A DNA stretch of 64,000 nucleotides from Chloranthus sessilifolius (lineage: Eukaryota; Streptophyta; Magnoliopsida; Chloranthales; Chloranthaceae), in contig CM037589.1 of the NCBI GenBank assembly GCA_021018995.1, positions 62,716,568 through 62,780,567 of the forward strand, given 5' to 3'. The position numbers and the translations under genes are program-made. This document shows positions 1 to 64,000 of the stretch, one piece after another. The notes below the pieces were generated by a model, which did not search any database, was not told the DNA's origin, and saw nothing but the letters and a program-made list of their open reading frames with translations. Position 1 is the stretch's first letter. The number at the start of each line of letters is the position of its first letter.

Positions 1-1560
1 TGTGCTTTTTCTAATAGTATTATGTTCATCCTCTTTGCTACACCATTTTGCTGAGTATTTTCAGGAACTGTTAAGTGCTTAACAATCCATTGATTATCAT
101 AGTATGCTTTGAACTCTGATGACAAATATTCCTTATAATTATTTGATTTGAGAATCTTCACCTTTCTGTATATCTGCTTTTCAACCATACTCTACCACAA
201 CCTAAAATTTTAAAACACATCCGACTTATTTTTGATCGGATACACCCAAACTTTTCTGGAGTAGTCATCTATAAATGACACAAAGTAGTTGGCTCCACCT
301 ATTAAAGTGACTTTAGCTAGTCCCCATACATCTGAATGAATGTAATCAATCAGCCCCTTCGAAGTTTGTTTTCCTTTGGAGAAACTAATTTTATTCTGCT
401 TCCCGAAGATACAATATTCACAAAAATTAAGTTTACAAGTTTGAATGTAAGAAATTGTATTATTCTTTATAAGTTCTGTCAGCCCACATTCACTCATGTG
501 ACCAAGCCTCTTCTACTACAAATATGAGAGATCCTTGAAATCTTTTGTAGCTGCAACACCATTACCGCTGATTGTGCTGTCTACTAAAGTATACAGATTT
601 TCTATCTTTTCACTTTTCATCAAGGTCATAGCACTACATATAATCTTTAGTTTTATGGGTTCTAGGATGACTCGACATCCTATCTCATCCAATGCTCCCA
701 ACGAGATTAGGTGTTTCTTCAGATTGGGCACATACCTAATCTCAGTAAGAGTGCAAACACAACTATCAAACATCTTGATTTTGATAGAACCAATACTCAC
801 TGCTTCTCATTTATTGTCAGTCTCCATTAAAATCATCCCACCATTGGCTACCTTGTGCTGGTCAAACTAATCCATGTACAAACACTTGTGATACGAAGCC
901 CCTGAATCTAGGATCCATTTACCATCAAACTGATTGGAGTTTAACAATGCACACAATAGGTCTTCACCGAAATCCAACTTAATAGCATTAGCCTGTTGCG
1001 AAGTCCCTTCATCACTCTTATTATTATTATTCAATCTCTACTTGCAATATTTGCGAATATGTCTAAATTATTTACATAAGTAACAAATAATATCTTTTTT
1101 GTCACCCGTATATTTGAATATATTGTTTCCTCTCATTAATTTATTGTCTCCTCTAGACTTGTCTCTTTTTCGATTATGGTTTCGACCCTTTTGCTTATGA
1201 GACTAATCTCTTTGGAGTTAGATTCGGGTTGCTTTCTCAATTCGTTGGAAAGAAGTATAGCAGTCACTTCTTTGACGATAATATTATCTTTACCATAAAT
1301 TAATGTGGTAACATGGTGCCCATAAGATGGTGACAATGATGTGAGCAAGAGAAGTACGAGATCTTCTTCTTCAAGTTTCACCTCAATGTTCAATAGTTCA
1401 CTGACTATTTTATTAAATGAATTCAAACAGTCATGAATACGCATACCAGCCTTTATACGAAGGGTGTAAAGTTGCTTATTCATGAAAAGTCTGCTGGACA
1501 ACGACTTTATCATATAGAGAGATTTCATCTTCTTTCATAGATCTACGGTCGTCTTTTCGT
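1..1560 (-). pseudogene. Ty1-copia retrotransposon remnant (gag, protease, start of integrase)
   Basis: Read on the minus strand, the pieces follow copia order. At 1528-1136 is a Gag segment of about 130 residues ending in a Lys/Glu-rich tail. Near 1085-1040 is a CX2CX4HX4C zinc knuckle broken by an in-frame stop. At 800-516 is the end of the protease with the conserved RYVPNLKKHLISLG-like block. At 497-210 are the GAG-pre-integrase domain (CEYCIFGKQ) and the start of the integrase core (VSFIDDYSRKVWVYP). At about 182-1 the integrase runs off the window with QQNGVAKRMN, the usual copia QQNGVAERMN block. Several frame changes and stops separate the parts, so the copy is not functional. Reverse transcriptase and RNase H would lie left of position 1. 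Confidence 0.85.
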
Positions 1561-2504
1561 GAAAAATGTTGACTTGCCACAAAGCGGATAGTGCTTACGG
1601 CTCTCTTATCAATCAGATAGTGCTTACGGCTCTCTTATCAATCGGATAGAGTGGGTAGAGGCACAATCGGATAGTGCTTACGGCTCTCTTATCAATAGAA
1701 TTTCACACTTCATCGGATATCTCTTCTTCCTTATCTCCTTTCTAAGTAGAGCATTATCAATTCCTTGTTAGATAAGGAGATCTGTGACCTTGACTTGCCA
1801 CAAAGCGAAGTTATTTTTCTCATAAAACTTCTCCACCTCGAATCGTGCATTAGAGACCTTTATCATCATTGTGCCTCTACCCACTCTATCGAACTCCCTA
1901 TCGCGATGAATGCGAAAAAATTAAGAAGATACAAACACAAAATAATCACACACACACACAACACAAAGATTTACATAGTTAACCCAATCTAGGGTTACGT
2001 CCATGAGAATATATGCACTATTTATGAACGTTTACAATGCACATTCTGAATCAAGATCAAACATGATTTTATATAGCCAACACGCTATAAAAATCAGGAC
2101 ATAGTCCCTCAAATAATAGAGAAGAGTTCTGTTAGAATATAATAACGATTATGACACAAGAACGACTTCAATCGGATCTTCAATCCTCAAGTAATTCTTC
2201 AATACTTTTTCTCTCTAAGTATTCTCCACAATTTTTCTCTCATGAAAAACTCTCAAACAATGCCTGGAACCCTTAGAGAAATTTTCTGCAAATAGGCTCC
2301 AAACTCTTTTGAAAACATGACTCACAAATCTTCTAAACTCTGAAAGTATTCAAAACACTTCAAAAAAAGTTGAAATTCAAACCCGCGGATCTGAATCCGC
2401 TCAGAAGTTAATCGATTGATTTCTCAAACTCAATCGATTGATTTTGCCAAACTCAATTGATTGATACCTGTGGTTGGGATTAAACCTTATTCAACAGACC
2501 CAAC
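1561..2504. repeat. Copia leader/LTR-like sequence with scrambled short repeats
   Basis: No coding capacity seen. A 29-bp unit beginning GATAGTGCTTACGG is present at 1587, 1616 and 1670. A 24-bp segment at 1644-1667 recurs as an inverted copy at about 1867-1890, and a TTGACTTGCCACAAAGCG string occurs at both 1568 and 1790. At 2408-2465 there are three copies of an (A/T)CAATCGATTGAT-like motif. By position this should be the leader and 5' LTR of the copia remnant, but I could not fix LTR ends. Confidence 0.4.
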
Positions 2505-2850
2505 ATCCTACAAATTTAGATGAGAAATCTATTGATTTTTTTAGTCAAATGATGGAGGTTAGTTTTCATCCCAATCTTCCACACCATATATCTGAAGATC
2601 ATGTGCATGTCATCAATTGTCAGATGTTGATTCCACTTGACACACATCCCGAGAAGTGAACGTGAACCATGGTGTTTCATCAAATGTGCTACACTTACAG
2701 TTTTTGGTATGCATGCCACATGGAAAATCAACATTCGACCTCAATCAATAGGCTCCTGGTCTTAAAATCTATTGTGTGAAAGATTGAGATGAAAAGCCAT
2801 CTCGATTGTCTGAATCAAAGTAATCAATGATTTTAACACAATGACTCCCA
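2505..2850. mobile_element. Foldback (long terminal inverted repeat) element, copy A
   Basis: The left arm (about 2515-2610) and right arm (about 2735-2850) are diverged reverse complements. They carry the family's core strings: a TGATGGAG/CATC block, then CCAATCTT(C/T)CACA and its complement TGTGTGAAAGATTG. The same arms recur at 8.7-9.35, 18.0-18.3, 20.1-20.4 and 54.7-55.0 kb. No transposase is present. Confidence 0.6.
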
Positions 2851-3582
2851 ATTGAAAAGAAATAATCTCAGTTACATAGTTGATGCTAGAAATTTTTTAT
2901 TTATTATTTTTTCCTCTTAAAAAAATTAATTTAGCGAGTTTTCTCGTGCTGACTAACATGCCCAAAATGCGGAATGCGAGATTGGCGGTCTTTTCTCTTA
3001 GATTAGATGAATATGAAAAGTGGCAAAATAACTTTTGCAAGAAAAACATTAAGTAAAAAAGAGTTAGTCTATAACGGGTGTACACTTATCATGAGTGGAC
3101 ATCCGAGTCCAGATGCCCTTGTGATGAGTGATTGGCACGAACTTTTAATGCATAAAAATCCGTGCAGGTCACTGGGTCATTGGGCCATGTGGATTGCCTA
3201 TGTTCGTTCACATCAGTGGACGCCCGTTCTAGAGTAACTCATTAAAAAATATAATGCATTCAACATTTGGCAGTTTTACTGGATGTGAAAGGTGAAATTT
3301 TAACATCCGACAAGCTTTCAAATTTGTCGGAAGATTTTTCATAATCCAGGAAAAAAAAGGATAGTGTTATATGGAGGACAAATTTTATGCACAAAGTACA
3401 GGTGGTTGATTGGCGTGACGCAATTAGCTGGCACTTTGTCCTCAACAAATCTGTCATAAGTTTATAATTTTCCAATAAAAATAGGTAGAGGAGAGCAGTG
3501 CCCCATGTGGGACTGTCCTTAATTATATCCATGGGTTAGGTGGGATGGATCGAAATTGAAGCCGGACCCATATATAATTTAG
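2851..3582. other. Unassigned intergenic sequence
   Basis: I see no supportable gene, RNA or transposon here. Short open frames exist on both strands but resemble nothing known. The last 11 bases (3572-3582) are the left target duplication of the adjacent element. Confidence 0.5.
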
Positions 3583-4323
3583 GAAAATTTCTAGAATCGA
3601 CCCTATCAGATTCACCTTTTCCATCAGAAACCCTGTAGTTTCACCTTTCGCCAAACCGACCAACTAGAAGCCCAGCCAACCCTAAGAAGAATAAAAAGTC
3701 GAAGATACCCTTTCTATGACTTTCTTTAACTCACAAAAACATCCACTTCTTCCTCATTTTAATAAGCTCCAGTTAGTGAGAGATAGAGGAGGCGAAGGTG
3801 AAGACGTCTTCTTTCTCAGTCTGATCAATGCTTTGGAAGTAGAAAACACAGGCTTGGGAGAAGAAGACCCTACAGTTTGCCATTGCGATGGGAGGTACGT
3901 TTAGATATCAATTTTCTATACAGTCGTTTTCGATTGTATAAACCGTCGATATCGCTTTTTTAAACAGTCTATATCGATTGTCTAGACGATACTAATTGGG
4001 AAAACCTAAAAAAACTAATTGAAATTATAAACCGTCGGAAGAAGAAAAATTTCTACAACAGTGGAATATAATTTGATTTCGAACTTACCATTTTGATAGT
4101 TTGAAGAATGAATAATGGACTATCAACTACCTTGGAGGCGACATTAACTTCGAACGAAAATAATGATTTAAAAATTTTGACAGCTATTTATTATCTTGGG
4201 AGTAATTTCGAGAATTAATAAAGGCGGGCGTCGGCTTGGCTTCAAGCGCTTGGTTTGAAAGGTAAAATTACAGGGTCTCTGAAGCAAAAGGTGAATCTGA
4301 CGGGATAAATTTTGAAAATTTTC
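3583..4323. mobile_element. Non-autonomous Mutator-like element, 741 bp
   Basis: The ends are inverted repeats of roughly 95 bp. The left end starts GAAAATTTCTAG; the right end, read as reverse complement, starts GAAAATTTTCAA. Both continue with matching blocks (AGATTCACCTTTT, then ACCCTGTA). The element is flanked by a perfect 11-bp direct repeat ATATAATTTAG at 3572-3582 and 4324-4334. Long terminal repeats with a 9-11-bp duplication are typical of Mutator-like elements. No transposase is encoded. An unrecognised 62-residue open frame lies at 3716-3904. A diverged single end of the same family is at about 17826-17930. Confidence 0.8.
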
Positions 4324-4334
4324 ATATAATTTAG

Positions 4335-5259
4335 GGTGTGTTTTGTTTTATTATAGACTTGATAGTCAACTCCCACTTTATAACAGTGGCATTTCCGAAG
4401 AGGTGGAGAAGAAGATTGATGCCAACTTCTTCTATAGCAGCTGCGTCTTGCATCACCAACTTTTGTCTCTGGCATCGCTGGTTTTCGGGAGTAGCTTTTG
4501 CCTATACCTCAGCTCCAATTCCAAATTAAGGTCCGTTTTATTTTTCTCTGATTTCCAAAATATTTGTATTTATGGTAGCCAACAAAAAATAAATAAATAT
4601 TTTTATACTTAATAAGGTTTGAACACTCATTAGGTCCCCCAAAAAGCAAACAGAGAGGGTTTTGTGCTCTGATAAAAAGTAAACAGAAACGCTGTTTGTT
4701 TTTGAGAATCGAGAGAGACAGGGGAGGAGGCCCAATCCAATCGTCCCTCCCATCATGCCTTCAATTTTTTGGTCTTTGGAAATGATTACGGTATCCGATC
4801 AAGAACAGAACATTGAATGAAAAGGTGGACTAACTGATCAAATGGATGGTTTGAATTGATTCATTGACTGTTGCTATTGGTTGATTTTGAATGATTCTAA
4901 TTTAAAAAAACTAATATATTTATGTGCAGAACCCCACTCCATTCATTAATTGCCCTGCACTCTCTGTCAGACCCACATGCAATGAGAGCGACCTAGTTAA
5001 GAGCTGCACTGGTTAGTCTCTTTTTTTTTTTTTGTGAAATGAATTTATTTAACGCATTCAAAGTATAAGAAGATTATTTAAACTTAAAAATTTTATGTAG
5101 TTAATAAATAATTTAAAAACTTTTCTTATCCCAGCAAATTGGATTCATTTAAAAATAGCGAATTGCAAACTTGAATTCAAATCAAGTGAATCAGTGACCT
5201 AAATAATTATACACGGCTCAATCTCCCACTCCCAACCTTGGGAGAAAGATGCCTGGATA
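4335..5259. other. Unassigned intergenic sequence
   Basis: AT-rich sequence with a poly-T run near 5020. No gene, RNA or complete repeat recognised. Confidence 0.5.
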
Positions 5260-5451
5260 TCAAAATGAAATGTCAAAATCATTTTGTGTGCTCAAATATA
5301 GCTCTCCCCTTTCTAGCTAGGCTTTACCATTTTAGCGTGAGGAGATTAACTCGAGTCAAAATGAAATGTCAAAATCATTTTGTGTGCTCAAATATAGCTC
5401 TCCCCTTTCTAGCTAGGCTTTACCATTTTAGCGTGAGGAGATTAACTCGAG
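5260..5451. repeat. Two-copy tandem duplication, 96-bp unit
   Basis: Units 5260-5355 and 5356-5451 appear identical base for base, each starting TCAAAATGAAATGTC and ending AACTCGAG. Identity implies a recent slippage or unequal-exchange event. It lies about 1.4 kb upstream of the cyclase start. No coding meaning is apparent. Confidence 0.95.
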
Positions 5452-5870
5452 TACCCCCAAATACACAATGCTTATTACTTGATCTACTTTCTTGAAGCTT
5501 TAACAATGTTCTGCTTTTAGAGAAGCTTTAACAATATCTTCCATCTCTAGTCATACTTTAATTAACATTAGAAATTTTATATTAAGACCATTAAATAACA
5601 TTGTTGTAACGTATAGGTAACAAGTAATATTTTACGGACGTCGATATATGGCAGACCGCAGATAGGAGACCATTCAACGAATCGCTTACGTACCGTGATA
5701 AGAGTGCAGTGGGACCCAACAATGCAAGTCGGGCAAGCCATTTGTATCGCGCTATGTAAGCAGTCCATTGTTAGTCTATTGTTTGAGGTCCACTCATTAT
5801 AATTTTCTGTATAATAATGTTTATTAATATTATAAGATATTATTATCATCATCATCGTCATCATCATTTA

Positions 5871-5905
5871 GCCTTATCGGATTATTTGGGGTCATGCCAT
5901 TACTA
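5871..5905 (-). mobile_element. Possible 3' tail of an RTE-type LINE
   Basis: An (ATC)n run at 5838-5868 is followed by AGCCTTATCGGATTATTTGG, which resembles the conserved 3'-terminal sequence of plant RTE elements. The better copy at 43.02 kb has the same order: simple repeat, then this block. Only the tip is present here. Confidence 0.35.
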
Positions 5906-6574
5906 CTATAATATATTATTATTTTAGGGTTTAACCCTTGTGATATGACCTATATGAATGTATTATGGGCCCAATGAATAACCTTGTAGTTATCAAATGT
6001 TGTCAAGAGCAAACTTTTTCAAATATTTTAGGTCCACATTAGTGAAAGTCAGGTTTTAACAAACATTATTGAGTTTAAAAGCTCTTCATGAACAAATTAA
6101 TACGTGGTAAAATATATGTATGTTTCAGGGATATATGTTAGGACAACTAACCTGAGAATTAATGCCATCACAACATGCACAAGATTGATTAAGTATCATC
6201 CAAGGGAAAAAAAAAGATATTTATCCATGGTTGAATTTTAAATCAAAGGTGCCAAATTTTAATGTATCATGTTTAGGAGATGAACCCATTTTTGATTTAA
6301 ATGTTAAAAAAGTTGAAAAAATATATTATTTTTCGAAAAAACTTAAGACATGGTGCATTTGAACGCACATCGTAAATCGTGTGTTTGAATGCTTATCATA
6401 TGCCACATACACATGATCGCGAGTTATAGTACACCTATAAGGGTTCGTCGCTGCCCCGACACGAGTCAAAGTATGCTTTTCATTTCCGACATATGTAATA
6501 AAAATTTTGACATTTGACTTAGATAGTAAATTGTGTTTTTTAATTTGTTTTGGATGCTCGACTTGATAGACTTT
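5906..6574. other. Upstream region of the cyclase, no gene
   Basis: Non-coding AT-rich sequence. A short segment at about 6355-6480 has higher GC and may be an old repeat, but I could not assign it. Regulatory sites for the cyclase are expected here, yet none can be singled out. Confidence 0.45.
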
Positions 6575-6577
6575 GAG

Positions 6578-6600
6578 TGCCCTATATATATATATATATT
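6578..6600 (+). promoter_or_regulatory. Candidate TATA element of the cyclase gene
   Basis: A CCCTATATATATATATATAT run lies about 210-230 bp upstream of the start codons, a plausible distance for a promoter plus a short 5' leader. (TA)n tracts are common throughout the window, so this assignment rests on position alone. Confidence 0.3.
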
Positions 6601-6809
6601 TGATGCAGCCGACAGGGTGACACCCATTAGCCCGATATTTTATGCAATTAAAATAATAAAATTATTATGAATATGGCCCACATACGAAGATAGGATATTG
6701 GATTAAAGCGGAGGATGAGAAGCAGATTTCTAATTATATGTCTATGATCAAGCAAGTTTCTGAAAGCAAGTGTTTTGGCAGGTGGGGTGAAGGAGGCAGG
6801 CCGTAGATG

Positions 6810-7010
6810 ATGTGGAAGCTTAAAATCGGGGAAGGCAATAGCCCGTTGTTGAAGAGCGTCAACAATCATGTGGGGCGACAAGTTTGGGAGTTTGAGACGC
6901 AGCAGCTGGGGACACCTCAAGAGGTAGCCGCAATAGAGGAGGTTCGCCAACATTTTTGGGAAAACAGGTTTAAGAGGAAGCATAGCTCTGACCTATTGAT
7001 GAGAATGCAA
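6810..7010 (+). CDS. LAS: Cyclase exon 1 (residues 1-67)
   Basis: Encodes MWKLKIGEG and the [11 protein letters not shown] block conserved at cyclase N-termini, ending [10 protein letters not shown]. The donor CAA|GTGAGT is strong. ATG codons at 6807 and 6810 are adjacent; I use 6810 because the family starts MWKL. Confidence 0.93.
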
Positions 7011-10000
7011 GTGAGTGAGAATTCTCTTTCTATATTTTAGTTTCACAGCAACTAATATATATATATATATATAAGTTAATTTGTTGGAGAAAGAGGTAAA
7101 ATGGTAATTAAATGATTAATTCCCCTGCCTCTGTTGTTTACGCTACATAGTTAGCAAAGGAGAATCCATCGCCACCTCAACCAACGCTAAAACAACAAGT
7201 AGAAGAAGAAGAAGAAGAAGAAGAAGAAGAAGAAGAAGAAGAGTTGAGAGAGGAGGCTGTGAGAAGCACATTAAGAAGGGCTCTCAATTTCTACTCCACA
7301 ATCCAGGCCCATGACGGCCATTGGCCTGGCGACTACGGCGGTCCATTGTTCCTTCTGCCTGGTCTGGTATGCCAGTTTCTACATTTTTTATTTGGTTTTT
7401 CACCAAAATGGGCATTTTTTGAACCCCCCCAAAATAAACTTCTAAAAACATTTATTTAAAAGTATTTACCTTAAAGGACACCTGATAATTATTTTTAAAA
7501 GTGTTTACCTCAGAGTCGGAGGGCAAGTAATTATTATAAGACATATGCCTTCCAAGGTAAATATTTATAAAGCATCTACTTTAAGGTAACTTTTTGTTCA
7601 AAATGGTCGAGGTAAATAACTCCTTATAAGCTTCAAATGCTTTTAAACAAAATCTTCAATTACAAGCAGAGAGATCAAAGAAATGGGATAATAGGTCCTT
7701 AGAAGCCATCTCTTCCTTACTAAGTCATGTGGCATTAAGTCCCCATAGCGGCAGCCTCATATTTCGCTATCAATTACGCCCATTGGAGATGTTGAACCAT
7801 CTAATCAAGCACTCTTATTTGGGTCATTGTTTCGAGCTTTTAATGATTTGTATTAAAGTAATATGATTTTGTAATATAAATCTTTTAATCGGGATAAATT
7901 TTTGACTGAATGTAACAGAGTTGATAGCCATCGGTGATAAAATACATGAATTGATCCAAGATATAGACCATATAAATTAATAGCCGTCTATCTTAGAAGG
8001 CTTTAGGGCGATTAGGTCTATCTTAGAAGGCGCGTTTTTGAAAAGTTCATAGAAGGTGCATATATATATATATATATATTATATCTCGAAGAATGAGGAG
8101 GTCAATCTTATTCTTACCTGACTAAAATGATGTTGAAGGCATACTTTCACTAGTTTTGCACCTATAATTCTTTGTATCTAAGACCTTTAAGACCTATAGC
8201 CTTTAAGAGAGTGTGATGCAAGTCGCGATTATGTGCTAAGTGACTTGTTATCTATTGTGAGTATAGAGTTGAACTCCACACTCATCGGAAGCCTATACTT
8301 GAGTTGTAGAGTTAAATTCCACACTGAGTCATTTGGGTGTGTCATGTGACAACCATTTTAAGATCAAGTGCTATGCGTTTATGCACAAAGTTGATCGATA
8401 ATCATAAAATTGAAAAAAGAACTAAAAAAATAATAATTTTATGAAAAGACATGTGATGGACCCTATCCAGCTAAGAATGCTTGGGATGCATCCCTTTACT
8501 TAGCAGTTAGCACACAAATGTCGTATGTATTGTCGGTAGAGAATTAAGGCACAATATTAAAACCGAGTGATATTTTAATAAGCCCGTTTGGCGGACACCA
8601 ATTTATTAGAAGGGTCGGTGTTAGACTATTAGGTAGCGTGTCCTGATCGCTTATATTTTTGGAGTACCTTTAAATTCATCCACCGAATTTTTGTATTCAC
8701 CCATGCTGAAATGCATTTACCGCATTGAATCAGACGGAGAACATTTACCCTCCCAATTTCACACAATAGAGCTTGAGATTATGGACATATCATCATACGG
8801 TCAATATTTTATTACACGTAGCACACAGCTCAAAAAAGTGGCCTGAACATCACTTGCAAGCTTAAAGTTGATTTTAAGGTCATTTTTTTGGGTGTACACC
8901 ACATAAATTAAAATAAAAAGGATTGTATGATGATACACCTATGATCTCAAATCCATCGTGTGAAAGATTGAGAGGATAAACGATCTCCATCGTCTAATTC
9001 AACACAATCAATGTGTTTCAGCATGGGTGAGCTCAAATATTTGGTAGGTGGATTTAAAGGTACTCAAATTTTTGTTTTGGGTACCTTTATTTGTACCCAT
9101 TGAGCTTTTGACAACATCTACATTAAAAACCATTAATTGCTTTGATTCAGATGATGGGGGTTGTATTTTGCCCCAATCTTTCATATAATGGATCCTGAGA
9201 CCTTGGGTGTACAATGAGGCGGTTAATTTTTTATTCCATGGGCACACATTCCATAAAAAAGTGATGAAAATTCATATGATATTATACATCACGCTCAGAG
9301 GTGATTTTTAGGTCACTTTTTGAATGTATGCCACATGAAACTATATGTTGGGAGTTCAATACTGCATGAACCTTGGGTGCGATGAGGATAGTCTAGTGGA
9401 ATACCTTCCAGTGGATCATATATATATACTAGTGGGAAGCACGTGCATTGTACGTAATGCGATATCTGCGATGCTAGAGAACTTGTGTATGATAACCTGT
9501 CAGTAGATGTGTACAAATATTTCAGCACCGTAAACAGTTAAAAATGCACAGTAAGTGTAAATGATAGGCAAAAGCAAGGATCAAAATTTCAGCCAAAATG
9601 ACCGAAATTTCAGTCCAAATTATTGGTTTCGGTCCTCACCGAAACGATAATTTGGACCGAAATTTTGGTCCAAAATTTCGGTTTCGGTCATGCCCGAAAA
9701 TAAAATTTTGGCCAATATTTTGATCCTTGGGCAAAAGCGACCACGCCACTATGCATAGATAGTCAGTATCAATTACACATTATGCATGTTGTCTAGAAAA
9801 AATCGGTTTCAGTTTCAATTTTGGTATATTGAATTTCCATCCCTACTCACAAGGAAAAGATCTTCCTTAAAGAACGAACTATGTGCTCATTTATGAATAA
9901 CTTAGGCATTCACATCTATGGTGGACCTAACTTTTAGGAAGAACATACTCCATCTCTTCGTTGTGTGCTATTTTTTTAAGTCAATGTTATTTAACAAGCT

Positions 10001-13000
10001 ATCAAACACACAAAATAAGTATAGTGGAATAAACCCAAAATAAACAGCATGACATCCTCAAACTATATTTTATTAGATAACAACCACCATATTTTTATGG
10101 CTTTAGTAATACTGATATAAAGCATTTGTATAATGCGAAAAATTGATCACCAACACCCATCAAAATCACATAAAAAGATATAAAATATCACTGAGTTCCT
10201 TACTCCTCCCCATTAAAAAAACCCTTCGGACCCCATAAAATTGCAAACCTATTGAAACAATAAGAAGAAATATCAAAATCTTATGGATACCCAAACTCGT
10301 CCAAAGTTATGACTATGAGGCCCCATCGAAACCAAAACATATATAAATTTGGACGGATGTCGATTCAATCCTGCGGCTAGAGCCCATAAATATCTATCGA
10401 CATTGAATTCAACAAAATAAATAAATAAATAAACATCTAAATACATGAAATGAGAAAACTTTTCCACTCCATCAGTAAAAAATAAACTAAGAAATAATAA
10501 TAAATATATAAAACAAAAATCTTACAGACTTAAAGCCCACAATTTGATGCTGAAAGTTAAGACGGCAAGGCTCATCATCACTGTTCGTCGAAGTTGAGTT
10601 TGAGAACCAGAGGCTCAAACTCAATAAAATGCAAAGACCTGAACCAAATGTGGAACGAGATGCTCATTTTTTACCCAGAGTAGACAAATCTCCCTTATTG
10701 GCCGAGCAAGGTCAACATCTACAAGAAGAAGAGGTTAAGCAATAGCCAGAACTTCCTCAACGTGTACAGGTCCCCTCTTCACCAACAAGCTGAAGAATCA
10801 TAATTCAGCTCCACAACTCGACAAATGGAGGCTAGATCAAGGGTCAAAATATCGGAAAACTGATACGTTTCGTCCTGACCTCCAGGACGATACGTATCGG
10901 GTATCGGCCGATACATTGAATTTTTTTTTTTTTTTCATAAAATCCTAAAAAAATTAAGAAAAATAAATTTAATGATTTTCTTTTTTTTTTTTTACTTTTT
11001 TAAAAATATATTTAAAGCTTATTTGATGTATATTTCATAATAGGACGGATTCCTAATTAAAGAATTGCATAATTACAATTAAAAGCTTTCAATTTTTTTC
11101 TTTCTTTTTTATTGTTTAATAAATGAAAATTTTATTAACAGACAACAAAAATATATTAGGTTATAAGTCCACAACAAAGGAGAGATCACTCTTAACATAG
11201 TTGATTCATTATACATGACTAATTTTCATTGTACATGACTAATGATCAAATTTTTATTATACATGACTAATTATCAAAATTAAAAGGTATATTATATAAA
11301 AAAAATTAATTACTTTAGAGCCACATTAAATTTCGTAGTGGTTCTTGGCCCTCGTTATCATCATTATCGTGCGCGAGCTTTCCTTATAATGTTGGCCATA
11401 CTGATATCCATGATCGTGTGTGCCTCCTTGAAACTGAGACATTAGCGGCGAATATGGCTCAGTGTAATAGGTAAATATGGCTCAGTGTAATAGGTAAAGG
11501 TTGGTCCTCCAAAAATTTGACCAACAAAGTCATATGGCCCGAGATAAGTTAGTTGATGCCGATAATATGGGTTACTTGCTGTTAAATCTTCGGTATTTTG
11601 CAAACTAAATCCCTCGAAGCTAGAAGTCATATAACCCACATCATCTTGTGGACCTTATGGTGGTGGTGGAGGTGGTGTTTTGTAAGATTCTGACGCTCCT
11701 CTTCCTTTAATCCCTCCACCTTTAAATGTAGGAGTGTCATAAATTGTTAGCAGGTCCTCATCCCATGCGGCAATACCTCAAGAAGTATAATATCATTCGC
11801 TCTACCACTAGTGCCAGCGTGGATTTCATCGCCTCCATCATCACCCCCACCATCATCATTATCACTACCGAACTGCGTTTCGTCATCAGATCCAACCACT
11901 GAATGACGATTCAATCTTCGTTTCCGCCTCGGTAGTTGGGAAGCTTGCTCATCTGTTGCTCTTTCAGCATATCCAGCTATGCAGTGTCCTCAGTATCCAA
12001 CACTGGCTCTTCTCTCTCTTCGATCCACTAATTTAAAGGGTCATCCTCCATGAATATATAATCCAACTGGATAGGATCAAAATATTTATTATTTGTAAGG
12101 TAAAATATGATAGATGAATTAGTACATGTCTGATGCCTCATCAATTAGATTAAATAAAAATTGTATGAACTAAGACTTCATATAATATCGTACCGCGATT
12201 GACCCTCTATATATTTCTGACCCTTAATCTTATATTGTAGTGGCAATAGACTAACTTTTTCAATCGTTCCATAGTTAGCCTATTCCTTGTCTTCGTGTGA
12301 ATGAGAGAGAAGGTGCTCCAATTTCACTCACAGTTGGACGAGGAACAAGTTTGCGATAAAACTCTCATGGCAACCCGCCTTAATATCGGGCCATCACTTC
12401 CATAATGCATCCACCAATCAGCGGGTTTATCATACTTGATTTGGGATTGCGCCAATGGGGTCCCAAATGACCCATGTCTCTTGCGAAATATATCAATCTA
12501 TATATCAATAACCCACATATCAATAAACAGATCATATGACACCTGCATTATTACTTATAAGGTATTATTACTCACATCTCTTATGGCTTGACCTTGCATT
12601 GCCAACTCAGGGAGCATTCGCTGGATTACATTAAGCAAACCGCTGTACACGTCATCGGCCTCAGTCAACTCAAAGCATCGCGTATACTGGAAGGCCTGAT
12701 TTAAGTAGTGTTCTATACATCAAATATGAACAATCTCATCAATATATAGAAACAATGAATAATATAAAAAATAATAAATAAATAAAAATCACTACATAAG
12801 TAGTTTAGCATGTTATACCTGCGACATGTAAGCAATGGTAGAATTGTGCATCCCACCTCTTGTCGATGATTGCCGAATATCGTTTATATTTTGTCGGGCA
12901 TTTAGTTTTAATAGCCAATTTGGCTTTAGCCATTAACTCATAAACGTACCCCATCGTTGGTTTCTCATCACCATCTATCAACCTTAACATTTGTACCAAC

Positions 13001-16000
13001 AGCGTAGTGACGACGATCTGGTGGTCAACATCTGCCCAAAACTGGGGACTGTAGATCAGGTCGACAACTTTATTGCAAGCAGGTCTCTTTGCTCGTGAGA
13101 GTTCTAACTCATCTTTTCTCCATTCTTCAGAAGAGACCATACTTTTCAGCTCACGCTTATATCTAGCCAAGCTCTGTAGGGCTAAAAATTGTGTCACAAA
13201 TCGTATAATCGCAGGCCGAAGAAGCTCGTTCTTGGTGAAATTTCTCATCAAATTCACCAACTTGTCACTGTTGTATAGGTAGGAAGTAATCGTTCTTCCC
13301 TTCTGAATAGTTGCTTGTGCTTTGCTTCTTTTTTCCAAATCTTCAAGAATGAGGTCCACGCAATGAGCGGCACACGGAGTCCAATACAAGTGATGTCTCT
13401 TGTGTTTTATAGCATCAACTTATATTAGAAATATTATCCCGATATCGCTGTAGCCAAAAAAATTGATCAAACTCTTCTTTGTGGGACTTGTCCATCCATC
13501 GCACATAATTGTGCAACCTCTCTCATCCCATACTTCGTGGAAGCTGTCCACGTAAGTTCCTATCTTTGTGTACTCATCATCTAGTAGGGGTTCGGATACC
13601 TCGTATGCAGAAGGCTTTTTGACTCCTGGACCAGCTTTTGCACTTGTATCAATCATACTTTTAAAGTACGGCGACGCTACAACTTGACTTAGAATGTGAT
13701 TGTATATCACAAACTTTGCAATCGATTTTTCAAGTCTCTTTTCCCATTTTTTCAGTAAAATTATGCTCAATTTATTGCTTTGAGCTTTCTGTCTGATGCA
13801 TGAACGGATCCATGAGACCTATAGTATGACCTGTACTAGACGGCCTGGTGTCCCTCACTGATGCTGACCTACGCAATCTGGCAGTGTCATGAATATACTC
13901 CTCATCATTATCAATAACATGTAGCCTATGATTAGATCGACCACCAGCAGTAGGCATGGATGGACCCCTTAAGCTGGATCGAAACCGATAATCAGCTTCT
14001 TCTTGATCTCGTCGCTGTCGTGCTTCTCTAGCACTCTCCCTCATGACTCTCGCTGTCACAACATCCTCATCCTCATTATCCTCACGTTCAGGTGCAGAAA
14101 ACTCCGGATCTACCCTCCTTATTCTGTCATATATTTCTCTATCACAATCGGCTTCTGCCTTTTTCTTTCCCTTAGCCGCCTGTAAACTGGCTCTGACTTC
14201 TTCTCTTACCTCTCTGGGTACATTGGGGCACCCTTTTGTCTTTCCCTTTACGTGAGGCAAATGCTCCTTCAACCGTCTGATACCTCCTCCCAATAATTTT
14301 TTTTCACAAAGTTTATATTCTATTCGGAGTCTATCACCATCTATTGCTGTGCCGTATTGCCAGGCTGAATTTGATGATTGTACCATATTTATTTCTTTCA
14401 CTTGCATTAATGACCAAACGATTAGACTAAATTAAAACATTTAGATAACACTTGAAAATAATATTTATTTGATATGTATCGTCAGATATGTATCGGGTTT
14501 GGACCTGGACAATATGATACATAGGCATTGTATAATTGTATCGTACCCCCTAAAAAAATTTACTAATTTTTTTTATTACTAATTTTTCTTTAAACTAATT
14601 TTTTTTAAATTTTTAGTGTTACTTTTTTAAACTAAACTTTTTTTATTAGTAATTTTAGTTTTAAAATTATTTTTAATTTTGTGTTACTAATTTTTTTTAA
14701 AAACTAAACTCTTTTTTTTTACTAATTTTGTTTTAAAACTAAATTTTTTTATTTTGTGTTACTAATTTTTAAAAGTAAACTAGTTTTAAATTTGCTTTTA
14801 AAACTATACTTTTTTTAAAAAAAATTAAACTTTTTTTTTGTTTTATGTTACTAATTTTTTGTTACTAATTAGTATTTTTGTGTTACTAATTTTTTTTATT
14901 ACTAATTTTTCTTTAAACTAAATTTTTTAAAAGTTTTAGTGTTACTTTTTTAAACTAAATGTTTTTTATTAGTAATTTTAGTTTTAAATTAATTTTTAAT
15001 TTTGTGTTACTGATTTTTAAAAAAAACTAAACTCTTTTTTTTTTACTAATTTTGTTATAAAACTAAATTTTTTTGTTTTGTGTTACTAATTTTTAGAACT
15101 AAACTAGTTTTAATTTTTTTTTTAAAACTAAACTTTTTTTTTTTAAATTAAACGTTTTTTTTGTTTTATGTTACTAATTTTTTGTTACTAATTAGTAATT
15201 TTTTGTGTTACTAATTTTTCTTTAAACTATTTTTTTAAAAAAATTTAGTGTTACTAATTTCAGGGTTATTTTTTTAAACTAAACTTTTTTTATTAGTAAT
15301 TTTAGTTTTAAAATTATTTTTAATTTTGTGTTACTAATTTTTCTTTAAACTATTTTTTTTTTAATTTTTAGTGTTACTAATTTCAGTGTTATTTTTTTAA
15401 ACTAAACTTTTTTTATTAGTAATTTTAGTTTTAAAATTATTTTTAATTTTATGTTATTAATTTTTTTTTAAAACTAAACTTTTTTTTTTTACTAATTTTG
15501 TTTTAAGAGTAAATTTTTTTTATTTTGTGTTACTAATTTTTAAAACTAAACTAGTTTTAAATTTATTTTTAAAACTAAACTTTTTTTCTTTAAATTAAAC
15601 TCTTTTTTTGTTTTATGTTACTAATTAGTAATTTTTGTGTTACTATTTTTTTTTTAAAGCTAAACTTTGTATTACAAAATTAGTAACAAAAAATTAGTGT
15701 AATTGATGTGTCATGGGTTATGTGTCACATGTGTGACACATCAATTACATGTGTCGCGACACATGTGTCACTGTGTCACATGTGTCGCGACACATCACGC
15801 GTGACACGTGTCACATGTATCGCGACACATCACACGTGATATGTGTCAGATGCATGGGTCAAAAAATTAGTAGTATAAAATTAGTAATACAAAATAAGTA
15901 ATACAAAATAAAAAAGTTTATTTTTAAAATAAAATTAGTAAAAAAAAAGTTTAGTTTAAAAAAAAAAAGATTTTTTGACCCATATCCTCCACCAAAGTCC

Positions 16001-18344
16001 ACTCAATTTTATGTGGCTGAGCTTGAAAGTACTTCATAGGATGAATAAGCATCATCCAAGCAGTATGGTAGATCTAATGATAAAATTAATAATAAATAAA
16101 AATTAATTAAAAAAATAAATAATAAATATAATAGATCTAATGAAAAAATAATTAAAAATACAAGTTAGATGATGAAAAATCATACATTCTCTTAAATATT
16201 CGACGAAAATATAAGTGTGACAATCCGGTGTTTACGATTTCGGTCTCCTATGGCTAAGAAATAAGAAGTATAGTGAATTACAAGTGGAGAAAGAAGAAGT
16301 ATAGTGGTGTAGAAGAAAGGATCCTCAGGTGGTTTGCAAGTAAAGAAGAAGAAGAGATCCTCGGGTGATTTGCAAGTGAAGAAAAAGAAGATATTCTCGG
16401 GTGATTTGCAAGTGAAGAAGAAGAGGATGGTTTACAAATGAAGAATCCCTCTCGGGTGGGTTTTATCCGTTGTCGGCTTGCCGCTAATATCCGTTGCAAA
16501 AAGCAAATGCAATGGATATAAAATTATATCTGTTGCTTTTGCAACGTTTTAATTAATAAAATAATATAAAAAAATTATGCAACGGATATAAAATTATATC
16601 CGTTGCATCTTTTGCGGCTATTGTAACGATTAAAAAAAAAAATTAAAAAAATAGAAAAGGACAAAAAACTAAAGAAAAAAGGAATAAAAGGAGGTGGGGG
16701 ATATTAATTCTGACACTTCAATTATCGATACCACGATAATTTGCCCGTATCGTCCGATAATTTCATTTTTGCAATTAAAAAAAAAAAAAGATTATTAGAT
16801 GATAATTTGAAATTATCGTCTGATAATTTCAAATTATCGTCGTATCGTCCGATACGACGCCCGTATCGGATGATAATTACCTTATTTTTTAGGGGGTACG
16901 ATACATAGGCAATGTATCGTATCGCCCAGGTCCAAAACCGATACGTATCGGGCGATACATATCAGTATCGGACGATTTTTTGACCCATGGGCTAGATGGG
17001 CTTCAAACTCTATCAACAGAAGAAGAATCGCTCCAACTACAAAAATGCCAACAAAAAAATACTAGTATTGAAAAGTCATCAAAAGTCCAAAACCTTATAG
17101 TTTGTCATTATGCCTTTAGCACACATTTATGATTAGTCTAAATTGTCCATGTAGGAATCCGTCACTTCAACATGTCTCAGCCCCAAAAAAGCATGGGTAT
17201 AATTGAATGTGAACCATCTTATTGATGAACTTCAATGTTAGCCAATAAAATGAAAAAGAATGGTTGATAGTAAAATATTGGGTGGTTTAAACGTCCCTAA
17301 AGTATGATTTTTGGGCCTTCTGCACTTCAATCCATGATCTATTACTTGGACGGTATGGATCACCCGTATCTGAAACCATTGATGGTGTAAGATCATTTAA
17401 ACACAATATTGGTATTTAATTGGCAGTTAGGAGAGTCAAATCACTAAAAAAATATTGTAAGAGATTGCAATTGGGCTACACCTAAACCTATTCTAAGAAG
17501 ATACCTACCTTAAATACAATATTACCCCCCATTAATTAAGAACCACTGGAAGATAGTTCCTATAGGGGCAACTATGGATATCCTATATTTAGGACTTCCT
17601 TTTTCAAATGCAACCTTCAAATTGTACAAGATCTTATAACATGATCTCTGAACGTACCATGTACCATCATTATGGTCAATCACTACAGAAACCACTATGG
17701 TTACCGTGCAAATCACTATGATTTCGGTGTAGCACAAGCAACCTCAAGTCAATTTTGTTGTCTCCTATTGTCCTTAGAAAAAATTAAAAAAGACACCTCA
17801 CAAAAATGGGAGATATATAATTTTTAAGGGAAATTTATGACCCCTGTTAGATTCACCTTTTCTGTTAGAGGCCCTATATTTTCACCTTTCACCTAACTGA
17901 CCAGTTCTAAGCCGAGCCAGTTCCAACCGAATCTTATAGGGGCAACTAGTTTAAAAAGTTGATTTCCAACCGAATCTTCAAATACGCCAATGCCAAAAAT
18001 TATTGATTGTGCGAAATCAGATGATGAAGATTGTGTTTCGCTCCAATCTCCCACACAAGGGATTTTGAGGCTATGAAAATACCATCCGACGGTTAGTTTT
18101 TTTATTCCACGTGGCATAGACCCCAAAAACATGGTTGTAAAGTCATGTGGCACACCTCACGTGCAAACGTGACTATAGATCCACGTTTTTGGGATTGGAG
18201 ACATGTGGAATAAAACACTACCCATCCGATGGTATGTTCATGGCCTCAAGATCCCTTCTGTGAAAGATTGGAGCAAAACAAGATCTCCACGATTTGATTT
18301 AAAGCAAGCAATGATTTTTGGCATGAGCGTTTTTAAAGGTACCC

Positions 18345-18392
<48 letters not shown>

Positions 18393-18609
18393 AAGCACAA
18401 GTTAAACATCAAGTTTATTTCAATGGTCTAGAGTTCAGGGCTCAATAAACACACGGGCACACGCGCTCACATATATAGGGTGATGATCCTCTACCACCGA
18501 GTCAAAAAATGACTCAAGTATCCCAGCCATACACTTGTGCGAGTGTATTGTGTGATGATTGAGTGACTCAAGTCATATGCCAATTTCCTATATATATATA
18601 TATATATAT

Positions 18610-18654
<45 letters not shown>

Positions 18655-19896
18655 CAGATGGAACCCTGAACTTCAACAGAGGATAATGCATCATCATACG
18701 GTACAGAACAAAACAAGTGTCTTTCTAAATGTTAAAAGTAATACTCAAAAAATAAAATGACAAAGATTCATAACATTAATGAAAATAAACTTCAAAAAAT
18801 ATAAAACCAGCCAAAATCTAAGAGTACGTAGTATTTACTAAAATGAAGTAACATAGTGAAGAAATTTAAAAAATACTAACAAAATAACAAAAAAATAATT
18901 GATTAAACTGTAACTTACATAGATAAGCAACCCTAGCGTTTGCAGATTCGACTTTATTCACAACACAAAGAATAGGAGCAATCTTGACAAGCGACGATGG
19001 AACAACCTCACTATCAAAGATTGAGTTGCCCAAATTCCCGACCGTCGGGGTCCGCAGTATCCGCCGAGGCGGCGTCTGCTCCGAACCCCTTCTAGAAGAC
19101 ATTATTTCTATTGCTCATTTAAAAAAAAGATAGTTTTTTTACTCTAATTGACAAGTAGCTTTAGAAATCCCTGGTGATATATAAGCAAACAAACAAACAA
19201 ACACATACTGATCACTACAAATTTTAATAAAAGAAGAAAAAAAGAGAGAAAATAAAATGATTACCAGTTCTTAGATAAGCTTAGGACCCTGGATCCATCA
19301 TCTTCGGTATGAAAAAATAAAGATTTTTTACATGGATCAATTGAGAAAATTAATATGGAGTAGATGGAACGACCATTAGAGATGAAAGCTCGGATTCGAA
19401 ATCTATTGCAGAGAAGTGCTTACCAGTTGTAAAAGAAACCCGAGCTGAGAAGAGAGTGTGAGAGAGAGTCACCTACTTGTATAGCTGTATAATCATTGTG
19501 TACTGTGCACATTTAATGGTAGCTAGTGCAGGAAGACTATTATGCAACAATCATTGTCAATATCAATATCTATAGGGGTAGGTACTGCTGTTATGTTCCG
19601 TGCGCATTTAATGCTAACTGAGTGCACTATGATGTAATAATCACTGTCAATCCAACCGTCTTACTTAATCACATTTTTGTCCCTCTCAAAACTATAAATT
19701 CCACTGCAGCAGAAACCAAACAAAAATGAAATCTAATAAGGGCAGTTAGGTGTAGCTAGTTTAAAAAGTTCATTTCCAACGAATGTCTTTCATATTTTTA
19801 AATTTGCCAAAGATTACTTATCTAGCGGAGTGTAAGTAAGAAGGGCTTTATTGTCTGAATTGAAAAAAAAAACGGACCAACTGATAGACTGTCAAT

Positions 19897-19952
<56 letters not shown>

Positions 19953-22157
19953 CAAGGGGTTAGGTGAGCTGGTTAGGTACTTGCTTTCAAATGCAGGAGA
20001 CCTGAGTTCGAATCCCCTCCCTCCCTTGAGGCCACCTTAGGGATTTATTTCCTGTGCTAACCCAAAACAAAAGGTAACTTTGTTTGTCCCCACGTCCCTG
20101 ACCCTTTGTAAACCATTGATTGCTTCGGATCAAATGATGGAGATCGTTTTTCAGCCCGATCTTTCTCATAAGAGATCTTGAGATCATGTCTCAGCTATGT
20201 AGCGGTCATTTTTTGATTGCATGTCTCAGAGATCCCAAAAAAATGACCCTTTGACACACATGATGCTCAAACATAAATTTATGGGCATTTTTTGGGCATA
20301 TTTTATAAAAAGGGGACTGTCTGATAAGTGTGCCATGATCTGAAGATGTTTTTTGTGGAAGATCGGGGTAAAAAATGATATCCATCATTTGATCCGAAGC
20401 ACTTAATGATTTTCAAAGGGTATGACATGTGGGCACTTAGAATGCATGGGCACAAAATGAGGCACATAAAAACAAGAGAAAATGCGATTTATTGTAATCG
20501 ATCATTTGATGAGACTCTTGTTGTTGAATTACTAAATGATAATGATTGAAAATGACAGGTAATTGCTTTGTATATCGTGGGGGAATTGCATACAGATTCA
20601 GTTTTAAGTTGTGAGCATAGGCAAGAGATGCGTCGTTACCTTTATAATCACCAGGTAAGCATATATAATATATAATAAATTGGTTATTGAGTTTTGAAGT
20701 CAATTTCTTTTTTTTCTTTTTTTTTGTTTTTTGTTTTTTCGTTTGAAAGGACAAGTGATATAGCTTCTTGAGTCACAGGCTTTATGTCCCGTGACTCGAG
20801 AGTCATATAAAGATGAAAAATCTATATAGTTGGATTTGTGGAATTTTAGAAGGGAAATTGAGATAATAAAATTGTAGAATGAGGATGGGGGTTGGGGACT
20901 ACATATTGAAGGGGAGAGCATTATGTTTTGTACGGCACTGTGTTACGTGACATTGAGGTTGCTTGGCGAAGAAGAAGAAGAGAGGTTGGAGAAGGCAAGA
21001 AGATGGGTGCTCAACCGTGGAGGGGTCACTTACATATCATCTTGGGGAAAGATGTGGCTTTCTGTAAGTTTTTTTCTTGGTATGATGGGTACACATCACT
21101 CATTTTTTCTTACACTCTTTTTTAATTTTAAATAAATTGAATGGTGAGGGTTTTCCAAAATTGGGAATTAGTAGGTGCTCGGGGTGTATGAATGGTGTGG
21201 TACTAATCCATTGCCCCCAGAGATATGGCTTCTTCCTTACTTTGTACCAATTCATCCAGGTAATTCATAATCTATTTCTTTGATTCTTTCTCTTTTGTGC
21301 TAACAATTTTTAATAATAATAGTAAGCAAAAGAGAGTAAAGTAGTAATTGGGTGCAGGGCGGATGTGGTGCCACTGTCGGATGGTTTACCTTCCAATGTC
21401 ATATTTATATGGGAAGAGGTTTGTTGGATCAATCACCGAATTAGTAGTCTCACTTAGAAGAGAGTTGTACACCCGTCCTTACCATCAAATCAATTGGGAC
21501 CAAGCACGCAATCTATGTGCTCAGGTTAATTTGGACCTTTGCCTTCTTCCTATATCACCCCCCCCCCTCTCTCTCTCTATATATATATATATATAAATAT
21601 ATATATATATTAAAAGAGATTTTTGGGTTTTTTCAGGAAGATCTGTATTATCCACATCCCTTCATACAAGACATCCTTTGGGGAGGTCTTCAAAAAGTTG
21701 TAGAGCCAATTATGAAGCGATGGCCCCTTTCCAAGCTCAGACAAAAGGCTCTAACCACTGTCATCAAACACATTCACTACGAAGACCGCACTACTCACTA
21801 CCTATGCATTGGTCCCGTTAACAAGGCACCTACATACTCTCCTTTTTCTCATCATATCATATCTATTTACTTTATTATATAGGAAATGATCTCTTAACTC
21901 GGCATAAGATATAAACTCATGACTAAGACCTCCTATTGGCGGCATACCATTTCTACTTCTCTTTGAAAAGTCAAAGAGTCATGTGATATAATCCCATGGC
22001 TCGCTCACTGGATTGAGAGGATCATTACCTTATTCGAGTCATTGCAATCTGAGTTATGAGATTATGTTCCATGACTAGCTCCTATTGGCTACAATAACTG
22101 CCTTGACTTTTCAACTCATGGTTTTATGTCCCATAACTCGAGCTAGTAGATCATTTC

Positions 22158-22242
<85 letters not shown>

Positions 22243-25200
22243 CTCTAAATTTCAATTAAATCAATCTCTCACTTGAATCAATTCCAAGAACATATCTACT
22301 TGTTTCTATACCTTTTTGTATTCTCTACATGTAGAATAGTTTTCTTCCAGGTAAGAGTTGTTGTCTATTCCCTGTTTCAGGTCCTAAATATGCTTTGTTG
22401 TTGGGTGGAAGATCCAAGTTCAAAGACATTTCAGTTGCACCTTCCAAGAATCGCAGATTACTTGTGGATTGCTGAAGATGGCATGAAGATGCAGGTTTAT
22501 AAACAATTTTATATGGCAACTATATATGTAGCAACTAGAAAGTACTTGTCATTGTCCAAAATCAAAATGAGTCTTTGAATTCCTACTTCAACTCCACCAA
22601 ATTTTTGTTAAATAAGGTGTGTTTGAAGTGAACTAGGTCCTCAGGGTCTGACCAAATTGAATTGATTTGGCAAGAAAATTTTTGAACAATGATTTTAACG
22701 GCCAGGATTCCTAAATTCACACTTGATAGTATAGATTGGTGGATGACAGGGATATAATGGCAGTCAGTTATGGGATACTGTTTTTGCTGTTCAAGCAATC
22801 ATCTCAACCAACCTTACCGAAGAATATGGTTCGATGCTAAAGAAAGCACATGACTTCATAAAGCAGTCACAGGTTTTCAACTGAAATTAGCTCAAATTTC
22901 TACAAGTGTTCAGTTTCTAACCCATTTTTATGATCTTCAATTTATTTAGCTTCGTATCCTTTGATTTTATCATATTACGTACATACAGTGTTGTTGTTTT
23001 GAAGGTACCAAAAGACAGTTCAAGCAATCTAAGTTTTTGGTATCGTCACATTTCTAAAGGAGCTTGGCCTTTCTCAACCCCAGATAACGGATGGCCTGTT
23101 TCAGATTGCACTAGTGAAGGATTAAAGGTGACTATTTGCAACTTCACTCCTAAATGCCTGTCGTATTAGCCAAAATTTTAGTGACACTCCTATATATATA
23201 TATCCTATCTAATATATTCATATCAGATTAGTATGCAAGTGACCCTATTTGTATCAACATGTATGTTTTTGAAAAAACCCGTGTCATCAACTGTAGTATC
23301 TGGGTGGCAGGTTCAATCTCAGCTTATCTATCAGGAAAAAAAAGAGTGTAGTATCTGGGTGTTGTATGTAAGAGGCACATGAACTCAAGTTCCTGTATAT
23401 ATGACGACCACTTTTTCAACTATTTTGCAGGCAGCACTCCTACTATCAAAAATTCCATCAGAGACCGTTGGAGAGCAAATAGCTTCAGAGCGGTTGTACG
23501 ATGCTGTTAATGTGATCCTTTCCTTTCAGGTCATTAAGTAGAGTGGATTCCATAATAAAATTGTGGGTTCCATAAAATTGTGGATTACAAATTTTATTGG
23601 TATCTAATATAGTTATTTCATCTACAGAATAGCAATGGTGGTTTTGCGACATATGAGCTGACAAGATCATATGCTTGGTTGGAGGTAACATCGTTTGAGG
23701 AATCCTCCTTTTTGGTTTTAAAACAAAAATTATCTGCAATGCCTACATATATTAATGTTTAGTTCATCATCAAGAGCAGTTACCTATTCAGAGAATCCCT
23801 CCATCGTTTTCTTTGGGTTTGAGGGAGCATCCCTATCTACATTTTGATGTGTTATATAGAAGTCCCACCTAACTACAAACTCTTTAGTTTAGATGGTGGG
23901 TTGGGGAAGGGGCATAGTTTCAGCTATATGACTTACCCTCTTGTTTACGTAACCTTGACAATGAGTTTTCATATATAATTTTTTTGAAAATTATGATAAT
24001 AGATATAAAAATCTTTATAACTTTAATATTAAACTTCAATATTTAAGCCATTTGATTTAATATTATTGTAGTTCAGACTAACATCATTTTCTTTTAATCA
24101 ACAATAAATCAAGACAATCTCTAATTTTTTTGAAAATAAATGGATTTGAGATAGTTCTGAAAACGAAAAACAATATACATCAGAGGTGATAAAGAGTATC
24201 TGTTCTTTATATATGTAATAATACATGAGGATAAAAACTGTAATAATACTTATTATAGTTAGATACATTTACCTTATTAGACCTAATATAGTGCAGTTAT
24301 ATAATGTACATAAACTACAAATACTAAAATAGGATATTATATAAGAAGAATGATCTAGTAATTTTAATGCACAAACAAGTTACTTGTGCAATAGAACCTT
24401 TTCCATCAAGGCATAATCAAAGTCATATGTCGGGGCACTAAATTCGAACATTTGATGCCCTTTTAGCAGGTGCCAAGACCAGGTATAAATATTGTCTGGA
24501 CTTGGTCAGAAGGTTCTTACTTGTAAGATATCAATTAAATGCATTCTAGAACTATTAAATCATCATGCAAAATAATATTATTATGTCATTATAGTTATTA
24601 TTTATTATTTTGGGTATAAATTTTTTAGGTTTTATTTACAATTATTTTTATGAATTAAATTTATAATTTATAGAATATATATTTAAAGTATCATATATAT
24701 ATATATATATATATATATGTTTTTATTTTATATTTAAAGTACCATATGTCAATATTTTATTACGTTAGCAAGTATGAATTTATTGTAGTTGAACCCATAT
24801 TATTACGTTAGCAAGTACGAATTTATTGTAGTTGAAACCATGTTATTGATAATGAGAAACAGTGGTTTCTTTGTGCTATGAAATTGGTTTCAAATACATT
24901 ATGAAAATAAATCCAGAACAATTATGATCACAAATAGATACCAGAAAATTTATTTTCAATTAAAATTTATACACCTCAGCTAGATGCTCAAACATTTATA
25001 GTACTATGGACTGTTGGTGAATCCTATAACATGAAATTTGCTCATCTAAGCTCATCTACACAATTTCTTGAGGAATCTAGGACCATTCACTCTCCTGTTA
25101 TGAACATGGATTATCCTTGTTTACCTCCAAATTATTTGCAGGAACTTCCAGCTCTTATTAATTATTTTTTCTGCAGTTGATCAATCCCGCTGAAACTTTT

Positions 25201-25828
25201 GGAGACATCATGATTGATTATCAGTAAGGTTTAAACTTCTCTATTTTATATGTCCGCCTAACTCTAAATTAACTACATCCAGTATGGTAATGTAGGTACG
25301 TTGAATGCACCTCAGCAGCAATTCAAGGTTTAGAAACGTTTAAGCAATTATATCCAGAACATCGGAAGAGAGAAGTAGAAACTTGTATTGCAAAAGCAAT
25401 TACTTTTATCGAAAGAATACAACAACCTGATGGTTCATGGTTTGTCTCTTCTTATTTTTTATTTACTTAATTATTTGTTTATTTTTTAAAATTCTAGCAC
25501 AATGTCAAACAGACGGGAGGTGTCGAGCATGACAAGTATAAATTTTTTTGAAACACCCATATTGTTATATGATGATGTTGATTAATGTAGTACAAAAATG
25601 TAAGATATTAGAAAAAGTATCTGATAAATCGACGAATACTAGGAATACATAATATAAAAATAAGATAAAAAATATATTACAGTTCTTGTTTGAAATCCTT
25701 TATTGACTGGTATCCAACATGTGTCTCACACAGTGACACAACAATTCAAATAGATTCTTTGTATACATAATGAGCAAATAGGAAACTGGGTTGGGAAATC
25801 AAAGGCTTAGAAAAAAAAGATACAAGGT

Positions 25829-25861
<33 letters not shown>

Positions 25862-28800
25862 CCTGGTTAGGATATTAGAACTAAAGTGTGTATTTTCATA
25901 ATTATCTATTTAAGCTTGCTTATCTCAACCCTTCACAAGATGAGAATTATTGATAGGTATGGGTCTTGGGGAGTCTGCTTCACCTATGGCACATGGTTTG
26001 GAATAAAGGGACTAGTAGCTGGTGGAAAAACCTACCAAAGTAGTCCCAACATCCGAAAAGCTTGTGACTTTTTGCTGTCAAAGCAGTTGGCATCTGGGGG
26101 TTGGGGAGAGAGCTATCTATCGAGTACAAAAAAGGTAAATCTATTTCTGCCTTAATGGTCTTTCTCTCTAATTGTTAATGCACAAGAAAAAATTAAGATG
26201 GAGGCTATTATTTATTTGGTAATTCCTCAACAAACTGCACAAAATAAATGATATCTTAAGGCAGGGTTGCTCAAAGAATATGTTGCTCTCTAAATATTAC
26301 CCTTATTCCAAACATGCAATTTCTATTATTGATTGTATTAAGAATTGAACATAAAATGTCATGTCATGAGATACAAGCATCTAACTAATGTACTGACATG
26401 ATCATCTACCCCTGAACATCCATCAGTATACATATATTTTTATTTGAATAGCTAGTCCAACTGCGTGGGATCAAGGTATCAAACTCGGTATTACTATTGG
26501 ACATCAGTCCATCGTTCACCGATACGTATCGACCAATTTTTATTTTTAGTTTTTTGAAAAAAATTAGAAAAAGAGTGATTGTATCTGTCAGTATCAGCCG
26601 ATACTGACCCGTATCGATCTGATACCAATACCACCCCAATACTTGTATCAGGGTACATCGTTCACCGATACCTACCAAGTTTTGATACCATGCGTGGGAT
26701 GCATTGTTTGATGCACAGTATTATAACAAGCTATTGGAAACAGATACGCAGAAATCACCAGTTGCATACAAATTAAACCTGACAAAATAAAATGAATATG
26801 TTCTCATTTTATTCATTAAATTTTTTAACCTATTCTATTTGCTATTGTATATTTGTTTGTAGTAGTACAATGTGGGGGATCTTTTTGGTAAACTTTTCTT
26901 CAATGCAGTTACCTTTAGGAAAGCATTTAAAAAAAGTTGAAGTAAAAGCAGTGGTCCAACATAATTAAGCTTTAATCATCAGTTTGAAGAGGTGAAGGAT
27001 ATGCTTCACTAAAATAAAATTTACAAGTCTCCTCGAGGTCGCAGTTTCAAGCCCAGCTTACCCATAAATTTGTTTTTACGTCATATTAACCACTGAATCA
27101 GATTGAGTGCTACCTAATACTAAAAGCATCAGAAATAAAATATGAGTACAAAAAGAAAAATTGGAATGTACATTGTTTATATGTAGGAATAGGGAAGGAA
27201 TATCTAAGTCAAAACATAACTCTAATAAATAAATTTATTTGTGAGTCAACCTCCATAGTATTCAGACGTGCATTAATCGCACCAAATTCTTCTTGCATAC
27301 CTTTAAGGGCATTGAGTATCTCACTCAAATCCATGGTGATCACAGATTCCTATTAGGGTTCTAATATGGAATGCAATATGGACTCACAAAAGAAAAATAA
27401 TGCAATAAAATAAATATGACAAGCAAAGATGCCCTAACCTAGAAAACCTAGGTTTCTGATACCAAAACTGACGCGGGACGGGAACTCTAAAATGCGTGAA
27501 TAATGATTTTATGAAGATTTGTCGAAATTAAATAAAATTAAATCAAGCTTAATCTCAAAATTAATTGAATACCTTAGGGTCTTAGATATCCAATAGGCAA
27601 ATCACTCTAGATCCGAGGAGGGTCCAGTTCGATGCGCAAGTCCCTTTAGATTCAAGGCAGGATCGGGCCTAGAGGTAGAACTCTAGCTTTTCCAGGCTTG
27701 GGCGTTCGTATTCGATCCAATGTAGATTCATAGTTTCGAACTAGGGTTATAGAATTGGTTTATGGTTTTGCAATAGTCTTATGGTTTGGGATCGATTTAT
27801 GGTTTTATAATAGGCTTATGGTTTTGAATACGAAACAAGTTGATCACGGTTTAAAGCAAAACAGAGATTGATAGATAACAGAGATATTAAAAGATCAAAA
27901 GAAAATAGATATCAAAAGATAACGGTTGGGAATCGCTCCCTTGGCCTCACACTAAACCCATCTCAGGAAGAAGAATATTCAAGCAATAATGCATTCAAAA
28001 TATTCAATAATCTAATTAGAATATGTTTACAAGCCTCCTTATATAGGCAACCACTTAATAATTCGAAATAAAGAGTCCTAATAATAATAAAAGACTGAAA
28101 AAGGCAATTTCCGCAGAGAAACGTAAAAATCTCCGTCGCCCACGGACGTCCGTCACCTACGAACAGTGAGGGTGTCAAATCACGAACGCCCATCACTGTT
28201 CACGGAAGTCCGTTACTAATCACAGACGTCTATCACTATTCATTGTTCACCGTTCAATGACGGTTTTGTGTCTTTGTGCCTCATTTTCTCCCCTGAAGCT
28301 GCACTCAGGCTTCCTTTTTGTTTCTTCCGACGTCGGTAGAAGCGATGCGGTCCAAAACCGATGTCCATATACTCGGCGTCCTCGTCACCGATACTTTCAT
28401 TTTTATTTTTTATTATTTTTATTATTCTTTTATTAAAAAATCCAGTATCTGCTATATCGGATGATATGTATCAATCCAATCTTTGGACTGATACCCGATA
28501 CTGATACCAAGTTTGTACCTTGAATAAATGGTCATGTGATTCATTGTCTAATAATTTTTTGAATAACTACTGATGGATAAGTGGTCCCTTTTCTCACCAC
28601 GACTTATATAACTCCCTCAATTTTATTATGAACAGTGAAATTTATTAGCTTAAGTCAGTGTTAGAATAACGACCAAATCAAGGTGCTTACAATCACAACA
28701 AAAGAGTATAAGAATGAACAGAACAACACACCTCACAATCAAATTGCACAAGAGTTGAAATCCCAACTTGTATTTACAGTTGAATATAGAATTGGGTTCA

Positions 28801-31800
28801 CTAAGTACACGTAAGAAAGTCAACTGAGACAGTTTACAAAGTCCAACTAATCTTGGATATTAGTTGTGATAGTGAGAAAAGATCAACAATTATTTTTATA
28901 GCTACTCCTAATTTAAATGTATATTATGCTATAAATCTTCTGTTGTAACGACCGAGACTTTCATGCATTAATAGACCGTAATTGTTTTGCATAGATTTGT
29001 GATTGTGATTAGTTAAATTGATTTGATGTACTTCATTAGTTATTATGCATGAATATGATGTTTAATTTATTTAATAATGACCCATGATAATTAATTAATG
29101 TAATTGATAGACCTTATAAGCCTATAAATAGATGTTAGTAAATTTTGGTAAGCCATTAGTAATAGTTAAGGGACCTTTAAAATATGTTAGTAAATTAGTT
29201 ATAGGTCCATTAACTAATTAAAGACCCATTAACTAATTAAAGACTCAATAACTAATTAAAGACCCAAGATAAGGCCATTGGGCCTTCACTTAAGACCAAG
29301 AGGGAGTTAGAGATAGAGGAGTGGGACGTGGAGCCCATTATAAAAAAAGGACGTGGGTTATTTCCCTCGCACCTTAAGAAGAAGAAAAAAAAGGAAGAGA
29401 AAGAGAATGAGGAAGGGAAAAAGATTGAAAATAGAAGAGATTGAAGTAAATTTTATATTTGTTAATATCCAGAATCAAGATCAAGATCTTTTTCTTTGTT
29501 TCTTAAATTATACAAAATTTGATAAATCTTCAACATCCTCAATAATCTTCTCAAAACTTTAAGATGCCTTTAAGAAGGCCCTTTTACAAATCTCAAGGTT
29601 TGCAACTTTATCTTTAAGACTTTTTTAAAATAAGGCTTTTTCAATAGCCTTTCAAGATTTTCTTTTCAAGATAGGATAGAGAAGCATCAATAATTTCAAT
29701 ACCCTTGAAGAAGACTTTTGAAAAGGCTTTTTCAAAAATTTCTTTTATGAATTAAGATTTAAGGATTTTTTAAAGAATCTTTTTTAAGGCTTTTTTTTTT
29801 TTTTTAAAGAATCTTTATTTTAAGGCTTTCTTTAAGATTTTTTTTTTGAACACTTTTTTTTTAAAGAATCTTTTTTAAGGTTATTTTTTAAATACCTCTT
29901 TTTTACCAAAGCTTTTCAAGAGGATTATTGAGTAGGCATTTTCAAGATTTATTAAGGTTCTTCAAGAAATAGAGAACACAAATCAAGAAAAACAAGAAAA
30001 TCAAGAAACCATAAGGTATGAAAAATCATAGGATTTTTATCGCTACGAGTAGGTATAACATTAGGATGAGGTTAATTCCTTTTCAAATATTGAAAAAGCA
30101 TGTTTATTTTATTTTATCACCATATGTCTTAATGATTAATTATAGAATCACATGATTTATACCATTGTTCCTTAGCAATTTCACATGTTATTTACTATGC
30201 TTATGTCATGTTACTCTCATATGAAAGTTATGTTAATGTTCATATCACTTAGTTGATTCCGACACATGTGAATTTAATAAATTTGAGACTGATAATTGTG
30301 ACGTACTCAATTTCACACTCTGGATCAATGCGCTCACTTGGAGACATCACACTATATCACATCTCCATGATCTTATATAAATCAATTATTCCATAAAGAT
30401 CCGCATATAAACGCAACGGAAAAATAACAATTAAAAGTGCACGCATAAATTTTTTTTTTTATATCATCATAAGAACAATACTAAATTATGAGATAACAAC
30501 CTATTATACCATATTGTATGCTTACTCCTTAAATTAAATAAAACTGAAATCAAGTATAATCCATCATTAACATAAACTTGTTCATAAAAATAATCTGAAA
30601 TAAACATCTTAAGATCCTTCCAAATGCATGAAGAAAAACCTATAAACTAAACTTCAAATCCTTCTTCGCTCAAATCTGGATTTTCATCAATCATTGACGC
30701 ATCTACTTTATCCTTTCCATGTATAGTTGTACTCCCTGGAATCCCAAAAAATAGGTCAGTTTGCCAAGTAAACTGGTATGGACCAGACATGATGAGGCTA
30801 ATAGAAAAGGTCCATAACTCAAATCATCTCATAAAATCAAACAATAACAGAAATATAACATGTGACATAAAGAATAAGTAAAACAATAGAATGAAACTGA
30901 AACATAGCATTAAATTTAAATAAACATTATGACTTGGGTCTCTACCCTAATTTCATGTGTGGCTATTTTTAATTGTGCATTTAATGCTTATGAATCAACA
31001 TACATAATGGACATGGTTATCTCTTTCTTAATCATTATCCTAATCTTCTCTGATCCTTCGATTAGTATCTACGTTAACCTTCACATAACTTCTCTTCAGT
31101 TAAGTAGTAAGCTTAAAATTAAAGACCTTTTCCATCTCTTCAGTCTTATCATTAATGCATGGATGCATAACTTTTATTACTTGTCATTTTTATTCATGCT
31201 AATTCCTCTAACATAAGCCCATAAGAATTCTATCACAATCATAGAAATATTTTGTTTTCATGTGTCATGTCGTAACGTATCTTTTCACTTTTATGAATGT
31301 CATGAATGTACATGCATAGAAAAACTGGAAATCAATCGATCATGCAATAGCTTTTTCACTTGTTTAGGCTTAACACATCATAAATATGTAATCTCTATCG
31401 ATTTCTACTTGTTTCATGTTTTGTAAATCAAACATCCTAGCTTGCATGGATTCTAAGCAATAAAATAATGATGAACATAAATAAACATTTAAGCATGATT
31501 AAACATAAACAATATTTGAATAGAAATTTATTGCTTGCATCCTAGACAAATTTTGAAATTCCTTACAAATTCTGGATTTTGGACAAATTCTGGATTTTGG
31601 ACAGATTCTGGATTCCAAACAGATTCTGGATTCTGAACTGATTCTGGATTCTAAACTGATTTTGGATTCTAGACCTATTCTGGATTCTGAACAAATTCTG
31701 GATTCTGCACAGAATTTCGTGATCAATCACGAAACCTCGTGTATCATCGAAACCCCGCGATTAAGCATAAAAATTTAACAATCTAATATGGAGAATGTTC

Positions 31801-34800
31801 ATTAAATGAAATAAACCCTAATTCCTATTTTATTTTTGTATTATCTACGTTTCCGATTAATCTCAACATGATTTCTCCATACCTCTAGTCTTCGCGTAAA
31901 AATTGACGTAATTCCTCTCCTTGATTCAATCCAAAGCTCTAATCCGAAATTCGATTGCGTCGTAATCTCCTCTCATGTTCTTCTTGAGCCTTCAAACCGA
32001 AAACTCTAGGGTTCCTCTTCTAATTCTCCTTCTCTAGAATTTTCTCTCTCTCTCTCTCTCTCTAAGGTTATTAGGTAATAAGAGTTGCATAAAATTCTAT
32101 AATTTAATCTCTATATTTATAATACTTTATGATTTCCTATTTTATTTTAAATTCTACTTAGAATGCTTTAAGGTTTCCTATTTAATATCTAACTCTATTT
32201 AGAATACTTTAAAGTTTCCTATTTAATGTTTTAAGGTTTCCTATTTAATATCAAATTCTATTTAGAGTACTTTAAAGTTTCCTATTTAAGGTCTAACTCT
32301 ATTTAAAATTTCCTACATGGGTCTTAAGTGATTCTATGAGCCTTTAATTACTTAATGGGCTTTTAATTAGTTATTGAGTCTTTAATTACTTAATGGGTCT
32401 TTAGTTAATTTACTAACACATTTTAAAAGTCCATTAAACATTAATAAACGCTCCCTAATTATTACCAACACATATTTAAGGGCTTTTAGGGTATGTTAAT
32501 TAGATTAATTAATTATCATGAGTCATTATAAAATAAAGTACGCATTACATTCATGTGTAACAATTAATCACATCCATCAAATTAATCAAACTACTCATAA
32601 TTACAAATCTAGCAAATAATTAAGGGCTAAATAACGAAAAATCTCAGTCGTTACAATAATAGACCGTGCTATGGACTTATAAAGTGAAATATTGCATGAC
32701 GTTTTTACCAAGATTTTTGCATCATATTTATTGTACTTCTCATAAGCATATGAAAGTGGTAAGATTCACGATTCCCACAAGACTAAACCATTATATCATT
32801 AATGAATTAGACATTATGAATGTTAAAAGTAAATTTGCATCTACTATTTTAAAGTGAATGATATGATACGATGAAAAGCATGACTTAATGAATATGTAAA
32901 ACATAAGAGCATTAGTAAATATGATAAGAGATTACCATTCCATTTCGTAACCAACTTGGATCTAATGGGCAAGTAATCTAAGATATGAGATGGTGATTAT
33001 GTGTGTCTAAGAAGAGAAAACCATGTAAAAGCCTTGTACCCAATTGATGTATGATGTGAAGATTGGGACGACGGACCAAAGATGAAGAATGATTATGATG
33101 AATGAGATTCATATTGCATTGCATTTAACATTAATAAAGAAAATTACCACACGAAAAATTAGGAAGAGACATGAACAAGTCACATGTTATGTATCAATGC
33201 TTATTCTTAGTTATTGTTTTGTATTACTCATATACATGTCATGATCTCATTGCTTTTGTTTCACATTGTTTATCATTGCACTATTTACCATCATGTGTTT
33301 GTATAAGGCTTGCATACGGTTTTCTTGTATTAGCAATCCTATGACTAGCCCATAAGGAGTTCTTTTAGACTCACTTCTTCATTGTTTACAATGGGATGAC
33401 CAGGAGATGAGTTGATCACATGATACAAGGATACTGATGTAGAGAGCCATGAACCAAATCAGAATTTGAACGAAGATGGTTTCGAGCATTAAGAGTTTAT
33501 TTTTCTAAGAGTTAGACCTTTATTTTAGATTTTAATTGGAGCATTATTTGAGATTGTTGAGACTTTTTTAGTTGAGTTAGTTTAGATTATTGATTATATT
33601 ATTTATGAGTAGTTAATTGATTAATTTTAATTTAATTCAATTTTTTTAATAGCTCATATTGCTTATGAATGAATGACAATTTATTTTATTGTTTACATTC
33701 CATTGTGCTATAGTTCGGATCATTTTTTAACTATTATATTTAATCTTTTGTCGCTAGTTATGTATGTTACGTAGTGCGGTGTCTCCAAATAAGCACATAG
33801 TTCCGGTGTGTGACTTTGGGGACATCACATCCATATATTGCTTATTTTTTTATAATATTTTTTTGTAGTATATCCTTCGAATGGATCTACATTTCCACAA
33901 AATCTCTTTCAAATTGGAGCATGGCAAATGAAATTACTTATGTTCTTCTTTTAATATTGCTCATTTCTCATACGCTAACGCTTTTGGCATTTTAAACATA
34001 TTTTAACAGGTATATACAAATCTAGAGGCAAACCAATCGCATTTAGTAAACACAGGATGGGCTATGTTGGCTCTTATCGCTGCTGGACAGGTTTGAGGAC
34101 TACATAATATATTTTGTGCAAATAGATGGGATAAGCATATGATGATATATTTTCTGCTATATTAACTATTATGCTAATTGAAAAAAGTTTACCTACCTCT
34201 GCATTATTAATTATCTCATTTTGAATCTTCTCTACTAAATCGATGTACTACTATATACTTTTCAAGTAATGTATGTTTACATATAACGTTGCATATGCTT
34301 AGGCATATAGTGATGCAGGACAAGGACCCTAAACTACGTGAATGCCATGATTTAATTAATTGCCGAAATTAAACTAAATAATTAAACAATAAACCATGAG
34401 ATTAATGCGAATACCTTAGGGTTTCGTAGTTTTCCATTGGAAGATCGCGCTTGATTCGAGTAGGGTCCGGTCCATGCACTAGATCCATTAGATTCGCGGT
34501 GTAGATCGGTTATAGAGGTAGAACTTCAGCGTTCTAGAATAGGGCACCGCTCGTGTGTCAATGATGGAATCACGAGTCCTCTAAGGGGTTCTGATTCGAT
34601 TGGTTTAATGGCATGAATGAAATCCGGGCTTGAATCGGATCGATTCGGGGATTTAGATGGGATCTAGGATTTATAAACTTCAGGGTATTTAAAGGTTGGA
34701 TGGCTGGGTTCATGATTTATGAGATGGATTTGAATCAATGGTTCCGATGGAGGCTAGGTTTATGATTTTGGGGATTTTGAGAAAAAAGGTACCGACTGGA

Positions 34801-37800
34801 TTTATGTCTATGAGATCAAAATAAAGAAGAGAAAGAAAATAAAAATTGAAGAAATAGGTAGAAGATAGACTTTGGGCTTCACACCCTTGGCTTCACACCA
34901 AACCCTTCTCGAGAAGCGAAGAAGAATCACTCTTTAAAAAAAGAATCACTTTTCAACAATGGCTCATCTCAAGCACACAAGTAATAGCTTTCATTCATAA
35001 TCAATCATTATCATTATAATGTTTATTTAGAGACCTTATATAGGAAGCCCCATAAAAGAAAATAAAACTCTAAAACAAACTAAACAAAACGTAAATTCGA
35101 ATTTTGGACATAGCACAGTGACGCGGGACAACGACCCTAAAATGTGTGAATATGATTTTAATGCAGATTTTGCCGAAATTAAATAAATTAACTCAAGTTT
35201 AATCGCAAAATTATCTTTAATACCTTAGGGTTTTGAGAATTGTGATGGGTAGATCACACGAAATCCGGATAGGGTCCAGTCCGATGCGCAAGTACGTTTA
35301 GAGTTGAGGCGAGATCGGCCTAGAGATAGGACTCTAGCTTTTCCAGGCTTAGGCGCTCGTCTTCAGTCTGATGTAGTTTCATTGATTCTAAATAGGGTGG
35401 GGAAAAGGATTTACGGTTTGTAAAAGGCTTATAGTTTTCGGATTGGTTTACGGTTTGGAAAAGGGTATTGGCTTTGTTTGATCTATGGATTCAAAAGGTT
35501 TAGGTTTTGGGATCGAAAGGAAACAATTAGACTATGGTGTAGGGGAAGCAAACACAGATTGAGAGATAACAAATATAATAGATCACAACAAATTAAAGAC
35601 AAAGATAAAAAAAGATATATGGGAATCACTCCCTTGGTCTCACACCAAACCCATCTCAGGCAGAGAATACTCAAGCATAAAAACATTCAAATATTCAATC
35701 AACTAATTACATTGTTAAGCTTAAGGACCTTATATAGGAGGTCTTACAATAAAAGAAAACCCTAAAACGAATATTAAATAAAAGCCAAATAAACCCCTAA
35801 ACTAAAGTTCGAAATTAGAAGTTTAAAACAACTAAAACACTTCTGCGCAATTTCGATCGATCGAAATACATTTATATTAAAATATCGCTGTCGACATTCG
35901 ATCAATCGAATTTAAATTTCGATCGATCAAAATATCACTCAAGAACTTAGTATTTTTGTCGACCTAATTCGATCGATCGAATTTGCTAGGGGACTCGAAA
36001 TGTGGAACTCCTCGCAACGAACCCAAACAATCTCGATATCTAGTAATGCGTGAATATCATCTCGATCGATTATATCGAAGCGCACACTGTAAACCGCTCC
36101 TCGACGTACCAAATAACCCGGCTCACCAACTCACTCTACCAAATAATTTTGAAGCTTCTCATCAACTCTCCCGGGCCCGAAAGTCTTCATCACCGATGAA
36201 ATATGATTACGATATCGGTCGGAAATATCGCAACTTAAGCGACGAACTTTCTCATGATTGGCCCATCCATGCACTCTCGATAGTTGACTCATCAACCCTC
36301 CGCATCTCATAAATAAGAAACTCTTTGTCGCAGGTGAATGCCACAATACTATCTAAAATTCTCTCAATTACCTCATTTCTCTGCCTGCTTGGGGAGGGAA
36401 GGTATTGGCTGCAAAGTTGGGATGGGGTTGTAAATATGGGTTGTTTGGAACGGGATACAAAGAGGTGGGGTTGAGCTCAAAGATGGAACTAGGTCCTCCA
36501 CATTGAACATTGAACTAATCCTTGTATCTGGAGGAAGCTGAAGAATGTACGCATTAGGACCACTCCTTGCCACAATTCCAAAAGGTCCAGCGCCGTGGGC
36601 CTGGAGCTCCCTTACGACTCCCGATGGGAATCGTTTAGGTCCAATCCGAACCATTGCGTGATCATTCAATTGAAATTTCATAAAAGCCTTAGGTAACTGC
36701 ATCGATATTTTGAGAGTTTCATTGCATAAATTAATTTTAAGCTTAATTTCAGCATGCAATGCAAAATGAGACTCAAAAGTTGACTTACAATAAGACTCAG
36801 AATGTATAGCGGTATGCAAATCGAGACTATGATGTGTACTTGTATCTATGGACTCGATACTCTGATGTGCATGCGACGCTAACGACCCACATGTAACCGG
36901 CTTAGGTACAACCGACTCTGTGGGCACTATCGGCTCATGTGTGATCGAATCAAAGGACACCAATGGCTCATGTAAGCTTGGTTCAACCAACTTCAAAGAT
37001 TCAAGTGCACACGATTCTACCACCGATAAGGACTCATGCACAATTGGCTCTACGGACACTAACAAATCGTGCGTAGGTGACTCGGTCGAATCGTGCGTGG
37101 GTGACTCAGTTGACTCATGTGTGGGCGACCAAACATCACTATTCACAAGGGAAATAGGGGTCTCTTTAACGCAAACTAGACTCTCATCAGCTTCTTCCAT
37201 CTCCTCTTCACTCATCACGGTTCTATGGTCATACACTTCCTCTTCTACTTTCATATTTTCCGGCTCCTTAGAGCTTTCACTTTTAGCCATTAAATTCGGA
37301 GTGGGAAGTTTTATGGAGCATTGGTAAGCAATGTGTCCAAATCTTTGACACTTAAGACAATCAGGACACTTGTTTGTCTTGGTTCTCAAACTCCGTAGAA
37401 GGTGATGGTGTGTCAAAGGAACATACTTTTCAATAAGTATCACCTTCATATTCTCCCATGTGGAGATGGGTTTAATCCTACGAAAATTGATACTTAGTTC
37501 TATATGAATCCAAATTTTTTTGGTATTACCCGTAAACTTTGTGGTTATTAGCCTAATTTTGTACTCATCTGGTACGCCATACCAATCAAAGCACTCCTCT
37601 ACACTAGACAACCACGCCACGAAGGTTCTAGGGTCCATCGTACCCTCAAAATCTGAGACCTCATTCCGAATAGAGTTTAGAAACTTCTCGGCAGGGTCGT
37701 ACTCTGGTTCCTGATGACGAGGATAACCCTGAACTCTAATCTCATCACGACTTTTGGGGCTTTGCCAAGAATGTGGAGTGTAGTGGTTCCCTCATTTGGC

Positions 37801-40800
37801 TAGCATCCTTTCATGATGGGTAACGAATTCATGGTGACGTGTAAATGACTCATATGTGATTCTTGATACAAACAAAACCTAGACACAATTCTATGGACCA
37901 CACAACAGTTGGGAAATTTTAACAAATACATGACATGCACACAAATGAAGACACAAATGACATGACATCAAAGACATCGAAATGACATACATATGTGAAC
38001 TAACAATGAATGAGGACTTTTATCAAACATTAGATGTGCACAAATAAAAACTGAAATAAGATACAATGAAAATTAAAATGCAATGGAATTAAATGTCACA
38101 CAAATATGCCCTAACCTAGAACTTAGGCTTTGATACCAAAATTGAAGCGGGACAAGGACTCTAAACAACGTGATTGCCATTATTTAATTAATTGCCAAAA
38201 TTAAACTAAGTTAATTAAGCAATAAACCATGAGATCAATGAGAATACCTTAGGGTTTCGTAGTTTTCCATTGGAAGATCGCGCTTAATTTGAGTAGGGTC
38301 CGGTCCATGCGCTAGATCCATTAGATTCGCGGTGTAAATCGGTTCTAGAGGTAAAACTCTAGCTTTCCAGATTAGGGCGCCGCTCGTGGGTCAATGACGG
38401 AATCACGAGTCTTGTAAGGGGTTATGATTTGATTGGTTTAATGGCGTGGATGAAATCCGGGCTTGAATCAGATCGATTCGGAGATTTAGATGGGATCTAG
38501 GATTTATAAACTTCGGGGTATTTAAAGGTTGGATGGCTGGGTTTAGGATTTATGAGATGGATTTGAATCAATGGTTCCGATGGAGGCTAGGTTTATGGTT
38601 TTGGAGATTTTGGGAAAAAGGTACCGGCTGGATTTATGGCCATGAGATCAAAATAAAGCAGAGAAAGAAAATAAAAATTAAAGAAATAGGTAGAAGATAG
38701 ACTTTGGGCTTCACACCCTTGGCTTCACACCAAACCTTTATCGGGAAGCGAAGAAGAATCACTCTTCAACAATGGCTCATCTCAAGCATATAAGTAATAA
38801 CTTTCATTCATGATCAATCATCATGATTACAATGTTTATTTAGAGACCTTATATAGGAGGCCCCATAAAAGAAAATAAAACCCTAAAACAAACTAAACAA
38901 AACGTAAATTCGAATTTTGGACTTAGCATAGTCAATCGATTGATTAATCATAAATTCAATGGATTGAACTTTCAAATTCAATCGATTGAAATTTTCAAAT
39001 TCAATCAATTGAATTTTCAATTTCAACCCATTGAAATTTTCAATGGATTGAATTTTCAATGGATTGAATTTTCGATTTCATGTCCGTGCAATCACAAATT
39101 CAATTGATTGAAATTTTCAAATTCAATCGATTAATTAATCATTGTGCAATGCTCCAACACACTGATTCAACTCCTTTAAGCCTTTCTAAAGTTGAAAATT
39201 TGTTGCGGCTCAATTCCAATACCCTTGATCTTGACATTCCCCGTTATATAGGTGACTTGGGATAACGACCCTAAAATGCGGAATATGATTTTTATGCAGA
39301 TTTTGCCAAAATTAATGAAATTAAATCAAGTTTAATCGCAAAATTATCTTTGATACCTTTAGGGTTTTGCAGAATTTTGATGGGTAGATCACACGAGATC
39401 CATGTAGGGTCCAGTCCGATGCGTAAGTACTTTAGAGTTGAGGCGAGATCGGCCTAGAGATAGGACTCTAGCTTTTCCAGGCTTAGGCGCTCGTCTTCGA
39501 TGCGATGTAGATTCACGGATTCCAAATTGGGTTGCAAAAGGGATTTATGGTTTGTAAAGGGCTTATGGGTTTAGATCCGTTTATGCTTTTGGAACGGGTG
39601 TTGGCTTTGTGTGGTTTAGGCTTCAAAACAGGTTTAGGGTTTCGAGGATCACAAGGAAGGAATTAGGCTATGGTTTAGAGAAATACGCAGAGATTTAGAT
39701 AGCAAATATAATAAAGAAAGTAACAATGGCTTTTGGGAATCACTCCCTTGGCCTCATACCAAACCCATCTCAGGCAAAAAATATTCAAGTATAAAAACAT
39801 TCAATATTCAATCTACTAATCATATTGTTTAGTTTAAGGACCTTTTATAGGAGGTCTTACAATAAAAGAAAACCTTAAAACGAATATTAAATAAAGACAA
39901 ATAAACCCTTGAAACAAAAGTTCGAAACTCAACTCCTAAAACAACTAAAATAACTCGGCACGATTTCGATCGATCAAAATTGAAAATCGTTCGATCGAAA
40001 TTGAATTTCATTCGATCGAAATTTCGATCGAACGAAACTGAAAATCGTTCGATCGAAATTCTCATATACATAAAATATCGCCATTGACATTTCGATTGAT
40101 CGAATTTTAATTTCGATCAATCGATTTTTCTGTGCTCCTTCAATTTCCAGAATTTCATCTTTCCCTAGCTTTGACTTCCATAACGCTGCTTCTTTTTACG
40201 CCAGTAGAAACGATGCGGTCCGAATCCAATGTCCATGTATGTGGCGTCCCCGTCAATTCCCCTGGATAAAAAATGTTTCATCACAGATGAAACATGCTCG
40301 TGGTTGATGTCTAGCAGGTCGGGGTTTAAACGGCGATCCTCATTCTTGTGGACCCAAGTGTTGTCGGACTCCGGTTTTCCGACCCATTTAACCAAGTATT
40401 TATGGAATCCCCCGTCATGTGTAGAGATGGCATGATCGTTGATCATATCCTCTATCTCATCTGATCTCTGTCTGCTTGGGGAAGGAAGAGGTATAGGTTG
40501 CAAGGTTAGATTGAGGCTGAGACTAGGAGGTGGTTGGAGTGGGTTTTCTGGAGGTGGGGTGAAACCCAAGTAAGGAACCAAGTCCACATTGAATGCGGAA
40601 CTAACCCCCGTACCTGGAGGAAGCTCGAGCACGTATGCATTAGGACCACTCTTAGCCAAAATTCTAAAAGGCCCAGTGCCTCGAGATTGGAGCTTCTTTG
40701 CGGATCCCGATGGGAACCGCTCAGGCCTAACTCGGACCATCACGTATTCACCCACGTTAAATTCTTTAGAATTCCTGTGTGCATTTGCAAATAATTTATA

Positions 40801-42956
40801 TTGATTGTTGCTTGAATTAATTTTCTGTTTAATTTCGGCATGCAAGCTATGAATATGTTATGCAAATGCATCGGCGGACTCTAACACTCTATAGGATGCA
40901 GACATGGGGATCAAATCTAATGGGGTCCTAGGCCTATGACCATGCACTACCTCAAAAGGACTCATGCCTATGGACCTATTGACAGAATTATTATATGCAA
41001 ACTTAGCTGTGGGTAAGATGGTATCACAAGTCCTAACCTGATCACTGACAAGACTACGAAGGAGATTCCCAAGGCTCCTATTGGTGCTTTCGGTTTGGCC
41101 ATCCGTTTGAGGGTGATAAGCTGTAGAGAATTGGAGCAATGTGCCCATCATGTGCCAAAGGGTCTTCTAAAAATAACTTGTAAATTTAACATCCCTATCA
41201 TACACAATGGTTTTGGGCAACCCATGAAGACGCACTACCTCCGCGAAAAATAGTTTAGCAATATGAGACGCATCGGAGGTTTTGGAACAAGGAATGAAGT
41301 GGGCCATCTTGGAAAAACGGTCCACTACGACAAAAATGGAATCGTGCTTCCTATAAAAGCATTCAATATTCAATCAACTAAACACATTGTTTAGTTTAAG
41401 GACCTTTTATAGGAGGTCTTACAATAAAAGAAAACCTTAAAACGAATATTAAATAAAGACAAGTAAACCCTTGAAACAAAAGTTTGAAACTCAACTCCTA
41501 AAACGACTAAAATAACTCAGCACGATTTCAATCGATTGAAATTGAAAATCGTTTGATCGAAATTGAAAATTGTTCGATTGAAATTGAATTTCGTTCGATC
41601 GAAACTGAAAATCGTTCGATCGAAATTGAATTTCGATCAATCGAAATTGAAAATCGTTCGATCAAAATTCTCATATACATAAATTATCGCCGTTGACATT
41701 TCGATTGATCGAATTTTAATTTTGATCAATCGATTTTTCTTTGCTCCTTCAATTTCCAGAATTTCATCTTTCCCTAGCTTTGACTTCCATAACGCTACTT
41801 CTTTCTACGCCGGTAGAAACGATGCGGTTCGAATCCAATGTCCATGTATGTGACGTCCCCGTCAATAGGTTTTACTCATCTAGTATAGATTACTTTGTTC
41901 TTCCCTTGTAGTATATTGCAAAAGGTTTAATCGCAATTTTATTGATCTTAAACAAAGAAAAAGTTGAAATCATCAAACATAAAGGTATAGTTTCTAGGAG
42001 GTTAAAATGAAAAAAACAAATGAACTTTAGCTTCTGTTGTTCATGATGGACATCTCCAACCAAAAGAGTCTTGATTTTTGTCAAAAGTCAATTCTTGAAC
42101 CCTAGTCACGACAATTAGCTTGGTGAAATTCAAATTCAAGCCCAAATTTTCATATACATGGAAGAAAATCAATCATATATTTGTTTGTCTACAATGATCT
42201 TACCATCTATGTGAAGTTAGTGTGTACTTGTTATTATGCCATTGCGTGGGTTTTCTTCAAATACAGTTCAATTTCCAATGCTCTCTGAGTATGTACCAAA
42301 ATATGGTGCCTATGAGACAAGGTGCACCCATATGTTTTTTATCAAATAAAATGGAATTTTCTAAAGGCCTAATGAACCATATTCATCATTTTTATAATAG
42401 TTTCCAAATATTTCTCTTGTTGTATGTTTATCTCTATGTGATGTTAATCCATATCTAAGGTTGTGTAATTAGGTTTCTGCATTCTGTAGAAGTCAATACA
42501 ATTTGAATCCCTTTCACATTCACACATGGTAGAGTGTAAGCACCATTTAGTACCTGAGACCAGGTGCACTTTTTTTCCAATTAGTTGAGGTAATTTATTT
42601 TAGAAGAATATAATATACAAGCATTTCGTGGTCAAGGTCCTAGTCCAAACTCCAACTAGAAAAACTAAATCCACCCACATCAGGCCATATAATGATTGTC
42701 AAATCATTTCACGGTCAAGTAAGTCGAGGTATTTTGAATCCCATGTACATTGAAATGGTTTGGGCACATCCATCTAATACCAAACTACCCTTTCTAAAGG
42801 GTTGATGCATACAAGCACAGGAAAGTAGATGAAGGGGAAGACAAGTAATGAGAAGAAATGAAGGACTGGATAGTGACATAAGATTCAGCCTAAACAAAAA
42901 TGAGTGGATTAATAGGACTATCAAAATTGTCCTCAAACAGCTGGAGAAGGCAATGA

Positions 42957-43024
<68 letters not shown>

Positions 43025-44662
43025 TAACCTTATCCCATCTATTTGGGTTCGGCTTTGCGAATCCTATGTCTCTACTCGTTTATGTTCAGTGTTAAACTCT
43101 CTATTAATTTCACAATCCTTCATGTTCCTTCTCTTTGCTTTCCTCCAGGTCTCCATTGGTTTTCCTCGTCTCTTTTTTTCTTGTGCTTGTAGCATCTCAA
43201 TACTTCATACAGAGTCTGCTTCTGGCCTTTGATAGCACCTATTATGGAAAAAACTTTTTTCTTCGCTTAGCCCTACCCCCTTTTGGGATTTTTTTAGTGA
43301 TGTATTCTATACCTATTTGGTCAAATACCTAGCGACAAACTCCTATGTTTCTTTCAATACGGTATTTCCAAACAGGTTCGACATGTCTAAACCACCTCAA
43401 GCAACATTCCATAATTTTTTCCAAAATAGGTACCATTCTCAAATTTCCTCTTAATGTACCTGTTCCTAATTTTATCCTTTCTTGTTACCTCACACATCCA
43501 TCTTAGCATATCTATCTCAGCCCCATGCATCATTTTCTTATCGCTTTTCTTATTTTGCACCATATAATATGGAGGCTCTTACTGCTGTCATATATACATG
43601 CAAATAGTTTTTCCGTATACTCTATCATTGTTGCTACTAGTTACAACTTAACTAACATTTTTTTATATCAAAGAACATAAAGAAACTCTAAACTCATCAA
43701 AGAACTAAGGCCTAAAATCTCCTTCCCAATGGATAGGAAATATCACTCTTCATCCATCAAATAGCGTTGATAGTTTCTGCTGATGAGATTTTTGGACATT
43801 TAAAGATAGAATGAAAGCCGAAGTGTGTCAAGCATAAGTCATCACTTCTACTTATATAGAGTATCCGCAAGAAATCAAACAAGAAAACAAAGAAGCTTTT
43901 GAAATGGTTATGTTGTTGTTTCCTTGTGCAACCATCAGCTGACAAAAAACCAAATTTTGTAAATTTTTCTCCTTGCTGGCTATGGAGATATAGACCACTT
44001 GATCAATTGTGTTTCCTCGCTCAAACTTTCTTGCTTACAAGAAAGAAACGAGGAAACAAACTAGATAAAAACCCTCTTAACTTAGAATAAGAAACTGAAT
44101 TTCAAAAGTTAACATACATATTCAACCATGAGATGACACACAATCGTATCCTTAACAACATTTTTACTTCCCAAATGGAGAAATTAGGCAATAAAAATGT
44201 CGCACTAGCTCTTGGATAGTTTTTGTCTCAACAGTTGGAACATTGGCTATGCCATTATTTCACTTTTATCTCTTTACAAATGAGGAGCCAGCTACTACGA
44301 TTTTTAGTTGTGAGCGAAATTCACGGATGCTTGGTTTGTTTCGTGTTTCACAGGCAGAGAGAGATCCAATGCCGTTGCATCGTGCTGCAAGGTTATTGAT
44401 CAATTCTCAAATGGATACTGGAGACTTTCCACAACAGGTAGGTAACTTATGCATTATTGCATCCTCTATGAAAATATTGTTTACGTTTCTCTCACTGATT
44501 TTTACTCTTATTTTATTGTTTATTTATCAGGAAATTCTAGGAGTCTTCAATAGGAATTGTATGATCAGTTATTCTGCATACAGAAACATTTTCCCAATAT
44601 GGGCCCTCGGAGAATATCGTACCCGTGTTTTGTGTTGTAGGAATGGGGGCATGAAACAATAA
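6810..44662 (+). CDS. LAS: Oxidosqualene cyclase, probable plant lanosterol synthase (18 exons)
   Basis: Predicted enzyme cyclises 2,3-oxidosqualene on the ER membrane. Joined exons: 6810-7010, 7151-7366, 20559-20654, 20878-21063, 21175-21259, 21358-21524, 21637-21825, 22381-22494, 22750-22872, 23005-23127, 23431-23529, 23628-23684, 25177-25223, 25296-25439, 25957-26134, 34010-34090, 44354-44437, 44531-44662. They encode 773 residues with no stop or frameshift; the family usually has about 760. Family marks: MWKL start, MWCHCR at 264-269, [11 protein letters not shown] around 417-427, catalytic DCTSE at 493-497, several QW-type repeats. By alignment from memory to Arabidopsis CAS1, Tyr410 is kept (Tyr420) while His477 is Asn487 and Ile481 is Val491. 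That combination is known from plant lanosterol synthases and from CAS1 mutants making lanosterol. Beta-amyrin synthases normally have MWCYCR. Oddities: 14-Glu tract, GC donor in intron 7, 37.9-kb span. A second ATG at 6807 would add one Met. Cycloartenol or mixed product remains possible. Confidence 0.9.
7151..7366 (+). CDS. LAS: Cyclase exon 2 (residues 68-139)
   Basis: Follows a TAG acceptor and ends CTG|GTATGC. It contains the poly-Glu tract and then [20 protein letters not shown], the first conserved cyclase repeat. Intron 1 is only 140 bp; intron 2 after it is 13,192 bp. Confidence 0.93.
7202..7243 (+). repeat. In-frame (GAA)13 GAG microsatellite coding 14 Glu
   Basis: Thirteen GAA codons and one GAG give residues 85-98 of the cyclase. 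The family has a short acidic stretch here, normally a few residues, so this is an expansion in a surface N-terminal segment. It keeps the frame. Confidence 0.95.
7367..8661 (+). other. Start of giant intron 2, unassigned sequence
   Basis: No coding blocks. A (TA)n tract lies at about 8059-8082. The part around 8180-8640 is denser and LTR-like in texture but has no ends I can define. Confidence 0.5.
8662..9065. mobile_element. Foldback element, copy B1, with Mutator-like ends
   Basis: The best-bounded copy of the family. It begins GAGTACCTTTAAAT and ends ATTTAAAGGTACTC, perfect inverted termini, and the arms remain complementary for over 100 bp (CACCCATGCTGAAA against TTTCAGCATGGGTG). Flanks ATATTTTTG (8653-8661) and AAATTTTTG (9066-9074) form a 9-bp direct repeat with one mismatch. 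GAG-starting long inverted repeats with a 9-bp duplication suggest a non-autonomous Mutator-like element. Confidence 0.75.
9079..9350. mobile_element. Foldback element, copy B2 (right arm missing)
   Basis: Starts GGGTACCTTTA just downstream of B1 and carries a complete left arm with the ATTGCTTTGATTCAGATGATG and CCCCAATCTTTC blocks plus the centre. The complementary right arm is absent after about 9350, so this copy is truncated. Confidence 0.6.
9575..9729. mobile_element. 155-bp hAT-type MITE with perfect 8-bp target duplication
   Basis: Terminal inverted repeats CAAGGATCAAAAT at both ends; flanks GGCAAAAG at 9567-9574 and 9730-9737 are identical. The interior is a near-palindrome of ATTTCGG/CCGAAAT units. 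CA(A/T)GG termini with an 8-bp duplication fit hAT, and the ends resemble those of the 6.15-kb hAT copy downstream. It has no coding capacity. Confidence 0.9.
9738..10829 (+). other. Intron 2 segment, unassigned
   Basis: Mostly AT-rich. From about 10560 to 10829 base composition becomes more even, and the same sequence resumes after the hAT element at 16998, so the transposon landed in it. I found no recognisable protein. Confidence 0.45.
11440..14407 (-). pseudogene. hAT transposase gene (BED finger, DUF659, hAT dimerisation), degenerate
   Basis: Order on the minus strand: a BED-type finger near 14330-14220 ([21 protein letters not shown], first Cys replaced by Tyr); a charged linker; DUF659-type segment at 13770-13420 ([12 protein letters not shown]); RNase H-fold segment from about 13400 ([17 protein letters not shown]); and the C-terminal dimerisation part near 12440-12240 (ADWWMHYG). 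Breaks: a frame change at about 13771; about 50 residues missing between LINFFGYS and YWTPCAAHC, which would include the VTDNA motif with a catalytic Asp; and a stop at 12324-12326 where the family has Arg in CERNW. It cannot make an active transposase. A proline-rich tail encoded at 11670-11440 may be part of it. Confidence 0.88.
14540..15690. repeat. 1.1-kb degenerate AT-rich array inside the hAT element
   Basis: Dozens of irregular repeats built from TGTTACTAATTTTT and AAACTAAAC, almost without G or C. The complementary version (AAAATTAGTAATACAAAATA) appears at 15858-15970, so array and tail can pair around the GC-richer segment between them. Confidence 0.8.
15700..15865. repeat. Cluster of TGTCGCGACA and CACGTG palindromes
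   Basis: Three TGTCGCGACA-type palindromes, several GTGTCACATGTG repeats and a GACACGTGTC palindrome lie at the tip of the potential foldback formed by the flanking AT-rich arrays. A CATGGGTCAAAAAAT string at 15852 repeats the hAT terminus. Confidence 0.75.
16300..16470. repeat. Four-unit 45-48-bp tandem repeat
   Basis: Units built on GATCCTCGGGTGATTTGCAAGTGAAGAAG, diverged from each other. On the minus strand they would read as repeated [11 protein letters not shown]. There is no sign this is a real protein; it lies in the non-coding right part of the hAT copy. Confidence 0.7.
16998..17825 (+). other. Intron 2 segment, unassigned
   Basis: Continues the sequence interrupted by the hAT insertion, then AT-rich DNA. 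Nothing recognised. Confidence 0.45.
17826..17935. mobile_element. Single end of the Mutator-like family seen at 3.6 kb
   Basis: Matches the 3583 terminus in order and spacing (AGATTCACCTTTT, then TTTCACCTTTC, then AAGCCGAGCC). I found no partner end in the next 2.5 kb. Confidence 0.55.
17971..18344. mobile_element. Foldback element, copy C
   Basis: Ends TTTTTAAAGGTACC; the start is weaker. Arms pair over about 110 bp each, including ATGCCAAAAAT(T/C)ATTG and its complement, and CGCTCCAATCT against AGATTGGAGC. The centre is ACGTG-rich. A (GA)n tract follows immediately. Confidence 0.75.
18359..18652. repeat. (GA)n and (TA)n(GA)n microsatellites
   Basis: A (GA)n tract at about 18359-18382, then (TA)n followed by (GA)n at about 18591-18652. 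Confidence 0.9.
18919..19102 (-). pseudogene. Stray first exon of a callose synthase (glucan synthase-like) gene
   Basis: The minus-strand frame starts ATG at 19102 and encodes 61 residues: [20 protein letters not shown], then [19 protein letters not shown], then IAPIL and RVAYL. This is the conserved N-terminus of plant callose synthases ([42 protein letters not shown]). It ends at a good donor (CTAT|GTAAGT) where callose synthase exon 1 normally ends, before the Cys codon. No further exons (such as FYAFEKAHRLDP) occur in the window. Position antisense in the cyclase's intron, with transposon ends around it, points to a captured or displaced fragment, probably with some of its own upstream DNA (to about 19480). 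Confidence 0.8.
19103..20074 (+). other. Intron 2 segment, possible callose synthase 5' flank and (TA)n tract
   Basis: The first 380 bp has the texture of a 5' leader or promoter of the callose synthase fragment (read leftward). At 19738-19783 there is a direct repeat of 17936-17975 (CTAGTTTAAAAAGTT core). A (TA)25-type tract is at about 19901-19949. Confidence 0.45.
20075..20432. mobile_element. Foldback element, copy D
   Basis: Arms: AACCATTGATTGCTTCGGAT with GATGGAGATCG on the left, and GATATCCATCATTTGATCCG with AAGCACTTAATG on the right, nearly complementary. It ends about 125 bp upstream of exon 3. It is closest in sequence to copy E at 54.7 kb. Confidence 0.75.
20559..20654 (+). CDS. 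LAS: Cyclase exon 3 (residues 140-171)
   Basis: [14 protein letters not shown]...YLYNHQ, following a GACAG acceptor and ending CAG|GTAAGC. It matches the helix and first QW-type block region of cyclases. Confidence 0.92.
20878..21063 (+). CDS. LAS: Cyclase exon 4 (residues 172-233)
   Basis: [12 protein letters not shown], then a less usual [12 protein letters not shown] where relatives read like STMFGTVLNYV, then [10 protein letters not shown] and SSWGKMWLS. Donor TCT|GTAAGT. Confidence 0.93.
21175..21259 (+). CDS. LAS: Cyclase exon 5 (residues 234-261)
   Basis: [20 protein letters not shown] with PYFVPIHP, a highly conserved block. Ends in phase 1 (CCA G|GTAATT). Confidence 0.93.
21358..21524 (+). 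CDS. LAS: Cyclase exon 6 (residues 262-317), MWCHCR motif
   Basis: [20 protein letters not shown] and the downstream [17 protein letters not shown] is the cycloartenol/lanosterol synthase form; beta-amyrin synthases have Tyr for His and lupeol synthases Leu for Trp. Donor CAG|GTTAAT. Confidence 0.94.
21637..21825 (+). CDS. LAS: Cyclase exon 7 (residues 318-380), GC donor
   Basis: [20 protein letters not shown] to CIGPVNK. The conserved VNK|VLNML junction places the donor at AAG|GCACCT, a GC rather than GT start. A GT 9 nt upstream (CCC|GTTAAC) would stay in frame but remove Val-Asn-Lys. Confidence 0.88.
22160..22234. repeat. (TA)n microsatellite in intron 7
   Basis: About 37 TA units in the cyclase's intron 7, the intron that also has the GC donor. 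Confidence 0.95.
22381..22494 (+). CDS. LAS: Cyclase exon 8 (residues 381-418)
   Basis: [17 protein letters not shown]... [16 protein letters not shown]. Acceptor TTTCAG, donor CAG|GTTTAT. Confidence 0.93.
22750..22872 (+). CDS. LAS: Cyclase exon 9 (residues 419-459), active-site Tyr
   Basis: [20 protein letters not shown] followed by [18 protein letters not shown]. Tyr420 aligns with Tyr410 of Arabidopsis CAS1, retained in plant lanosterol synthases but not in animal ones. Confidence 0.93.
23005..23127 (+). CDS. LAS: Cyclase exon 10 (residues 460-500), catalytic DCTSE
   Basis: [16 protein letters not shown] then [15 protein letters not shown]. Asp493 is the proton donor of the DCTAE motif; Ala is Ser here. 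Asn487 and Val491 replace the His and Ile of cycloartenol synthases. The acceptor is TTGAAG, somewhat weak. Confidence 0.93.
23431..23529 (+). CDS. LAS: Cyclase exon 11 (residues 501-533)
   Basis: [20 protein letters not shown] and [11 protein letters not shown]. Acceptor TTTTGCAG, donor CAG|GTCATT. Confidence 0.92.
23628..23684 (+). CDS. LAS: Cyclase exon 12 (residues 534-552)
   Basis: [19 protein letters not shown], a QW-type repeat. 57-nt exon between good splice sites. Confidence 0.92.
23685..25176 (+). other. Intron 12 (1.5 kb), unassigned
   Basis: AT-rich with a (TA)n tract near 24690-24717 and a 40-bp direct duplication around 24760-24840 (TTACGTTAGCAAGTA). No element ends found. Confidence 0.5.
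25177..25223 (+). CDS. LAS: Cyclase exon 13 (residues 553-567 plus 2 nt)
   Basis: [15 protein letters not shown], ending CA|GTAAGG so that the Gln codon is split across a 72-bp intron. Confidence 0.92.
25296..25439 (+). CDS. LAS: Cyclase exon 14 (residues 568-615 plus split Trp)
   Basis: [20 protein letters not shown] to [11 protein letters not shown]. The Trp codon is split TG|G. Confidence 0.92.
25957..26134 (+). CDS. LAS: Cyclase exon 15 (residues 616-675)
   Basis: [20 protein letters not shown], then [20 protein letters not shown]. Donor AAG|GTAAAT opens 7.9-kb intron 15. Confidence 0.93.
26135..26463 (+). other. Start of intron 15, unassigned
   Basis: Ordinary AT-rich intron sequence up to the hAT MITE. 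Confidence 0.5.
26472..26692. mobile_element. 221-bp hAT-type MITE with perfect 8-bp target duplication
   Basis: Begins CAAGGTATCAAACTCGGTA; the other end read as complement begins CATGGTATCAAAACTTGGTA. CGTGGGAT flanks it at 26464-26471 and 26693-26700. The interior carries CCGATACGTATCG and other GATAC repeats like the subterminal regions of the 6.15-kb hAT copy, so the larger element's family probably mobilised it. Confidence 0.92.
26701..27234 (+). other. Intron 15 segment, unassigned
   Basis: No gene or defined repeat seen. Confidence 0.45.
27235..28387 (-). mobile_element. 5' end of a Ty3-gypsy chromovirus-type element (V): LTR, primer site, gag start
   Basis: A TG...CA LTR spans 27469-28387 (919 bp; ends GACGCGGGACGG and CTCGTCA). 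Next to it, read leftward, is a primer-binding site TTTTGGTATCAGAAACC, complementary to initiator tRNA-Met. Then comes a leader with GCCCTAACCTAG like that of the 51-kb element, and a Gag start with ATG at about 27334. The rest of the element is missing left of about 27235. Confidence 0.8.
28388..28522. mobile_element. Right end of a hAT-like MITE next to the V LTR
   Basis: GATAC-rich sequence ending GTTTGTACCTTG, the complement of a CAAGGTAC terminus. The left half was not found, so the copy looks truncated by the LTR element. Confidence 0.5.
28523..28943 (+). other. Intron 15 segment, unassigned
   Basis: No gene or defined repeat recognised. Confidence 0.45.
28944..33829 (+). mobile_element. 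Solo-LTR-like element (about 2.5 kb) interrupted by an inverted relative
   Basis: Starts TGTAACGACCGAGA and ends TTTGGGGACATCACA. With the nested copy and its target duplication removed, about 2,522 bp remain. It has no coding region. The first 350 bp is repeated in inverted orientation at the right end of the nested copy, and the last 60 bp (GTCTCCAAATAAGC) is matched by the nested copy's other end. Flanks TCTGT and TCCAT match only in part. Size and ends recall the long LTRs of Del/Tekay chromoviruses, which is a guess. Confidence 0.6.
30297..32655 (-). mobile_element. Nested solo-LTR-like element, 2,359 bp, 5-bp target duplication ATAAT
   Basis: Read on the minus strand it starts TGTAACGACTGAGATTTTT and ends GTACGTCACA. 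ATAAT occurs at 30292-30296 and 32656-32660. TG...CA ends, a 5-bp duplication and no internal genes indicate a solo LTR. It is a diverged copy of the element it sits in, opposite orientation. A run of about eleven TCTGGATTCT-type repeats at 31565-31705 would encode repeated ESRI(C/S) but looks like simple repeat, not protein. Confidence 0.8.
34010..34090 (+). CDS. LAS: Cyclase exon 16 (residues 676-702)
   Basis: [20 protein letters not shown] plus ALIAAGQ. It lies alone between introns 15 and 16; acceptor TTAACAG, donor CAG|GTTTGA. Confidence 0.93.
34311..36164 (-). repeat. Composite 3' LTR of element X
   Basis: The first 808 bp (starting TGATGCAGGACA) aligns with the start of the 38143 LTR, but its last 300 bp is lacking. 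At 35119 a second LTR start occurs (TGACGCGGGACAACG), matching element Y's LTR for about 700 bp. The part after 35990 matches neither. Internal sequence begins after CTTCTCATCA at 36164. Nested insertion plus deletion, or LTR recombination, could explain this. Confidence 0.65.
36373..37797 (-). CDS. Gag fused in frame to an integrase C-terminal domain (element X)
   Basis: One open frame; the first Met gives 421 residues from 37638, and the frame is open to about 37797. Residues 1-90 are retrotransposon Gag ([20 protein letters not shown]). A CX2CX4HX4C zinc knuckle is intact at 94-107 ([14 protein letters not shown]). Residues 120-160 are acidic. Residues 165-285 are a Ser/Thr/His/Glu/Pro linker with repeated ESPTHDS and EP(I/L)VxxES units. 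Residues 293-385 are the gypsy integrase C-terminal segment ([31 protein letters not shown]). Protease, reverse transcriptase, RNase H and the integrase core are all missing. A chromodomain-like stretch with IERILDSIV follows in another frame and contains a stop. Open over 1.4 kb, so it may be under selection or simply young. Confidence 0.82.
38143..39246 (-). repeat. 5' LTR of element X
   Basis: 1,104 bp. Its U3 part (about 38932-39140) has an array of CAATCGATTG-type palindromes, in the place where element Z has TCGATCGATCGA. Confidence 0.8.
39253..41864 (-). mobile_element. Chromovirus-type element Y, internally deleted, target duplication ATAGG
   Basis: ATAGG at 39248-39252 and 41865-41869. 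Left (3') LTR 39253-40255 (1,003 bp); the right LTR survives only as 41353-41864. The interior runs leftward: integrase core from about 41373, then the C-terminal domain and chromodomain to 40165. Everything upstream of the integrase core, and the inner half of the 5' LTR, has been deleted, joining integrase directly to the LTR. Y landed only 1 bp beyond the edge of X's own target duplication. Confidence 0.87.
40165..41373 (-). pseudogene. Integrase fragment with chromodomain (element Y)
   Basis: Three overlapping frames: 41373-41167 ([20 protein letters not shown], catalytic-core start), 41151-40858 ([20 protein letters not shown], holding the core Glu) and 40845-40165 ([25 protein letters not shown] and [15 protein letters not shown], a chromodomain). 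The last frame runs about 90 nt into the 3' LTR. Frame changes and the missing 5' parts make it non-functional. Confidence 0.85.
41870..42957 (+). other. Intron 16 segment, unassigned
   Basis: Continues intron 16 after element Y. No defined gene or repeat. Confidence 0.45.
42958..43560 (-). mobile_element. 3' end of an RTE-clade LINE with (TA)n tail
   Basis: Minus-strand translation of about 43550-43350 gives [17 protein letters not shown] and, after one frame change, [19 protein letters not shown]. These match the RTE C-terminal pattern MLRWMCGHTRKD-RIRN...LRWFGHVQRR. Downstream on that strand is the RTE 3' signature (on the + strand ACCTTATCCCATCTATTTGG at 43027). A (TA)n tract of about 32 units at 42959-43021 sits exactly where the element's simple-repeat tail belongs. 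5' truncated, as usual for LINEs. Confidence 0.8.
43561..44353 (+). other. End of intron 16, unassigned
   Basis: No gene or repeat recognised before the CACAG acceptor of exon 17. Confidence 0.45.
44354..44437 (+). CDS. LAS: Cyclase exon 17 (residues 703-730)
   Basis: [28 protein letters not shown]. Conserved near-C-terminal block; donor CAG|GTAGGT. Confidence 0.93.
44531..44662 (+). CDS. LAS: Cyclase exon 18 (residues 731-773 and stop)
   Basis: [30 protein letters not shown] then [13 protein letters not shown] and [12 protein letters not shown] is close to the CAS form. The tail is a few residues longer than typical. Confidence 0.93.
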
Positions 44663-45020
44663 ATTCAATGAGCTCGTGTTATGTGATCTACTAAAGTTGA
44701 AAGTTGAAAGGTAAATTCAACTCATTTTATTGGGCCTCTCCTCTCTCAATGAATTCTATTTATATTTCATACATATACAAAAGCCCATCACCAAAATGCT
44801 TTTTTTTCTCTCGTTTTTTACAATCTGACATACATACAACTGAGATTATTACAATTATATTCATAGTCCATGTGTCACTTCCTTTTGGTTTAATACCAAA
44901 CGAGATAGCCTTTGATTGTGAAAATTTGGTGAATAGTCATTTGATTGTGTCACCTCCTTTTGGTTTTACTTGAGAATCAAATTTGAATTTCCTCATTGTC
45001 AAGAGCTTCATTTACTTTCC
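44663..45020 (+). other. 3' flank of the cyclase
   Basis: Expected 3' untranslated region. A CCTTTTGGTTT-containing segment is repeated (about 44873 and 44946). An AATAAA overlaps the stop codon. No other poly(A) signal stands out. Element Z starts 359 bp after the stop. Confidence 0.4.
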
Positions 45021-45978
45021 TGACATAGGACGGTACCCTAAACTACGTGAATGCAATGATTGACTTTGCCGAAATTAAATTGAATTAAATTAAACAATAA
45101 AACTCACAAAATATAACGAATACTTTAGCGTTCGCAGTATTCCATTGGAGGCTCACGTATAATTCGAGTTGGGTTCAGTCCGGGCATTAGATCCGTTAGG
45201 TTGCAGCACAGATTGATCCTAGAGATAGAAATCTAGGTTTTTCCAGATTAGGGCGCTCACGATTCAAAGATGGAATCTCTGGTCCTTCTATGGCTTATGG
45301 CATTGGGTCGAATCAATGGAGTAGGGGAAAGTTAGGGTTTTGGGAATCGGGTAGTTGAATGGGAGATGGTTGATTTAGGTTGTTTGAAGTAAAGTACGAA
45401 AGATAGATTAGAAGGATAAATAGTAAGGATAGATTGTGGGCTTCACACCCTTGGCTTCACACCAAACCCTTATCGGGAAGAAGAATTACTCTTCGCAGAA
45501 ACTCATCTCAAGTCTCAAAAGCAAACGCTCATTCATTCAATAATCAATAATTCTTACATTATTTAACTTAAGGACCTTATATAGGAGTCCTTTCAAACGA
45601 AGATAAAACCCTAAAACAATTACCAAAAGGACAAGTATGCCCCTAAAAGTTCAATTCGAATTTTAGAAAAAAAAATAAAAAAATTTAAGCTGTGCGATTT
45701 CGATCGATCGAAAAATATATTTCAAAAGTTCGCCGTAGAAATTCGATCGATCGAACTATATACTCCAGAACCTATGTTTTTCCTCTCGCTGCCGTTTGAT
45801 CGATTGAAAAAGGACTTCGATGGATCGAAATTTTCGATCGATCAAATTTTCAATTCGATCGATCGACTTTGCTGGTTCCTCCAATTTCGCCTATTTCTGA
45901 TTTTCATTTCGCTTCTTTCGACGTCGGTATACACGAAACAATCCATATGCAATGTCTACGATGTCGGCATCCCCGTCA
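45021..45978 (-). repeat. 3' LTR of element Z
   Basis: 958 bp, ends TGACATAGGACGG and CCCCGTCA; U3 carries GATCGATCGA repeats at about 45700-45865. Confidence 0.88.
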
Positions 45979-46068
45979 ATTCTCTCGGGCCAAAAAGGCT
46001 TCATCACCAATGAAGCAACGTTGTGATAGCGCTCGAGCATGTTGGGGTCCAGGTGTTGCACTTCGTCT

Positions 46069-47245
46069 TTAGCTAATCATGAGTTCTCGGAGTCTGGCTT
46101 TCTCAATCACTTGACCAAGTACTTTTGAATTCCGCTCCCATGGGTGGATATCGCCAAATCATCTAATATCTCTTCGATCTCATCTCTACGTTGCTTGTGT
46201 GGGGAAGGGAAGGGAATGGAAGGGTAGGGGTTGTAGGGTGAGGCTGACATTTGGGCTCGGGGCTACTTGGAAGGGGTTGTAAGGGGGTGGGGCTGGAGCC
46301 AAAGAAGGAACCAGGTCCTCCACATTGAATGTAGAGCTAACCCCTATATCCGGTGGAAGCTCGAGAATATATGCATTAGGTCCGCTCCTTGCCACAATTC
46401 TAAAAGGCCTAGCACCGCGGACTTGAAGTTTCTTTGCGGCTCCCAATGGGAACCGCTCAGGCCTAACCCGAACCATGACGTAGTCTCCAACTTGGAATTC
46501 CTTGAAGCGCCTATGCGCATCCATAGATATTTTGTATTGTTCATTGTTTGCATTAATTTTTTTTTTTAATTTCGGCATGCAATTCATGTATATGTTGTGC
46601 AAATGAATTGGCTGACTCGGAAACTCGATGGGATGCAGACATGGGAATAAGATTAATGGGTGTTTTAGGCCTATGACTAAGGACGACCTCAAAAGGACTC
46701 AAACCTAGGAACCTATTGACTGAATTGTTGTATGCAAACTCGGCTAGAGGCAAAATAGAATTCTAAGTCCTAGGGTGATCACCAACAAGACAACAGAGAA
46801 GATTACCTAAGCTCCTATTGGTGGACTCCTTTTGGCCATCTATTTGAGGATGATAGGCCGAAGAAAATTGGAGCATGGTACCCAACATGTGCCATAAAAT
46901 TTTTCAGAAATAACTGGTAAACTTCACATCTCGATCCGACACAATCGTTTGGGGTAACCCATGTAGACGCACAACCTCCCCGAAAAATAATTTGGCTATG
47001 TGAGCCGCATCGGAGGTTTTAGAGCATGGTATGAAGTGGGTCATCTTGGAAAAGCGGTCCACTACCATAAAAATGGAATCGTGCTTCCGTTGGGTCTTTG
47101 GAAGTCCGAGCACGAAATCCATTGAGATGTCTTGCCACGGGGTGTGCAGCACGGGTAAAGGGGTATACAAGCTAGTATTCTGTTTGATATGCCTCGCAAC
47201 TTGGCATGTACAACACTGTTTTACGACCCTAGAGACATCTCTCAC
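46069..47245 (-). pseudogene. Integrase with C-terminal domain (element Z)
   Basis: 47245-46904 has the end of the HHCC finger (CCTCQVARH) and core start ([18 protein letters not shown]). 46753-46553 continues the core ([12 protein letters not shown]). 46692-46186 has the GPF/Y-type segment ([20 protein letters not shown]). A diverged chromodomain follows toward 46069. Frame changes separate all pieces. Confidence 0.85.
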
Positions 47246-47656
47246 AAGGCTATGCCAATAGAACCTATCATCAACGAGTACATTGGTTTATCGCGCCTAA
47301 AATGTCCGGCAATCCCTCTGGCATGTAACTCCCAGATGAGGAAGTCACGCAATGAAGTACGAGGGATGCACAAACGATTTCCTTTGAACAAATACCCATC
47401 TAGCAGGGTATACTCGGAGTTAATATTGTTCGAATTTTAAAGAAAAACAGTGTATTCTACCCCAAAATCTTGGCAATCAGGATAATCTTGCTTCAACTGC
47501 TCGAATCCGACGACCTTGGTGCTCAGACTGTAAAGTCGCCACTCGACGACTAAGCGCACCAGCAGCCTTGTTCTCGGCACCAGCCTTATGCTTCAAGAAA
47601 GATGTGAACCCTTAAAGGTACTTGACCCACTTCGCGTGCCTCGGGTTCAACTTCTT

Positions 47657-48956
47657 CTAGGAAGCAAGGAAACGTAAGGCCTCGTGGTCAGAAAATAACA
47701 CAAATTCCTGCGGTCTCAGGTAATGTTTCCAATACCACAGAGATTGGACGACTGCATAAAACTCCTTGTCATAAGTGGAGTATTTCTGCTTTGCCTCATT
47801 GAGTTTCTCACTAAAATAGGCCACAGGGTGGCCTTCTTGGCTCAACACTCCGCCTATGCCTACACCCGACGCATCACATGCTACTTCAAAGACTTTAGAA
47901 AAGTCTGATAGGCGCATGACAAGTGCGGTAACCATCTTATCTTTTATCTCGACAAAGGTCATCGTCGCGACTTTGCTCCACAGGAACTCCCCTTTTCTAA
48001 TGCAATCGATAATGGGAGCCATGATAGTGCTAAAGTTTCAGATTAAGCGACGATAAAACGTGGCCAAACCGTGGAAGCTACGGACTTCATGAATATTCCG
48101 AGGTTCAGGCCACTCCACAATGGCATTAACCTTTGCAGGGTCTGCAACCATCCCGTCTATCGAGACAATGAATTCCAAGAATACAACAGAGTGCTGTATG
48201 AAGGTGCACTTCTTGAGATTCGCGTATAACCTCTCCCCTCAAGGTTTCGCAAACCAATCTTAGGTGGATAATGTGTTGTTCCCTGTCTGGACTGTAAATC
48301 AGGATGCCATCAAAGTATACGACAAGGAATTTGCCAAGGAATGGCCTCAGCACTTGGGTCATGAGCCTCATAAATGTGCTTGGGGCATTGGAAAGCCTAA
48401 TAGGCATGACCATCCACTCATAAAGACCGTCTTTGGTCTTGAAGGCGGTTTTTCATTCATCGCCAGGGCGAATTCGAACCTGATGGTAGCCACTTTTAAG
48501 GTCTATCTTAGAAAAGATAGTGGCTCCAACTATCATGTCAAGTATGTCATCAAGCTGCGGTATGAGAAATCGATATTTAACAGTGATCTTATTAATCGCA
48601 CGGCTATCCACACACATGCGCCATGCACCATCTTTCTTAGGCGTGAGTAATGCTGATACAACACACGAGCTCTGACTCTCTTGTATGAACCCCTTTTGAA
48701 GGAGCTCACTAACTTGTCGAGTCAACTCGGCGTGCTCAACCGGATTCAACCTGTAGTGGGACTGGTTCAGTAGTGTAGATCCGGGAACTAAGTCAATTGG
48801 GTGTTGAATGTCATGCATGGGAGGGAGCTCATTAGGTAAGTCTTTTGGGAAGACATCCGCAAATTCATTTAGGATGGGCTCTACCTCCTTGGGGTACTCA
48901 CAGACCGACTCAGAAGTATTCTCAACAGTGACAATGACATACACGACACTTTTCAT
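47657..48956 (-). pseudogene. Reverse transcriptase and RNase H (element Z)
   Basis: 48956-48453: [20 protein letters not shown] and [16 protein letters not shown], the fingers/palm of a gypsy reverse transcriptase. 48413-48126: continues to [11 protein letters not shown], where the catalytic YFDD has become YFDG (codon about 48306-48308). 48022-47657: RNase H ([38 protein letters not shown]). Two frame changes. The YFDG change alone would abolish polymerase activity. Confidence 0.88.
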
Positions 48957-48986
48957 CTTTCGATGTTCTTTTGAACTCTGAGGGGG

Positions 48987-49760
48987 TCACAATGTTGATG
49001 GCCTTGGATTGGTCTCCCTTCTTTTCAATTCTATTGACCGATGGTGCTTTGGGAGCAAAGGGTTAAGAGTAATTTTCTTGCCCTTATAATTGAACATGCA
49101 AATGTTAAATCGACCAAAAATGGTCACGTTCAAATCATAGAGCCATGGCCTTCCTAAGATAATGTGGCCTACATCCATCGGCATCACATCGTACCATAAG
49201 GTGTCTGAGTATGAACCAAACTGTATGGATACATGACACCTCTAAGATACGAGAATGGATGAGGAGTCAACCCATGCGACTTTGTAAGGTCTCGGGTGGG
49301 CTTCAGGTGTAAGCCCTAAGTGGGTGATAGTATGTTTTGACACCACATTGGTGTAGCTTTCGCTATCCACGATTACCCTACAACTTTTTGTTCCACATGT
49401 GACAAAGGTGTGGAAGATATTCTCCCTTCGCCAATCCTCCTTTTCATCCCGTTGAGGCTGTGTAAAGGCACACCTCACAACTAGAGCATGACCCATGTCA
49501 TCACCTTCCTCATCACTAGGTGTGGCATTCGGCTCAAAGACCTCTTCCTCATAAATTCCTTCACTTTCTTCTCCTTCTCCGTCGATGAAGAGATTCTTTT
49601 GTGGGTCTTTCGTAGGGTATTGGGCAGCAAAGTGTCCCAATCCTTGACATTTATAATACTTGACATGAGACCCACTTTTCGAGGAATCTCCTGCTACACC
49701 CTTACCTTTGTCAAATCTCACATTAGTAGATGTGAGTTGTGTGGGTTTGGCAAGCAGCAC
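48987..49760 (-). pseudogene. Gag zinc knuckle and protease (element Z)
   Basis: 49760-49242 begins with a zinc-knuckle region (YKCQGLGHFAAQY) in which the first and last Cys are replaced by Tyr. An acidic linker follows, then a protease active site VIVDSESYTNVVS, where gypsy proteases have DSGS. 49187-48987 is the protease C-terminus (VGHIILGRPWLYDLNV). Confidence 0.8.
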
Positions 49761-50094
49761 TAGATCTCACTTCGCCAGTATGGAGTTGATCAGGGTGAAA
49801 ATCAGATCGCCTAGTCACCGTCATTTTCAAATATCGTTCAAGGTCTTGAACGACAGTGTAACAATCGGCGAGAGTCTCCACAAGGTTGGAGACTAACTCT
49901 TTTTATAAGTCAAGTCTCAATCCGGTGCGAAATCTGGATAGAGTGACTTGAGGGTATTTGGATACCTTGGCTCTCATCATGAATTCCTCAAATTTGCCAA
50001 TGTAATCCGAAACGGGCATACTACCTTGGAGCAGATTTAGCCATTGGTCAAGGAGACGATGGTAGTATGAAGAAGGAACGTACTTCTTTGTAAG

Positions 50095-50640
50095 TCATTC
50101 CTTCATGTCCTCCCAACGGGTAATGGGAGTACAACCTGCATTCGTTCTGATGCGTTCAACGTTGACCCAAAAGAGCCGGGCTTGGCTTATGAGCTTCATT
50201 TTAGCAAGTCTAACACACCTTTCATCGCTCATGCCAAACCACTCGAAGTACTGGTCCATATCGGATAACCAATTGAGGAAGACTTGAGGGTCTAATCTTC
50301 CATTGAAAGTTGGGAACTCAACTCGGACATTTTTGAGGAGTCTCCCTTTCGGGTCGTAGTCATAGTCATCTCCATGATGATCTAACCTATGGTTCCGGTT
50401 CCGATTATGTTGGTAGTCATTTCGTTCGAAACGTGGACCATTACGCTCACGGGGTGGTTCGAAGTACTCATCACCCTCGTTTAACTGATTGACTTGGTCT
50501 AACAACCTCTCATTGGATGTTTCGAGAGTCATTTGGGTTGTCTCCAAGGCAGTCATTCGATCATTGATCAATTTTAGATCAGCCCTCATGCTGTTAAGAG
50601 TTTCGGCAATCCCATTCATGTCCATAGTGATACGGGTCAC
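50095..50640 (-). pseudogene. Gag N-terminal part (element Z)
   Basis: 181-residue frame from ATG at 50640: a coiled-coil-prone start (ETLNSMRADLKLINDRMTAL), an Arg/Asp-rich stretch (residues 60-100), then the Gag core VEFPTFNGRLDPQVFLNWLS. It continues after frame changes toward the zinc knuckle. Confidence 0.82.
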
Positions 50641-50778
50641 TAATGACAGGTTCTATAATGGAATGCAAAATGAACACTTTGACCAAAACAAAAATAATAT
50701 GCGATGAAATTAAAGTACAATGAATGCAATGTCACACAGTATGCCCTAACCTAGAACCTAGGGCTTTGATACCAAAAC

Positions 50779-51741
50779 TGACGCAGGACGGTACCCTAAA
50801 CTACGTGAATGTGATGATTGACTTTGCCGAAATTAAATTGAATTAAATTAAACAATAAAACTCACAAAATATAACGAATACCTTGGTGTTCGCAGTATTC
50901 CATTGGAGGCTCACGTATAATTCAAGTTGTGTTCAGTCCGGGCGTTAGATCCGTTAGGTTGCAGCACAGATCGATCCTAGAGATAGAACTCTAAGTTTTT
51001 CCAGATTAGGGTGCTCACGATTCAAAGATGGAATCTCTGGTCCTTCTATGGCTTATGGGATTGGGTCGAATCAATGGAGTAGGGAAAATTTAGGGTTTTG
51101 GGAATCGGGTAGTTGAATGGGAGATGGTAGATGGCAAATTTAGATTGTTTGAAGTAAAGTACGGAAGATAGATTAGAAGGATAAACAGTAAGGATATATT
51201 GTGGGCTTCACACCAAACCCTTATCGGGAAGAAGAATCATTCTTCGCAGAAACTCATCTCAAGTTTTAAAAGCAAACGCTCATTCATTCAATAATCAATA
51301 ATTCTTACATTGTTTAACTTAAGGACCTTATATAGGAGTCCTTTCAAAAGAAGATAAAACCCTAAAACAATTACCAAAAGGACAAGTATGCCCCTAAAAG
51401 TTCAGTTTGAATTTTAGAAAAAAAATAAAAAAATTTAAGCTGCGCGATTTCGATCAATTGAAAGTGAAGTTCAATCGATCAAAATTTAAATTCGATCGAT
51501 CGAAAAATATATTTCAAAAGTTCGCCGCAGAAATTCGATCGATCGAAATTGAAACTCGATCGATCAAATTATATACTCCAGAACCTATGTTTTTCCTCTC
51601 GCTACCGTTCGATCGATCGACTTTGCTGGTTCCTCCAATTTTGCCTCTTTCACCTATTTCTGATTTCCATTCTATTTCTTCCGACGTCGGTATACACGAA
51701 ACGGTCCATATCCAATGTCTATGATGTCGGCGTCCCCGTCA
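50779..51741 (-). repeat. 5' LTR of element Z
   Basis: 963 bp, ends TGACGCAGGACGG and CCCCGTCA. U3 palindrome array TCGATCGATCGA at about 51447-51622. Confidence 0.88.
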
Positions 51742-54654
51742 TTTTTCCTTTAAATAAACTTCTGTTTTTATTTTTATTAGGTAAAGGAGTTTCATTAAAA
51801 AACAAAACTAAAATACAGTACAAAGTAAGGCAGCTTCACCCAAACCCCACAAGAAGCCGCATGATAGAATGAATGTAAAATTAAAACCTAAAGCCTCACC
51901 AACTGAGAACATAGAAAAACAAAAAACTCCAAAAACCAGAAGCCAAGAAAAACAGCTGAACCCAACACAACCTAACCCAGAAAAAAGACCTCTAGCCTAT
52001 CCCAGTCCATGGAAAAACCCCAAGAACAGATCCCGTCAACGGGAGGTAAAGGGTGGGTTATTGTTTAGTTTTTTATTTCTTGTAGTTTTTGAATGATGTG
52101 CGTGCATATATATATACTATTTCTCTACTGCTTTTTTTTTATCTCAATTGGTTTCTTGTTTTTTTTTCATATGCAAACCTATGTTCATGGAAGAAAATTG
52201 CTGGAGCATTTTTAAGTTCTTGTAATCTGATAATCGTTTTATTTGGAGCCTGAAACTGTTAAAATATTTAAAAGTTTTATAATTTATGTCTTTTTAAAGA
52301 GGTGTCTTTTAAAAAAAAAAAGTGTCTTTCCAAAGTGGTGTCTTTTCAAAAGAAGTGTTTTTCTAAAGTGGTGTCTTTTCCGAAGGGATGCTTGGAGCAC
52401 ATTTTCATAGGAAAATGGTGCATTAACATACCGCTTAATTTTTTATATAAGGAATTTAGAATCATTGTTTTTACAACATATTGGAGTCTCTCTTCTCTGG
52501 TTCTTTCTTTAAAGGTCTTTATCAGAGCACTCTTGTAATATTTAATGTTCGGATAGCGTGAACGGATTGACCAAATCCTTCACAAGAATACACAGCCGGT
52601 TCGTTGTATCCTGGAATCAGTTTGCCGGTAACCTGTTGGTGATCACTTTGTTGAAGTGATGGGAGCAAATATTGGTTTAAAGACAACAATATTTCTCGTG
52701 CCTCGAACCGATTCTATGTATTATTTCGGATCAATATTTCACAAATTTTCCAACAATTATGAGGTGGATAGTTTCTATATGCAGTGATGATTGTTCTTCC
52801 TAATTGAAATAACTAAATGATGAGTTTGCAAGCCTTCATGAAGTTGAAAAGTTTGTATTTCTGGATCAGATGGGAAAACGCTATATTAGTTGAAGAAACT
52901 CGGCTGCCTATCTGACTGTCCTACTAACAGGACACTAATTGGTGGAGGCTCTTTAATTTGTTAGCTGTGGGCGTCAAGCATTACAGAGGTGTAGGAATTT
53001 GGTGGAAGATCTAATTAGGACCGTCTTAGACACAATCATAAATTTAGCCATGTACAAAGAAAGTTGAATTGTAGTTATAATTAACATATAATTACCTCTG
53101 TTGACTTGGAATAACTTAGACATAATAAATTTTGTGTAGTGAATTATAAATAGGCATAGTAATATATGTATCTTATGCATTTGAATATTTTCGTTCCAAT
53201 ACGACAGAGCTGTGAAAAAGTTGTGGCATGGTCAAAAAGTTATATCGTTAGAACACTGTACATGGTGCTGATAAATTGCTCATAAATTTTGAACGTATTT
53301 GGACCATTGATCGGTACTTGATCAATTGCAAATAAATCTAAGGTGCAACTAAAATTTTAAGTGATACACATTTTGGCCTGCACTGGCAAACAACTCGGAA
53401 ACACGTTTTTAGGCCATTACGCTATGCTATCAAACAATGGGATGAAATGGGTAATACAAAAATAGGCCAATAACATCAATGTGTGCAATATCAAACGCGT
53501 ATGGCCAATAACATCAATGTGTGCAATATCAAACGAGGTTTTATGCTGATCTAGCCCATAACATCAATGTGTCCAAAGACGATCTTTTTCGTTGTTTGGT
53601 CATTGTTAGAAAATGTGGAAGTCAGCCACTACAAGGAAGGTTTACAACTTGAGGGCTACATGGAGATGTGCTCACTTTTGGGGGGCTAATCTCTGTACCT
53701 GTGCAACTTGTCGGAGTACAGGCATTAAGAAGCCCAAATTGAAGCCAAGGAATAAGCCCATTATTTTTAATTAAAATTTTGGGGGTCAAAGGCGTTAGGC
53801 ACAACTGAGGCCACAAGGGCCCTAAGGCCTATTCCAAATGGTATTTTTTAATTAAAATTTTATATATTTTTTACCATATAGTAATTATATTGAAAGATTA
53901 ATATATTAATATAGAATAATAGATATGAATAGTGTTAATAAAAAATTGACAAATGCCTGTAGCTCAATCAGGCTATATGCTTGGTCAATTGACATTGATA
54001 TGATCAAACTAAGCATATGACCAAGACGTCATTTAAATTTCCTCCTTGAGCATTTTCAATTGATAAGTAGCTCTGAACCAAAGAAGACAAAATGCCTTAT
54101 CTCGCATTTATCAATTGACTTGTAGCTCTAAACCAATTAAAGAAGACAAAATAGACAAACGCCTGCATGTTGAGCAGGTCATTTAAATGAATAAATCAAG
54201 GGTGAACTCAGTGGTCTTTTGACAGTTGTTGAAGTGCATAATGGTGATGATGCTTGTCAGATCATAAATGCTTTCAATATTTCTATTGATTTCTCAGTTC
54301 TTGGAAAAACCTGTGACCTAATAAAATATTGTTTTCACTGTTGAATTCTTTAGTCATGCATGGATTGTACCCAAACAAGAACCAACGCCTCTGTTGTCTA
54401 CTGAATAGTCATCAATAATAGCTTTTAACAAGGTGTCACTCTGCATATATATATCTTTACTGCAAATTAAAAAAAGCAGTATATTTTCTTGCATCAGTTA
54501 ACAACTCACCCACTTATATAGCCATACAGGTCTCCTAATACCATCGACCAATAATAGATTGCATTTGTTTGTAAGTTTGAAGCAGCAGAGTTTGAGTGAA
54601 TATCAGGGTTTCAACATCTCAACCTCTCATTTTCACTTGGCAAAAAACAAAGGG
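51742..54654. other. Intergenic, mostly unassigned; one short tandem repeat
   Basis: No gene recognised in 2.9 kb. About 51760-52030 resembles the 3' end of a plant L1 LINE (TTTTATTAGGTAAAGGAGTT) but without coding support. At 53462-53560 a segment with CCAATAACATCAATGTGTGC is present twice in full, with a third diverged partial unit. Confidence 0.45.
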
Positions 54655-55030
54655 CAACTCTGTTCGTTCCAAACCCTTATAAAACCATTGATTGTTTCGG
54701 ATCAGATGATGGAGATCCTATTTCACCTCGTTCTTCCATACTGTAGATCTTGAGATTATAACACACCTATCAAAAGGAAAGTTTTTGATTCCATGTGTAA
54801 CAAATCTCTAAAAAATGGACCTTGAATCATTCAACACGTATTGTGCTTAAACGTGAATGTAGGGTGAGTTTTTTGGGATTTGTGATACATGGAATAAAAA
54901 ACGGATAGCCTGATAGGTGTTCCATGATCTCAAGATCTATTTAATGAAAGATCGGGGTGAAAAATGATCTCCATCATCTGATCCAAAGCAAACAATGGTT
55001 TTCAAGGGGTCTGCAACATGGGCACTTTCA
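54655..55030. mobile_element. Foldback element, copy E
   Basis: Same arms as copy D (AACCATTGATTGTTTCGGAT on the left, ATCTGATCCAAAGCAAACAA on the right), close enough to be recent relatives although 34 kb apart and on different sides of the cyclase's 3' end. Confidence 0.75.
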
Positions 55031-55630
55031 AAGTTGGTGTGGGAGCGAGAGAGGTATTAAAAAAATAAATCTTATTTTAACATGGGGAGTAGGGCTCTCA
55101 ATGGGCTAGATTGGGGCCGGGCTGGGGTTCAATTCGGCCCTAACCTACCTAGGTCGGGTTCCTAATTTTTTCAACCCAACCTTAGCAGGCCTGACCAGGC
55201 TTGGATATTTTTTCGGGCTTTTTTCGACTGTTTTTTTTAAAATAAAATTTGGTTGAGCTATTTTTTTGGGACTGTTTTTTCTAATAAAATTTGGTTTGAC
55301 TGTTTTTGTCTAATAAAAGTTTGAAGAATGTTAAAAATTTAATTAAATAATTATATCACCATTATAGAGGCTCAGGAACATGCTTTTATTCAAATATTTT
55401 ATTTTTGTTTATTGCACAATGATTATAACAGACAAAGGTTGCTTGAAAATCTATTAACAAGCCATCCAAGTTGTATAGCTAAAAAATAATGCAACAATTG
55501 CTTGAAAATGAATTAAGTCATCCAATATATCCAACCAAAAAATATATGCACAAGCATTCATTATCATTGCCTCAAATCAATAAAAAAGAAAATAATAAGT
55601 TTGAGTGAAAATATAATTTTAAAAATATAA

Positions 55631-58600
55631 CTAATTAACAATGTTTTTCCCTTTATCATCCTCAATCTCATCTTCTTGAAAATCAACCGTAGGCATGGTA
55701 TTGATGTAATAATCAAGATCACAACGGATCCAATCTTGTCTACAAATCAAACATTCTACCGTCTCCGGCTTCAAACAACTTTTAATCTTACTAACTATTC
55801 TTCCTCCAACACTAAATGAAGACTCTGAAGTAATAGTTGTTATCGAAACCGCTAAAATACCAGGAGTTATTTGTCCTAAAATTGGAAACCTATAACTACT
55901 TGAATTGACTTTCCACCAATTTAAAATATCGAAGTCTTGAGGAGTTGGTTGAGTCACATTTTTCTCTAATGGTTTTTCTAAATATTTTTCTAATTTCGTG
56001 ATCTCCATAATCGTAGAGGCTATGGTTCGTTGTTCCATCAATTGAGCAAATACGTCTATTTCTTCCGCCATATTAACACTAGTTGCACCACTTGTTTGAT
56101 AATTTAATTTAGTCGTATTTATTACATTAGTTGTACACCATTTACTCTTATATTTATTATAAAGCTTAGAGAGAATGTTCTTAATACTCATAATACGTAA
56201 GGATGCTTGATCCCCATATAAGGCCTCAATAGCTATTCTTAATCCAACGAGTTTATATCTAAGGTAAAAAATTATAGCTAATTCTAACACTAAAAGTAGA
56301 AGTAGCAGTCACCTCCTTCCAATACTCATCAAAATTTTCTTGCATTTTTATAGCCATGTGTCTACGTGCTTGACATTGGTCATTTTTCATTTTATTCAAA
56401 TTAAGTTTTATTTTAGCCACTTCAATTAAAAATTTGTTGCTAGTTGGAGTCTTACTTGCAAAAAAAGTATTTGTTATGTGATAAGATATTCCCAAAAAGT
56501 CATATAAAATTAAAGCATCTTCCTATTCTTTATCTGAAGGCATAAATTTATAGTTTGTATCTTTATATCCTAACAAGTTAAATGTTTCTCTGTAAAGTAG
56601 TACGGAATCTAGCATAAGAAATATTGAGTTCCAACTTGCTGGAACATCTAAGCATAATCCTTTTGCTTGTATAAAAATATTTCTAACAATCTCATTAAAT
56701 TTTTACAAGTGAAATGGTGTTGATTTTATAAATTTCACGCTCTCCCTAACTTTATGAATGGTTTCTCTTAAATTCTCAAGGCCCTTTTTAACTATTCGTG
56801 TGATAGCCCAGATTTTCGCACTCGAAAACTCGTGCCGTAGGATTGCCAATAAGGCGATCCCCAAACGAACTAAACACTTGGTACATCCACATACAGAGCG
56901 AAAACAAAGCACATATTCTAACTAAGCAGATAGAGTCATTATAAGGAATTAAATCTCCAATTCTATATAATGATAACATCCATATCACAATAAAAGGCGG
57001 TTCTAATTCCATGTAAAAATCCATGGACAAAAGAACCGAACCGAACCACCAGTGACAACTAACCGTCACCCAACATGGTTCATAAAACTATACTGTACGA
57101 CATAATTACATAAGTTCTAACAAAACTGATTGGACGTACCAAGCCTCACAAATAAATCTCAAAACTGTACTCTTACAGCGTAGCCCACTAGAAGAACTTG
57201 TCAGGAGAGAGCTTAGTCTCCTCCTCCGGTATATACTCTGAATCCTTAGAATCTATGTCCTTAGTACCCGCATCTACCTCTGTACCTGTGACGTATAGTT
57301 GAGGGGTGAGCTAACATCTAAGCTCAATAGGGAAACATAAATAACATGCATATCTTCACATCACACATATATCTCATGGCATAATCCAAAACATGTTTTT
57401 CTTATTAAAATTCATAAATTAAAGGTATTTAAATTGACACAAAACTGATATTTGATGCATATTTCAAAACACACTGATCATAACTTTCAAAACTTGTTCT
57501 TATAACAAAGAAACTTAAATCAATTACTTAAATACAATCTCGAGCATATATAGCATCGAGAGCCACACATATACCTATGGGAACCCCAACCATCGTCGTT
57601 TAATGAACTATTTTTATAAATGTCCAAGCTCCTTCGAACGAGGTGACTTGTGCCGAACGAAGTATTACCGCAGACAGGTAATCAAAGAACGGATATCCCG
57701 CCATACCGGAACACAAGGGTTCGTTTCGCATGAATTCTTAAATTAAGGTACGAAATTTAACTTATAGTTTATCACCATGAATTTTGGTAATTTATACTAA
57801 ATTTAAAGTTATAAATTTTAAAGCTTACACACATATACGAATCTTTCTGATGTCACACACACACATAGTTGATTTCACACACACTCATTTCTGATTTCAC
57901 ACACACACACACATAATCTCTCTGAGTGCACATGCACGCGCACTTTTCATATTTAAAATTATAAACGAAATTCATGCTTAATTACTGACAAAGTTCATAA
58001 ATCACACACACTTTCATCATATCACAAAATTCATGATAGTTGTAATTAAATGCACATGTTACAGAGTTTTCTCTACCTCAAAGTGAAGTTAAAACGAAAA
58101 TTTCTTTGGTCCTAGCTAGCCTTTCTCGCACACTCATGCTTACACCTAGAACACGCAAATTCGCCTCTCGTAAGTCATAAACGATGAGAAACAAGTAGAT
58201 CTAAAGTTTCCCAAAGTTTTCCTTACTAAAAACAGAAAAATCTCAGAATCTGTCTATATTGATCGATCGATTCCCAAACCGATCAATCGGTTTCCAAAAT
58301 CAATCGATCGAAATACATTTCGATCAGTCGGTTTCATCATAAAACCACACACTTCTGGTGCCATAATCCGATCGATCGGTTCCCAAATCGATCGATCGAA
58401 TTCCATTTCGATTGATCGGTTTCTTCAAAAACCCCTAACACGCTCACTGTTTTCACAAATTGATCGATCAGTGTTCAAACCGATCGATCGATTTCACAAA
58501 TCAATCGATCGAATTTCATTTTGATCGATCGGTTTCTCCAGAAACCTTCACATTTTTGCTCTGGCAAAATCGATTGATCGGATACTTATTTCGATCGATC

Positions 58601-60140
58601 GATTTTGTCAGATTTCTCATAAATACGAGTTTCAACTTTTCGAACTCATTTTTTCTCAAATTTACATCATTTTCTTCAAATCTTTCACCCACATCCTAAC
58701 TAAAGACTAGCGTAACTATAAATCACAACTTAATATAATTTTCTTATCTTTAAGTGATCGATTCCTCGATCCATGTGCTCACGCCCAAGAAAGGGTTTCA
58801 AAGTCGGAACTTTGGGGGATTCTCTTCGATCCTCAATCCCCGAACTTCACGCATAGACTCAAATCTTACACACACACACACACATCGGAAGAAGAAATCT
58901 AGATCTCTCTTTCTCTCTTCTCTCTTCACACACAATTTCTTAACAAACAAGTAAAGGAAATGAATTCCTTACCAAAGTTGGCTTTTATACTTAAAAGTTT
59001 ACTCCTTGGGTGTTAAGCCGTTACATCGTCCCTCGGTGTATGATATTCCATCTAATGGTCAATATTACCACTAACTCAATCATTTTCACTCAAAATTTAT
59101 TCTAACTCTTTAACTCACTTTAATATTTTTATATTGTCAGGTGCGTGATCAGTCGGGCATGCACACCGAGACAGACTGTTCGGAAGTCAAAATTTTTCGG
59201 GACCTCACAATTAGGTTCAAAACATGTGATGCACACTGTACATGGAATAAATCGCCTCTTAGTGGGAAGACATCTTTTAGAACAAAATAAGATTTTAGAG
59301 TTCTTTCCATCACATCATTTGCACCGCTGTTATCTAAGGTAATTGATCTCACTTTTTTATCAAGTTTCCATATCAATATAGATGTCTTAATTCCTTCGGC
59401 AATATTATTCCCGGTATGGGGTGAGGGGAGGTGATTAAAAGTTCTTATATATTTTTTTAACTTCCAATCAGAATCAATAAAATGAACAGTAACAGCCATA
59501 TATCTTAAAAATTGGAAAGATGTTTAAGTATCGAATATAAAACTTACTCTTCCACTATTATTTTCAAATTTACTAACTAAATTAATTTTTTCTTTCTTAT
59601 ATACATTAAAACATTATTTTCTAATAGTGTTTTGTGATGGCATCTTAAATTTATGTTCTAAACTACTACAAATCCTCCTAAATCCAATGTGTTCTATGAT
59701 TTTAAATGGATATTCGTGAAGGACAATAGCCCTTGCTATTTCCTCTCGACTTACTACTTCGTTAAATACGAAGTTCTTAAGGGGAGGTAATGGGACAATA
59801 TATGTTACTTTTTATCCACTCTTGGTTTTTTTTTACATGATTCCTTAAGATGTCTTTTTAGGATGGTAGTTCCGGTTTCATAACTATAAGAAATTTCATT
59901 TTGCAGTGAGTACATTAAGCATTTTGCTTGTCATTTTTTGTCACCAACACCATCTCATCCCAAACAGAGGATCTCTTACGCTTTCCCGATGGAGAATGTA
60001 GTTGAGAAAGAGAGGCATTAGAGGCAATACATACTGTAGAGCTAGGACTAGGAGTCGGTAAACTTCAGCAATGCTACTAAGATTATGATTAACATCCACA
60101 CTATCACCAATGTTGTTACTACTGAATTGAATGTCAGACA
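55631..60140 (-). pseudogene. hAT transposase gene, interrupted
   Basis: From right to left: degenerate BED finger around 59940-59830 (SVWDEMVLVTKND, THCKMKF, with stops); RNase H-fold segment 59499-59210 (SITLDNSGANDVM, FHVQCASHVLNLIV); then after the insertion LENLRETIHKVRESVKF; C-terminus 56290-55631 with the dimerisation motif (WWKVNSSSYRFPILG, TITSESSFSVGGRIVSK). Several stops and frame changes besides the insertion. The family is the BED-finger hAT group often labelled RICESLEEPER. Confidence 0.85.
56799..59209. mobile_element. Solo-LTR-like insertion (2,411 bp) inside the hAT gene
   Basis: Ends TGTGATAGCCCAGATTTT and TTTTCGGGACCTCACA. Flanks ATTCG (56794-56798) and ATTAG (59210-59214) are a 5-bp duplication with one change. 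Taking out the element and one flank joins the hAT frame without a break. No coding region. A block at 58255-58610 is packed with GATCGATCG(G/A) palindromes. Size and architecture resemble the two solo-LTR-like elements in intron 15. Confidence 0.78.
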
Positions 60141-60446
60141 TTTTAACAATTAAAACAAGTGACCAACACTCCATAATTATATAAATAATAACAAAAGAAG
60201 CAACAATGATGTATGTAATAAAAATGCAGTGATCAACACTCAACAATGCTATAAATAATGATAAAAAATTAGCAATGATACAATAATTATAAAACACTGA
60301 TCAACACACAACAATGCTATAAATAATGATAAAAATCAGCAATGATATAAAAAACAGTGATAAATAATAAAAAAGGAAGACAAAAATCAGCAATGATATA
60401 AAAAAAGTAATGAGTAATAAAATAAAAAAAGAACGAGCACACCTGA

Positions 60447-61544
60447 TGATGCAGGCCGATACCCTAAACTATGTGAATGCAATGATTAAATAATTGCCGA
60501 ATTAGAATTGAATTTAAATTAAGCAATAAACCTTAAACTACAGTGAATACCTTAGACTTTCATAGTATTCCATAAGAGCATTGCGTATAATTCGAGCAGG
60601 GTTCAGTCTGGGCGTTAAATCCGTTAGGTTGCAGCGCGGATCGATCCTAAAGATAGAACTCTAGATTTTTAGATTAAGGCGCTCACAGTGCAATGATGGA
60701 ATCTCAGGTTTTTGAGTTATTTTGATATGGCTGGGCTTAGCAGTCAAATGAAGACTACGATTGATGAATCGAATCGATTTAATGGTTTAGGAGAAAAACT
60801 AGGGTTTAGGAATTTCAAAGGGATGATGGCTGATTTAGGGTTGTGGGATCAATACAAACAGAGAAGATAAAATTAGATAGATAGAAGATAGATTTTGTAG
60901 GCTTTGCACCCTTAGCTTCACACCAAATCCTTCTCGAGAAGAAGAATCACTTTTCGGAGAAACTCATCTCAAGTCTCAAAAGCAAATGCTCATTCATTCA
61001 ATAATCAATAACTAATTATATTGTTTAACTTAAGGACCTTATATAGGAGTCATTTCAAACGAAAATAAAACCCTAAAATAAATTCTAAAAGGACAAGTAT
61101 GCCCCTAAAAGTTCAGTTCGAATTAAAAAAAAAAAACAAAAAAATTTAAGCTGCGCGATTTCGATCGATCGTAAATGAAGTTCGATCGATTGAAATTAAA
61201 ATTCGATCAATCGAAAGTTAAACTCGATGGATCGAAAAATATATTTCAAAAGTTCGCCGTAGAAATTCGATCGATCAAAATTGAAACTCGATTGATTGAG
61301 TATATAATTCGATTGATTGAATTATATACTCCAGAACATATGTTTTCCTCTCGCTGTCGTTCGATCGATCGAAATAGGACTTCGATCGATCGAAATTGAA
61401 ATTCGATCGATCAAATTTGCTGGTTCCTCCAAATTTTCATCTTTCGCCTCTTTTGCCTATTTCTGATTTTCATTCTGCTTCTTATGACGTCGGTATATAC
61501 GAAACGGTCTATGTCCAATGTCTACGATGTCGGCGTCCCCGTTA
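60447..61544 (-). repeat. 3' LTR of Z2
   Basis: Related to the Z LTRs over its length; U3 palindrome array at about 61155-61415 is the longest of the set, with more than ten TCGAT(C/T)GAT-type sites. Confidence 0.85.
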
Positions 61545-62771
61545 ATTCTCCCAGGCCGAAAAGGCTTCATCACCGATGAAACGGCATCGTGATATCGCTC
61601 GAGCATGTCGGCGTCTAGGCGTCGCACCTCGTCTTCAGCTAACCATGAGTTCTCGGAGTCCGGCTTTCCCAACCACTTGACCAAGTACTTTTGGATTCTG
61701 CTCCCATGGGTGGATATCGCCAAATCATCTAATATCCCTTCAATCTCATCTCTACGTTGCTTGCGTGGGGAAGGGAAGGGTAGGGGTTGTACGGTGGGGC
61801 TGGCATTCGGGCTCGGGGTTGCTTGGAAGGGGTTGTGAGGGGTTGGTGCTGGGGCCAAAGAAGGAATCAGATCCTTCACATTGAATGTAGAGCTGACCCC
61901 TATATCTGGTGAAAGTTCGAGAACATATGCATTAGGCCCGCTCCTTGCCACAATTCTAAAAGGTCCAGCGCCCCGGGCTTGAAGTTTCTTTGCGGCTCCC
62001 AATGGGAACCGCTCAGGCCTAACTTGAACCATAACGTAATCTCCAACCTAAAATTTCTTGAAGCGCCTATGTGCATTCGCAGATATTTTATACTGTTCAT
62101 TGCTTGCATTAATTCTTTTTCTAATTTCGGCATGCAATTCATGTATATGCTATGCAAATGAATTAGCTGACTCGGAAACTCGATGGGATGCAGACATAGG
62201 AATTAGATCAATGGGTCTTCGAGGCCTATGACCAAGGACGACCTCAAAAGGACTCATACCTAGGGACCTATTGACTGAATTGTTGTATGCAAACTCGGCT
62301 AAAGGCAAAATAGAATCCCAAGTCCTAGGGTGATCACCAACAAGACAACAGAGAAGATTACCTAAGTTTCTATTGGTGGATTCCGTTTGGCCATCTGTTT
62401 GAGGATGATAGGCCGAAAAAATTTGGAGCATGGTACCCATCATGTGTCATAAAGTTTTTCAAAAATAACTGGTAAACTTCATATCTCGATCCGACACAAT
62501 CGACTGGGGTAACCCATGTAGATTCACAACCTCCCCGAAAAATAATTTGGCTATATGAGCCGTATCGGAGGTTTTAGAGCAGGGTATGAAGTGGGTCATC
62601 TTGAAAAAGCGGTCTACTATCACAAAAATGGAATCGTGCTTCTGTTGGATCTTTTAAAGTCCGAGCACGAAATCCATAGAGACGTCTTGCCATGGGGTGT
62701 GCGGCACAGGTAAAGGGGTGTACAAGCCGGTATTTTGTTTGATATGCTTCGCAACATGGCATGTACGACAC
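61457..62771 (-). pseudogene. Integrase with intact-looking chromodomain (Z2)
   Basis: 62771-62574 and 62443-62150 hold integrase-core parts ([20 protein letters not shown]). 62032-61457 is a 191-residue frame: RPERFPLGAAKKLQARGAGP, then a proline-rich stretch, then a chromodomain (RRDEIEGILDDL; KYLVKWLGKPDSENSWL). The chromodomain is the best preserved in the window. The frame ends 88 nt inside the LTR. Confidence 0.87.
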
Positions 62772-63285
62772 TGTTTTTTAACCCTAGAGACATTTCTCAC
62801 AAGGCTAGGCCAATAGAACATATCCTCAACGAGCGCACTGGTTTTATCGTGCCCAAAATGTCTGACAATCCCTCCGGCATGTAACTCTCAGATGAGAAAG
62901 TCACGCAATGAAGTGCGAGGGATGCACAAACGATTTCCTTTGAACAAATACCCATCCAGCAGGGTATACTCAGAGTTGATGTTGTTCAAAATTTCAAGAA
63001 AAGCAGTGTATTATATCCCAAAATCTGGGCAATCAGGATAATCTTATTTCAACTGCTCAAATCCAATGACCTCGGTGCTCACAGACTGCAACGTCGCCAC
63101 TCGACGACTAAGGGCATCAGCAGCCTTGTTCTCGGCACCAGCCTTATACTTCAAGACAAATGTGAACCCTTGAAGGTACTTGACCCACTTCGCGTACCTC
63201 GGGTTCAACTTTTTTGGAAAGCAAGGAAACGCAAGGCCTCATGGTTAGAAAATAATACAAATTTCTGCGGTCTCAGGTAATGTTT

Positions 63286-63693
63286 CTAATACCACAAAGA
63301 TCGGACGACCGCATAAAACTCCTTGTCATAGGTGGAGTATTTCTGCTTCGCCTCATTGCGTTTCTCACTAAAATAGGCTATAGGGTGGCCTTCTTGGCTC
63401 AACACTCCGCCTATGCCTATACCCGATGCATCACATGTTACTTCAAAGACTTTAGAAAAGTTCGGTAGGCGCATGACGGGTGCGGTAACCATCTTATCTT
63501 TTATCTCGACAAAGGCTCTCGTCGCGGCTTTGTTCCACAGGAACTCTCCTTTTCTCATGCAATCAGTGATGGGAGCCATGATGGTGCTAAAGTTTCGAAT
63601 GAAACATCGATTAAACGTGGCTAAACCGTGGAAGCTACGGACTTCATGAATATTCTGAGGTTCAAGCCACTCCACAATGGCCTTAACCTTCAC
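63286..63693 (-). pseudogene. RNase H and end of reverse transcriptase (Z2)
   Basis: [20 protein letters not shown], then [20 protein letters not shown] and [10 protein letters not shown]. 135-residue open stretch cut at its N-terminal side by the insertion at 63702. Confidence 0.87.
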
Positions 63694-63701
63694 AGGGTCT
63701 G

Positions 63702-64000
63702 GTGTAATTTAAGTATAACCCTTGCAAGTGCACAAGATCTATTACAGTATGACAAGAACAAAGGTGTCGAACCCACAGGGAAATCTTGAATTTTAATTAA
63801 TTCTTTCAGAGATTTAAAAACATCCCCAAGGAAGTACCAAGGGGCAGATTCGATTTACCAAAAATTTATCACTTTTTCCTAAATACAGAAAAATAAATTA
63901 ATCTAAATAACTAATTACCGATGAATCTAAGAACAATATTTAAATAAGATCAAGAAATATGCTACCCCAGATTTGTACCCCCCTTTTATTAAAGAATCAT
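63702..64000. mobile_element. Left edge of an unidentified insertion into Z2
   Basis: Z2 homology breaks after AGGGTCTG. The new sequence contains ACCCTTGCAAGTGCACAAGA and GTCGAACCCACAGGGAAAT, strings I know as recurring in plant repeats. Its class cannot be decided from 300 bp. Confidence 0.4.

Follow-up and report, generated by a model that had tools for sequence, protein, structure and literature searches.

A predicted lanosterol synthase gene in the non-eudicot flowering plant Chloranthus sessilifolius

Cycloartenol synthases (CAS) carry the active-site triad Tyr, His, Ile (Y,H,I), and the combination Tyr, Asn, Val (Y,N,V) is known from the lanosterol synthases (LAS) of Arabidopsis and Lotus and from an enzyme of Saprolegnia that forms lanosterol as its single product (PMC5101207, in part). 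An oxidosqualene cyclase (OSC) gene of Chloranthus sessilifolius has the second combination, which raises the question of whether this non-eudicot keeps a working lanosterol synthase beside its cycloartenol synthase and, if so, from which lineage that enzyme descends. The window analyzed here is a stretch of 64,000 nucleotides, C6:62716568-62780567, of an assembly with 2,168,743,587 bases in 32 contigs. Judged from sequence comparison, the gene within it probably encodes a working plant lanosterol synthase, a reading to which a probability of roughly 0.7 is assigned.

The gene and its surroundings

The cyclase gene, a predicted lanosterol synthase gene, occupies 6810..44662 of the window on the + strand, introns included. 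Its 18 exons give a coding sequence of 2322 nt including the stop codon, with no internal stops and no frameshifts, and a protein of 773 residues, the length proposed in the initial annotation, which had also placed exons 9 and 10 exactly where they are found. The exons were located by translated searches guided by a provisional Arabidopsis CAS1 sequence, the splice sites were picked by eye, and the exons were then translated. The protein aligns with PDB entry 8j5z over residues 1-764 (E 7.3e-288), also matches human lanosterol synthase, scores 774.6 bits against TIGR01787 (cut-off 322.7), and contains both SQHop domains above their cut-offs (PF13249, 148.6 bits; PF13243, 197.1 bits).

Exons 1 (6810..7010) and 2 (7151..7366) are separated from exon 3 (20559..20654) by the first of three long introns, 13.2 kb in length, which contains a DUF659-type transposon frame. 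Exons 4 (20878..21063) and 5 (21175..21259) lead to exon 6 (21358..21524), with its MWCHCR motif, and to exon 7 (21637..21825), which is followed by a GC donor at 21826-21827. Exon 8 (22381..22494) precedes the two exons that hold the triad, exon 9 (22750..22872) and exon 10 (23005..23127), and these are followed by exons 11 (23431..23529), 12 (23628..23684), 13 (25177..25223), 14 (25296..25439), and 15 (25957..26134). The other long introns, of 7.9 and 10.3 kb, lie before and after exon 16 (34010..34090), and the gene ends with exon 17 (44354..44437) and exon 18 (44531..44662), the latter including the stop codon. Exon 2 also contains a (GAA)n microsatellite at about 7202-7243 that encodes 14 consecutive Glu residues (residues 85-98) in the N-terminal linker, and the length of this run could differ among individuals.

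Nine other frames, out of 42 frames of at least 100 aa in the window, were scanned against Pfam; two had no match, and the remaining seven hit transposon families or DUF659, the hit to DUF659 falling just under its cut-off. Frames of the transposon type sit in introns 2 and 16 and on both flanks. Related repeats, about 66-90% alike, occupy 27469-28018, 34311-41866, 45020-51748, and 60447-63708, which places them in introns 15 and 16 and in the sequence downstream of the cyclase. Some contain frames that match gypsy-type chromodomain, SH3, and reverse transcriptase models. At default thresholds the window gave no tRNA and no Rfam RNA, and a search of viral contigs gave no relatives. A biosynthetic gene cluster in the window is not supported, the nine scanned frames being transposon-type or unmatched.

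Active site and predicted product

In an alignment of 20 sequences, including the window protein, human lanosterol synthase (1w6k), the plant cyclase 8j5z, provisional reference sequences of Arabidopsis CAS1 and LAS1, and 15 cyclases from bacteria, residues Tyr420, Asn487, and Val491 of the window protein stand in the columns of CAS1 Tyr410, His477, and Ile481. The initial annotation had claimed that Tyr is kept and that Asn and Val occupy the other two columns, and it was exact on all three. The codons, counted by hand, lie at 22753-22755 in exon 9 (Tyr420) and at 23086-23088 and 23098-23100 in exon 10 (Asn487 and Val491). The register is fixed independently of this CAS1 reference, because the CAS1 segments KMQGYNGSQ and TADHGWPISDC are published together with the numbers of Tyr410, His477, and Ile481 (PMC7060231, in part); in the window gene the first motif is joined across an intron as MQ|GYNGSQ. 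The window protein thus has the Y,N,V triad of plant lanosterol synthases, with Asn and Val where CAS has His and Ile, and identity as a CAS was rejected on the triad. That natural plant lanosterol synthases carry the Asn/Val pair, another premise of that annotation, is borne out by the Arabidopsis and Lotus enzymes named above.

The triad is also found outside plants. The 15 bacterial cyclases were drawn from 80 fetched loci, the others matching at 28% identity or less, and their triads are Y/H/I in nine, Y/H/V in two, Y/N/V in two, Y/Q/V in one, and E/Q/V in one; Y,N,V has therefore arisen more than once. The two bacterial Y,N,V sequences come from one Methylococcaceae genome and one unclassified source. 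The available portion of PMC5101207 names the triad for oomycetes and plants only, and its section 15 once gives the CAS motif as Y,H,V, contrary to its own introduction.

Features of protosteryl-type cyclases accompany the triad. The MWCHCR motif contains His267 (human His232), exon 12 encodes Tyr542 (human Tyr503) in a FATYE segment, and GYNGSQ includes Asn421 and lacks the one-residue deletion of amyrin-type enzymes. The corresponding positions in 8j5z, classed by its motifs as a cyclase of the dammarenyl kind, are Tyr, Trp, and a gap. An amyrin- or lupeol-type cyclase was rejected, since the window protein has MWCHCR and QGYNGSQ rather than the MWCYCR-type Tyr and the shortened QSFGSQ, and since it falls outside the dammarenyl group in the best trees. 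The catalytic acid Asp493 (23104-23106), Cys494, and Cys572 (exon 14) are in register with human Asp455, Cys456, and Cys533; Phe482, Trp426, Trp620, and Phe736 are also kept, and all catalytic residues checked are present. The acid motif reads DCTSE, with Ser496 encoded at 23113-23115, in place of the usual DCTAE. The initial annotation mentions neither this serine nor the GC donor of intron 7.

The genome contains a separate CAS-type gene at C3:7.74-7.83 Mb, rebuilt from 18 exons as an intact gene for 760 aa with the motifs GYNGSQ and DHGWPISDCTAE, that is, Y/H/I. Over 43 positions in or near the human active site, a provisional list based on the structure literature, the window protein and the C3 CAS are identical at 40. 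The three differences are Val for Ile (human position 453), Ser for Ala (458), and Met for Val (525); the His-to-Asn change falls outside the list and was seen in the alignments. In the human lanosterol synthase these three residues are Val, Ala, and Met, so that Val491 and Met564 of the window protein match it, whereas it has Thr381 and a Cys where the window protein has Tyr and Asn (50% identity overall).

From established knowledge of the family, we infer the following product and reaction course. Asp493, held by Cys494 and Cys572, would protonate the epoxide of 2,3-oxidosqualene in a chair-boat-chair fold, closure of the chain would give the protosteryl cation, and hydride and methyl shifts would then lead to a C8/C9 cation. 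In CAS, the His and Ile beside the acid motif would direct the final proton loss to C19, forming the cyclopropane, whereas Asn487 and Val491, set in an otherwise nearly CAS-like pocket, would let the proton be lost at C8/C9 to yield lanosterol. According to Lodeiro (2005), two mutations turn CAS1 into an accurate lanosterol synthase; these are reportedly His-to-Asn and Ile-to-Val.

Ser496 and Met564, both of which differ from the in-genome CAS, or other residues outside the triad might instead steer the enzyme mainly to another protosteryl-type product or to a mixture of lanosterol with parkeol or cycloartenol. Such an outcome seems distinctly unlikely, given that Met564 is the human residue (Met525), that Ser occupies the 496 position in six of the 15 bacterial cyclases, and that the two mutations reportedly suffice in CAS1. 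A mixture would nevertheless be in keeping with an assay of a lanosterol-making cyclase from Aristolochiaceae, in which the cycloartenol background peak also rose (PMC11951148, in part). Lanosterol remains the predicted main product of the window enzyme.

Relatives in the genome and condition of the gene

A search of the genome with the window protein gave, among the matches listed, 63 exon matches in eight places (58 scored of 77 candidates); stretches between matches were fetched in part, and missing exons of a copy are to be read as not seen rather than absent. The C3 CAS is 73.1% identical to the window protein, 77.4% to the provisional Arabidopsis CAS reference, and 79.6% to that of pea. 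It is closer to the Arabidopsis and pea enzymes than to the window protein, and the window gene is therefore not a recent copy of it. The C3 gene extends over about 87 kb, and its exon 3 ends in a GC donor (CAG|gcaagg).

On C5, exons 1-4 and 7 of one partial CAS-type copy were seen at 111.61-111.65 Mb, and exon 7, part of exon 9, and exons 10 and 13-15 of another at 109.95-110.01 Mb. The two are 1.6 Mb apart and, where fully aligned, 94-99% identical to the C3 exons; since exon 7 occurs in both, they are not simply the halves of a single gene. Another CAS-type copy, at C11:115.69-115.72 Mb (exons 8-18 seen), looks degenerate from its alignment gaps in exons 8, 10, and 17 and from GYNGRQ in place of GYNGSQ. 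Copies resembling the window gene are found on C5 at about 10.07-10.08 Mb and at 16.02 Mb; both have stops inside exons and are pseudogenes, both have Ser at the Asn487 position, and a further fragment lies at C5:10.09 Mb. Over 5.4 kb the two pseudogenes share 97% identity, which points to recent duplication of a dead copy; their identity to the window gene is 89-90% over the best 1.3-1.4 kb.

No dammarenyl-type cyclase was found in the genome with the 8j5z query, whose 46 matches (all 55 of 55 candidates scored) fall at the places already known, with 37-74% identity. Among 89 scored of 387 candidates for CYP716-like genes, the two nearest to a provisional CYP716A12 sequence have about 53% and 46% identity over three pieces each, and no close CYP716A was found among these scored matches. 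Judged by this gene content, the host is very likely a magnoliid or some other flowering plant belonging to neither the eudicots nor the monocots. A psbA search of the genome found no plastid contig; its 41 plastid-like matches were scattered and for the most part broken.

The pseudogenes allow the history of the window gene to be compared with that of its decayed relatives. Substitutions were assigned to branches with the C3 gene as outgroup over the alignable codons of exons 7-15, setting aside 14 codons gapped in a pseudogene and omitting positions at which the pseudogenes disagree with each other or neither side agrees with C3. Since the split, 11 synonymous and 6 non-synonymous changes have accumulated on the window branch, compared with 12 and 26 on that of the pseudogenes. 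Tested against the share of synonymous changes expected under neutrality (0.245), p is 0.0005 for the window branch and 0.34 for the pseudogenes, and a Fisher test between the two branches gives p 0.037. These numbers are small, and the constraint on the window branch points to a working gene; the window copy looks selected while related copies decayed. A pseudogene reading of the window gene was rejected on its lesion-free coding sequence and constrained substitutions.

Splicing raises one concern. Sixteen of the 17 introns are GT-AG and intron 7 is GC-AG, with the donor AAG|GCACCT where both pseudogenes have AAG|GTACCT and exon 7 of three CAS-type copies (C3 and the two on C5) is followed by GTAATC after AAG. 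This donor matches 6 of 9 consensus positions, against 5 to 8 for the other 16, and downstream of exon 7 the window sequence has no alternative GT ahead of the next in-frame stop. The gene might therefore be losing its function, most transcripts being mis-spliced at the altered donor and little enzyme being made; the close copies on C5 are dead already. Such a loss is nonetheless distinctly unlikely, as the 2322 nt hold no further lesion, the window branch shows constraint, and about 1% of the introns used in plants are GC-AG. Since the C3 CAS also has a GC donor, the change at intron 7 is a warning rather than proof of loss, and a working gene is the preferred reading.

Placement among plant cyclases and the role of lanosterol

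Seven plant rows of the trees are provisional sequences, the single LAS reference (AtLAS1) among them, and the trees are therefore leads rather than proof. In plant-only trees the window protein pairs with this AtLAS1 row at support 91/90, or 86/85 without cucurbitadienol synthase, and the C3 CAS groups with other CAS. The pairing is seen at 87/86 with a provisional rice CAS row added, and still at 83/84 once the Glu run and the two diagnostic columns are masked; none of the four values reaches the tree program's star. Adding bacterial and human outgroups leaves the base of the plant group unresolved, as does the use of fetched rows only, and the best tree with outgroups and the C3 gene puts the window protein with the CAS group at 40/21. 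One very long bacterial row stood in the first outgroup tree and was dropped afterwards along with two other rows. Support for the pairing with LAS1 is thus moderate and vanishes with bacterial and human outgroups.

The initial annotation had held that a place inside the cycloartenol or amyrin synthases would refute a lanosterol synthase. No best tree nests the window protein there, although AU tests keep a placement sister to or within CAS (p 0.18-0.44). The window protein lies outside the dammarenyl group of 8j5z, LUP1, and BAS in all six tree runs with those rows, and a placement beside these rows is not rejected by AU tests (p 0.163 with outgroups; 0.065 and 0.107 in plant-only sets). Where three CAS rows agree and LAS1 departs from them, the window protein has the CAS letter 60 times, the LAS1 letter 22 times, and another letter 23 times; among the 22 are Gln568, Gly579, Ser644, and Leu733, all absent from the three dammarenyl rows.

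The triad could also have arisen a second time, as has been suggested for monocot genes, in an old CAS duplicate of this lineage outside the eudicot LAS clade, and such an enzyme could still make lanosterol. The AU tests that do not reject a place beside CAS (p 0.444 and 0.408) are consistent with this history, as are the outgroup tree just mentioned and an overall identity of 71-73% to CAS but 67% to the LAS1 reference. Y,N,V recurs, moreover, in two of the 15 bacterial cyclases, in oomycetes, and in predicted, functionally uncharacterized genes of monocots that fall among the CAS sequences (PMC5101207, in part). The 22 LAS1-letter sites argue against a second origin, as does the cost of pairing the window protein with the genome's own CAS, which amounts to 9.2, 10.2, 14.3, 10.4, and 10.8 lnL units in the outgroup set, the two plant-only sets, the plant set with rice CAS, and the set with masked columns, respectively. 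The AU values, in the same order, are 0.10, 0.145, 0.020, 0.14, and 0.146, and a recent duplicate of the genome's own CAS, 9 to 14 lnL units worse, is accordingly rejected at 0.05 in one row set only. On balance an independent origin of the triad is unlikely.

Plant lanosterol synthases form OSC group F, with Arabidopsis LAS1 (At3g45130), Lotus japonicus LAS, and Euphorbia lathyris LAS1 as examples. They share with the window protein the Y,N,V triad (as described for the Arabidopsis and Lotus enzymes; PMC5101207, in part), the deprotonation-site His and Tyr, a full-length two-domain cyclase, and a separate CAS gene alongside, and differ in having DCTAE where the window protein has DCTSE. Such genes are already known, and interest lies mainly in the non-eudicot host. 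The initial annotation called them scattered, which is a dated view; PMC4208727, in the part available, has them generally present in plant cyclase repertoires. Lanosterol formation outside the eudicots is also in print, since expression of OSC1 from the magnoliid family Aristolochiaceae in N. benthamiana produced a new peak of lanosterol (PMC11951148, in part), and no first report is therefore claimed; that enzyme resembles the predicted window enzyme in its product and in its non-eudicot origin.

Group F has been called specific to eudicots in a study that dates the CAS/LAS-like duplication, citing an earlier paper, to more than 140 million years ago, finds a group J (amyrin-type) cyclase in all eudicot genomes except Kalanchoe and Brassica, and reports group F genes to be enriched in predicted gene clusters without a characterized pathway (PMC12858397, in part). 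Because eudicot amyrin synthases are thought to share an ancestor with the LAS lineage (PMC12858397 and PMC5303825, both in part), a gene of this kind in a non-eudicot bears on the timing of LAS origin.

As to function, silencing of LAS1 in N. benthamiana left plants with the appearance of controls and no major sterol change (PMC4208727, in part), and LAS loss-of-function Arabidopsis grows normally (PMC6423090, in part). The Y/H/I enzyme encoded on C3 would presumably supply the bulk sterols of C. sessilifolius, and lanosterol from the window enzyme would feed a minor sterol or specialized route, which, reasoning from the family, is its most likely role.

The odds are about even that the LAS lineage predates the eudicots and that its original sterol-making state persists here, in a flowering plant outside the eudicots that either lost the amyrin-type cyclases or never evolved them, eudicots having derived theirs from the ancestor shared with LAS. 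If so, this genome would present the predicted ancestral set, namely one intact CAS, one selected LAS, decayed copies of both, and no dammarenyl type, and the description of group F as specific to eudicots would need correcting. A selected copy amid decayed relatives, in a genome with apparently no amyrin-type cyclase, offers a simple background for asking what lanosterol does, and makes the gene relevant to the reason for which a second enzyme of sterol entry is retained beside CAS in flowering plants.
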